Source: Polytrichum commune (taxonomy: Eukaryota; Streptophyta; Polytrichopsida; Polytrichales; Polytrichaceae). Taken from it: a stretch of DNA of 64,000 nt. The stretch is from contig OX485805.1 of the NCBI GenBank assembly GCA_950295325.1, forward strand, positions 5,828,501 to 5,892,500, given 5' to 3'. The position numbers and the translations under genes are program-made. The first letter of the stretch is position 1. Every line of letters begins with the position of its first letter. Below the pieces are notes generated by a model. The model saw only the letters and a program-made list of their open reading frames with translations. It made no database searches and was not told the DNA's origin. Shown piece after piece: positions 1 to 64,000 of this stretch.

Positions 1-2741
1 CGGGATGACCTACCTACGCTCCAGGAAGTCTCTTCTACGCTTCAGGAACATGTTGTTGCCGTCTTTGTTCGGCCGGAAGTGCACCTTTGCTTGGAATGGC
101 TGGACCAATCCATGTGAAATTTTAGCCAACAACGTTTGCTGTTTCCCACGAACGACGTGCAGGTCAGCCACGAGATGTTCCATCAAAAATCTATCCCCAG
201 TGGCAACGTTCATGAACTCATCTGCGAGGTTACGCGCTTGTTTTTCCATGTCCTCCCCAGATGGTGTGACAAGTTGGCTAAGTGAAGGACGGCACAACGT
301 AGGGGTAGGGCACAGTGGCCCGGTACCAGCGCAATCATCCGGAAATTGAACAACGGGGTCGAGCATGTTACCACGACCTCCCTCAGTTGTGCCTGCAAGA
401 GATCCACAGTAACGTGTAATTGTTCCTTCCGCAAGGCTGGGGTGGAGTATCATGAGCACCTTGATCTGATGTTTACAAATGTTCCCCTTAAGTGCCCAAA
501 CGCAATCGCAACAACCCCACTCGCAGTCGGGGCTGTACACAGAATATAGTTTGGAGGGGTTGTTCATTGACGTAACCAATGTTGGACCGTCATCTGCAAT
601 GGGGAGAGTGACACAACTATCAGGAATTTCTCTCGCTTTGAGCACTGCATTTATAATAAATTGCTCTTGTTTCAAGTTGGGGATGAACCCGTGTTGTTTC
701 CTCATCGCTTGGTACCAGTAGTGGGAGAGAATCTCCCCGGTCAACTCGTATATCACCCAGTCCAAACGCCATCCATGCGCTCTTCCTTTTGACGCACGCA
801 AGGTAGCTTTCAGGTTTGAATGGTAGCTTTCAATAGCTGCATTTGTATCCTGGCCCGCATATGGCAGGTTACGATGCCCCACAACCCACATATGCGTTTT
901 GTCTGCCCATTGTTTGTTGAAGTAAGCCCAAAAATTGCTGACAACAGGGAAGCTATCCATAAGAGCATTCAACTGCCAGATAGCCCAAGGCCCCATTTCA
1001 TCTCCTTCTGGACATTTAGTGTCATATATAATACGCCCCAACCCCTTGAGAACAGCCGCTCTCACCGCATGATCTTTTATCTTTGCTACAGCTTGTTTCA
1101 GCCATGCGCGTCGGACATGCCACAAGCAAAGGAATACTTCATGCCGGGCCATACACTCTACAAGCCTCCAATCTCGGCTTGCGCACAATCTGTTATGAAG
1201 GCATTCGGCATCCAATCTCCTTGCACCGAGCACAATTTTGCAGCAAGCGCCTTCATCCAGGGTTCAAGATCGGGTTGCTTGAAACTAGACGTGATAATGT
1301 ACGCCACCGGCACTCCATTCAGCCAGTCATCAAAGACCATTAAGGTGTATAATGGAAACTGCAAGAACACACACAACAAAGGATTACGTTTGCGGCCAAG
1401 TACTAGGGAGAAGTGTTTCGTAACATGCTGTTGTGGGAAATGTTGTGTGCACAAACCTTGTTCTCATTAGTCGCAAACGTGGCGTCAATGGAGACGGCTT
1501 TTTGTGTCCGTCCCTAAGTATCATATCTCGTTGCCAAGATGTCTGGATCCCGATTGTGAAGGGAATATTCTCCCGTGTTATAGCCCCACGAACGTAGACA
1601 CCTGATTCTTTGTAGTAGAAAACAAGAAAAGAATGTTCCTGCATCCACATGCGCACAGACTTTGCATCATTGTTGTCGCGTTTGTACGTCTTAATTGCAA
1701 GGTGGCCCGCCACGTTACGGATGTCTTGCTCAGAAATGAATAGATCCCGGGTGAGCTCTTCGCCTCTTTCACACACCTCCATGAAGCGTTTCCTGTGTTT
1801 GTCCATTATCTGTGGGATAGACAATCCCAGTCGCAAATGGCTCATAATGAATTCTCGAACATGTGGCGACAGATGGCTTGAGAATCTGCTCTTATGCCCA
1901 GTCTTTGTGGCACCATGGCAGAAGAATCCCTTGAGGTTCACATGATTCATCTCATGGTATGTTATTTCTGCCACAGCAGGGTGTAGGTATAATCGTTTGA
2001 CGACAAATCCACATTGGCATCCCCTTTGCTGCCCCGATCCTCGCATTCTTGCGGATGTCCGTGAACCTGTGTGACCCTTTCCGTTTGGAATGTATTTGTC
2101 TTTGGCGTCCAACTTTCTTTTCTTCTGGTACATGTCATTTGTAACCACTGGTATGTGCGATGCATTGTTATTTGGTCCATATTGACAATGATACCTGTCG
2201 GATGGGGACCACAGCAGGTGGTTACAGTGTGAGTCATATATAGCAGGGAAGAAATTTGGCAAAACAATGTAACATTGTAACATGTAGTATAGCAGTCCGA
2301 GTGCATGTTAGAAACAAACCTGAAGATGGCGGAGTAGCTGTTCCACCGAGGGAACATCAGTTTCCCCTTTTCGTTTGTCGGAGTTCCCTGGGAGACAAAT
2401 TTGCAAGGAGCATCAGTGTGCGCCTCCTCACCTTTCACAAAATCTCCCACTCTTGCCCAAGGTATGTACGCAACCGACACTGCAACATATGTTCTGGGAT
2501 CGGCCTTACTCCCTTTCACCCGCACATGGCGTGCCCACGTAAGATGTGTATGTGCGAAAGTGCCTATGTTGGGAGTTTGGACTAGAGTGCAGATCCGGTG
2601 GAACTCTGCCTTGTGCATCTCCTGGTACACGGATTCGTACGAAGGCTGCAAGTGTTCGCACCCACAACGACACCAGTTACAAAGGATCCCATTTACATGC
2701 AGATCAGAAGTGGGAATGCACCAGTTACATCCCGAAAACAA
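1..2741 (-). pseudogene. Decayed MULE (Mutator-like) transposase with SWIM zinc finger
   Basis: Reads right to left and runs off the left edge. Exon 1 (up to 2320) has CxxC clusters. An intron at 2319-2195 joins AG|G in phase, and exon 2 (2194-1457) has a Cys-rich FAR1-like DNA-binding region (RGCQCGFVVKRLY). A second intron at 1456-1359 joins K to FPLYTLMVFDDW. The catalytic DDE residues are visible: DATF near 1485, ITDCA near 1185 and NAAIESYHSNL near 810. A SWIM finger (CDCVWALKGNICKH) lies near 500. It is broken: a 1-base loss in the T run at 1499-1503, an in-frame TAG at 1158-1160, and a 1-base shift near 1137-1139. The family normally catalyses cut-and-paste transposition. A domesticated FAR1-like gene is unlikely given the lesions. 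The true start is not fixed; an in-frame stop lies just upstream, near 2755. Confidence 0.85.
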
Positions 2742-4073
2742 GTGGAAATGCCCCTAAACCCAATCCCTTCCCGGCACTATGGTCCATGAACCCCCACATC
2801 GCCGGTTGTGTTTCGCGGCTTGGACGTCTGGGGTTTGCACTGCCGCGCACAAATCCGACGAAGTTACAAGCACCTCCACGTCAGCATGCTACTGGTGAAC
2901 ATCTCAATGAACCTAATGCGACAGTGAAAGTGGGAGATTGCATCCATGTGATGTGTGAAATGAATGCAATGACGACTACTACGAGGAAGACAGTACATTC
3001 ATAGCACGACCAAGTTCATTATAAGAGCATCTTGGATGTAGGGGAGCATCAGCACATCATTATCATAGTAGCTTCACTTCACTTCATGAGACACAGGTCA
3101 AATACAACCTAAGTGTGGACAGCGTAGTTAAAGCAGTCCTCAGTTAAAGCAGGTCTCAATCAAACAAGATCCATAGTTGAGTGTAGATCTGAAGAGATGA
3201 TGGCAAAACGCAGTCAGCAAGGGTGACTGTCACAACTTGGAATGGCGTTTGGCTCACATAGGCTGCACTTGAATCGCAGCATCAGGCTGCACTTGAATAG
3301 CAGGAAGCTCCATTTGATTTGCATCAGTCGCATCCTGCCCCACTTGAATCACTTCAGGCTCCATCGCGGCAGAAATCCGGCATGTCTGTGGAAGGAGCAG
3401 GTTACAAGGAAACAAGGGGAGTGGCTCCATGATTTTTTGAAACAGTATGGGCCGCGCGTTCCCCGAGGGCGGCCGGCACCCTACCCATTCATGGATGGCA
3501 CTCATGGTCCATCCGGCTCATCCGGCATGGGGTCATGGGCCGGCCTGTAACGTCCAACGGGTGGACAGCCTGGCAGGCCGCGTGGCAGCCACGGTGGCGC
3601 AGCTGGCAGAGGCGGGCTGGGGGTGGCGCGGGTCCACTTCGTCAGTCGGGGCGGGTTCCATGACCCCTTCTGCCACCCGACTTACAGCCTCGAATTCCGT
3701 GATTTAATAAAGACTGTTGGGTCCGGTAATGTTAGGGATTATTGTGTGGCTCCAAATCCAATAGTATGCTTGTCAAAAGATTCGTGGACCTTGAGAACAT
3801 CCTAACGCTCCTTACTAATATATAATACTCTTTGTGCAACTTATTTTTAATATATATAAATGTACTACTCTTCTTCCCACTACCTACTTCTAGGGTAGGT
3901 TGTCCCCTTATCCGTACGTACTCAACAAACTACGTCTCTTGAGTGGTTGTTGACAAAGGGACCATGCTTATGTCAATAGTCTTCAACATTCCAAAAAGTC
4001 AAACTCCTTAAGCTTATTGACCCTTAGGAGCGGAAGAGAGTGAATGGTGGATCCACCAGGTCCAATTTCTGTT
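2742..4073. other. No supported gene; flank of the MULE and GC-rich patch
   Basis: The first part may be the 5' flank of the MULE, but I see no terminal inverted repeat because the other end is outside the window. Around 3254-3340 two short direct repeats of a GGCTGCACTTGAAT motif occur; the minus-strand reading repeats IQVQP, which is too short to call a gene. 3450-3690 is locally GC-rich with no convincing reading frame. 3820-4070 is AT-rich spacer. Confidence 0.5.
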
Positions 4074-4173
4074 GACTGCCTTAAATTCCTCATCCCCTCT
4101 CTCTAGAATACTATTGAAGTCTTGACTGCCTTATATACCTCATCCCCTCTCTCTAGAACACTATTGAAGGCAT
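4074..4173. repeat. Tandem duplication, 2 x 50 bp
   Basis: Two adjacent 50-bp units starting GACTGCCTTA (4074 and 4124), each with CTCATCCCCTCTCTCTAGAA and ACTATTGAAG, differing at a few positions. A related CCCTCTCTCTAGAACATTAA stretch is found upstream of transporter gene B (about 40710), so the repeat belongs to the old promoter or leader region of this family. Confidence 0.8.
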
Positions 4174-4199
4174 GACTTCCGAATACAAAATAGTATTTG

Positions 4200-5970
4200 C
4201 CCCGGTTGTCCCGTCTCCCTGCGACAATACTTCATCCTCTCTCTCTACCCCATACAGACAGTTTCATCCATCCCGGTTTCATCCCTCCCCCTCCTCCCAG
4301 AATTCATGCTGCACAATGCTCACGTCGCAGAATTGTCCAACATCTCGACAGGCGGGACGATCTGATCGAAGCGCCTCCTGGTTTTCAATTCCTCTCAGAT
4401 CCTCGAAAAAAAACATGTTTTAGAGCTTCAGATTCAAAACATGAGATCTGATCAATGTGAGCATTTTCGAGCATGTTTGGATCCTGATGTTTTGAACAAA
4501 ATCCCGTTAGCAAGAGTAGGTGTAGAGACATTGAGACTTTGTGCTGTAGCGAGCTGCAAATGTCGATAATACTATGTTATCGATGCATTGCAGAAGTAGT
4601 ATCTCCATCTTGGCCATTTTTGGAGAACTAAATTTGTTGCTGAGTACGGCCTTGAGAGATTGATCTGGTGCTTCGTGCGGTGCGGAGCAACCAATAAATT
4701 GAAGTGGAAGGTAGGTTATTGATGTCTCGTTGATATGTATATTTTGTCTGTGGTTTGGTCAGGGGTGAGAGATTTTTCTTTGAGAGGAACAGCAGAGGTC
4801 GATTGTGACTTGTGGATGGTTGAGCTAATTATAGATTTGTTTAATTTGAAGTCATGTTTAGAGATTTAATTCAATTAAGTGTGACTGAGGCCGTCGGCCG
4901 TATGTGCATGCAACTGCTCCACCTGCGTGCATGGAGTTTGGTATGCTGATCGATGCAGAGTGGATGCTGAGCTGGAGTGTCTTTGTTGCTTCTTGGATTT
5001 TGGATGAGTTTCAATCCTTTTTGATGGTTACTCATCAAAAAGGTCGTGATGCAGATAGTCGTTGCACCGCATCGTCGATTCCTCTGTTTTGATGAACCAT
5101 GGCCGTGCTCGCGATCAATGTTTGGTCGTAATTTCAATGAGTGCTGAGTGCACCATTGCGCTGTGCATTTGATAAGAATACCACAAATTTAATCTACCTC
5201 AAAGTTTGCTTCAGGATATATAGCGACACGAAGAAATCAGAAGAATCTTTAGTCTCGGTGATGCATGAGAATAAATGGCCAACCCGCCACTGGAGTGAAA
5301 GGTAACGGAGGGCACAATCGGCACCTTGGATGCAGGCAGAGCTTAAATTTGTTTGGGCTCGAATCAAGAGGTAAGTTACACTTGACTCATTCTCATTCAT
5401 TTCTGCCGTACCTGAAAAGTTAGGGTTGATCACACTTATAACTGCACTCATGTGTATCGATTACTCGAACATGCTTGGGAAATTGCCTACTTATGATGTG
5501 AATGTACAACAAACCGCCTAGATTAGACCACTGTTTAACCTCCATCAAACAATGTGAGACAAGCTAATCTCAGGAACCTGTGCAAAAGTTTGAACACTGT
5601 CAGTTGCTAGTCGCTATGTGTTGGAGGCAGAGAAGACTACTCATGAAGTTGCTGATTAATTCTTTGAAATGTAGCAAATTGGAAGCATGTGCGATTATTC
5701 CATCTTGCCACATCCATTTGCGGTCCTGCAATCCTCAGCGTGCCCTAATTCGCCACTACTAATTAATGGGGGTAAGGATGGAGTGCTGGAATCTCTGCCC
5801 TTGTTATTGTGACTGCAGAATTAATATTACACGTATCATTTTACGCATACTTTCTCATCTCAAAAGTACTGGAATATGCAGAGCTGAAAGGCTATCAGTT
5901 TCTAAAGTTTTGCAAGACCTGGGAGGTTACGTGCTTGGCAAGTACTCTTGCTACACGGTTACTTGAACCT
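4200..5970 (+). pseudogene. Truncated GAT1-like transporter copy C (leader, exons 1-2 only)
   Basis: The sequence is collinear with the 5' part of genes A and B: a leader related to 40780-41275, a 5'UTR intron (donor 4711, acceptor 5213-5214), exon 1 (about 5215-5370) and exon 2 (about 5670-5953). It cannot make the protein. The start codon is ACG at 5228-5230 where A and B have ATG, exon 1 has indels that shift the frame, exon 2 has indels and stops, and the exon 2 donor is GC instead of GT. Exons 3-7 are absent and homology ends near 5970. It is clearly more diverged than A is from B, so it is an older or unconstrained copy in the same orientation. Confidence 0.88.
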
Positions 5971-6666
5971 TTCATTAAAAAATGTTAAGCCACCCTTAAA
6001 GTGCTCTCTATTTCAACAAAGAAATCACTTTCCCCAAAAGATTTTGCCATGAATCATTCTTAGATTGGGTGAGACCACTTATCCCATGTGGGATCTGTAT
6101 TCTTGTACTACACAGTCTACATGTTGTATTTAGTATGACCAATTCTATTTGTCTTGCTCAATGCTACTTATAAACTGTCCATGAAGTGCCACCAACACTA
6201 AATGTAAACCCAACATTATTTGTCATTCCTTGTAAGAAAAAATTTGGGCATTATACATTCACAATGTTGCAATTATATAACTTACTAAGCGGTTTTTCAT
6301 CCAAATTTTGATCATCTACGACAATATTTCATTACATATTTGTTAGGAGGCAAGACATGTGGACAGTGGATGAACTGAAAGGAAGTTGGGATTACAAAAA
6401 TTACAGTAAACTTATTCATAAGTGGTGACATTAGAAAATTTATCACAGTGATATAAAATACAAAATGACACTAAATATGATATTTTAGTCTAGTAATGAT
6501 GAATCATAGCACCCTCTATAGTATCTTTTCTTATGACTTGTTGCATTTTTCACCCCTCTCTATACAAGGATGTTAGGACAATATATTTGTCCACAATTAA
6601 TAGCACGATTCTTGGAGTGGTCAATATGTATGGAAAACAGTGTGAACATTCTCATGTGATGGAAAC
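5971..6666. other. AT-rich spacer, nothing recognised
   Basis: No supported reading frame, repeat or RNA gene. The right side abuts the TAA target site of the left MITE. Confidence 0.6.
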
Positions 6667-6669
6667 TAA

Positions 6670-7758
6670 GGGCCACTTCACACACAAGGCTGAAGGCCCC
6701 TGACCATGGCAATGTAAGAGCTCTCATTGGTCGAAAAGGCGGAGACCGTTCCAAGTTCACTTCACACTAGCAGGTGAAGGCCTAATTAAAGTCCAAAACA
6801 AAGGTTTGTGGATGAAAAGTCTACATGGAGTCCTACATGGCAAGTTGTGGATAAGGGTGCATGGTCTACCGGAATTTACTGCAAGAGGTGGGCCTGACGC
6901 AAATTCCGGGAGACCATGAATTTTAAATTTTTTTTTTTCCAGCCGGACAGATTCAAGACAGATTGCATGGCACATTCCAAAACAGATTCCAAGACAGACA
7001 AACACCACCAAGTAATTCTCTTAAATTGATCAAGTTTGAAACATTATATATTAAACCAAATCCTCCTCTTTTTTTCCACCAACAAAATATGCAATGGTCC
7101 CGCAACATGGTTCATTCTCACTTCACACTATGCTTGAGGGCCCAAGACTACATAAAATGGCTTTCCCACACGGGTAGATCACTCTAAGGCATTTTTGTGC
7201 ACCACGTGCGGCTGGGGGTTTTTTGTTTTGGGGCTATTTACCTTCAAGGGCTGAATTAAAGCCTCCCTATAATTACTTAAATTTCAAAAATGGCCCATTT
7301 GTTTGCATCCTTCCATTACTTATATTGTCCAAGTCATTGTAATTTTTTGTACTCTATATTCCTTTTAAGTAATTTTGGACATACGGAAATCCCAATTATC
7401 ATCCATCCCTGTGAGTCCTAAACCCATTTACATACCATACTAAACATACCTTCTAAGATCCTTATCTTTAGCCCCTATATTAATTTTACAAAAAAATAAT
7501 GGCCCACATTTTATGTCCATCTAACTTACTTATAATGGGATTGTCTACATTTAATGGCCCCTTCATTATTTGGAATTCCTTTATAATTTTTATTTCAAAT
7601 GATTTTAATCCTTTCTATATTATGCCGCACGTCGTTTTTAAAATGCACTAAGTGATCTACCCGTGCTTTCCCAACACCCATGGTACGGCCTTTGGATGAA
7701 AGTCAAGGGTCCTCACCATTACAAGGTCACAGCTCTTGGCTCATGTGTGAAGTGGCGC
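6670..7758 (+). mobile_element. PIF/Harbinger-like MITE, left copy (interrupted)
   Basis: A ~584-bp non-coding element once the nested 7169-7665 insertion and one copy of its target repeat are removed. Its ends are inverted repeats, GGGCCACTTCACAC at the left and GTGTGAAGTGGCGC at the right. It is flanked by TAA (6667-6669) and TGA (7759-7761), consistent with a mutated 3-bp TWA target duplication. Internal sequence matches the element at 8869-9469 in reverse orientation. The superfamily is inferred from the TIR and target-site size; no transposase is encoded. Confidence 0.8.
7169..7665. mobile_element. hAT-type non-autonomous element nested in the left MITE (497 bp)
   Basis: The termini are inverted repeats beginning CACGGGTAGATCACT, extending about 45 bp with mismatches. 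A perfect 8-bp duplication CTTTCCCA lies at 7161-7168 and 7666-7673. The uninterrupted site is seen in the sister MITE near 8955, which confirms the insertion. The CA...TG ends and 8-bp target duplication fit the hAT superfamily. There is no coding capacity. Confidence 0.9.
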
Positions 7759-7761
7759 TGA

Positions 7762-8865
7762 GAGGTCTAGGATTCAACGCCCCAATGATGATGGGATTGG
7801 AAAGTGCAAAATGCAAGAAAAACAACACTAGAACTATTGAATGTTTTCAAAGATTCGGGTGGACTATTGAGACATCTGTTGTAAACTTGGAGTGATCTTG
7901 TGTCAGTTCATTCATCACCCTTGTTCATGTAATTTTATCCCGAGACTTAGAAGTTGGTTGCTCCTTAAATAATAGAAAACATTCGAGTAAGCTCTAAGCT
8001 TAAATGACTATTTGTTCCAAAGAAAAGTCCAAGGGACATGCATCAAGCAATGAAGTAATAATTTAATATATTACTTATTACACTGACAATTTTGAATGTC
8101 CAATACATCTTTCAAATTGCTTATAGAGGTCATGATCATCCAAGAATTACGCACATGATCTAATAGGTCTCTATCCCAATTCCTTAACCTCATCCCAAGT
8201 TCACACACCCCTCATTGTCCCTTGCTTCCATTGGTTGCTGTTATTTAACTTCTACATAATTATGGGCCCTTCTAATGGAATTTACCATGCACTACACCAT
8301 TTATGGTATTTGGTGTCACATGCATTATTTGCGAAGGGTCTAAACTAGATTCCTAGAGGTCTTAAAATGCCATAGTATATGAACTCAAATGAAAGAATTC
8401 ATGGATGAAACAACAGTCTAAAAGTGTTGGTTCAAGTCAAACCAATGATGTATTATAAAATTGTAAGATCCAAGGCCTTCTCCTTTAGCTCAAGCAAATG
8501 AGTATCTCCCATTATGTCCACTAACACAACGACAAAACATCTTGCCACTATCATTCTGGAGGTATGACGACTTTAGACATATTGATTCACACCCGATAGT
8601 TGATAAGACCCCATCTTGCACATGATTGTGATTTTAGCCTAAGTTGCCATTTACACACAAACAAGACCATTTTACAGGGTAACAAGATATATTTTTCCAT
8701 AATTTTGATTTAAACCCTAGACTGCAACAAGAGATTGAAGTACCCTCCTATATTTGCAAATCACAAACCATCATACCGGTTTTGACTATGAAGGGACTCC
8801 CAATTTACAAAGAGACAGTTCTCACTACTCCCCACCTCCCAGCACCCCATGATCCATTTCAACAC
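7762..8865. other. Spacer between the two inverted MITEs, nothing recognised
   Basis: AT-rich sequence without supported frames. It is enclosed by the two inverted MITE copies, so it would form the loop of a large inverted repeat. Confidence 0.55.
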
Positions 8866-8868
8866 TTA

Positions 8869-9469
8869 GGGCCACTTCACACATGAGCCAAGAGCCGTGA
8901 CCTTGTAATGGTGAGGACCCTTGACTCTCATCCAAAGGCCGTACCATGGGTGTTGGGAAAGCCATTTTATGTAGTCTTTGGCCCTCAAGCATAGTGTGAA
9001 GTGAGAATGAACCATGTTGCGAGACCATTGCATATTTTGTTGGTGGAAAAAGAGGGGAGGATTTGGTTTAATATAATATGTCTCCAAGTTTATCAATTTA
9101 AGATAACTACTTGGTGGTGTTTGTTTGTCTTGGAATTTGTCTTGGAATTTGTTCTGGAATCTGCCATGCAATCTGTCCTGAAATTTGTCATGCTGGAAAA
9201 AGTATTAAAAAGTCATGGTCTCCTGGAATTTGCGTCAAGCCCACCTCTTGGAGGTGGGTCTGACGCAAATTCCGGTAGACCATGCACCCTTATCCACAAC
9301 TAGCCATGTAGGACTCCATGTAGACTTTTCATCCACGAACTTTTCTTTGGGCCTTTAGGCCTTCACCTCCTAATGTGAAGTGAACTTGGACGGTCTTTGC
9401 CTTTTCGACCAATGAGAGCTCTTACATTGCCATGGTCAAGGGCCTTCAGCCTTGTGTGTGAAGTGGCCC
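8869..9469 (-). mobile_element. PIF/Harbinger-like MITE, right copy (601 bp)
   Basis: Intact 601-bp element with TIRs GGGCCACTTCACAC and their inverse, and a perfect TTA target duplication (8866-8868 and 9470-9472). It is the reverse complement of the left copy at 6670-7758. It contains a long internal hairpin (9214-9284) and a short repetitive TTGGAATTTGT-type stretch near 9120-9200. It encodes no protein. Confidence 0.88.
9214..9284. repeat. Long near-perfect hairpin inside the right MITE
   Basis: The arms at 9214-9247 and 9251-9284 pair over about 34 bp with few mismatches and a 3-nt loop; the core is GGAATTTGCGTCA...TGACGCAAATTCC. The left MITE has lost part of one arm (near 6880-6915). 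Transcribed from either strand this would fold into a stem of pre-miRNA or siRNA-precursor size, though no transcript is known. Confidence 0.8.
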
Positions 9470-9472
9470 TTA

Positions 9473-10332
9473 GATGAACAACTTAAAAAACAATCTCAAT
9501 ATCCAAAATTACATATTTGACAATACAAATTCTGAGAATCTCAAAACACACCAAGCATTTATTTTATAGCTAACTTGCATCAAATTTCGTCATCAATAGT
9601 TGGGTGGAACATTGCAGAGCCTTTCATAATAATATTGCATGATGGGGCGGCTTGGAATAACTTACTGCAGCCAAAGCGGGGCGTCTGTGTGTGGCATCCA
9701 ACGAATTTTATTTGGGCGATTATTCGCATTTAATGCTATATCCTAAATGATGCCACGAAATTCCCTATTAGAATAATCAAATCTAGGTGTCCCCAAATCG
9801 CCCAAATCTATCATGAGTAGAAGCAGTAAAGCTCCTCCATGCTGCCCCCACCTCCCACCCATCCCGTCACGTCACCGTTGGGTCACCTCGCCGACCCTAC
9901 ACATCGGCGACCCATCCCTCCACTCCGCTACCTTATGTTGCCGGATTCTCCACGTCGCTCCTGGCCATTCGCGGCCACCTGTTCATATGGATGATGCCCT
10001 TTCACAGACTGGCAGATTCATCCGCTGTTCCATTCGCGGCGAACTTGTGCATTGTCCACTCTCTCCAGAGTCCAGACTCCATATATGATAGACAATGTTG
10101 TACATGGTTTTTTTGTTGAGGCCGTCAGAGTTGGAGGCTTGGAGCCACATTGAAGTCTGGGCATTTTTTAGGTAGGGTTTGTGCACAATTCTCACTGCAT
10201 TCACTAATGAGGATGAGGATGGGTGTGGGTATAGGGAGTGGGCGTTACAAAGCTGGGAGTGGCATCATCTTATTTATGGAATTTGCAATTAACAGGTATG
10301 TGCATTGTTGTTTTCCGAAGTGGTATGTGCAA
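9473..10332. other. Spacer upstream of the hAT relic, nothing recognised
   Basis: A C-rich patch near 9840-10010 resembles 5'UTR or leader sequence, but no motif or convincing frame is visible. The hAT element's outer terminus may lie here; I could not find matching TIRs. Confidence 0.4.
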
Positions 10333-10348
10333 TTGTTGTGTGTGCATT

Positions 10349-10519
10349 GTGTGTGCATTGGCGTCGCTTTTGCCCAATCTGGTTTTCTGTGATCGCCTGT
10401 TGTGTGTGCATTGGCGTCGTCGCCTTTGCCTGATCTGGTTTTGTGTGATCGCCTGGTGTTCGCCTCGCCGCTCCATATCGCCTGGCTACCTAGGAGTTGG
10501 TTTTGTGTGGTCGCCTGTG
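10349..10519 (+). repeat. Short tandem duplication in the leader of the hAT relic
   Basis: A ~52-57-bp unit (TGTGTGCATTGGCGTCG ... TTTTGTGTGATCGCCTG) occurs at about 10349-10400 and 10401-10457. A third, partial copy (GGTTTTGTGTGGTCGCCTG) follows near 10499-10519. The units differ by small indels. Confidence 0.75.
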
Positions 10520-10549
10520 GATCTACGATCCCTTGCTCCGGCGTTTCTC

Positions 10550-11864
10550 ATGGCGACACCTGATAATCCCTCCACCATGTCACTTGCATCCGGGGCATCG
10601 TCCCCTGCTCCGGTAGTTGCAGTGAGTGTAGGTGGCAATTGCTTTACCATGACAATGGCACCTACATCTGGTTCTGGATTACGTCCCTCCTTCAAGCAGA
10701 GGGTGTTGATAATCACCCCTGGGGGAGAATTATCAACTGCCACAATGCAAGAGGTTGTCCATATTTCTTCAACTGCGTTTGCAATCATTTTTTCTCCCAC
10801 CCCATTGCATGTACCTGCTCCATTTGAGGTTGATGCATTGGACATTAATGGGTCCCCATTCATTGTCGATGCGCCTTCAAGTGGTGGTAGCAACAGCTTT
10901 GATGGCTTCCATGAGCAATCAAACACCCAATTGCTACCAACCTCACATGAACCTTCAACAAAGAAACGAAAAATTCTGAAAAGAAGGTACCTCCTAAACC
11001 CTAAACCTTGGCTGTATTTTTTGGGAAATAATGCATTGGCTGAGGGCTCAGGGCTAAGATTATTCTAAAATGTCCCCTCAATTTCCAATTTCTAAGTATG
11101 TGTCATTTCAATTTCTAACATGTCAATTGATGTGTGATATTTTTTCTTTCTCAAGTTTTCACAAGAAAAAAACGTGGCCTCAACCGGAAAGGCCCGCTCC
11201 ACTACCTCTAGACCGGGGGGGGGGGTGTTTATACCTGCCAAAAACCCGCCATGCACATGTCTCCTCAAACATTATGGGTTTAGGGGCCACTTCCTTTGCT
11301 GTCCTCATTCTTGAGGGCCTCATTTGAGGCCCTTCCGGTTGTTTTTTTGGCATTTTGAGGATATGTTTTTTATGATGTCTTGTTTCTCATTGGTTTAGGG
11401 TGGTTTTGGTGCAGATTTCAAGAAAATTGGGCAGTAAAATACCCATGGTCTCAACAGGACCCTGAAGGGGATGGTACATTTGACAAAGTTCGATGTATCA
11501 TCTGCTCTAAAGTAAATGGTAGAGACAAAATACTGGATGCAAAAGATGACAACCTGAAAAAACACCAAGGATGGAAGAGAATCCTCAGCGACTTACCTTC
11601 TTTGAATGCAAGTTGGCTTCTTATTGACTTTGTCTCTTTGCATCCATTTTGTAGGTTCTTGGGAGCGTAGAAGACGAAAGAACATTTTCCAATGTTTCTT
11701 TCTTGAAGAACAAACTCCACAACCGCTTAATTGAACATTTACCTCTTGCTACAACAATGTTTGCACAAAAACATTACACATTGACATCATTCCCGTACAA
11801 GGATGTCGTTTCATATTGGAGAGCTTGCAAGCCGAAGCGCGGCCGATATGCACTTGGTGTTTGA
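10550..11864 (+). pseudogene. Internally deleted hAT transposase (BED-like N terminus plus hATC)
   Basis: Exon 1 (10550-10986) gives a low-complexity Ser/Pro-rich N terminus ending in a basic KKRKILKR stretch. The donor at 10987 and acceptor ending at 11414 join AG|A in phase to WAVKYPW...CIICSKVNGRDKILD...NLKKHQG, a BED-type zinc-finger pattern (C, C, H spacing). The next recognisable coding part, 11655-11864, reads GSVEDERTFSNVSFLKNKL...EHLPLATTMFAQKHY and ends at TGA 11862-11864. It matches the C-terminal hAT dimerisation region. The catalytic middle of the transposase is missing, so this is a deletion derivative that could only move in trans. TIRs and target duplication were not found. 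The donor just before 11655 is uncertain. Confidence 0.75.
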
Positions 11865-12434
11865 TTTGCATAGAATGAGACATTTAGGGGGTTTTTCCCA
11901 CTTCTTCATAACTATTTAGAATACAAGGATCTTATATAACTTCTACTTTTAAGAGCCTACATCTCATACGGCTTATTGGCGATGCATGCCATTGTAAATA
12001 AAGAAGTGGTTTCCTCCTAAATTTTTGTGACGTAATTTGTGGGATGTAATTTCACATATTTACTGTTGCATTTCCTTGTTCCAATAGTGGCCTTGCAATA
12101 TTTTTTATTTTTCACTTAGCTAAACTTCCAAAAGGCGTCACAACAAGTATCGCATTTTCATTTCTCTACTGTCCATTTTAGATAGCGGCAATTTCATTCT
12201 ACCACACATTTCATCGCAATGTTTACAATTTCCTTACATGTTCACATAGCCGAAACTGCAATGTAAAAAACCATTATAATAGCCATTTCACCCCCCAGTA
12301 AAAAGTGAAAAAAATTCTCTGGTGGCATCTATCTATCTACCTAGTACAAATCGTGGGCCCAACTTTTGTGGCGAGACTAGAGTGTTGACTAAAAATATCA
12401 ACTTGATGGATTCCCTCGAGACCCACGACTAACC
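11865..12434. other. AT-rich spacer between the hAT relic and gene A leader
   Basis: No gene seen. The motif GTGGCGAGACTAGAGT at about 12370 recurs at about 34660, indicating a dispersed repeat edge. Gene A lacks, in this interval, the upstream leader sequence shared by copies B and C. Confidence 0.5.
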
Positions 12435-13171
12435 CCTCCGATTATACTTCGATATATTTCGATTATACTATGTTATCCATGGATTGCGGAAGTAGTACCA
12501 TCCCGGCTCTCACCTCTGGCGAGCTGAAGATGTCGCTGTAGTGCACGTAGGGCGTTGCCTTGGGAGCTTAAGGTGCTTCTTGGTACGCGCAGCAAGCGAT
12601 AAATTAAAGGTGGAAGGTAGGTGAATTGATGTGCATGTTCTGTTCGAGGTTTGATCCCGGGTGAGAGATTCTTCTTTCAGAGGGAGTGCAGAGGACGCTT
12701 TTGACTTGCGAATGGTTGGAGTCATGGACTTGTTTAATTTGAGCTGAGGTTTGGAGATTTGATTCAATTAAAAGTGCAATTGAGGACTTGGGCCGTGTGT
12801 GCCACTGCTCCCCCTGCTTGCACCGCGTTTGGTATGATAATTCCTGATCAGCTGGAGTGTGTGCTAGAGTAAGGATTTTGTTGCTTCTCGGATTCGGAAT
12901 GAGTCCCAGTGGTTTCAATGTGTCTCAAAGAAACGCAGTGGTTGTGATGCGGATAATCGTTGCACCGCTTCTTCGATTCCTCTGTTTTCGTGGACAATTG
13001 CCACAGCCGCAGTAAATGTTCGATTGAAAGTTTCATCTAAATGACTGTTAAGCGAATTACTAAGTAAATACTCATCTAAATGACTGTTAAGCGAACTCCT
13101 AAGTAAATATCTGCAATTAATAGGAATAACACAAACTTGATCTATCTCAAAATCTGCTTCAGGATATCGAC
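12435..13171 (+). promoter_or_regulatory. 5'UTR and leader intron of transporter gene A
   Basis: A leader exon ending at 12616 (GGTGGAAG|GTAGGT) and an acceptor at 13161-13162 (CTTCAG|GATATC) define a 5'UTR intron of 546 bp, 9 nt before the ATG. The same intron is present in copy B (41280-41755) and copy C (4711-5214), which supports its reality. Homology to B starts near 12440 only, so the core promoter of A appears different from that of B. Confidence 0.7.
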
Positions 13172-16100
13172 ATGAAGAAATCAGAAGAAGTTTCAGTCTC
13201 AATGACGCATGAGAATGGCCAACCGGCCACTGAAGCCAAAGGTAACAGAGGCATAACAGATAATCATGGAATAGGCGGCACCTTGGATGGCGGAGCTTTG
13301 TTTGTGCTCGAATCAAAAGGTAAGTATGGGAAGCATTCTAATTCATTTCTGCCTTATAATCTGAAAAGTTAGGGTTGATCATGCTTATGATGATGTAAAT
13401 CAGTAACTTGAATAAGCTCGGGAAATTAAAACACTACCAACATATGATGTAATTTTATTACAGACTGCCTGGATCAGACCATCATTTAACCTCCATCAAA
13501 CAATGTGAGACGTGCTTTCATACACCTGTCTAGAAGTTTGAACACTTCCAGTTGCTACTATATGTTGGAAGCACAGAAGACTGCTCATGATTCCTTGTGC
13601 AGAAAGAGCTATAAGCTTGCTCACTACTTGAAATGTAGGAAATTGGAAGCATGCGGGATTCCATCTCACCACATCCATTTCCAGTCCTGCAATCCTCAGC
13701 TTGCCCTACGCGATGGCGGGGTTAGGATGGAGTGCTGGAATTTTGGCCCTTGTAATTGTGACTGCGGTATCATTTACTGCATACATGCTCGTCTCACAAG
13801 TACTGGAACAAGCAGAGCTGGAAGGTCATCGTTTCCTTAGGTTTCGAGACCTGGGAGGTTATGTCCTTGGTGAGTAATCTTGACACTACTTCATGCGGTG
13901 ACTCGGCATCGACAGCACATGCCATGATGGACGTCTTGCTCAATTTTGTTTCATTTCATGGTCAGACAAAGACAATTGTTTCTCTTGAAGGCACATATAT
14001 ATATATATATATATATATGGCACAAGGTGATCAACAGAGATGAACTGATTATATCTGAGTGTCCTTGTAGGAAGAAGATATGGCTACTATCCTGTTGCAG
14101 CAATTCAGATTACTGTTTGCTTCGTTATTGTTATTGCCTGCATCATTCTTGGTGGTCAGGGTATGAAGGTAAACCCCCAGACATTTGTATTTTCCATATC
14201 ATTCATATTAAGTGACATGGATATCAAAGCTATTTTCTCTGGACACGGTACCATTACAGTGTAGGTAACTGACCATTAGGCAAAACATGATTTGTCGTAC
14301 GAATTTCATAGTTTTTGATGGGCATGAAGTCGAAGGCACGCGATCAAATGGAAGGAAACCTGATTTTCGACAGTTTATGTATGACTGCAGTTTATATACA
14401 GAATCTACACACCTACAGGTGGGACACAACTCTACGAATTTATCATCTACTTCGGGCTAGTGATGCTGCTCATGGCCCAGTTACCTTCCTTCCATTCGCT
14501 ACGCTACATCAATCTGGTGTCCGTGCTGTGTTGTCTGGGCTACAGTCTGTGTGTGGTTGCAGGCTCCATTTATGCAGGTGGGATCCATCTCTTGACCTGT
14601 TTGCACCTTGCAAATTTTTCTTTATGCTTTGCACATTTTAGACATCGTTAGGAAGTCACCCATGTTGTCACCATTCGGTCATGAGAGTGTCCAATAGATT
14701 CTCATCAGATAAGGTCTTCCTGTTGTGTTTCGGAGAAAGAGTCGAATAAACTTTGTTAAGAGCAGGTAATCTAATGTCTTCGATTTTATTTTGATTCACT
14801 CTCAACTTTTATCCTCCATCAGTGTGGGATACTCCCATCCTGGAGTTTTCCCATCTTAGGCGAAGTACTAAGCAGTGCAAAGGCTTCACAAGTTTATTTT
14901 GACTTTGGCAGGACATTCAGGTGGCGCACCAGCTGCTGACTACTCAGTCGTAGGAACTCCTATATCCAAATTCTTTGGAGTGTTCAATTCTCTGGCCATC
15001 ATTCTCACAACCTATGGAAATAGCATCATCCCAGAAATTCAGGTCACCTCAAAACAAAGTCGAAAGACTTTCAGCTGCTCCCCATCTCAATCTAAAAATC
15101 ATATTCCAAGCTTCTTGAGCGATCCATAGTACAAAGAATAATGTTTCAAAGCAGACTGACTCTTGATGTCATAGTTATCGATGTAGAACTTTGTGTACTA
15201 GCATCAGTCGTGAATATGCATTTGCTGATAAAAGTACATAATTCGTATTCCAGGCTACACTGGCTCCACCAGCTACCGGACAGATGTTCAAGGGCCTACT
15301 TCTCTGCTATTCAGTTGTAATCTCAACATTCTTTTCGGCAGCAGCATCAGGATATTGGGCATTTGGGAATGGTTCGGCAGGAAACATCTTCACTAACCTG
15401 GCGCCATACATCCCAAATTGGCTCGTATTTCTAGGCAATATGTTTGTCATCATACAACTCGTTGCCATTAGCTTGGTGAGTCCCCACAAGATGATTGATT
15501 TCAATGTGATTTCTTGTGTATGTGTGTGTGCATCAATTCACACTGTGCTAATAAATTACAAACCAATCTGTAATGCTCAATCAGTAATGCTTAGACAACC
15601 TCAAGGCTATCTTTGGCCATTGGACCATGTCCGAGGCTAGTCATCGCATCCACTTTGTGTTTTCCCCTTAGCATTAGCCTTGCTGAATTCCAGAAGAGAA
15701 TAGATAACTCCGATGTTGCCACCGGCTAGAATCTTCATCTTCCAGTTGATCTAAGTCTTTATTTAATTCCGAATATGGGCATCCCTAGAATCAAATGGCC
15801 CTGGAAAAATAATTGTCTCCTTTCAAGGTGGACACCTTGAACAGGTGCAAACAAGCCAACCTGTACCTATCTTCCCCCAAGGGCAAGCTCCTAGGTCGCC
15901 GATGGTTGATTGACAATATCTGGTTCACATGGATACCTTCCTATGATCGGGTGGACAGTAGGTGGTAGGGTACTCTAGAAATTAAATGCTATGGAGGTCA
16001 CCCGCCCAAGCACTATACCAAGCCGAAAGCGTATTCACCTCAGAGTTTTGCTAGTGCACTCCATTAGTAGTTGCTCTTACCTTGAGTGATACAACCTTTA

Positions 16101-17170
16101 AAATACTATTGGCCATAACATAAAAAGAGATTACTATTATTGCCCAAAGCTTGAGACATATGCTAGTCACTTGCTATTCATTCCGGTAGGCTATACAACC
16201 TTGAGGCGTTATGTGCATTTTACATAGTCACTTAAGTCTTGTAATTGCTCATACTTTAAGACACATGAAAGGTGATATTCTAAACAAAGGGAGAAAGTCT
16301 TGTTGTTAGAGTTCATAATTATCAAGTTGATGGCATGATCTTGATGCGCCTTTGATTTAGTTTTGAGGGGGTTTTGAGTACATTTAAACATCAAGACAGT
16401 AGGTGGAGTGGTTGGACCTCATCTCCACCTTGCCAGCGGTGTGGGTTCCATTCCCCATATCCATGCTAGTGTTACCGGTTGTGGTCCACCCAATCATTGT
16501 GGGGATCATCAATTAACCAGAAATTTGTGGAATTTGTGGATATTGGGGGGTTCAACAAGCCTTGTACATGAGTAACAATGGTCAATCAAGTCAACACGAT
16601 TTGAGTTGTTAGAAAGAGTTGACATTTTGATTGAGACAATAGCATATGGGTAAAGAGATTCTATAGTTCATGCTAGTGTTGGCAAACATGGGTGTTATGC
16701 AGGTTTTCTTTCTTTTGTTTTGCTCCTTCTTATTGAAGTACATTGAGACGGTTTTGAAAAATGAGTATGGTTGACATTAATTGCAGGTTTACTCACAACC
16801 AACGTTTGAGATATTGGAGGGTATGTCATCGGATGTGGGGATAGGCATGAATTCCATGCGTAATTTCTTGCCACGTGCCATCCTCCGCACATTTTTTGTG
16901 GCATTGTCCACCTTCATTGCAGCAGCCATCCCTTTTTTTGGCGACATTGCAGCCTTCATCGGGGCTGTGGGCTTCACCCCTCTCGATTTTGTGCTACCCT
17001 TCATCATGTATTCCGCCACCTTCAAACCCTCGCCACGAACATTCAAGTTTTGGTTGTACAGGCTCATCATGATTGTGTTTAGCATTGTTGCTTTGTTGGG
17101 ATGCGTTTCTTCCGTTCGCCAAATTATAAATGATTCCAAAACATATAAATTGTTTGCAAATTTGGGTTGA
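13172..17170 (+). CDS. GABA transporter 1-like permease, gene A (7 exons, 466 aa)
   Basis: Exons: 13172-13319, 13639-13869, 14071-14168, 14391-14577, 14912-15042, 15254-15475, 16787-17170; all junctions keep phase and total 1401 nt. The protein belongs to the amino acid/auxin permease (AAAP, Aa_trans) family. Near residue 40 it has [20 protein letters not shown], the family's N-terminal hallmark, followed by [15 protein letters not shown] (first membrane helix), [49 protein letters not shown] and a C-terminal [11 protein letters not shown] ... [14 protein letters not shown]. Several hydrophobic helices indicate a plasma- or endomembrane H+-coupled transporter of GABA or related amino acids; the substrate is inferred. 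Intron 6 is 1311 bp. No lesion is seen. Confidence 0.92.
13994..14018. repeat. (AT)n microsatellite in intron 2 of gene A
   Basis: About 12 AT repeats. The matching place in gene B (near 42602-42610) has only a short ATATATATA, so the tract length differs between the duplicates. Confidence 0.9.
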
Positions 17171-17980
17171 TTTGCACACCCCAAATCATAACTCTAGGTG
17201 ATATACAACAAACCCACCTTCTTGTGCAGGTGGGAGCCACCACAAGTGCATGTATAGGCCAATTAGTGCTTATAAATATCCATAGCACTTTCTAGCCTTG
17301 TTTTTGTGGATGAGGCATTGTTTAATTTGCCGTTCACAAGGTGGTTCAATCTCATAGCATGCAACAACTATCAATCCACTTAATGTGTATGTATCTATTA
17401 TAGATGAAAAGTAGAAACGCCATGTTGGTAACTTTAATGACTTTTAACGTCCAACAAAGACATCATCCACCTACACCATATTCCTAGATGAATATACTAG
17501 AACCTTCTAATAGGCGTTAATTTCAAATTTTAAATGTACAACAAGTTTTCAAAATACACATAATTCAATTACAAGTTGAGGATTCAGAGACAATATGTAT
17601 AGAATTTGTGCATTGCTCATAATTTCAAATTTCAAATTTGTATGAAACCAATGCAATGATCAAAATCAATATTTGAAATCAAAGTTCAACTCTCTTGACA
17701 CACAATTACCAAAATCCCCTAGAACAAAATTGTAGTGATAACAAATTGTGCACTCCTCCCTAGAATTGAACCGTAGTAGCTTTGAAACCTCACAGAGCAA
17801 CAACTTTCAATGACCCCACCATCTTTGCAAACACAAGATTTAAAAACTTCATTATCTCCTCTTGACCTACAACTTGACGGCAATGCCTTTCGCACACACC
17901 TAAAACTTGGTTTCCAACTTAAGTATCTCCACAGCCATCCAAAACATCTTGACTCGTAGTATGTGAAACAAAATGACTAT

Positions 17981-18021
<41 letters not shown>

Positions 18022-18644
18022 GCACTCCACTCATAGTTTCAATATTCTTTGACATAATCTAACCAAACAACTTTAGATGTGGTTGTATTAGGAGTAACAA
18101 TATATGATCCATTACCACCTAATCCCCCAGATGGAACATACTCTATGGTTCACCTTGGATGCCATGAATTTAATTCACTGTCTCACAGAAATCATAGGAC
18201 CTATAGATAGGACTTCATTCAACACATGAACAAGGACATGGAGCACACTGCCTTGAAGGATATGGACTAGGTTGCCTCAAAAGATATGGAGGAAATTGCC
18301 TTGAAGCACCTACATATGGCTTAAGTATAGCTTGCACTTTGAAAATGTCAGGAGATTGACCATATGAACAACATGCATCCATAAACCTCCCTATGAACTA
18401 CACAAGTATTTAGAATATGACATGACACATGGTACTTGTGGTCTTTAAGCTTGAGGAACCAGTCAAAAAACATTTCGCCAATTTGACCATAATCTTGACT
18501 CAAATCATGCCGAAACATGGCAACCCCTGCATTCAATGGCTCAACATATTGTGCAAGAGTAGCATATTCAGATACCTTGTGAGCCTGAAAAACGTACTCA
18601 CATGTCAATTAACCCAAACACGAGCATTAGGAGTGGGGGGGAGG
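17171..18644. other. Spacer 3' of gene A with a (CT)n microsatellite
   Basis: No supported gene. A (CT)n run of about 35 bp lies at 17985-18019. The rest is AT-rich sequence with scattered short frames and no recognisable motif. Confidence 0.6.

Positions 18645-18677
<33 letters not shown>
18645..18677. repeat. Poly(A) tract, 33 bp, after a G run
   Basis: A GGGGGGGAGG stretch is followed by 33 consecutive A. It could be the tail of a retroposed sequence on the plus strand, but no LINE or SINE body and no target duplication were recognised to its left. Confidence 0.9.
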
Positions 18678-18679
<2 letters not shown>

Positions 18680-21229
18680 ACAGAGGTTAACTTCAACTTG
18701 AAGAAAGAAAATGACATAAGTTAAAATGAACGGTAAGAACAATTGTTAAGTGAGGGGAAGAGAAGCCTCAGATGGGAGAAAGGGCCAATGAGGAAGGCAA
18801 AACCCATTTTTTCCAGGCGGCCTGAAAGATGCCGGGCATCGCGAGAAAAAAGGAGAAAGTTGGAGGGGTCTCGGGAGGCAGGAGAGGAGAGGCTCATTAG
18901 GTAAGGAAGGAAGAGTGAGACAAGGGCGTGTGGAAGCCCTGTTGCGGTGGGTGGCTTAGGATGTAGCACGTTGGAGGAAAAAGAACCGTTGCACACCAGG
19001 TTGCAGTGAAGTACGGAAACGGGAGCTCAATTTTTGGCAGGTGCACGAAGGGAGAGGGGGTTACAAGTGCAAGCCCTGCCACAGTGAGGAACGCCGTGGC
19101 AAGGACAGGGCGAAGGTGCGGAAGCCCTGCGGTAGAGCAAGGAAGAGAAGCACGAAGGGAAAGACAATAATGGAAGGAAAAAAAAACTGGGAGGTGGTCC
19201 TGCGATGAGGTGGTAGCGATGGTGGTGGTAGTGTCTGGCCCATCTGGCGGCTGGTGAGCAGCGAGGGTCCTGGAAGGGTGTGCGATCGCGGTTGCCGCAG
19301 TGGGTATTGTGCTAGGAGATCTGTCGTGCAAACTGATAGCAGTGGAACCACTTATGGATGGAGACAGGTGGATTTGGGCGGATCCGGGAGGAGCAACGAT
19401 CCTACGCCGGTGTGGTGGTTGTGTGCGGACGGTCCTATGGTTTCAATGGAGTCGGAGGCAACGGAAAAGTGTGAGAGGCTAAGGTAGACGAGGGATAGAG
19501 GTAGTTGCATGAAGTTGTTGGAAAGGTTGGACCGCAAGGAAGACCCACTGAGTCTTCCCACAGGAAGTTCCTGGGGAAAAGGAATTGCTGCCACCAGAGG
19601 GACAGAGCTTTGACCGGAGCATGCTTTAGAATGGGCTGAAGAATACTGGAGAAGGGCGTTGCGCAGAAGGTCATGCCGGGGCAGTGGAGCTGGTGGGAGT
19701 AAGTGAGGTGGAGCACATAGCTTGGTGGATGGGTTTCCCATTGGTTGATTGCTAAAGCGTGCTCTCACAAGCCCACCTTCCAAGATTGGGACTGCAGTTT
19801 GAGGGAGCCACTGATCATGCCTTCGGACTGACGTAACTACTGTGATCACAAGAATTCCTCGCATCACATTGGGGTAATTTCGAGGTAGAGTGTTGTTAGA
19901 TCCATCGGGATAGGGGCAACCACAGTAGAAGCTATGGATCGGGAGACATTACAAGTTGCCAAGGGTCCGGATGACCTCGTTGTCGAAGCTACACTTGGAG
20001 ATGGCGAGGCAAAGGTGCGAAATGTTGGCAGGAAGGAATCCACAATCAGCTAGTTGATTGGCTGGAGTGGCTAAATTGGCCGTGTGCTGCCAAGGCCGCT
20101 ATCGGAATTCAAGACGCTCCAGGTGGACTACAGTGATGTTGGGGCGCTAGCATGAAGTAGGCGAGATTCGGCACCAGAGGCACGGGCGCTGCAGCAAAGG
20201 GTGGGATCATCGCCACTACGTTGGTGAGGCTCTCGGGGAAGGCCAAAATGCCACACTACAACCGAAGTTGCTAAAGCTAAGGAATTTAAATTGCGGCAGT
20301 GAAGACGAAGAGGAGGTTACCATAGTTCAAGCTCCAGCAATGTAGGCAGGGACTTGGCAATAAGGTACGGGGGAAGCCCTGTCTCCAAAATCTCCATACA
20401 TGTGGCCAAAGTGATGCATTCTTAGGAAAGTGGATGGTGATTGCAAGGGACACTGAATCAAGTTTGGGAGGCACGGTAGTTTCAGTGCATAGGTTCGAAT
20501 CAAGGGAGTTTTGGGCACTTAGGGGCGGTGAGCAGCATTACTGTGGTGGTTGGAAAGGGTTCTTCCGCTCAATTGAGACATCAGTCGATGACCGGTGCTC
20601 TTGCATCAAGACGGGTGGTTGCAGCTGTGGGAGATGGTACTAGGACTCATCAGGTCAAGCTGAGATGATGATGACTCTGCTGGGAAGACCTGTTCTTGGG
20701 TTCGTGTGCAGTGGGAGCCTTTCCAGGCTGGGTTAGTCCATAGTCAAATAGAGGGTTACTTAGTTGAGAACAAGGGGCAATTAGGATAGGAATTAGATAG
20801 CGCATTGCATTGATGTTGTATTCCGCTGCAAGTGTTCTTAAATGCTTACAGATTAATAAAGGGGCAATGGTGTCACGTACACCATTCTACTCTCAACCGA
20901 GCGGAAGGGAAACACATGTGTGAATGATAACCTAGGATGTGTGAAGAAGGATGCTCCACCCGGACTAGGACGCAATTAAGGGTGGTTGATGATTCTTGCT
21001 CACATACCTCTTATGGATTTAACCTTCAGAATTTCCCATCATGATAGCTTCAATTAGCTTCCCATGATGGTGTCCTAAACAATGACATCATTCCCATAAG
21101 ATTGCTCAATTTTCACCCATGGACCCTCATCTAGACCAATACTATCAATGACATCAAGAGCATCCTCACACTCAACAAATTTATCTTTAGACTGATCAAT
21201 ACCCTCCATGGAACAATTTACCTCCCAAG
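18678..21229. other. GC-richer block without a supported gene
   Basis: 18.7-20.9 kb is richer in G on the plus strand than its surroundings and contains several short frames on both strands. None shows a domain, consistent splice signals or start context I trust. It may be a decayed retroelement body; TTAATAAAGGGG near 20850 resembles a polyadenylation region. I make no coding call. Confidence 0.4.
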
Positions 21230-21690
21230 TTGATTGTTCTTCAACAATCAACACACCAAGGCGACTACTCAAAAGTAATCATCCGGGTTAGAAGCCGAAT
21301 ACTGGCAAGTAGTCAACTTCACCATCGATTGCTCGATATAGTTGTCTAGTTTAGAAGCATTCATATACAATCGTCTAGTTGAGTCGACTACTCATTAGCA
21401 GTTGTCCACCAAGTCGACTACATTCTAGCAATCGACACACTAGGGCAAGTGCTCTTCAAAAGTCGTCTAGTTTTGAAATCAAGAGTTTTTCAACAATCGT
21501 CTGCTGAGGTCAATTGCTTATTAATAGTCGTCCTCCCAAGTCAATTGTTCTTTAATAATTGACGCACCAAGGCGATTGTTCTTCAACAATCATCTAATAT
21601 AGAAGCCGACTATTGGCAAACAATTGTATAACCAAGTCAACTACAACCAACACAGTCAACAAGCAAGGCGACTGCTCATAAGCGCTCAAT
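21230..21690. repeat. Degenerate tandem repeat array (AAGTCGACTGCTCTTCAACAAT-like units)
   Basis: The interval is built from diverged copies of a unit of about 40 bp containing CAATCGTCTA, AAGTCGACT(A/G)CTC and TTCAACAATC. About ten or more units can be followed by eye, with indels. Short GTCGAC palindromes recur within the units. Confidence 0.7.
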
Positions 21691-21937
21691 ATGTCGACTG
21701 CATGTCCCCCCATGGACAAGTGGTGTCATGGGGTGGATGGGGAGCGGTTACATCCAATTGACACCCTCTCTATGGGTATATATGAACCCACTTTCATTCC
21801 ACCCTTACTCCGCCCTCGCTCCAGTGGGTCCTTAGATGTTGAACAATTGTTGCCACTTGGGGACCGAGGTGAGTTGAAGGGCCCACATTGTGGGTTTGTG
21901 TTCATGAATTGTATTTTATTGCACCACACGGACTTAC

Positions 21938-21941
21938 ACGT
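21938..21941. repeat. Target-site duplication ACGT (left) of the Ty3-type element
   Basis: ACGT directly precedes the left LTR and is repeated at 30439-30442 after the right LTR. A 4-bp duplication is visible; the neighbouring fifth base does not match. Confidence 0.75.
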
Positions 21942-23092
21942 TGTCGGGTAGAGAGGGTTCCGCCTTGGGAAAGCGCTGGGCTTCTGGCTGCAACTAGATT
22001 TTATCGGACCCGTCGAATCTTCTGGTCTTCAATCGAATCTTCCAGTCTTCTAGTCTTCAATTTCTTCTAATCTTCAACCTCTTTCCCGTCGACCTATCCT
22101 GTTGCGGCTCTATATGGATAAAGGGTAAGGGTAGTGTGATAAGAAACCACGGGCTTCGGACGGGTAAAACGGGACGTCAGAACACGAGCTGACGTCCGAA
22201 AGATTGGCTCCTAAACTTTCAAACCCACGGTGACCAGCAATCGCGCCTCACCAGTGGGAACGACAGAAAACAACCTTGTGGGTGATTAATCCCACTTCGT
22301 TGTCACAAACAACCTTGTGGGTCATTAATCCCACTTCGTTGTCACACAGGAAACAAATTACGATGCAGAAATGAAAATGCAACTAGCCTCCAAAACCGGC
22401 TTGGAATCACACACACAAGAAAAAGACAACGTGCCACAAGCAACCACACATTCGAGTCTTGAAGCCTTCAATTCTTTAATCTGTCCGTCTTCTATGGTCG
22501 GTCGAAGTCTCAGCTCTTCTTTTAAGAACCAACAGACTTCCCTCCACTCAAACAAGCACAAATCTTGATTGCTAACTTCCAAAACAACAAGTGAGATCTC
22601 TCATGAATCACAAATCCCTCGTATTTTATTTCATATTCTTCTCATAAACAACTCACACCGTGAGCTTCGAATCCACTTCTCTCTCTCTCCACAACTTCTC
22701 TCCCTCAATAATCACATAACATCTTTCCTTCACCGCCTCTCCCTATCCATGCGAGAGACAAAGTTCTCTCTTATCCTCATCACATGGCTCCTAATCACCC
22801 ATTGGTCCAAAGTAACTCAAGATAACTAAAAGACAAAAATAAACTATGAGTAAATAAAAAGGTAATCTATTTCTATCATTTGGTAAAGGTAACTAAGAGT
22901 AACTATGAGTAAACATAAAGGTAAGCAACTTCTATCCACTTCTATCCTTAGGTAATGAACTAAAATAAACTATGAGTAAATAAATAAAAATAATCTACTT
23001 CTATTCTTTATTATTTTTCTCCAAGACCAAGAATCACAATGCAATATTAAATACGTACACATCTATATAGTGTACGTATTTACATCACGACA
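21942..23092 (-). repeat. 3' LTR (1151 bp)
   Basis: Bounded by TG...CA on both strands (TGTCGGGTAG ... CATCACGACA). It contains a direct repeat of ACCTTGTGGGT(G/C)ATTAATCC about 42 bp apart (22271-22350), an ACGTC inverted repeat near 22170-22195, and a palindrome ATACGTACAC/GTGTACGTAT at 23051-23080. The stop codon of pol lies 13 bp inside the LTR. Confidence 0.95.
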
Positions 23093-26000
23093 TTCACCCC
23101 TCTAAACCTGCACATCCTCCGGTATGTGCCAAGTTTAGTCTTCTTCATCATCTTGGTCATCGTTTGATGTATTTTCTGTTGGTTCATACTCTCCTTGAGT
23201 TTCGTCTTCGTCAATTCGGGAGTCTGGATCCATAAGTTCTGCAAGCTCCTCATAGTAAAGCGTCCATCTCTTCTTTTGAAAACCTTAACTCTTTTCCCAG
23301 CTACAGGTGTTCGTAGAAGAGTCCCATCCAATTCGCGAAGTGAATAAGTGCCATTGGAATGCACTTTGATCACCACATAAGGCCCAAACCATCTTTTTGC
23401 AAACTTGCGCACCGTGCTATGTTGATTCTCCAAGGAACTATCAAATACAAGTACCCAATCTCCTTCTTCAATTTTCCTTACCCTCAATCGGTGCGTCTTG
23501 TCAAACCGCTCCTTGTTACTGAGTCTTGCAACCTTCAATCGTTCCAATGCCATTGCAATGTCTTCAGGCAATTTCTCAAGTTGTTGTATACGAAGCTCCA
23601 ACAATCTTTCTGTACTAATGTCATCCTCCCATGAAAGAAAAACCCATGTGGGAATATCTTCCTCCCCTGGCATCATTGGCTTTTGTCCATATAAAAGCTC
23701 CACAGGCATGTAACCCGTCACTGTACTATGTGTGGTTCTATCAGCCCATAGAGCAAATGGTAGCAATTTTGGCCAAATACTATGTTTTCCCTTGCAAGCT
23801 TTAACCAATGCATGAATGATTGGAGGATGTCCCCTCTCAATCTTGCCATTAGCCTCAGGATTGGAAGCCGTTGTTAACTTCAATTGCACACCATATCGCT
23901 TGAAAAATTCTTTGGCTTCAGCGACATCCAATTCTCCTCGGTCAGCTCTCATCCTACCAATGCTCCCATACCGACTAAAAATATCTTCAAGTATAAATCG
24001 GCATACATTTTCTGTTGTCTTAGTCCTCAAAGCTCTTCCTTCAACAAAGTTTGAAAGTTCTTCTCTAGCTAAAACAAGATACTTCATTCCCCACATTGCA
24101 TTTGGCATAGCAACCAAATCAATCATCCATTGGAAATGGATTGCAATGGGATAAGTAGGATGTAACTCATCTCTATGTCGTACCTTCGATTGCAATTGGC
24201 ATACTACACAAGATGATACAAATTCTTCAACATCTTTGTATAGCCCCTTCCACCAATATCTCTCCTTGATTTTTGTATAAGTGGCCCAAACTCCTCTGTG
24301 ACCAGCCCAAAGTGAATCATGAAATTCTTTAAGAACTTGGGTTTTAGTCTCAGAATCCCCAACCACTCTCAATGGCATTTGATCAGTTCTTTTCGCTCTC
24401 TTCCACAAAACTCCATCTCTTAACAGATAACCATAGGATTGATGTCTGATGAATTTGAATGTCTTATCCACCCAACCCGCTTGCCGCTTCATTGTACTCA
24501 AGTAAAGTCCAATATCTCTTAATTTTCCTTCATAAAGCTCGGTTGCAAAAGGTAAAGCTGAATTGGATGAACTGTCTCCATCAATCATCATCACATAGCC
24601 TCCATGTGACAATTTTCCTTCACTCTCAGGAGCCATCATCTCCTCCTCTTTAAAATACCTAGCTCTAGACAACATATCGGCAACATTATTATTTTTGCCT
24701 TCAATATGCATTAGAATAGGATTCAAAGATTTGATGTAGGCAATCCATCGCAACATTGCAATGTCTGGTGAGGAGCAATTTGCAATCATCCCCAACAAAG
24801 GCAAACAATCCGTTTCTAATACCACCTCTGCTCCAATCAAATAGTTTCTGTCTGCCTTTAGAGCTGTAAGGGCTCCCCATAATTCTCTCTTCACTTGTGG
24901 ATAAGCCCTTTGCCGCTCTGTCAAGATCCTTGCTCCAAATCGGATAGCAAATCTTCTTCCTTCTTCATCATCTTGTCCAATTGCCCATCCAATTGCAATT
25001 GGACTTGTGTCAACAGTCACAATTACTGGTCTTCCACAATCATAGCTCATTTGCTTTAGAACCGGTGGTGATTCTAAAATTTTCTTCAACTCCCTCATAG
25101 CTATATCTTGCTCATGTTGCCAAAGAAATTTGTTTCTCTTGCGCAATAGCTTGTAAAGAGGCTCTGACACATGAGCAAAATGAGGAATCCATATCTGATA
25201 GAAGACACATGCTCCTAGAAACCTCCTTACTTCGGTGACACTACTACATGCCTTCATTTTTCCTATAGCATTCACCTTCTCAGGATTTGGTTTCCTTCCA
25301 TAGGAACCACATAAATGTCCAACCACCAAAATTTCACCAACCCCAAACTTGGATTTGTCAATGGAGAGGGTCAAATTCACCTCTTCGAGTCTGCTTAAGA
25401 TTTTGGTTACATCATTGATATGATCATTCACAAAAGCTCTACAACCATCATCTTAAATTGTCGAGTCTTTTTTCTTCTCATCACATCCTTTAATTGGAAT
25501 GTCATCCACAAAGGGTATCGTCTTCTCAGGGACAAAGTCTCTTAGAATTTGATTCATGGCACTCTGCATATGCGCCACCGAGTTGGTAGCACCTTGAGGC
25601 AACGTACACATACGTACTAATCCAAGTGGAGTCTTCATGGTTGTCAAGTCTCTGCTCTCAGTTGCTAATTGAAATTGATCATAGCCAGAATACAAATCTC
25701 CAATGGAATAGATTGCATGCCCAGCAAATGCTTCTGCCACTTCATCAACAATTGGACCGGATCCTTTGTTTCTGATTGTGACTTTGTTGGCAGGTTGCAT
25801 ATCTTGGATGAACCTTAGTGCCCCTGACTTCTTCGGCACTGTAAACCAACGGTTTGAATATGGAGCCATTGAAGGCTCAAGTATGCCCATGCGTATCTTT
25901 TCTTTGAGTAACTCTACAAGCTTTGGAAGTAGAGTCCTAGGTACAGGTATAGGCTTCAAATCCCATGGTACATGTGGTACCGTGAAAATTACCATTGGTG

Positions 26001-26694
26001 CTACAACATTTGGTTGCACACACCCAATCTCATCTGGCGAAGAAGCGAAGGCTTTTCCATGCATAGAAAGCATGTCTTGAAATTTCTTCTTCTCCGGCTC
26101 AGTCAAAAAATCATCTCCTCCAATCTTTAATCTTGCCAAAGTTTCTTCAGTAAACTTGTGTCCAATCTTTCTCGTTTCTCTCAAACTTGGCTCATTCTCA
26201 ACTTGTTTGATATGCTCCTCAGTGTCAAAGGGTAGCTGAGTTGCAACTGGCTTCACCTTTTTAGCAACAGTCTTGTATTTTGTATGTATTGTTGCCTCCG
26301 GTCTCACCCCATTGGTTTTGAAATCACCAAGTATCGTCACTGTTTGAGAAATCTCATGATACAGTTGACTTGAGTGAATGCCAATAAGACAATCAACTGT
26401 CTCCATGGCATCATTTTCTTCAACTATATCCTCTAAGAGATGCACAATATCATTTGGCAACCCATTCTCCTCATAAATTCCGGAGATACATTCATCTGGC
26501 AAGAGAACCTTCATCTTTTTGAATTTTTTCTCCATTTTCTTTGCAAATCTTTTATGTACAAGATCCAAGTCTTTGAGACTTGTAAAGCTCACAAATCCAC
26601 ACTCTGTCACACCTAAAATTCCACTCCTAAGATCGGTATTTACATTGGGGAATTTAGCAGTTTGAATTTCCATAGCACCCGTGGCTCCCCTCAT
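23080..26694 (-). pseudogene. pol: RT, RNase H and integrase, with one in-frame stop
   Basis: ATG at 26694. N-terminal RT motifs are FTVPKKSGALRFIQDMQPAN, IYSIGDLYSGYDQFQL and the catalytic-site variant FVDD. A TAA at 25453-25455 interrupts the frame shortly after FVDD, and the same frame continues with CRAFVNDHINDV, then the RNase H region (VTVDTSPIAIGWAIG, ETDCLPLLGMI). The integrase has a zinc region (HDSLWAGHRG...CVVCQ) and DDE residues in MIDLVAMP, RADRGELD and NPEANGKIERG, and the C-terminal KRWFGPYVV motif. The ORF would be 1204 residues without the stop and ends inside the 3' LTR. It lies in the -1 frame relative to gag-pro, 14 nt after the gag-pro stop. The TAA is probably a single point mutation. 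Confidence 0.9.
23093..23103 (-). promoter_or_regulatory. Polypurine tract of the Ty3-type element
   Basis: On the minus strand AGAGGGGTGAA lies immediately before the 3' LTR, the expected place for the plus-strand primer. It also codes for the last pol residues. Confidence 0.8.
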
Positions 26695-26708
26695 TCCGCG
26701 TGTGCTCT

Positions 26709-29237
26709 CTAGAAATCCTGAAAGTTTGGAGATGTCGGTAGCAGATTCTCCCTTAGTTGGAGTCGGTGTCTCTCATTGTCAGGCTTCACCGTCAAGAATT
26801 GCACTGATTTCCTTCCATCCACACTCCGAATTCGGGCATAATGAGACCCATCATCCAACACTTTGGTTTCCATTCGTGAAGCAGTGATGAAAGGTTGGCC
26901 CAAGAGTACCGGGTAAGCACTAAGATTTTGAACAAAGAAATTTTGTTCAACCTCTACATCTCCAATCTTCGTAGGAACTGCAGGACAAGCTCCATACAAT
27001 CGAGTCCGCCCAGTATTGGTTGCTCTCATGATCCAGCCATGGTCTGTATCAATTGGCCATTTGCCTTTCTCATAAATATCACGAGACATAATATTGATCT
27101 CTGAACCATGGTCAACAAGGGCTAAAATGGGGTCATCCAATCCTCCAAGCTTCACCTTTGTCTCAGTGGTGGCCCTTGCCCAAAACAATTGATCAAATTC
27201 GGTTTTTTCTTCACTTCTTTTCATAAGAGAATGATCAGAGGTACATTCAAAAGTTTGTACCTCAACCTTTGGAGTTTCTTCATTCAGAGTTTCAATCTTT
27301 ACTCCGCAAGTATTTGCTTCAACATTCTCTTGATTTGTTGAAAATGTGATCTTCCCCTTCTCTTGATCATTTGCTAGAGCTTCACCATCTTCAACTACTG
27401 GATCATTCATCATAGCAAATACCTCACCAATCGCCATCTCTTCATCTTCGGTCATGTGGGTGTCTAAGGCAGTCACCATTACAGCCTCAGCTGTCATTTG
27501 TCTCTTCCTTTTGATGATGTCGATAATTAGCTCATGGAAATCTTTCTTGGCTATGCCAAGAGCCTCCCTCAAGGTGAATTCAATCTTGGCATCCAAGATT
27601 CTTTCTTCCAATACCCCCTTCAAGTCAATGGAAGTCTCAATGTCTGATTGGAGTTTGTAAGCAGGTGTCTTTGCTTTGGTCTTGCTTACATCCTCCTTTT
27701 CTTTGTCTTTTTTGCTGCCACTAGACTGTCCCCACTCTTTATCAGGAAGTGGTCCATCTCCTGGGTGTACAATGTCAGGATTGGCTGACTTTGACCTTGT
27801 AGGGATTTTTCTCCTCATTTCTTTTGCAGGATCATTGTTTACTGGAGGCCTTCTTTTAGACATTGGCTCCTCTTCATCCTCAACATCAAATCTCACACGT
27901 TTTTCTTCAACTGAAGCATCATGCAAGTCATCATGGTGTTTTCCTTCATTCAAAAAGACATTGATGTTGTTTGCATCAACAGGATCCTCCCATCCAGTTG
28001 CTCTTCTAATGGCTTGAGCCCCCCTCTTCATTTGAACATGTGATTGAGTAGATGAAACACCAACTGAGTATTGTTCCACTTGAACATGATACGTTTCAGC
28101 TCCATGCACTTGCACACGGTTGGTTTTTGTCATCTTCTCTTCCATTAACTTCTTCATTCCCCCTTTCCCGAAGTTAGTCCTCAATGGAGAATTTGAAGCT
28201 GCATCATGAATCTTCCCATCTTTGTAGATGACAAGATCATTCTTAAGGGCTTCTTCATAGGACTCACATCCTCTCAAAGTATGCTCAATCTCTTCATCAC
28301 ACCAAACACACCTCCTAGCATATTTTCTTCCTTCTTCCGATCGTTGAGAAGAAGAAGCCCCTCTAGCCTTCTTAAGTTCACCAAACTCAACTCTGAGTTC
28401 TTGAAATCCCTTGATAAGGTCTTCAAGGGTATTTCCTTCACTTGGCTTTGTAGCTCTAAATATGGATCCTGGAGCTATGGAAGGTGTTGAATCAGCCGAC
28501 AGCCTAGGAGCCCTTGGAGTCTGAATAGGCTCCACATCAATTCTTGCTCCAATACCCCTTGACCTTACACGTCGTTGTTTGGCCAAGAGAGTAACTGTCT
28601 CCTCTACCCTCCTCCAATCGTTGGTGAAACCACCTTCTGTCGTGCGATCTCCAAGAAGTAAGAGAAGCCTATCTTCAAGTCCTTCGTCAGCAGCTTGAAG
28701 AAATAACTCTGCCTTCCTAGTCTCTAGGAGATGTCTTTCTGCCAAAGGTAATTGGCTAAACTTCTTCTCGAAATCTTTCAGCAACTCATTTGGGCTCATG
28801 TTGTCTCCAGGTCGCCGCTCCACCCACTCAAGAAAAGATCTCTTAGTCATTCTTTCTGAGTCTTCTTCAAAATATTCATCTCGAAGAAGCTCAGCAAACT
28901 CACTCCATGATTGTGACCGCTCACGAATTTCTCTCACCCGTTCACAAATTTCAGGCACAACCGCCATGTCAAATGTCTCAGACATGCGGTCCTCACCAAC
29001 TTGGTGTACTTCCATCTCACAGATGTACACCCGCAAGAACTTAGAGATGTTCTTGCCATCAAATCTCCCAATATTAGCAACAACCGTTTTAAGAGCCTTC
29101 GTGGCCCCTTGTCCTCCTTGATTGGTTCGATGCTGCTCCATGAACAAGGCTAACGCCCCAAGAATGTCCTCCATGGGAACTTGGGTTCCACCGCCGCCTT
29201 TTCCGCCGGCACCACCTATCCCTTCAGAATCTGCCAT
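26709..29237 (-). CDS. gag-pro polyprotein of the Ty3-type element (842 aa)
   Basis: I start at the ATG at 29237 (MADSEGIGG); an upstream in-frame GTG is less likely. The N-terminal two thirds form the capsid-type region (YICEMEVHQ...FEKKFSQLPLAERHLLETRK). A knuckle, CVWCDEEIEHTLRGC, has CX2CX5HX4C spacing, one longer than the classic CCHC. A charged linker follows. The C-terminal protease has ALVDHGSEINIMS around residue 720 and YPVLLGQPFI. The active-site triad reads D-H-G instead of the usual D-T/S-G. Pol is a separate downstream frame, so its expression needs reinitiation or a -1 shift. No lesion seen. Confidence 0.9.
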   Translation of the reverse strand: MADSEGIGGAGGKGGGGTQVPMEDILGALALFMEQHRTNQGGQGATKALKTVVANIGRFDGKNISKFLRVYICEMEVHQVGEDRMSETFDMAVVPEICERVREIRERSQSWSEFAELLRDEYFEEDSERMTKRSFLEWVERRPGDNMSPNELLKDFEKKFSQLPLAERHLLETRKAELFLQAADEGLEDRLLLLLGDRTTEGGFTNDWRRVEETVTLLAKQRRVRSRGIGARIDVEPIQTPRAPRLSADSTPSIAPGSIFRATKPSEGNTLEDLIKGFQELRVEFGELKKARGASSSQRSEEGRKYARRCVWCDEEIEHTLRGCESYEEALKNDLVIYKDGKIHDAASNSPLRTNFGKGGMKKLMEEKMTKTNRVQVHGAETYHVQVEQYSVGVSSTQSHVQMKRGAQAIRRATGWEDPVDANNINVFLNEGKHHDDLHDASVEEKRVRFDVEDEEEPMSKRRPPVNNDPAKEMRRKIPTRSKSANPDIVHPGDGPLPDKEWGQSSGSKKDKEKEDVSKTKAKTPAYKLQSDIETSIDLKGVLEERILDAKIEFTLREALGIAKKDFHELIIDIIKRKRQMTAEAVMVTALDTHMTEDEEMAIGEVFAMMNDPVVEDGEALANDQEKGKITFSTNQENVEANTCGVKIETLNEETPKVEVQTFECTSDHSLMKRSEEKTEFDQLFWARATTETKVKLGGLDDPILALVDHGSEINIMSRDIYEKGKWPIDTDHGWIMRATNTGRTRLYGACPAVPTKIGDVEVEQNFFVQNLSAYPVLLGQPFITASRMETKVLDDGSHYARIRSVDGRKSVQFLTVKPDNERHRLQLRENLLPTSPNFQDF

Positions 29238-29269
29238 CGCGATGTTTATCCAGTTGCCCCAAAACACCT

Positions 29270-29285
29270 CTCAGTGGAAGCACCA
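29270..29285 (-). promoter_or_regulatory. Primer-binding-site-like sequence
   Basis: On the minus strand TGGTGCTTCCACTGAG begins 2 nt after the 5' LTR. It starts TGG, complementary to a tRNA CCA end. It is not the common initiator-Met PBS (TGGTATCAGAGC); I did not identify the tRNA. Confidence 0.6.
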
Positions 29286-29287
29286 AA

Positions 29288-30438
29288 TGTCGGGTAGAGA
29301 GGGTTCCGCCTTGGGAAAGCGCTGGGCTTCTGGCTGCAACTAGATTTTATCGGACCCGTCGAATCTTCTGGTCTTCAATCGAATCTTCCAGTCTTCTAGT
29401 CTTCAATTTCTTCTAATCTTCAACCTCTTTCCCGTCGACCTATCCTGTTGCGGCTCTATATGGATAAAGGGTAAGGGTAGTGTGATAAGAAACCACGGGC
29501 TTCGGACGGGTAAAACGGGACGTCAGAACACGAGCTGACGTCCGAAAGATTGGCTCCTAAACTTTCAAACCCACGGTGACCAGCAATCGCGCCTCACCAG
29601 TGGGAACGACAGAAAACAACCTTGTGGGTGATTAATCCCACTTCGTTGTCACAAACAACCTTGTGGGTCATTAATCCCACTTCGTTGTCACACAGGAAAC
29701 AAATTACGATGCAGAAATGAAAATGCAACTAGCCTCCAAAACCGGCTTGGAATCACACACACAAGAAAAAGACAACGTGCCACAAGCAACCACACATTCG
29801 AGTCTTGAAGCCTTCAATTCTTTAATCTGTCCGTCTTCTATGGTCGGTCGAAGTCTCAGCTCTTCTTTTAAGAACCAACAGACTTCCCTCCACTCAAACA
29901 AGCACAAATCTTGATTGCTAACTTCCAAAACAACAAGTGAGATCTCTCATGAATCACAAATCCCTCGTATTTTATTTCATATTCTTCTCATAAACAACTC
30001 ACACCGTGAGCTTCGAATCCACTTCTCTCTCTCTCCACAACTTCTCTCCCTCAATAATCACATAACATCTTTCCTTCACCGCCTCTCCCTATCCATGCGA
30101 GAGACAAAGTTCTCTCTTATCCTCATCACATGGCTCCTAATCACCCATTGGTCCAAAGTAACTCAAGATAACTAAAAGACAAAAATAAACTATGAGTAAA
30201 TAAAAAGGTAATCTATTTCTATCATTTGGTAAAGGTAACTAAGAGTAACTATGAGTAAACATAAAGGTAAGCAACTTCTATCCACTTCTATCCTTAGGTA
30301 ATGAACTAAAATAAACTATGAGTAAATAAATAAAAATAATCTACTTCTATTCTTTATTATTTTTCTCCAAGACCAAGAATCACAATGCAATATTAAATAC
30401 GTACACATCTATATAGTGTACGTATTTACATCACGACA
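29288..30438 (-). repeat. 5' LTR (1151 bp)
   Basis: Same length and, by reading, the same sequence as 21942-23092. As the 5' LTR on the minus strand it should carry the promoter. A TATA-like CCATATAGAG occurs near the R/U5 side at about 29453-29465, but I cannot fix the start site. Confidence 0.95.
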
Positions 30439-30442
30439 ACGT

Positions 30443-31869
30443 GTCATACATACATACATTCTCCATTCCGCACGTGAAATCATAATCCATTGTGGGCACT
30501 TTATTTATTAAAACTATGGGATAAAATTTTGAAACAACACTGGATTTTGTAATATGTACAAAACTTAGTTTGGAAGTATTTTACAAACAAGTTATTTTTT
30601 GAACAACATAGGTCTAGGCTTTATCTTAAATAAACTTATCAAGTGTTAGCACTTATTTTGGAAGCGCTACATACTAGATTAAATTTTGTTTAGGCAATTT
30701 TTTTTGGTTTAGCGGCAATGATGCCGGTTGAAGAGAACGCCCCACCGGAACCTCTACATGGTGGGGAATTGGGTTCGGGGGGACTCCGATACGGAGTTTG
30801 GGGTTAACACCGGGAGGTACACCCAAAAGAAGAAAACCGAATGCACCAAGGGATAGAACACAACCTATCAATATGGAGGTGGTGAGGGATCCCAACGTGC
30901 ACACTAATCCCAGATGGTAGGATGAGAAAGGTTTGTGCATGTATAGCATTATCCAAAGATATGTGGAGTGGACACATCTAATGAGAATGTTATTTACAAG
31001 CGCGAACGTCAATCAAATCTCCAAACAAAAATATGGGTTATAGAAGGATGTGAGCCATAAGATTTTTGGAGACCAATGTAAGGACAATTGGAAATATTTA
31101 TAGGGGGGACCAAAGGAGTTCAATCGTGGGAATATGCTCATGTGGTTGTGCCAGATGGTGTATGCCAAGGTCATTTTGGAAGTGCAAACTAACTGGTCAA
31201 TCATCCCACATACCAACTTAGATTTGAGGGCAACACGACAGAATAGGGTCATACCTAGTTATGTGCTAGGCCGGAACACTAGCAAATCAATCCCATTGGC
31301 ATGGCAACATCCAACAAATCCTTTGGTAATTCAAGCTCATTCTGATTTCCTTCTGAGTCCCAAGCCAACAACCTCTAGGAATTCCACACTCCAACCATGT
31401 AGACCTCGACGATGCGAACACAATGTTAGGGGGTACCCACTGAACAACTTGTCAAGCAACAAAGAATCCACATGACACCACCACATGGACCATGTTTGTT
31501 TTGTCCAGCATCTTCGCCAGTTGATGTGGAGATGACATCGGAGGTTCCAACACCACCACTAGTAGTTGCTAACAATGACGTGGAGGAGGCGTTGAAGGTT
31601 GAGTTGGCAATGTGCAAGTCAGACCATAAACGAGATCCAAGGGTTGAAGGCTTGGATTGAGGAGTTGACCAATCTTGCGAGGATCATCATTGAATAGCAA
31701 GGCTTGCCATCCAGGGACTAGGGACAAACACCATTAGCAAATCTTGAGGCAATTAGGGTTGATTACGCTAGTGTAAGAAGGAGGAACCAGATGTTGGAGG
31801 ATGACTAAACAAGCATGGTCACATCCACCCTCATGTACACAATGCGCAAGAGGTCGTTGATAGAAGAGC
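30443..31869. other. Flank of the Ty3-type insertion, decayed coding-like sequence
   Basis: The plus strand from about 30720 to 31860 has coding-like composition but frequent stops in all frames, and it leads into the RING-like relic that follows. No motif is recognised. Confidence 0.35.
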
Positions 31870-32420
31870 TTGAAAAACTTAGGAGTCCCTACGAATAATG
31901 GTATGATTGTTGATTTCTATTCACCTTATAGCCATCCATGGACTTCATGTACCCCAATGGGCCTCCGGTCGATGAGCAACATGATCCTAGCATTAATTGG
32001 ATGCGAGACCCGAAGATTAATTCCAATGGGCAACCATACTATCATTATGAAACCTCCAGCCACACCGACCTTATTGTGGCCATGCATCCCCATGTGGATT
32101 AAGGATAGGAGTTCTTGTAGCATATGCACTAAACCTTTGGAACCTGAAGGTGTGTGGATGTTTGGCTCTTGCAATCATATGGTCCGTTTGAATTGCTTGT
32201 TGCCTCACATGATGCAAACATGTTGTTCTCCTTCATGCAAAACCCTTCTACATCGGAGGTTGTACGGGTAATTTGGCATGCAATGGGGAATGCCTCCGGA
32301 TTATGTATACAATATCACCCATGGTGTATTGCCCACAAAATATGGCAATCCTCCTACTCAAAACTAACATGCACAATAGTATGTCAAGAACCTCCGAGGT
32401 TATTTGACGAATCTTACAGC
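31870..32420 (+). pseudogene. Decayed ORF with RING-like Cys/His cluster
   Basis: Around 32110-32270 the frame reads CSICTKPLEPEGVWMFGSC then NHMVRLNCLLP and MMQTCCSPSCKTLLHRRLYG. The CxxC, CxH, C and CxxxC spacing resembles a RING-type finger. After a TAA the same frame continues FGMQWGMPPDYVYNITHGV, so the original protein extended further. Stops and the lack of a clear start show decay. It may be a transposon-carried gene. No ligase function can be claimed. Confidence 0.4.
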
Positions 32421-35400
32421 TGAGCACATCACATGGGCGGTACATGAGTTTTACCCAAGTTCTACACCTGAAGGCTTGTGATGAGAGAGCATTTTTGTAC
32501 CAAATCATGGGAGGCCATGTTGATGATACAACGGAGGTCATCAAAGGCCCATACCCCTAAAGCTCAAATGATTCAATATTGTGGGGTTATTGCCACGCAA
32601 TCTAGTTCCAAGAGAGACAATGACTTGGGATATCAAATACATGTTGGATATTGAAAACTTTCATCCTAATGCATATAGGCAAGAGAATGTCACCCAAGAG
32701 GTGTCATTCAACAACAAAGATATTCATATCAGTTTTTTGGATACATAATACCGAGATAGGCCTAGGAATGTGATGCACTATCTTTGATTCAATTATACAT
32801 ATTAATGTGGAAACAACAAATTCACATAATTTATAAATGATTTTGTGTTCACTATCACTTTTGATATTAATGTCAATCTATCACCGCTTACTATTATTCA
32901 CTCTAGAGTTGGGTCCTACAAACATGTAATGAAATCATAGTCGATATGAGTATATTCTATAATGATTGACATATTTGTCCAATTAAAAAAACATTGTCAT
33001 ACATACATTCAATGTATATTTGTAATCATATAGTGTATATTACCTACATACCAATGTACGTAAGCATATGTCCAACTATGATCTACATACTAAACTCGTG
33101 CCAAATTGGTAGAGCTAAGCTTGTACTCTTTGTAAACCTAATATTCCTTTTGGTGCGTAGTGCATTACTTGAACCCCCAGTGGATAGGGAGAAGCACGGA
33201 ATGTTCTATGGTTTAGTGGAACCACCACAAGGTCAAGTAGTTTTTCCGGAACTCTCTAGTTGTCACCTTTGTAATCACGCAACAATCCATTAACATTATC
33301 ATTTCAATTGTTTGCAACCACACCTTTCATAATCAACAATTAATCTCATAGACCACACACGGACATTCTACCTATAATCAATCACATTCCTAGTTTGTCT
33401 CAGCCTCTCCAAACATATATGAATTAAATTCACAAGATGATTTGAAGACCATCAACTTACACACAGGATCTGTCACATAGACTGAACAAGTATACTTCAA
33501 ATTGAAATTCTCAATCATACACCAAATGATAAGGAGACAATGGACTGAAGAATCATTCTTCATCTGCAAACCCACTAGCATTCACAAACTGGGGTGCATT
33601 TCATCCATAGAGGATTAATCTCTGATCTTAATATCATCACAATTTGCTTCATAAGTCAATTGTCATTCCATCAGAGGTTCGAGGTAGATAAAATCATGGT
33701 CTAAGACTTTTCTCAAGAGGAAGCATAACCTATTAATAGAAACATCCAAGCAGGTGTTGATTTTTCATGGTGGTGACTACTCCTATCAGACCATAGCCTT
33801 TGACAATCTTTTTTTCTTCATATCTCCTAGTCTATGGCTTAATTTATCACAAGCTAATTAAATTTCTTGTTTTCATTGGCCTTTTATCACACTATTTTTC
33901 TAAATGAGGAAAAAACTAAATTAAATTAACTCCACAAGCTCCATATACCTAAGGTAAACAATGCTAATTCAGTTAGCTTCCTTAATCGGACACATTTTTT
34001 GGCTCCAAATCAGTTGTATAATCGCTTTAATTTGATGGGTGAGTAATACATGGTGATTTAGCCACCGCCTTGATGATGTTTGGGTTAGTCACCTTTACAA
34101 AAGTCAAACAACACGCACCATATCCATTATGAGGAGTTCTATTCATTGAGTTATGACATGCTTGATTTTGTGCCCAAGGTGGGCAAACTAGGAGGCGACA
34201 ATGTGGGCAAATTAGGAAGTGGCATGTGGCTCTAAGTGTCGACCAACTTTTATTGTGGGTATTCTATAAGTGAAAGAACAATTCAACAACATTTTATCTT
34301 ACATGTGACCACTTTAGAGACATGACACAACCAATATTAGCATTGAAATTGGTTCTCATTGGCAAACGACCCATGTAGAATTTGCTAATGATGTTGTCCA
34401 CTTACACAACATTGAACAATAAAAGAGTTCCCCCTTATAACACCACATTGGAAAGTAGAGAATTTTTTATTCCGGAGCCTACATCAAGATCTTCCTCAAC
34501 TCTGATTTCAACGATTTCAATTTCTTTGGTCATGATTCATAATTGCTAGCATGCTCAAGCTTTTAATGCTCAAATCCTTTGATTGGATGATTCCACAGAT
34601 CTGGAGGTGTCCTCATTAGCCTCATCTACCTTAGTAGGAAACAATGTCTTAACAATTGTGGCGAGACTAGAGTAATGATTTAAATGTCAAGTTACTAGTT
34701 ACAATCGGGACCTACCATTGAACGACACTTCTATGAGAGCGGAGAGGGGAGAGTGGACAAAAAATAAAAGTAGTAACTTGTTTTTACTAATATGAGATTT
34801 CTTTGCTATAAGATTAGAATATAATAAGAATATTCAAGATTCATACTAAAATAATAAAAATTTGTCACCTATTATTGTGGAATGTAGAGGCCAAAAAAAC
34901 AAAGGGGTCTTGAATTTGAAAAGTTATGATTCAGTTTGAGAACCGGGAAATGCTAAAATGATAGAATTTTTATGAAATAATGGTTAAGTATAGAACTGAA
35001 ATCGAGGATGAGGTCAAGAAAAAATCAATGAGAATGGCATTTTTGAGATTGGTGCAATTGAGGATTGAGTCGATTAAAATACAAAGGGCAACCAACTTGC
35101 TTCATTTTTATTCCATCGTTTTTGTCTTTGTCCTATCTGTGGCTTAACTTTACATCTTGGACTACAACAATTATTCTTTATGGTGGAGGAAGTTGTCTTC
35201 AACTGAAGATATATGAGGACAAATTTTAGACTCATACACAATATGAAGGTGGAGCTTCAAGCTAGGTTAGTTTTTTTGGTTTTATTTTGTGTTGGGCTTA
35301 ATGTGGTCAAGGGTCTCCAAACCGAGGGTGCCCTTGGGGCTGATGCAAGGCTAGGTGAAGGAATTTGAGTTTGTTTGGGAAAAACACAATGTGGTTTGAG

Positions 35401-35509
35401 GTTATGTCAGTTTGCTTAGTTTTGTTATGGTTGAACTTAATGTGATGGAGGGTCTCGGAACTAAGAGGGTGCCCTAGGGAGAGGTTTCATGCTAGTTTAG
35501 TTTGTTTAA
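32421..35509. other. AT-rich spacer, nothing recognised
   Basis: About 3 kb with no supported gene. The GTGGCGAGACTAGAGT motif at about 34660 is shared with about 12370. Confidence 0.6.
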
Positions 35510-37722
35510 AGGTCATTGATGTCCCAGGGCGATGTCCTTAGGTAGCGCCCCACTCAAATTGCCATATCTAGCTCACACCTCCGATTGGGAAGTTTTTGAG
35601 CATTCTAAAATTCGGATGCCATAAGCTACCCAATGCTTATGGCTTATCCTTGAGACTTTTAATCTTCGTGGGTGGGAGGCATTCTCAACGCTCAAAGGCC
35701 CTCACCCACACTAGGATCACTTGGGCCCTCTCACCTATAGCATCACAAGTCTCATGCGTCACTCCAAGGTCCCCCTATGCCTATATTGTTACAAGTACTC
35801 CTCATGGAAAGGTGCACGACAAGGTTACTCCACATTCAGACATTTGGGAAGTTGAAGCTAATGGAGTTCAAGGACCTCATTTCTATTGTCGACTACAAGA
35901 TGTACGAGTCAAAGATGGAGAAGAATCCTACTTCAAATCCCCTGACATTGGACGTCTTTGTCAAATTCTTATATGAGATAATTTATCCTTTAATTCTCGT
36001 TGATTTTTTTCTTTGGAATTATTGTCATTTTCTTACACTCCTCTCTATTTGTTTTAGAGAAAGTTGTCAAAATCGGCAGATACCGCACCAATGTTGTATT
36101 GGGAAGCCACTTTCGAGGCTCACATGTCTTCTCCTGAGATTTGAGACATTATGACAAAAGCCCTAGAAAGGTGAATAAAAAATATTCAATCTCGAAACTT
36201 TGAGAAGTTCATTTACGTTGCCTACAAAGACAACGATGAAGACTTGTTTCATGAAGTGCCTCCCCTACCTTTGTGTTTCTATCTTGCTCTTCAATTTTCT
36301 ATTCTAGAATTATTTTCAAATTTCGTGCTATATTTCTTACAGTACACTCTTCTCTGTTCCATATTAACGGTTAGTTCTCCGACTTTTTCATGACGGATAT
36401 GACCATTAAGAAACTCCAAAAGGTGGCAACCACACATGTAAATGTCTCTTTCAAAGCCAAGTGGCTTCAATGGTGGAACTCCCCTGCTGAGACCAAGAAC
36501 AAGTATAAGTTTTCATCTGCTCTACCTCTCAGAGAGAAATTGCTTGACAACTGGTTCAATAAGGCTTCTTTCTGGGCACACATACATCTTATTTCTTTTT
36601 GGACATTTTCTTTCTTTATTTGTTCGTTTTTATCATTTGTCATTTATAATTCTCACTTTCTCTGGTCATAGTTGGAGAAGGTAGTTGAAGCATATAAATC
36701 ATTTGAGAATTAGTGTTCTATTGACATCGACTAGGTTTTTACTGAGGATTATTCTCCATCCTGCAAGTCAAACATTGGAAGTTCATTATCTAGGACAAGG
36801 TTTTCTGGGTGTATTTTGACGACAAAGAACTTTTAAACTTTGCTAAGGGACTCAATGTCATGGAATTTTAGGAGGGTCCAAAAGCTACCAAGTGTGTCGC
36901 CTACCAGTATTCCTCTTTCTCCATCTTTTAGTCTCTATTCTATCCGTTTTGTTTCCTCTGTAGCATTGCATTTCCCTGTTATGATTTTTTTCTTGGCATG
37001 TACATTCACTGTGAGCTTGTTATGAAGAATGTTTTGTCTTCTTCATCCTCACCAACTTACCTTTTAGATAGGATCGATGACAACTCTAGTATTTGTGTGT
37101 ACATGAGCATGCAACTTGCAAAATTCACACTCGTGCACTTGGTGGCTGGTGGTTGCTACTTGAACTTCTCCCGTGGATTCGTGCCCAAGGTCAAGGAAAC
37201 CCTTTACAAAACTCTCGTTCACTTGCCCTTAAGGTGATTGAATTGGAGGAAGATTCAAAGAAAGAGAAGAACCTAACTTTCCTGCCAATCAGAAAGAGGT
37301 TGTAGCGGTGATGAAAGGCAAGGCAAGGGCAAAAAGGTTGTCACTCATGCCTCTACTCAAGTGACCACTCGCTATTTCACCAAGGCCTCTATCATGCACC
37401 TCTTTATGAAGAATGTTAACAACATCATGGGCACGAGGGGGACCCTGAAATGACATCCGGGACTTGTGGCCTTATAGGTGAGAGGGCCCAAGTGATCCTA
37501 GTGTGGGTAAGGGCCGAGGTGTTGAGAACGCCTCCCACCCACAAAGATTAAGAATCACGAGGATAAGGCCATAAGCATTGGGTAGCTTATGGCGTCCGGA
37601 TTTTAGAATGCTAAAAAACTCCCCAATCACAGGTGTGAGCTAGGAGATTTGGCAATTTGAGTGGGGCGTTGCCTAGGGACATCGTCCAACACTCTAAGGC
37701 TATGGTGGGACACTAGTGACCT
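35510..37722 (+). mobile_element. DNA element with ~270-bp terminal inverted repeats
   Basis: 35510-35790 and 37425-37722 are inverted copies, with conserved blocks such as CGCCCCACTCAAATTGCC, CATAAGCTACCCAATGCTTA and ACTAGGATCACTTGGGCCCT. The right arm has an 18-bp indel. Long TIRs around internal coding sequence suggest a MULE-like element. No 9-bp target duplication is evident, so the class is not certain. Confidence 0.75.
35790..37320 (+). pseudogene. Unknown decayed gene inside the long-TIR element
   Basis: Coding-like stretches on the plus strand are separated by T-rich intron-like sequence. They include KLMEFKDLISIVDYKMYESK (about 35850-35910), KKLQKVATTHVNVSFKAKWL followed by an Ala/Lys-rich segment to LLDNWFNKASFW (about 36405-36580), and VYMSMQLAKFTLVHLVAGG near 37100. 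Stops break the frames, for example after VVEAYKSFEN near 36710. I do not recognise the family, and no transposase catalytic residues were found. Confidence 0.4.
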
Positions 37723-38025
37723 GGGAGTAGCATTCGAGACTGCAGAGGTTAAAACAACCATAATTTCCACAATATTTGCCCAAATGGGGCAAGCGAGGAG
37801 TTTATCAACACATACACAAAGAGTAGATGATGATGAAGTGGTCGTATAATAGAATCAAAGATCAAACATCGAAGTTGTGGACATTTGAAGCTATTGGGGG
37901 ACTCTAGGACCAATAGCTAAGGGAAATTGTCTACATGGCCCCAATTCTTAGGAAAGAAACAAAAGGTTACTTGATGGTGGAGTAGGAGCATTGCCCAAAG
38001 TCCCAAAGGTTTATATAGGTGAAGA

Positions 38026-38392
38026 GGCATTGCCAACTGACCCCACCCAAGGCGGAATGACACGGCCTCCAAGGGCGTTGGCCCAACATGGGGGCATAGT
38101 TGTCAAATATGCTTCGGGTTCTTTTAATGTTGTTCCAGTAACACGATGATCAACTTAAGATTGGACTTCAATGAATGCATGTCCACATCTTACCATTGGC
38201 TACCTACTAAAGGGAGAGTCCCGAATGCATGCGTAGGAGGGCCACAAAGCTATGAGCTTGGAGGTCCAAGGTGTGGAAAACTAATCATGTATGTGTGTGG
38301 GATGTGCAGGGTTAACGCTCGTGACACTTGCTAGAGTTGGAAAATGGTCAATATAAGTTAAGGGGAACTAGCAAAGGTCACAACAACCTTGG
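38026..38392 (+). repeat. Dispersed repeat, inverted partner of 49713-50045
   Basis: Shared blocks include ATGCTTCGGGTT, ACACGATGATCAACT, CCGAATGCATG, AAGCTATGAGCTTGGA, GTGTGGGATGTGCA and CACTTGCTAGAGTTGGAAA. It ends just where the 38389 gene begins, so it may be that element's terminal repeat. Confidence 0.8.
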
Positions 38393-40103
38393 TTCAACGC
38401 ATTGGTCCTCTTACCACCACCGTTGTTGGAAGTCCATCCGCCATACATTTTGCCCCTGCCCCCGATCTCATTGCCGTTATTTTTCAAAGCAGCGCCACCA
38501 TCCCCTTTGTGTCTTGCAAGAGGAAGGCCATTGCGCCGGATACCTCCGCCACTTCCTCGAAAAAACCCTCTACTTTCTCTTTGATAAAAAATGTGGACAC
38601 GGGGGAGCTCATTGAGGATCTCATGAAAACCAAGCTTCTCCCTCCAGCCTACCGACGCATTCAAAAGATCCTAACCAAGGTTTGTGTCCCGTTTTTTTTT
38701 CTCCATTTATTTTATAAGATTCAATATATATTTTTTCATCTATTTTTCTTGGTAGTTTTATTGTGCAGGTTGGAACGGATTGTACTCGATCCAACGCCAA
38801 GCCAAATGTTCACACGGACATTGATTTGCTCTTTGCAGACGTGCCCAACAACCTGCAGGTGCCGAGGATCTCAACCTCCTCCTTGGATGTTCATGTGTTG
38901 TACAAACAACTTGTCACATATTTTGAGGTTTTGTTTGCCTTTGCAAACACCAACCCCCACAACAACGGCATCATTGTCTTCGCGCACGCCGCCAATCCTA
39001 ATGTCTCCAGGTCAATTTACAATTGGGCACACACAGAGGATTTCTACGTTGTCAAATACTGGTTTAGCATGAACAACCTTGATCTCCAGTCACCCACGGT
39101 TTCTTCGGAGTTAATAAGTCCCTGCATTCTTCCTCTACTTTATTCTTGTTTCATACCTTGCATGATTGTATTCCGAACTCTTCCGTGTACATTTGGTATA
39201 GACCCACAAGTACTTCTTAAATGTCCTCGTGCAAAATGAATCTATTTTTAATGTACGTACCTCGGACTTCGAGGAGATAGATTACAATCTCAAGAGGGAT
39301 AGTTAGCTCAACAACTTCACCAAGGAGAAGAATTTTGTGATAAATGAAGACGGGGTGCCTTAGAGAGGTGCCCGTGAAAAGCACCACGAAGTCTTCTTCC
39401 TTATTTTTTCTACCCTCACAGACAAGTACGACATTATCATAGATTGGTAAAGTGACGTTGGTTTGTTCTTCATCTCTTTGTTTTTTAGTGTTTTACTTTC
39501 TTTTACACTTATTGCATTTTTTGTTGATTTTCATATTCTCACATCTTTGCATTTCATTGTTCTAGGAGGTTCCATTATTGCATGCGGCTTCATTCAATAC
39601 CATATTGTGGCGCTCAAGTCAAACATTGACATTTTCAAGGCCTTCCTCCTCCCCATGCAAGAACTTGAGCAAGAGCACACTCCTCGGCAAGTTGTCCCAC
39701 AGTGGGGGTCTGTTTTTGCTCCTCTTCCCTAGAAAATGGCGAAGCACAATTTCAATTTGTTGTGTGCGTAAGTTCATTGTTGACTCCTACGTTGTTTGCT
39801 TGCATTTTTTTCTTCTCCATTTGGAGTTTTTGCATGTACTTATGTTTTTCCTCGTCATGTGTGTTCAAAGTTCCACAAGAGAACCCGATCCGCGTCCTCA
39901 CTGCAAACATGTTTGCAGCCCCTACAACGGCGTTCGAGCTCCCTTTGTACGTTGTTGAGTTTGCCCATCAATTTGAAGAGGCACCATCCCCTCCTCCTAC
40001 TCGTACTCACACTCGCCCTTTCAATAGACTTGTGTTGGAATTCCTAGATGTAGAGGCTGAGCACGACGATGATAGTGATAGAGATGATAGTCCTAGCCAT
40101 TGA
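38389..40103 (+). pseudogene. Decayed multi-exon transposon-like gene, possible methyltransferase motif
   Basis: Exons with consistent phases: 38389-38679, 38769-39098, 39202-39460 and from 39566; a last exon reaches TGA at 40101-40103 with an acidic tail (EAEHDDDSDRDDS). Exon 3 has in-frame stops after KRDS (TAG), GVP (TAG) and IIIDW (TAA), and a further TAG lies downstream in exon 4, so it is not functional. The exon 3/4 junction reads KYDIIIDW*SDVGGSIIACGF, then VALKSNIDIFKAFLLP. The spacing of Gly-rich loop, acidic or polar residue and IF resembles motif I of amino-type DNA methyltransferases, but the DPF/PPY-type motif was not found. The function call is tentative. The splice between exon 4 and the last exon is uncertain. 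Confidence 0.5.
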
Positions 40104-40700
40104 TTACTGATTAGGCCTCGTGGATTTGGAGAGTCAAGCTCCCATGCTTTGTTTTTATTTGGATTTTTTTATGAGTTTTTTTGTTTTATTTACATCTGCC
40201 TTTTGCAAATCCCCCGTTCTATTCGTACTTTCTCTCATGTTGTTTCTTGATTCCATTTGTTGACGTCAGCCCTAATTTAATCCTAAACCATTTAGAAACT
40301 ATACTACAAGATCTTTCATAAGAAATACCTTCTTCCACGCCTTTACATTCTATTTGTTGCTAGATTTAAATAGAGTTATCATCTCCACGGAATTGGGGTG
40401 TCTTTTAAACAAAATCATCTCACAATATCTCCAAATTCCATGGTCATAGGCACTCTTCCTATCGAAATCAGCCACTACAATATAAATTCTTCGCTCTCCA
40501 AACTCCGCTCTACGCTCACACTACTAAAATTTTCAAAAATAAAGACTCAAGGTGCATGAATCCCATTGCTTCAAACTGAATATGAAGTCAAGGCAGTGGA
40601 ACACAACTCATTAGTTGGGTATTGTTATGTACGGCCACCGCCTCCGCCGCTTAAGGGATAGTACAGGCAGAGAGTGGAAAGTGCGCTCTGCACGAGTTGA
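40104..40700. other. Spacer upstream of gene B
   Basis: No gene recognised. It probably includes the promoter of transporter B; no clear TATA box can be assigned. Confidence 0.5.
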
Positions 40701-41764
40701 CTGCCCCGTCATCCCTCTCTCTAGAACATTAACCTCATTCATCCCGCGACTCACAAATGCCCTGCTTTCTCCATGTGGCATCAGTTCATCCTCTCTCTCT
40801 ACAGTCTCCTTTCCATCCCTCCCGGTTTCATCTTTCCTCCTCGCAGATATCCCGCTGCACATTGTTCACGTTGCAAAACGTCCACAGCCTGACAAGCAAG
40901 ACGATCTATTCGAAGCGCCTCCTCTTTTGAATTCCTCTCAGACCTCTCAGAGGTACAGATAGAACACATTTGATCTTCAGATTCAGTGTCGGGGAAAGAA
41001 AGAAAGAAGGAAATGAGCATTTTCGAGCTTGTTTTCAGCATGTTTTTGAATGTTGCGAAGCAGACTCTCTGTGCATGAGTAGATGTAAAGTATACTCACT
41101 TTATGCTTTACAGAGCAGTATATTTCGATTCCATTATGTTATCGATGGATTGCAAAGGTTTTACCATCTCCGCTTTCTCTAGAGAGCTAAAGATATCGCT
41201 GTAGTGGACGTAGTGCGTTGCCTTGGGAGCTTCTGGTGCTTCTTGTTACGCGCAGCAAGCGATAGATTCAAAGTGAAAGGTAGGTTAATTGATGTGCATG
41301 TTTTTTCCGAGGTCTAGTCACGGGTGAGGGATTTTTTTTTTAAAGGAAGTGCAAAGGACGATTTTGACTTGCGGATGGTTGGAGTCTTGGACTTGAGCTC
41401 AGCTTTGGAGATTTGATCCAATTAAAGTGCCATTCAGGCCTTCGGCCGTATGTGCAACTGCTCCCCCTGTGTGCACCGCGTTTGGTGCGAAGATTAATAC
41501 TGACCTGGAGTTTGTTCTGGAGTGACGACTTTGTTGCTTCTCGGATTGGGAATGAGTCTCCGTGGTTCAATGTATCTCAAAAACATGCAGTGGTTGTGCT
41601 GCGGATAATTGTTGCACCGCTTCTTCGATTCCTCTGTTTTCATGGACAATTGCCACAGTCGCAGTAAATGTTCGATTGAAAGTTTCATCTAAGTGACTGT
41701 TATCTGCAATTACCAGGAATAACACAAACTTGATCCATCTCAAAATCTGCTTCAGGATATCGAC
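40701..41764 (+). promoter_or_regulatory. Leader exon and 5'UTR intron of transporter gene B
   Basis: 40780-41000 matches the upstream part of copy C (4230-4450), including ATCCCTCCCGGTTTCATC-like and CGAAGCGCCTCCT blocks. The leader ends at 41279 (GTGAAAG|GTAGGT), and a 476-bp intron ends at 41755 (TTCAG|GATATC), 9 nt before the ATG. CT-rich stretches (CCTCTCTCTCTA) are typical of plant 5' leaders. Confidence 0.65.
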
Positions 41765-44700
41765 ATGAAGAAATCAGAAGAAGTTTCAGTCTCAATGACG
41801 CATGAGAATGGCCAGCCGGCCACTGAAGCCAAAGGTAACAAAGGCACAACAGCTTATCATGGAATAGGCGGCACCTTGGATGGCGGAGCTTTGTTTGTGC
41901 TCGAATCAAAAGGTAAGTATGGGACGCAATCTAATTCATTTCTGTTTTATAATCTGAAAAGTTAGGGTTGACCATGCTTACAATGATTGCACTGGTCGTG
42001 TAATTTAGTAATTTGAACAAGCTCGGGAACTTAGAATACTACCAACATATGATGTAATTTTATTCCAGACTGCCTAGATCAGACCATCATTTAACCTCCA
42101 TCAAAAAATTTGAGACGTGCTTTCATACACCTGTCTAGAAGTTTGAACACTTCCAGTTGCTACTATATGTTGGAAGCACAGAAGACTGCTCATGATTCCT
42201 TGCGCAGAAAGAGCTATAAGCTTGCTCACTACTTCTTGAAATGTAGGAAATTGGAAGCATGCGGGGTTCCATCTCGCCACATCCATTTCCGGTCCTGCAA
42301 TCCTCACCTTGCCCTACGCAGTGGCGGGGTTAGGATGGAGTGCTGGAATTTTGGCCCTTGTAATTGTGACTGCGGTATCGTTTACTGCATACATGCTCAT
42401 CTCACAAGTACTGGAACAAGCAGAGCTGGAAGGTCATCGTTTCCTTAGGTTTCGAGACCTGGCAGGTTATGTCCTTGGTGAGTAATCTGGACACTATCTT
42501 CACGCGGTGACTCGGCATCGACTGCACATGCCATGATGGACGTCTTGCTCAATTTTGTTTCATTTCATGGTCAGACAATGACAATTGTTTCTCCTGAAGG
42601 CATATATATACATGGCACAAGGTGATCAACTGAGATGAACTGATTATATCTGAGTGTCCTTGTAGGAAGAAGATATGGCTACTATCCTGTTGCAGCAATT
42701 CAGATTACTGTTTGCTTTGTTACTGTTATTGCCTGCATCATTCTTGGTGGTCAGGGTATAAAGGTAATCCTCCACACATTTGTACTTTTCATATTGTTCA
42801 TAAGTGACATGGATATGAAAGCTCTTTTCTCTGGACACGGTACCATTACAATGTAGGTAACTGACCATTGGGCAAAACATGATTTGTCGTACGAATTTCA
42901 TAGTTTTGGATGGGCATGAAGTCGAAGGCACGCGATCAAATGGAAGGAAACCTGATTTTCGACAGTTTATGTATGACTGCAGTTTATATACAGAATCTAC
43001 ACACCTACAGGTGGGACACAACTCTACGAATTTATCATCTACTTCGGGCTAGTGATGCTGCTCATGGCCCAGTTACCTTCCTTCCATTCGCTACGCTACA
43101 TCAATCTGGTGTCCGTGCTGTGTTGTCTGGGCTACAGTCTGTGTGTGGTTGCAGGCTCCATTTATGCAGGTCCGAACCATCTCTTGACCTGTTTGCACCT
43201 TGCAATTTTTTCTTTATACTTTGCACATTTTAAACATCGTTAGGAAGTCACCCATGTTGTCTCCATTCGGTCATGAGAGTGTCCAATAGATTCTCATCAG
43301 ATAAGGTCTTCCTGTTGTGTTTCGGAGAAAGAGCTGAATAAACTTCGTTAAGAGCAGGTAATCTAATGTCTTCGATTTTATTTTGATTCACTCTCAACTT
43401 TTATCCTCCATCAGTGTGGGATACTCCCATCTTGGAGTTTTCCCATCTTAGGCGAAGTACTAAGCAGTGCAAAGGCTTCACAAGTTTCATTTTGACTTTG
43501 GCAGGACATTCAGGTGGCGCACCACCAGCTGACTACTCAGTCGTAGGAACTCCTATATCCAAATTCTTTGGAGTGTTCAATTCTCTGGCCATCATTATCA
43601 CGACCTATGGAAATAGCATCATTCCCGAAATTCAGGTCACCTCGAAACAAAGTCGAAAGACTTTCAGCTGCTCCCCATCTCAATCTAAAAATCACATTCC
43701 AAGCTTCTTGAGCGATCCATAGTACAAAGAATAATTTTCAAACCAGACTGACTCTTGATGTTATAGTTATCGATGTAGAACTTTGTGTAGCATCAGTCGT
43801 GAATATGCATTTGCTGATAAAAGTACATGATTCGTATTCCAGGCTACACTGGCTCCACCAGCTACCGGACAGATGTTCAAGGGCCTACTTCTCTGCTATT
43901 CAGTTGTAATCTCAACATTCTTCTCGGCAGCAGCATCAGGATATTGGGCATTTGGGAATGGTTCGGCAGGAAACATCTTCACCAACCTGGCGCCATACAT
44001 CCCAAATTGGCTCGTATTTCTAGGCAATATGTTTGTCATCATACAGCTCATTGCCATTAGCTTGGTGAGTCCCCACAAGATGATTGATTTCAATGTGATT
44101 TCTTGTGTATGTGTGTGTGCATCAATTCACATTGTGCTAATAAATTCCAAACCAATCTGTAATGCTCAATCAGTAATGCTTAGACAACCTCAAGGCTATC
44201 TTTGGCCATTGGACCATGGCCGAGGCTAGTCATCGCATCCACTTTGTGTTTTCCCCTTAGCATTAGCCTTGCTGAATTCCAGAAGAGAATAGATAACTCC
44301 GATGTTGCCACCGGCTAGAATCTTCATCTTCCAGTTGATCTAAGTCTTTATTTAATTCCGAAAATGGGCATCGCTAGAATCAAATGGCCCTGGAAAAATA
44401 ATTGTCTCCTTTCAAGGTGGACACCTTGAACAGGTGCAAACAAGCCAACCTGTACCTATCTTCCCCCAAGGGCAAGCTCCTAGGTCGCCCATGGTTGATT
44501 GCAGTGCTGAAAATTGAAGCCCTCATATGAATTTCATTTTGAAGGGCTCTGAAATTTCAGCATTGCAATTGAAGGGCATATCTAAATCTAGGACGTCAAT
44601 GGAAAATTTTCAAAGAAATATAAAACTTATATTAAAATTATGCATGATTTGCATGGTACATGCTTCTAGTTGCACTGAAAGGATTTGTATAAGCTGCACC

Positions 44701-46620
44701 AGATTGAATCAGAAGCTTGAGTGGTCCCAGATCACCGAAACTTTGAAGTTTAAGAGAAACTTCGAAAGTATAAGCTACACCAGACTGAATCAGAAGCTTG
44801 ATTGGTCTAACTGATCGGAAGCTTCAAAGTTCAAACCACTGGAGCTTGGAAGCTTAATCATTCAGGAATCGGAATTCTCAAGTTTTGAACTAATTCCCAT
44901 CTGGATCTGAGATCTGGAGCCCAAAGTTAGACAACTGGAGTTAAACAACTACTTGAGATGATGAACAATACTTGAAGGGTACTATTTATCCAGCACTTCA
45001 AGTGACGGGAGCACTTAGACATGAGGATTATGTTTTGAAGGGTTGTTTTCCTTGAGGTATTTTTTGAAGTCCCAAAACCCATTTGAAGGGCATTGAAGAC
45101 TTCAATTTTGAGCACTGGTTGATTGACAATATTTGGCTCACATGGATACCTCCTTATGATCAGGTGGAGAGTAGGTTGTAGGGTACACTATAAATTAAAT
45201 CCTATGGAGGTCACCCACCCAAGCACTATACCAAGCCAAAAGCGGCTTCACCTCAGAGTTCTACTAGTGCACTCCACTAGTAGTTGCTCTTACCTTGAGT
45301 GATACAACCTTGAAAATACTATTGACCATAACATAAAAAGAGATTACTATTATTACCCTATTATTAGAAATTTGTGGACATTGGGGGGTTCAACAATCCT
45401 TTTACGGGAGTAACAATGGTCGATCAAGTCAACACGATTTGGGTTGTTAGAAAGAGTTGACCTTTTGATTGAGACAATAGCATACGTGGAAAGAGATTCT
45501 ATAGTTCATGCTAGTGTTGGCAAACATGGGCGTTATGCAGGTTTTCTTTCTTTTGTTTTGTTCCTTCTTATTTAAGTACATGTAGCCAATTTTAAAGACG
45601 AGTATTGGGCACAAGCAGAGTCAAGTACACAACTCCATTACCCTACATAGGTTCAATTGAAAGTGATTCAAAACTAAATACTAATTTTGAATTTTATGAA
45701 GGAAAAAAATCATAAACATTTGAAAAACACATTGATTTACAAAGTCAAGCAATCTATGTTGACAAAAAAAAATTCAAGTAAAATCTACTTATGTTAGAAG
45801 ACAATGCAAGTAGTGTGCAAGTAGGTATAATGAACACATAATTGTTTAAAATTTGTTTAAAACATGATAAAATAAAATAAAATTGATGTTTTTCTACATA
45901 TTTTTGTAATGGTGCCCTCAAGTTGATAATGAGTTCAATGAATATGGGAAAAAAATCCAATTTCAATATATTTAGGTCATGAATCTACGTCAAAATCATA
46001 TTCAACCATTTCATTTTGGGCAATGTTTTTAATGATGAGTTTTGAAGATCTCATTGTGATATTTTATATTTGAGTATCTAACACATCAATAGAGGGCTCC
46101 ATGAAAAGAAAACAATTTAAACAACATTTTGCTGTTATTTTTAGGCATTTTGCCAAAAATGATGGTTTTAGTATACTGGAGTAGTAATCATGTATACTTG
46201 ATTGTGCTTGCTCCTTATGGTTGGCATTCATTGCAGGTTTACGCGCAACCAACATTTGAGATATTTGAGGGTATGTCATCGGATGTGGGAAAAGGCATGC
46301 ATTCGATGCGTAACTTCTTGCCACGTGCCATCCTTCGCACCTTCTTTGTGGCATTATCCACCCTCGTTGCAGCAGCCATCCCTTTTTTTGGCGACATTGC
46401 AGCCTTTATCGGGGCTGTGGGCTTCACCCCTCTCGATTTTGTGCTACCCTTCATCTTGTATTCCGCCACCTTCAAACTCTCGCCACGAACATTCAAGTTT
46501 TGGTTGTACAAGCTCATCATGATTGTGTTTAGCATTGTTGCTTTGTTGGGATGCGTTTCTTCCGTTCGCCAAATCATAAACGATTCCAAAACATATAAAT
46601 TGTTTGCAAATTTGGGTTGA
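41765..46620 (+). CDS. GABA transporter 1-like permease, gene B (7 exons, 466 aa)
   Basis: Exons: 41765-41912, 42247-42477, 42666-42763, 42983-43169, 43505-43635, 43843-44064, 46237-46620. Every exon length and phase equals gene A (148, 231, 98, 187, 131, 222, 384 nt). I count about 24 amino-acid differences from A: four in the N-terminal tail ([10 protein letters not shown]), six in exon 2 ([15 protein letters not shown]) and nine in exon 7; exon 4 is identical. AAAP family hallmarks are all kept ([42 protein letters not shown]). Introns 1-5 are nearly the same as in A. Intron 6 is 2172 bp, enlarged by a hAT-type MITE (44502-45117) and a second stretch at about 45600-46200 absent from A. Probable role: H+-coupled import of GABA or related amino acids. 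Confidence 0.92.
44502..45117. mobile_element. hAT-type MITE in intron 6 of gene B (616 bp)
   Basis: TIRs CAGTGCTGAAAATTGAAG and, on the other strand, CAGTGCTCAAAATTGAAG differ at one base. A perfect 8-bp duplication GTTGATTG flanks it (44494-44501 and 45118-45125). Gene A retains the empty site with a single GTTGATTG near 15907. Inside, two ~38-bp direct repeats begin ATAAGCTGCACCAGATTGAA and ATAAGCTACACCAGACTGAA (about 44691 and 44771). No coding capacity. Confidence 0.95.
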
Positions 46621-49339
46621 CATGCGCACCCCAAATCATAATTCTAGGCAATATACGACAAACCCCGCCCTTTTGGAAGTGCAAGTTGTGGCTACCACAG
46701 GTGTCAATTAGCATTTATAAGTATTCATATTCCATGTTTATTGATGTTAAGGTAGATAGAAGCCTCTTTCAAACACATCATTTCAAACATATTAAGGGTC
46801 AATATATATGGACCTCTTGGTCCATCTGGGGTCACCATGAGTGTGAGGAGGCCCATATGTATTTGGAAGTCAAACAATAGAAATCAAAGAAAGCAAGGGG
46901 TAATGAATGATATGGAAGCTAGAGATAAGGTGAAAAGAATGGGGATAAACAGACAGACCCTTGATAAAGTTAGTCTCTTCTTTGATGTATTACGTTGCAG
47001 GTGGAGTTTAACAATGTTATGGTCATTGGACAATCATGGCCACCGAAACTAAAGTAAAGGATGGATTGCATATTCATATCCATGACTATAGTATTCCATG
47101 CGTTAACTAGTTTTTGCATGTCTATTATTTTCCTTGGTCATTTCATCAGTTGTAGTTGCATGCCTCTTCTTATCCTTGAAATACATAGTCATAATCTTGA
47201 AACCTACTCCTCTATTTTAAGTGGGAAATACAACCAACATCTAAGTCTTGGCATAAAATAGCAAGAATTAGAGTGATGAATGAACTCAAACAAGTTCACA
47301 GTGTGTGTTTGACAAAATTTTCAACAATATACCAAGCCATGAAGCTAGTTTTAAATCATAGGACAACAGAGTCCTCTCTCTCTCTCTAGGTAGTCCACAC
47401 TTAATTTTATTGAAGATTGTGTAGTTCTAATACATTAAAATCAAATCAATTTTCGTTACATCATTAACCTGCTCGTTTGTTCATACATAAGCACACAAAG
47501 TGCTATGAGATTCATTGTGAATAAAAATTGTGTCTTGCCATCCTTGTATAAAGGTAGAAGCACTCTATTCCTTGGTGACCTCAATTCTGACATCTTTATT
47601 TTGTTACATGCGGCTTGGACACATTATGGCCCGGTGTTACATCATTTGTGCAAGTCGCTACTTATGCGACAAGGAATTTCCCAAAGTTGAGCTACGTGTT
47701 TCAATATGGACACCAATTTTATTATTCTAAGAACTAAAAACATAGCTTATTTTTTGAAGACAAAATGTTAACGATCAACAACGTCCATTTTGGAAGTGCT
47801 TCTGCAATCACTTTGGGTTGCAAGGGAATCTTGAAATTCATTAATGAAATCTAAATTGCAACAATGTCAAAATATGATGAACTCAAGTGCATTAGCCTTC
47901 TTATGGATTTACTGATTTCTCCAATCTTTTAGTGAATTTTGAGGTCAAGTATATGCCTAATAAAGTATATGCCTAATAAAGTATTTTTTTGAGTATTTTT
48001 CCCATCTTTACCAATTTCCCTATCATGGTTGTCATGAATCCTTGGCATCTTAAAATTGGTTTGGACTAGCGGAGTTGAGCTTCATGGTGTCTAGGTAAAC
48101 TCATGCAACATGGATGAAGAAGCTTTGGTATAAGCAAGCCCCCTATTAGATTGAGGTTGATGTACTTCAACCACATCCCACTAGATTAATTTGATGTCCT
48201 TGGAGAATATTGAAGACGAATCAACTTAAACTTTAAAAATATCCAAGTCCATAATCATAACATGCTAAACTCTATTGTAGGATCCTCCAATAGAAGATGA
48301 AAAGTTGATTAGGATAATATTATAGAAGTTGTTTTATTATATTTTTACTATTCAATATCTTATCATACAATTTTAACATCAAAAATAGACTTTAAAATCA
48401 TATTTTAATAGCATAAAAATCAAGTAATTATCAAGGATTCACATATCTGAGTCCCATAAAGTTAAAGTTTACTAGAAGCATATCAACAAATATGCCAATA
48501 GAATTGAAGCAACCAAAAATTCCAAATTTTGAAATTATTTCCAAATTTACTTAAATATGAGTTACATGCATGTATGTTAAAGGTCATACCATCCATTACC
48601 CCTTCATAGGGCTACCTTATTCATGGACTACTTGGTTAGTACCACCTCTAGATGTATGAACTTGTTACCAAGTATGTCATTTGTGATCTTATGTTCATCT
48701 ACCTTATCCTACTACCAGTATTAAGCTTTACCATCTAATTCAATTTTTCCTTTGCTAGTAAGAAGACCATCTTAACTACATTGATTATCCCAATTAGTGA
48801 GGGAGGGTTATTAGTGCATGTAGGAAATTAGTGAAAGTGGTACTAAATTTTTTTTATGCTATGAAATTAGTTACACCAAGCGATCTAGGAAGCATTGTTC
48901 ATCTTAACACTATTCACTAAAATACTATTCATAGGAGTACTATTCACTAAAAGCATTGACGCTAAGACTAATCTTGGCGCTATTTAATGACAAGCATGTG
49001 TATTGCATATAACTATTTTATCACTCAACAAGTACCTCACTAATTTTAAAATTTGGCAAAATAGTGCATGTTTTGGGAATTAGTTCAACACCCACTAATG
49101 TGGATAATAAATATAGTAAGTATTTTAAGGCCCAATGTTTTGATATTTGTGTTTGTTTGGAAGCACATGGCTTTTAGTAATATAAGGTCTATAATCTAAA
49201 TGTGTTTAACAAATACAAGTTAGTTTCTAACGATTCATTTTTTTTCAAAATATCTTGATTCTATTGAATACAAATTTCCCTTACAAATTAGATACTAATT
49301 CAATGGATTGCAATTTTTATTTAATATAAAATTTAGAAT
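46621..49339. other. AT-rich spacer 3' of gene B, nothing recognised
   Basis: No supported gene. The first part (to about 46660) is shared with the 3' flank of gene A; homology then fades. Short TATTCACTAAAA repeats occur near 48910-48960. Confidence 0.55.
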
Positions 49340-49712
49340 TAAAACTTCATTTATTCACTCAAACTAAATTCTCAATCTTTTATTCAAAATAAATTCTATC
49401 ATTCACTCAAACTAAACTCTCAGTTCTTAAACTCTCAATCATTCATTCAAATTAAATCTTATCATTCACTCAAAATAGACTCTCGATTCTTAACTTCTTA
49501 GTCCTTCACTCGAACCAAACTCTCAATCATTCATTCAAGCTAAACTCTCGATTTTTATACTCTCAATCCTTCATTCAAATTAAATTTTCAATTCTTAAAC
49601 TTTTAATCCTTAATTTAAACCAAACTCTCAATCATTCCCTCAAACTAAATTTTCAATCCTTAAACTCTCAATCATTCATTCAAACTCATTTCTCAGCCCT
49701 TAAATTCTCAAC
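49340..49712. repeat. Minisatellite of degenerate ~20-bp units
   Basis: The stretch is made of variants of TAAACTCTCAATCATTCATT and CAAACTAAA, alternating in register of about 20 or 40 bp, with point changes and small indels. It abuts the dispersed repeat at 49713. Confidence 0.8.
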
Positions 49713-50045
49713 TTGTCGCAACCATTGTTAGGTCCCCTTAACTTATCTTGACCGCTTTCCAACTCTAGCAAGTGCCATGAGCGCTAACTTGCACATCCCA
49801 CACAGGTGCATGATTAGCTCCCCATACCGCGGACTTCCAAGCTCATAGCTTGGTCACCAAACCCTCCTATACATGCATTCGGGGCTCTCCCCTAAATAAG
49901 TAGCCAATGATTAGATGTGGACTTCCATCTATGAAAGTCCACTCTTGAGTTGATCATCGTGTTGCCAAAGCAACACTACAACAACCCGAAGCATAATTGC
50001 TAGGTTTGCTCCGGGTGGGGTCGGTCGGCAAAGCCGCCTAATGCC
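49713..50045 (-). repeat. Dispersed repeat, inverted partner of 38026-38392
   Basis: Reverse complement of the repeat described at 38026-38392, with similar blocks in the same order. It lies 12 kb away on the other side of gene B, so the pair need not be one element. Confidence 0.8.
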
Positions 50046-50403
50046 CCCTTCCCACCTGACTTTAGTTAAGACCCAAAGTATTTCCTAAAAACCGGGTAAA
50101 GCTCCCTCGGTTATAGCGGAGGCATCCGACTATCCCAATGCACCTACAAGAACTTGCTCCGGAGATTTTCAAGTAGGTTTTAGTTAAGTAGCTTTCACAC
50201 ATGTTCATTGTTCTATCTACCAAGCAATGAATGTTGGGTAGTTTTTGTCCCATCCCCAAATGCCTTACTACTCACCTATCTTACCATCGGTTTTTGTTAA
50301 TGGGGCTCCTCGTGTCCTTTATGAGAGTGGTATGTGGTTAGGAGTGACTCCAAGAATGGATACCAAAAAGACGTGTGTTTAGAAAAAAAATAGACTACAT
50401 ATT
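50046..50403. other. Spacer left of the copia element
   Basis: No gene recognised. It carries a CGGGTAAAGCTCCCTCGG patch and ends in the CAAAA target site. Confidence 0.5.
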
Positions 50404-50408
50404 CAAAA

Positions 50409-50802
50409 TGTTATAGAGATGGAATCAGGACATAGAAAGGCAGCAGTTCGGTGTATCTCAAATAACTTGTTTGCTTAAGTTGACCCTTGGCTTATATACA
50501 AGTTGGGGGCCCCTAGACCAGGGTCCAGGTTGCGGGTCCTGATTTGACTATGGACTAGTGTCTCAGTCCTAGGCTCGTGGCCTAGGCCGATACCCGGGCT
50601 GTCGGACTCGCAGCCCGAGGCATTAAATGACTGTCAGCTAACTAAGATACCCTGGAGCTAAGTAGTTTAGTGCTTAGCCACACGTTGGTGGCTGCCCGCT
50701 ATTATTAGCGTTAACCCCCATGTGGGTGGTTAATGTTGATTAGCATCTAGACCTCGTGGTAGTTAACCGAGGTTGCTTAGGTAATTAATGATTACCTTAA
50801 CA
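50409..50802 (-). repeat. 3' LTR of the copia element (394 bp)
   Basis: TGTTATAGAG...CCTTAACA. It carries a ~25-bp segment (around CTTATATACAAG, about 50492) that is absent from the other LTR. On the minus strand a polypurine tract TTGAGGAGGAG (50803-50813) directly precedes it. Confidence 0.92.
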
Positions 50803-53180
50803 CTCCTCCTCAACCTAAGGTTAACCTCATTAAAAACTTTCTCAAGTAAAACCCAAGTCGGAATAAAACCTTGAGGAAGAAAAGAGTGTTAACAATTGGG
50901 TGAAGTTAAGTGTTGGAGTGACCTCATCCCGGCGGCATATATCAATTTCTTATTCTTATAGGCCAGGAGAGCTTTGGTAAGCATATCGGCTATGTTATAT
51001 TCCGATTTTATCTTATGAATATCTAATTGACCTTTATCTATCAAGTCTTGAGAGAAACTGAAAATATGAGGACTAATGTACTTGGTCATATCGGCTTTGA
51101 TGAAGCCCAAAGACATTTGTCTGATACAAGCGGCATTGTCTTCAAATATTGTGGTTGGTTTTTCCTCCTCTTGGATTTTGCATTGTTGCCTTATGATTCT
51201 CTCGATGGTACGCAACCAAGCGCACTCGCGGGCGGCTTCGTGGAAGGCTAGCAACTCGGCATAATTTGTTGAGGTTGCGGTCATGGTTTGTTTCGTTGAA
51301 TTCCACGATATTGGGGCTCTGCATTTGACGAAGATATAACCGGTTTGTGATTTTTCTGCATTCAGGTCTGTCCTGAAACCTGAATCTGCAAAACATGTCA
51401 TTTCAGGTTTGTTAGTCATTTGGTAGTATAATCCGAGGTTGGATGTACCTCGTAAATACCTTAGGAGGTGTTTGATTCCATTCCAGTGCCGCATCGTGGG
51501 TTTGGCTATGTCTAGCCAAAATGCTCGTGACAAATGCGATGTTGGACCTGGTGTGGGTCATGAGGTAGATGAATGAACCAACCACGGTGAGGTATTTCTG
51601 TTTGTCTATCACCTCCTTCTCCTCCTCCTCACGAGGTTGGTACGGGTCATCGTTTGTCTTGCTCTTCCCAATTATTGGCACAACCAATAGATTGGCCTCA
51701 TCCATCTTAAACATCTTTAACACTTTCTTATGATACGAGAAAGTGACATAGAAGATAGTACCAGGCTCGGCCTAGCTACTTGAGGTCATACAAGGCCTTA
51801 CAAATCCTCAAATTTACAAACCGTTCCGATTTGGGCTTAGGTACGGATTCTAGGAATCCAGGTGGATGATTTATATGGAGAATTGAGTCCAGGGTACCGT
51901 AAAGGTACGCGGTAACCACATCCAGTAAGTAGATCTTTAAGACAAGGTGGACTGTGAAAGCAAGTAGATACCTGAATAAAACACAATCTATCATTGGTGA
52001 GTAAGTTTAATCAAAATCTATCATGGGTCTTTGAATATAACCTTGGGCAACTAATTTTACCTTGTACCTTAGTACCCGTCCCTGTGAATCCAGTTTGCAG
52101 GTAAAGATGAGTTTGTGGCCAATGGGTGGTTTTTCAAGGTCATCCGAGATGTCCAAAAACATGTTGTGTTTTTGGAGGGATGAATATTCGGCCTCTAAGG
52201 CTGTTTTCCATTTTGGCCAATCTTTCCTTTTTTTTGCTTGATCCAATGTGGTTAGGTCGGTTTCGGGACTCGAGTCTAAGGACTTGGTGGTAAAATGAAC
52301 ATTGGGTTGTTTAAGTCTCTGTTTGGTGGGTGTTTTGGGAGGTAGGCATTTTTTAGGTAGAACATTCCCGGTTCTTGGAGGTAGGATGTTTTCAGTTCCG
52401 GGAATCGCACTTCGAATGATCCGTTCTTCGGTTGAAAAGCCATCCGGGACATTCTCGGCTAAGGCTTTGAGGTTAATGAGTTTGGTTGTTTCGATATTGG
52501 TCAAGGATGTGGGTAGGTCTGGGTTCATTATGAGGGTCTCCGGTGTACCGAAGTTTAAGGTTGAGGATGATTTGGTTAATGGTAGGGTGGGAAATATGTG
52601 CTCTAAGAATTCGTAATAAGAAATCTAGCCTTGAGCAAATTTCCGGTTGCGGGTTCAGGGTAGTGGATGATGGAGGGTGAGTCGTAACCGACGTAGATGT
52701 CTTCGTGCCTTTGGGGACCAATCTTGTATTATTTTGGGTCGGGTAGGAGGACCCAAACCTGACATCCAAAGGTTCGGATGTGAGGAGGGTGGGTCTAAGT
52801 ATTAGTAGTGCCGCGGCGTGTAATACCGCATGACCCCACATATTGGAAGGGAGGCGAGAGTGAAGCAACAAAGGTGTCGCAACTATAACAAACATCTCAC
52901 CGGTTTATCACCATTTCCACATTAACACGTATCAGCCCAAAACAATCATAGACCAAGTAGGTCTTGGTTTAAGCTCAACCACCCGACCATAGGAGAGAGA
53001 CCAAAGGTCCTCTCTCCTCCCCCGAGCTTCTTCTTATGCCGAAGCATTACTTTTACTTTCTATCTTTACATATAGTAAAAGTATCATATTCATAGCTCTA
53101 TCTTTTAGTTCTACTATGAATCTTCTATCTTTGGTTCTTATAGAATTTTCTTCCATCTTTTATCTCAATCTCATTCTTCC

Positions 53181-53544
53181 AATTGGAATTGTCTAATTCT
53201 AATTGGATTCATCTATCATTCTTTCTAGTTGGAACTCTCTAATTCCAACTAAATTCATCCATTCATTCTTCTAGTTGGAATTGTCTAATTCCAACTAGAT
53301 CTATCTATTTATTAAGAGTTGTCTAACTCCAATGAATAACATTCATCTTTCCAATTCTGGAGTGGTCCAACTCCAATGCACCTCATCGAGAGTTGTCTAA
53401 CTCATGTGCACGTGTTCTCAATATGGAATGGTCTAATTTCAATGTATTATATGCGAAGCTGTCTAACTCCAGTGCACATGTTATCAATCTAGAGTTGTCT
53501 AACTCCAATCCATCCATCTTCAACTAGGAGTTGTCTAGCTTCCA
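53181..53544. repeat. Array of about ten short palindromes with GTCT loops
   Basis: Units such as GGAATT-GTCT-AATTCC and GAGTT-GTCT-AACTC recur every ~30-46 bp: about 53181, 53227, 53273, 53315, 53357, 53388, 53424, 53455, 53480 and 53524. Spacers between them are AT-rich and contain CATTCAT or GTGCACATG words. The arms change together in several units. Confidence 0.85.
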
Positions 53545-53685
53545 TCATCCTCTGCTTATACACTGGCACATATGGTTAGAATATTCAATTATCCATCAAT
53601 ATTGGTAGTTACCTTACAATGACACTACCGTCGATGACTAGGTGTCCATACACCCAACCTCGTCATCATGGTATACATTAGATAT

Positions 53686-53837
53686 CACATTGCCAATTAG
53701 CCTTGTCGTTGAGGACGCCTCGTCGTCGTAGGGTGGCAACTAGGTGTAGTTACTTTACAATATCATATTGTCAATTAGCCACGTCGTTGAGGACGCCTCG
53801 TCGTCGTAGGATGACAACTAGGTGTAGTTACATTACA
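53686..53837. repeat. Tandem repeat 2 x ~78 bp at the end of the solo-LTR-like insertion
   Basis: Two copies of a unit with CAATTAGCC, CGTCGTTGAGGACGCCTC, GTCGTCGTAGG and CAACTAGGTGTAGTTAC (53694 and 53772 anchors). The second copy ends exactly at the insertion boundary. Confidence 0.85.
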
Positions 53838-55720
53838 GCAACCAATTGTATCTTCTTCACGAACGCCTCGGCTAGGCCGTTATGGGCGTGTTCATACGGG
53901 ACCGAGTAGATAAGGTTAATCCCGGATGCCGTACAGTAGTCCTCGAATGCGTTGGACCGGAATTCTTGGGCGTTATCTATCCTAAGGTGTTTGATTGGGT
54001 TGTCAGGAAAGTGATTTTTTATACCTAAGGAGGATGGCTAGGAGTTTGGGAAAGGCCATGTTTCGGGTTGGGAGTAATGTGACCTCAAGGTGGCTTCCCG
54101 ATGCGTCAACCAAGACGAAGTAGTAGCGAAAGGTTCCCGAAGGTGGGCTTATCGGTCCACAAATATCCCCATGTATCTTGTAGAGTGGCGGTGGCAGTTA
54201 TGTGGGCAAGGTCCATGTTGAAGGTCTCCGGATTAGTTTTCCATGTATGCAGGTCATGCATTCATGCATTCATGCGTTTTTCCGGCGTCAACCGTTGTAA
54301 AATTATGACCTTGGGTCAAGGGGATCATCCGCCGGAACACTATTGTTCCCGGATGCCCCAGTCTAAAGTGCCAAATGTTTGGCTTGGGGACTTCAGTGTT
54401 TAGAGACACCCTCTGCGCCAAGTTGCACTCCAACGTGGGACCTCCCTTCCACGCGGCCATACATACCTCTTCCTCACCTAGGGTGGGGCTAGATGCCAAG
54501 AGCTTTATGACAACCTTATAAAGTCCACCGGGGCCCGCGTTAGCTGTGGCAATGACCTTGGGTCCTTGCCTAAGCTCGATGACTTTTTCATCGCCCTGCA
54601 TCGTTGTGCAGAGGTGGATATTCCTCGCCCTCAGATCCCGATAGTTGTTCAAGCTCCTCGGGGTGTATGGGGCGTACATTGCCTTTGGGCAATCGAGGGA
54701 GAATCCCCCGAGCAACACTACAATTGCCCGGCCCTCCCGAAACCTTAAGGTCCGGCTTCCGGCCATTGTGAGTATTTTGCAATTGGACCAGGACTTCTCA
54801 CTTTGGAAGTGGAAGAATTCACCCTTAGTTAGAATTGTGTGTGTTGAGGCACTATCTAGGAGGGCTACGTCTGGGCTTGACATGGTCCCTTCATAGATAG
54901 CCATAAAATTTTCCACATCATAATCAAAATCAAGCATATCCAAAGGCTCAAAGTTATAATTTTGTCTAGGCTTATTGCGGAGTTCTTGTAACTCTCTGAA
55001 CATGTCTACAATGTATTGCAATGCCCGGCAATCCTTTGCAAAATGACATTTCCTCCCACATTTGTGACAATTCCCCGAGGTTGGTCTAACCTGTTCATAC
55101 TTAGTTGGGAAGTGTCTAGGTATGTGGGGGTTCCCTGTTGCAAATTTGTTATGCCGTTTGGGTGGGGTTTTTCGGAAAGAACCTCTTGGTGGCCTTCTTG
55201 AGGCCTCTGCAACGTGGACTTCCACGTGGTGTTGTGCCGGTGGGTTGTCCCGCCATGGTCCCGCTCCCGCCATGCCGTTGAGTTCCTCCGGCTCGGCGTC
55301 CTCGATCTTGGCGATGGTCGTATGCACCTCCCTCGTTGGTCGGGACGTCGGGACTCATCGTTGCGTAGGAGAAGCTGGTGGTGCTTTTCAGCGAGTAACA
55401 GGTGGGCCATGAGCTTGGAATGCTTCTTGAATTTCATGTTTCGGTATTGCTGCGAGAGTATGGCCGTTGCGGGTGGAAATGTGAACAAGGTCTTCTCGAT
55501 CTGCTCCGCCTCCGAAATGTCTACGCCACAGATTTGGAGTTGGGCGATTATACGGTACACTTCCGAGTTGAACGCCGAAAAATTTGGGAAGTCAAGTACA
55601 CGGATATTCGTCCAGTCTGTGCGGGCCTGAGGCAGAAAAAGAATTTGTTGGTGGTCGAATCTCGCATGTAACTCCGACCAAAGCTCCGCGGGGTCCTCAA
55701 TCTGTAAGTATTGAAGCCTC

Positions 55721-57270
55721 AGCGCGTGACGAGGTGACGTCTAAGTATCATGAGGGTGTGCCATTTGGCCACCTCCGGTATCTTTGGTGTTTTGGTTGTT
55801 GTGGTTGACGTGGTTATTGTGTCTTCCTCGTCATCGTTGGATGGGTCCAGTTTGGTGAGGGTCTTTGCAAGATCCTCTGCATTCAATAGCACTTTAGCGT
55901 CATTTACTCATTCTAGGAAGTTGGAACTCTCCGCACTTAGGGGTGTGAACATTAAAGCATGCATATTGGTTTCAGTAAATGAGGCCTTTGTGGACATTAT
56001 CTCAATCCTAGTGTTGGCCATTGGTTGGGCAGGGGTACACTATAACAATAGCATATGCGGGTTTTTGGGGTCTACATTTGGTTGATAGATTATCAATCAG
56101 ACTTGCATGTTAGGATGACCATAAACTTTTGAGTAGGTTATGACTCTACCTAATGACCTGGGATGAAGTTTTGTATGGGGCAGAGTATACAGATGTGTGT
56201 ATTGGTATTCTAGCCTGTGTGCCGTGTATACGAAGTACAGACAAATATACGCAGATTATGTATATATTGTCTGTAGTGTATACTAGTTACTGTTTCTAAG
56301 TATATTCAAACTCTGAGATTATTCAAAGTATGCTGAAAAAGAAAGTGACTAGTTGGAGGGTAAGTCTACTGATCTGAAGTAAGTAGTGACTTTTAGAGAG
56401 GAAATAAATTTGAGTTCAATGAGTCCAGCAAGGTTGAGACAAAGGTAACTCTGATTTGGTTGAAATGAACTGAAATGAGCTAAGATAGTGGTGACTTACC
56501 TTAGTCTGGGTAGTAGAATTTAAGACAGATTGGTTAGAATTTGTGTTAAGTGGGAATCATAAGTCTAACCTTACTGCTTTATATATATTTCATATATATA
56601 TATAAGCCCAAGTATAATTCAGAGATGAAAATAAGCAAAGTAACATATATTTGCGGTATATTGTAATACAATATAAAGTATGCAGTAAAACAGCATAAAA
56701 TGGAAATTAGAAACATATGATTGAGTGAGTAGGAACCTCAAAGTAAAATTTGCCGAGTAAAATTTGGCAGCATAACGTTCCTGATGGTGAACATCCAAAG
56801 AAAAAAAATTCTGCAACGTAACTTTTCTGAGACTTGGTAAGATCAGAAGGTATATTTGATTTACTACTAACTGTTGGACAGTAGTTCGGGGCTGTAAAAA
56901 AAAATCTGGAGAAAATTTGGCAGTACTTCGGTACTCTCACAACTATCCAGAATGTAGAAAGTGGGGTAAGAAAGAGAGTAATGCTTTCAGATATAGTAGC
57001 TATCTTCAAATGACGAAACTCTATATCCGATCCTAGTCAATATGTGCTTTCTGATAGTAATCCAGTGATAAGACTATCTATCTAGCAGTAGGATGATTTT
57101 CTGGTGCTTTAAACAAGCTAAACATGCATGTCTATCTAGTGATCCTGTCAATGTTGACCACTCAAGTGCTCTCAGGTGTATGGTATAACAATTAGAAGTG
57201 ACAACATTTTGAGTAATCAATACTCCGGTTGGTAGTAAAAACTGAGACACTAGCAACAGTGTTGATAACG
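55721..57270. other. Copia 5' leader and decayed gag start
   Basis: It includes a gag-like ILRRHLVT segment near 55740 that is out of frame with the next part. 56100-57270 shows no coding and forms the untranslated leader. Confidence 0.5.
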
Positions 57271-57639
57271 TGTTATAGAGATGGAATCAGGACATAGAAA
57301 GGCAGCGGTTCGGTGTATCTCAAATAACTTGTTTGCTTAAGTTGAGCCCTTGGACCAAGGTCCAGGTGGCGGGTCCTGATTTGGCTATGGACTAGTGTCT
57401 CAGTCCTAGGCTCGTGGCCTAGGCCGATACCCGGGCTGCTGGACTCGCAGCCCGAGGCATTAACTGACTATCAGCTAACTAAGATACCCTGGAGCTAAGT
57501 AGCTTAGTGCTTAGCCACACGTTGGCGGTTTCCCGCTATTATTAACGTTAACCCCCATGTGGGTAGTTAATGTTGATTAGCATCTAGACCTCGTGGTAGT
57601 TAACTGAGGTTGCTTAGGTAATTAATGATTACCTTAACA
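57271..57639 (-). repeat. 5' LTR of the copia element (369 bp)
   Basis: Same ends as the 3' LTR, with point differences and the ~25-bp indel, so the insertion is clearly older than the Ty3-type one. The sequence inside it on the minus strand begins CGTTATCAACACTG, a possible but unverified PBS. Confidence 0.92.
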
Positions 57640-57644
57640 CAAAA

Positions 57645-57875
57645 TATGATAAATCGTTCTAGGTTCAATAGTCAACATAATGAACACAAGAATCTTCACT
57701 TTTATAATGAATAAGATATTCATACAAAACTCCGAGAATTTTGAGGAAAGCGGGTAGGACCTTGATTTGGATTTTGCTAACCATCTCGTACTTATCACGG
57801 GTTTCATATCCTAAGAGAAGGGGGCTAGTCGGAGAAAGTAATCATTTAAGACCCATCTTCCTTTTATGTAGATGG

Positions 57876-57928
<53 letters not shown>

Positions 57929-58172
57929 TCGTCACCGAGGTAGCGAAACCTCGAGGATTGCACACAAGGTTCTCCCATCGAACAATTGTGCAGCACAAAC
58001 TCAATCATCTGGATTTCCGAACCTGTACTTACTTACACACGAACCGATACGAAAACATGGACACATCTGCCTCTGCATCATTTTAACAGAGTTCAGAATT
58101 TGGAATTCAGGAAACCAGACAAGACACGAAGCTAGCTACATTAAAACCCTAATTTACTCTCATGTGGCAGCT
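57645..58172 (+). promoter_or_regulatory. Upstream region of the plastid-protein gene with (GA)n tract
   Basis: A (GA)n run of about 47 bp at 57879-57925 lies about 250 bp before the ATG at 58173. GAGA tracts are common in plant promoters and 5' leaders. No clear TATA box could be assigned. Confidence 0.5.
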
Positions 58173-61100
58173 ATGGAGCTTCTAGCATCGGCAGGGCCCA
58201 AGCTGCTGCTCCCGAACCCTCGCCCCCACCGGAGCACCAAAGCTTCGAACTCCCTTGCTCCTGTCGTTCACAGCGAATGTCGTGGTGCAGGAAACAGTGC
58301 AGATTGTCGAATTCACAGTGCGGGGAGGGTTTGTAATGCTGGTCGGGGCATTGTTTTAGGTGTAAGGTGTTCCAATCCTAGCAGGTCGAATGGCGGAATT
58401 GCTTCTGCTGCTGAGATGGTGCCCCCTGGCACAATCGAGTGAGTGGAATTGTACTCTTTTAAAAATGATCATTTCATTGCGGTTCTAGATGGAGGCCGAT
58501 GGGCTGAGCTTTGATTCCCTTGATAATTAGAGTAGTGACGGTGCATTAGCGCTACCTTCTCGATCTGGAGACTCGTCATCACAATTTCATTCATGTCATT
58601 GGGCAGTTTAGTCCCCTCTCAGTTCACGCTCTTCTTGAAAGAAATTGCATTCGTTTTTGTTTTATTAATGATGCAGAGCCTTAGAAGCATTCAAATTTGG
58701 CTGAGGAACTTGGATTCTAAGGTGACAGTCTTATTACTGGTCTGGAGCTTTGGACAATTTGGTCACAAAATGCTATTCATTAAGCCATTACTAACAATTT
58801 TATTGTCTATCAATAAAAAATTTTAGGCTCATTTTTGTTCTGATTGTAGCTCCCAAGGAGATCTCTTTCTTCGAATGTACGAGACTGTCGATGCTGTTGT
58901 TATCAATGAACAAGTGCTCTCTGTTGTCAAACCAGGGAAATGACTCGCTCAATTTTGTGGTTTGTGTAATGTATGGGGTCAGTCCTTTTCCACTTACTGC
59001 GAAGGAGTGTCGCACAAGCATGACAAGATCAGGGAAAGAAGGAAACATGAGAGATGAGGATCCTCTTCAACCAGGGGATGTGTTTCTGGCACCTCGACAG
59101 TCTGGAAGGGTCAGTTATTCTCCATTAACTTTGCTCATAATTAGGTTTTTCCGTGCATTTCCTTTGGATGTGAACATGAACCTTCAATCATGGTAGATGT
59201 TTTTCTCCATGTTACGAATGCAATGAGGTTAATCAAATACTTAAGTCTTAAACTTTTGTCAGGTGTGGATTACTAGTCCTTTGAGTTGTTTACAATGTCA
59301 TGAATGTCTTTAAATGCCTCGTATACAGTGTGTCAAGTTAATAAGTGGAATTGCTGTCTTCACGTGGCTAAAAGACAGTGAGCCCCCTCCGCATAAAATG
59401 GACAAGTGCTCTCACGAGAAGATATGCAAAAATGAGTAGTTAATTCCCTACAAAGATTCTGTTTAGGATCACATAAAACATAGAGAAAGTTGTAGTGCTA
59501 CTTGCCTTTTCAAACATGTATTGTGGAATCAATGCACTTTTATGGCAATTGAAGTCATACACTAAATGATCTGACTGGTTTATGCAGATAGGAGGATCAA
59601 GAGCTCCAGAATCTGGCTACCCAGAAATTGATGCTGGAAAGACAAGATTCCAGCACTCATATCAAAGGCCACTGGACTGTGTAGGAGGAGGAGCACCGAC
59701 ACCTCTCTCAAGTATTGTAAGCTTCACAAGCCTGCACTGATTTGCAATTTCTTATGCAGCTGCTCTGTGGTTGCAACATGTGCGAGTGCCTAGTGAAGCC
59801 TTTCTGTGAGTGAATTATCCTTCCCATTCAGTGTACTCACAAGGAGGATTGCAGTTGCTGCTCTTGGATCATTAGAAAACCAGTCGTTCATAGAACTTAA
59901 CCTTTCCTTTAGTTTCATGTAATGGATGTGTTCAATCAATCGAGTTACATATAGCCAGTTTTTGTTGAACCAGAATGCTGCTACCATAGTATCATTGATG
60001 GATAGAAAGGGTTATGTTGTTGCAGGCAAAGGCAGCAATTCCACTGTTGATAATTGCCCCCTTTTTGGGTTTTGGTGCTCGCTGCATAGTTGACTACATT
60101 CATGCTCAAATTGAGGATCAGGTGGGTAGAAGGTTTGCAGAGATGGAGTCGTGGCAAGCTCGGCACCGTCCGCGAGTGAAACGTTGGCAGCATATTCTGG
60201 ACGAAGATCGTGATGAATATGACACTGAGCCACTGCAGCCTTCAGCATCATATGAGTACCAAGTAAGCTGCATCTGCAGTGCTGCCTATTATGGTTCTTG
60301 AGTACATCTGTAAGACATTTGCAGCAGAACCACTGTTACAGCCTGCAAACTGCTCTTTAATCAACAACCAGAATACTAGATGGGCACACAAATTCATATG
60401 ACGCACTGCTATGTTCTTTAATGAATGAGCACACCTGTGCATCTCTAAATTTCTATGCACACATTCCCGAACCTTAGATTTGTAGGGCTCACACAATCAA
60501 AGTGTAAAAGCTGCTGGTTCTGCTAGTTGAATGTCCTGTCTTGTTGAATGCCTCAAGAATAGGCGGGCATATATCTTAAACCTTTTTGTAGACAATGGAA
60601 AGGGCTTACACTTGTCTCAAAATTGTCTGATACCTCTAACACCATCTTTTGTGTCTGTACAGAGTGACCCCTGGTCAAGAGAATTTCACCAACCAACAAC
60701 CACAAGGGATGGGACAAAGGTTAGTCCTGAATACTTCAAGAGAAACACACTTTGATAAGCCAAGTTTGAGACATATCTTGAGCTTGAAGTCTATGACCTT
60801 GTAGACAATGCAAGGGCTTACACTTCTCTTAAAATGGTCCAACACCTCTAACACCATCTTTTGTATTTGTACAGAGTGACCCCTGGTCAAGAGAGTTTCG
60901 CCAACCTACAACCGCAAGGGATGGAACAGAGGTTAGTCCTGAACACTTCAAGAGAAACACAGTCTGATAAGCCAAGCTTTCACTTGATTAACCTATTGAC
61001 TAAGCTCTAGGACCCTTTGCCAAGGGTTCAGGTGATGATTCTTGCAAACAGATCAAATGAGTACTGTAGAGTATTATTCTACAGGAACAAATGAACCAGG

Positions 61101-61340
61101 AAATACCTTACAGGATATTTTTCTGATGTTTAATTATGTCTCAAAGACTTCACATTGATGTGTTCATGGCAGCAGTTTCCACCAGATACGGAGACCGAGG
61201 AAGAACGCAGGCTGAGACAAATGTACGAGTATGAGGCACTTCAGAAGTCGTATACCCAGCTGGAGCCTCTCTACGAGAAATTCTTGGTGGACAGTGGTTT
61301 AAGCAGATCAGGTTACTGGCGTGGCGCAGGTGAGAGCTGA
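58173..61340 (+). CDS. Probable plastid-targeted membrane protein of unknown function
   Basis: Exons: 58173-58438; a second exon ending at 59109 (start probably 59019, the least certain boundary); 59588-59716; 60026-60262; 60663-60719 and/or 60875-60931; 61173-61340. Phases agree throughout. The product is about 315 residues with one 57-nt exon, about 334 with both. The N terminus (MELLASAGPKLLLPNPRPHR..., Ser/Arg-rich, few acidic residues) looks like a chloroplast transit peptide. Exon 4 begins with a hydrophobic segment (AAIPLLIIAPFLGFGARCIV), then a charged stretch (EDQVGRRFAEMESWQARHRP). The C terminus is charged and probably helical (TEEERRLRQMYEYEALQKSY). I do not recognise the family. 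The spliced, lesion-free structure argues for a real gene. Confidence 0.75.
60588..60978 (+). repeat. Tandem duplication (~212 bp) carrying a 57-nt exon
   Basis: Copy 1 (from 60588) and copy 2 (from 60801) share the intron branch and acceptor region (CTAACACCATCTTTTGT ... ACAG), the exon starting AGTGACCCCTGGTCAAGAGA, the donor GTTAGTCCTGAA and the downstream intron sequence to GATAAGCCAAG. The exons encode SDPWSREFHQPTTTRDGTK and SDPWSREFRQPTTARDGTE. Confidence 0.92.
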
Positions 61341-64000
61341 AGCAAGCAGGTATTGCCAGCAGTCCAAACAGCTTTTCAGTAATTGCTGGATTCTTAATAT
61401 ACCTGGTACATAATGGCCTTGCCATGGTCTTATTGCAACCTTCATGAATTATTGATGAAGGTTTTATGCTTGTCATGTGTAGACCAGTTTCGCCTGCCTT
61501 TAAGACTACTGTTGTAATGCTACCACAGGCTTAGAGTGCCCCATCTGTTAGAGAATATTGTTGCTATGTCAATATTTGGTTTTGCAGCTCCACTGCTGCC
61601 CTAAATTTTGTAGAAGTGATAGGTATGTAGGCCACAATGGGCCTGCTTGTTCATTTGGTTATAACCTGAGATATATAACTCGCGTTTGTCTTGTGATATG
61701 TCACAAGATGATAGAATATCTGTGTACCCATCCATTTCAAAGAACTTACTGTGCATGGCAGTACTGTTTTACATGGCAGACTTTGGTTGGCAGGTTCTGT
61801 TGCTATCAAATCTGCAAAAACAAGTCATTTGAATCTGAGATATCAAAACACTCCATCAATCTTGTCAAGATCGAAAGACTAGAATGCAATGCATGATCAA
61901 AGCTTACTCCAATTAATAAGGCATATGAAAATTTAGGTCATCCACCTTATGTATTGTGCACACTATTCCACAGTACACAAATACAAGGTGTACTTTCCTG
62001 AGAATGCTAAAGTCTTCAGCATTATTCTTGAGCTTACTTGTGTTCTTGAGTTGGGAAGATGACAACATCTTAGTTCTTGATTTCATGAGAAATGCGAAGA
62101 AAGCATCATCCAACAAATACTTCCAAACCACATTCTTTGCAGCTTTGTAGCCATTGAACTTCTCCATACAAGCGATCTGTGGTGGTGGCTATCTCAGCAA
62201 TATTGTTCCTACCCATATTTGTAGCTTTGTATATCCTCCACATTAGGTAGCCGACCCATTCACAAGCAGTTAAAAAATTTAGCACATATGTGTTTAGGTA
62301 TTATCAAAGACAAAATTTCCCATGTAGAGATATAGAAATTAGAAGCAAGTCAAATATTTTCATAATGTTTTCCACAAAAATCAAATTATTATGAGTTTTT
62401 GAAGTGGATATCATTTTTGACATATGCTCCTGCTATAGGCTACCCTCTTTCCGATCAATGATCATTTACAAACTAGCTATCAACTTAGTCATATAGTAGA
62501 GGCACCTATTCCCAATCAAGACCCCATCAACAATTTGAAGGTAATAGAATTCCAATCAGGCCAAGACTCAATTTCAATCATGTTGGGGCTCAAATTTGAT
62601 CAAGCCAGAACCAATAGTGGCATGACACATGTCCTGGTTTTGAGTGTTAAATTGAGGAAGAATGAGTGGTAACGACATACTCTAGACATTGGCAATATGT
62701 TCAAGCCAACTTTTGACTTCAAAAATTCACAGTAAATTTAATTGCAAGGGATAAAATTAGCGAAATCTCTTCCTACACAAGAAAAATTTGCACCACATTT
62801 ATTCTTCAAATATGTCAAATAATCTGAAGTGATTGGTTATGGGCACCTCTATTGTAGGCATTTTGCTAAGTTGGAATTTGATCATGACATATCAGCAATG
62901 ATCAGCTATTCATATTGTGTTGCACTGAAATACATTGGCCTAAGCTGCGAAAATGGGATGGTGGTCAGGAATGGGACGGCTACCTTAGATGTGATAGTCA
63001 AATACAGTTCTCTCATTGAATTGGTGTGTTTGTTCCCAACACTTCAAATGGATGCCAAGGCTAGATACCACTCATCCACAAGCCTGCCAAGCATTTTTAA
63101 AGATCATGCATGCACAGGCTTGTATTTTTGGTGGCGAGAAGAAATGGGACTTTTTTTGTGCTTCTAAATGGCCCCTTTTTTAAATAAATGGTAAATTTAT
63201 CATGAGAGATGAAAGTTCCCAGACAGAGCTCTCAAGATGACAATACGTCAGTGTCACAAATCCCCGACCCCTATTCAGGGACATCCACAAACATAGTAAT
63301 AGAGGATGATACAATTCCAAGATCATAAGATCGCAAATCAGGCCTCATGCATATAATCGCTGAAAACAAATGGTGGGTGCAGCTCAGATTCATCTACCCT
63401 TTGAAAGGATTGAAAGAGGAATGGTGCAAGACATTCATGCATTTCCAACATAGGACAACAAGAAAATCAGTAAAGAGTGGTATTCTTGTCCTCAAAAGCC
63501 CCAGGGAGATTCCCACCAAATCAGCAAGACGATAATCTCAAATTAAAACATGTTACACAGAAAACATTGCCATAGTTACTCATAAGAAAAACACCAATAC
63601 TCAAAGTAAGACCCAGTGATCACTTTTGCAATATTAAATTGCAGCCAGGTGAAGGTCTTCGTACAAAGTCAGGTCTTGGACTACTCTTGCCTATGAAAAA
63701 TGCAACATAAAAAAGCTCATCACAACTTTGTGGTGTCGAGCATTTCTCCCAAAAGATCAGATATCAGCAGAATAATTTGACAATTATACTACACTCTGAC
63801 AAAATTCGGAGACACTATCACACGTTTCACTGCTAATTGCAGCAGTATAACTGGACAGGCAACCAAATGTTTCACAGGTCCTGTCCTCAGAGAGCCATAT
63901 TTTACATAGGCAAGTTGTAACTTTCACACTAACACAAGTGGCAATGTCATGACAGGAGACCCAGGACAGGGAACAAGGATTGCTGCCAGTCAAGATCATC
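61341..64000. other. 3' region of the plastid-protein gene, then AT-rich spacer
   Basis: 61341 to about 61900 probably includes the 3'UTR. No supported coding region follows. 63200-64000 has a composition like transcribed UTR of a neighbour, perhaps on the minus strand, but no motif or splice pattern supports a call. Confidence 0.4.

Follow-up and report, generated by a model that had tools for sequence, protein, structure and literature searches.

The window, by which is meant the whole 64,000-nt stretch of Polytrichum commune DNA that was analyzed, contains an array of ten tandem dyad-symmetric units at 53178-53544, and the sequence and its setting make it probable that these are the remains of a cis-regulatory array of palindromic boxes, now decayed, in the U3 part of an LTR retrotransposon. 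A single palindromic box (approximately GGAGTTGTCTAACTCC) would have been multiplied as segments of 46 bp and 66 bp were duplicated in tandem. In the active element the boxes were most likely binding sites for a host transcription factor, with TTGTCTAA as the putative core, and the dyad symmetry of the box suggests that the factor was dimeric. Bound boxes may have served as an enhancer, raising transcription from a TATA-like box that lies 36 bp further downstream in the minus-strand sense; the units would afterwards have decayed, mostly through transitions.

The units form two classes that differ in arm length and spacing:

53178-53299, plus strand: units 1-3, long-arm palindromes with a 46-bp period, 11-13 of 13 arm positions Watson-Crick, unusual local folding
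53312-53544, plus strand: units 4-10, short-arm palindromes spaced 30-44 bp apart within a 66-bp higher-order repeat, 4-5 of 6 inner positions Watson-Crick

The 4-nt centers of the ten units start at 53191, 53237, 53283, 53321, 53365, 53395, 53431, 53461, 53497, and 53533, giving center-to-center spacings of 46, 46, 38, 44, 30, 36, 30, 36, and 36. The center is GTCT in eight of the ten, CTCT in unit 2, and GTCC in unit 5, and the majority consensus is GGAGTT-GTCT-AACTCC. The first-pass annotation, which reported about ten palindromes with a conserved GTCT center, CTCT and GTCC variants, and recurrence about every 30-46 bp, was thus correct on each of these points, and the array is far above chance expectation. 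Allowing up to three mismatches on both strands of the window, GGAGTTGTCTAACTCC has nine matches against 0.41 expected, eight of them in the array and all on its plus strand, with one outside at 44937. Perfect palindromes with a 4-nt loop and arms of at least 5 bp number five, whereas 2000 shuffles average 0.43 and never exceed four. Such palindromes are denser elsewhere in the window, reaching 11 per 380 bp around 14000 in a stretch with a TA dinucleotide run. The annotation had also described arms of 5-10 bp that stay mostly complementary, and this is borne out in units 1-3, where 12, 11, and 13 of the 13 arm positions are Watson-Crick (unit 3 being a perfect 13-bp palindrome), but not in units 4-10, with only 4-5 of 6 inner positions. 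Across all ten units, 48 of the 60 inner-arm cells (6-bp arms) are Watson-Crick, and at least one inner cell is not in nine of the ten. The array is 36% GC and holds three CpG dinucleotides (observed/expected 0.27). Among other short palindromes in its spacers are CACGTG at 53409-53414, which we take to be a G-box core, and GTGCAC, which follows units 6 and 8.

Since the 46-bp and 66-bp periods are both direct repeats, tandem duplication is the most likely way for the array to have grown. Ungapped self-identity, computed over 52885-53837 (one base less than the insert described below), is highest at offsets 66 (0.468) and 46 (0.433), and these peaks, together with the finding that all eight in-array consensus matches lie on one strand, are as direct duplication predicts.

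Whether the two arms of a unit have changed together was addressed in three ways. In a partner permutation, Watson-Crick pairs with the unit's own partner were compared with those formed with permuted partners (20000 permutations). For ten units the observed counts were 48 against a mean of 43.9 with 6-bp arms (reached by 1254/20000), 60 against 53.6 with 8-bp arms (579/20000), and 78 against 64.9 with 13-bp arms (72/20000). For units 4-10 alone they were 32 against 30.6 at 6 bp, a value matched by 5412/20000 permutations (27%), 38 against 35.4 at 8 bp (3628/20000), and 42 against 38.6 at 13 bp (2843/20000). For units 1-3 at 13 bp, two of the six possible arrangements, the true one included, reach the observed value. 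The overall permutation signal is therefore mainly the difference between the two unit classes, and units 4-10 show no unit-specific matching of arms.

Column shuffles (n=500), which ignore relatedness among units, gave a mixed result. With 13-bp arms, paired cells (64.6% vs 57.3%; 0/500), two-sided cells (12 vs 6.1; 1/500), and covariation (0.221 vs 0.144; 1/500) stood above the shuffles, covariation still reaching 0.194 with partners slid by +1; two-sided pairs numbered 7 vs 4.7 (41/500) and further pair types 11 vs 10.7 (288/500). Within the inner 6 bp the corresponding values were 86.7% vs 82.7% for paired cells (24/500), 4 vs 2.3 for two-sided cells (71/500), and 0.278 vs 0.208 for covariation (16/500), with two-sided pairs at one of six vs a mean of 1.6 (485/500). 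The third approach simulated duplication and drift along random coalescent trees, each run starting with a perfect palindrome, with two roots for the ten-unit inner arms, runs kept when no more than 20% off the observed divergence, and no rate variation between sites. For the inner arms of all ten units, two-sided cells (P 0.13) and two-sided pairs (P 0.62) were as in the simulation, and for units 4-10 likewise (P 0.46 for each; paired cells P 0.06). In units 1-3, two-sided changes (P 0.042) and paired cells (P 0.006) exceeded the simulation over 13 bp, as they did over the outer 7 bp (P 0.043 and 0.002). A counterpoint to pure drift is that the pairing of 48 of 60 inner cells exceeds the simulation (P 0.015-0.016), so that some symmetry has been kept beyond drift; as all sites change at one rate under this null, conservation of the sequence may contribute, along with pairing, to the low P values for paired cells.

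The excess of pairing is thus modest, and two-sided changes exceed drift only in units 1-3. Covariation proved weaker than first claimed, and matching changes in the two arms are largely what duplication and ordinary mutation give. The first-pass annotation had seen in them a constraint on the foldback, or correction of one arm by the other, a proposal that finds no support in the absence of an own-partner preference in units 4-10, in inner two-sided changes close to drift, or in the strand-neutral wobbles considered below. It had set that proposal against simple duplication of one palindrome with random drift, and it is largely the latter that the 46-bp and 66-bp direct repeats describe, the exception being units 1-3, in which two outer pairs, at positions 9 and 11, changed on both sides between unit 1 and units 2-3 (P 0.04).

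These results bear most directly on the possibility that the array is a plain minisatellite that happened to begin from a palindrome and never had a function. The 46-bp and 66-bp direct repeats, the predominance of transitions among inner-arm differences (84%, with a mean difference between units of 0.28), and inner two-sided changes of the kind that drift yields are all consistent with it. Against it, the five invariant columns all lie within the center or inner arms while most outer columns have diverged, and the position of the array resembles a known control-region layout. A functionless minisatellite is judged unlikely, and the cis-regulatory reading is preferred.

Mirrored changes in two arms may also have a mutational source. 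In a palindrome both arms present the same local context on opposite strands; position 3, which does change, is the C of AACTCC whichever strand is read. If C-to-T mutation depends on context, it could therefore strike both arms at mirrored positions, and selection would not be needed. The array is a single decayed copy, and its main value is as a caution: dyad symmetry alone puts both arms in the same mutational context, so that covariation which seems to link units does not establish structure.

A further process that would make arms match without selection is template switching at a quasi-palindrome, in which a nascent strand folds back during replication or reverse transcription and copies one arm from the other. 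The mechanism is documented (PMC8794818, PMC3820800), and is described as making and keeping perfect stems with multi-base compensatory changes, in cases that come from reconstructed histories of RNA genes, whereas the hints here lie within one locus (PMC8794818). The double changes at positions 9 and 11 and the perfect 13-bp palindrome of unit 3 fit such copying, as does a relationship between two other units:

53455-53542, plus strand: units 8 and 10, forming an inverted repeat with each other (GAAGCT..AACTCC / GGAGTT..AGCTTC), 16-nt arms 75% complementary, center not inverted

Unit 8's left arm is complementary to unit 10's right arm at 6/6 positions, compared with only 4/6 between each and its own partner, and these two arms have two departures from the consensus in common. 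The left arm of unit 10 and the right arm of unit 8 also match at 6/6, but these are ordinary consensus arms, and unit 10's left arm matches equally well the right arms found in units 4, 5, and 9, so only one of the two matches is special, and it was noticed post hoc among 45 unit pairs. Own partners are not preferred in units 4-10, and the non-Watson-Crick inner cells that remain in nine of ten units are also unfavorable to routine copying between arms. Template switching is on balance rather unlikely as the explanation of the array. A bolder version, which must be considered very doubtful, would have fold-back copying during the element's own reverse transcription both make and renew the palindromes, within units (positions 9 and 11 of units 1-3) and between them (the unit 8 left and unit 10 right arms, in either direction, with GTCT kept), so that dyad sites would arise by mutation, not selection. 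If true, it would give retrotransposons a mutational route to building symmetric factor-binding sites.

The folding of the array has to be considered separately, as the LTR transcript might carry an array of hairpins with a fixed loop, under selection for packaging, for dimerization, or as a small-RNA precursor. A 386-nt region folds better than 100 of 100 shuffles in each of three tests, with z of -7.11 and -5.05 for RNA of the two strands and -8.19 for DNA. In a GC-corrected local scan of 2130 windows of 120 nt, eight windows are listed for the array, and those starting at 53191, 53221, and 53251 rank 10, 5, and 35 on the plus strand and 11, 3, and 62 on the minus strand. These values favor a structured RNA, and palindrome-rich Sirevirus LTR regions are described as hotspots of small-RNA mapping (PMC5311732, PMC10760457). 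The other five listed windows (starting at 53281-53401) fold ordinarily, with ranks of 508-1317 (plus) and 360-1545 (minus), so that unusually good folding is confined to units 1-3. An RNA fold kept on one strand should also have wobbles that favor that strand; of the 12 non-Watson-Crick inner cells, four are G.U on the plus strand, five on the minus strand, and three on neither, which shows no preference. Inner two-sided pairs, as given above, are not above shuffles. A search of Rfam found no family at gathering score, the three matches up to E 5 all being far below (best 18.7 bits); the microRNA families among the matches were rejected on these scores. Taken together, a selected RNA structure is distinctly improbable.

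The cis-regulatory reading draws on the setting of the array as well as on its units. The array lies within an insert with the following features:

52884-53837, minus strand: 954-bp insert, probable solo LTR, from its ends and flanks; adjoins an integrase remnant
52879-52883, no strand: GCAAC on the left, one half of a probable 5-bp target-site duplication, from sequence reading and a check
53838-53842, no strand: GCAAC on the right, its probable counterpart, on the same basis
53682-53837, plus strand: two 78-bp tandem copies, 91% identical by repeat comparison, at what would be the 5' end of the LTR
53137-53142, minus strand: TATAAG, a TATA-like box 36 bp beyond the array, from a pattern match

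The first-pass annotation had placed the palindromes in a solo-LTR-like insertion of 954 bp; that length was confirmed, as were flanking GCAAC copies, and a solo LTR fits the context and is the simplest reading. The boundary was picked to fit the GCAAC flanks, and an extra GCAAC lies at 52865-52869, so the 5-bp flank match is not proof and could be due to chance. On the minus strand the insert reads TGTAATGTAAC...GTTATA, its TG...TA ends being one transition from TG...CA, which suggests that a final CA has decayed to TA. A BLAST search of 52880-53843 against the window (E 0.01) found only the insert itself and its own internal repeats. Around the insert lie the remains of a copia element, whose LTR-like repeats (50409-50803 and 57271-57640) are 89% identical, and the insert sits between minus-strand remnants matching GAG-pre-integrase (54257-55354, E 6.1e-05) and RVT_2 (52010-52624, E 4.7e-06), both matches under the curated cut-off. 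Three stop-free pieces of the flanks were searched for integrase: the right-flank piece abutting the insert weakly matches the end of the integrase core (PF00665, E 0.0063, 17.2 bits vs a cut-off of 32.6), and neither the left-flank piece nor another right-flank piece has an integrase match. The left-flank piece presumably continues the copia integrase. The array would thus now sit in a solo LTR within a decayed copia element.

If the minus strand is taken as the sense strand, the two 78-bp repeats come first, the array follows at 294-660 (367 bp, or 31-69% of LTR length), and TATAAG stands 36 bp further on, at 73%. TATAAG was chosen by the analyst from four matches to the TATA-like patterns tried in the insert, all of them on the minus strand. 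This order resembles that of an LTR with factor-binding boxes ahead of the promoter. Heat-shock, CCAAT, auxin, and MADS sites were considered as candidates for such boxes, and none of the conclusions depends on them. Among the possibilities first raised, a protein-binding array would suit this context and the Sirevirus precedent, and a foldback under constraint or correction lacks support. A second foldback in the insert, at 52991-53018 (AGGAGAGAGACC / GGTCCTCTCTCCT), would lie downstream of the putative promoter in the minus sense; the 101-nt stretch around it folds with z -2.22, and 4 of 200 shuffles are as good.

Other repeats in the window were also noted. A separate tandem array at 49353-49711 is rich in units like AAACTCTCAATC, with nested periods of 20 to 105. 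A gypsy-type element at 21942-30438 is apparently young, its two 1151-bp LTRs (21942-23092 and 29288-30438) being 100% identical; it has matches to reverse transcriptase, RNase H, and the integrase zinc-binding domain, and one of its reading frames matches DUF4100. Together with the copia remains, this element gives the window a eukaryotic character. A strong foldback at 9214-9284, with two 34-nt arms (88% complementary) and a 3-nt loop, contributes the windows that rank first on both strands in the GC-corrected fold scan; it falls in a stretch at 8954-9473 with an inverted 86% copy at 6666-7168. A duplicated stretch (12453-15912 and 41119-44501, 92% identical) has in each copy an ORF matching part of Aa_trans (amino-acid transporter).

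Searches with a two-unit pattern extended beyond the window. In viral contigs there were no matches, as in further viral scans. In prokaryote genomes four loci were found (L001-L004, in a Flavobacteriaceae MAG, two Tenacibaculum, and Leeuwenhoekiella); L003 and 101 bases of L001 were inspected and neither was deemed related, the L003 match sitting inside a 741-aa open reading frame. In the Flavobacteriaceae MAG (L001:4421-4480), GGAGTTGTCTAACTCC occurs twice in tandem as a short tandem duplicate that looks unrelated and is probably a coincidence.

The first-pass annotation's statement that it knew of no named plant repeat of this form was too strong, as palindromic repeated motifs have been published for Sirevirus LTRs (PMC2829016), and the array is roughly alike in plan to these, without being called a Sirevirus. 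As described there, the Sirevirus motifs start 200-400 bp into the LTR, extend for 300-500 bp, and are followed by a TATA box; an element carries eight or more of these RM boxes in total, and Table 3 of PMC2829016 places 3-14 within its 3' LTR. The array here shares the many palindromic boxes (ten units in one LTR-like insert), the few bases between arms, and symmetry that is kept although sequence differs between elements; in the minus sense it would also share a start 294 bp in and a length of 367 bp (PMC2829016). In the Sirevirus plan the boxes are grouped within the upper half of the LTR and the TATA box comes soon after them, near the middle, whereas here array and TATA-like box lie further in, the latter one of four minus-strand matches (PMC2829016). 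The CGG-CCG core, which the same account gives as missing only from Tnd-1, is not in the consensus GGAGTT-GTCT-AACTCC, and the reported CpG island of the motif cluster has no counterpart at 36% GC and a CpG ratio of 0.27, although decay could have lowered CpG (PMC2829016). A Sirevirus poly-C integrase signal is placed about 21 bp away from the 3' end of the LTR (PMC2829016); by eye, neither the final 60 bases in the minus sense nor the plus-strand end of the insert shows a C run. Sireviruses are further marked by their gag-pol phylogeny, multiple polypurine tracts, and an AT/TG attachment site; the insert contains no internal domain. Motif identities in that account are 66.5-100%, to be set beside the mean inner-arm difference of 0.28 here, and classic copia elements are described as being without such motifs (PMC2829016). 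If the preferred reading holds, a box without the CGG-CCG core would be added to the palindromic boxes of plant LTR control regions.

Other plant elements offer similar parallels. Like the LTR palindromes of maize, this would be a control-region array of palindromes able to form hairpins (PMC5311732, PMC10760457); the maize motif CACCGGACNNNGTCCGGTG differs from it in sequence (PMC10760457). Arrays of sometimes palindromic repeats are reported from the cis-regulatory regions of several transposable element families (PMC10760457). In ONSEN, a strong heat-responsive element is reported to have evolved by duplication of a proto-element (PMC5059998). Like that of ONSEN/COPIA78, the array appears to be an LTR element grown by duplication to which a factor may have bound, the factor being heat shock factor in ONSEN/COPIA78 and a putative one here (PMC5059998).
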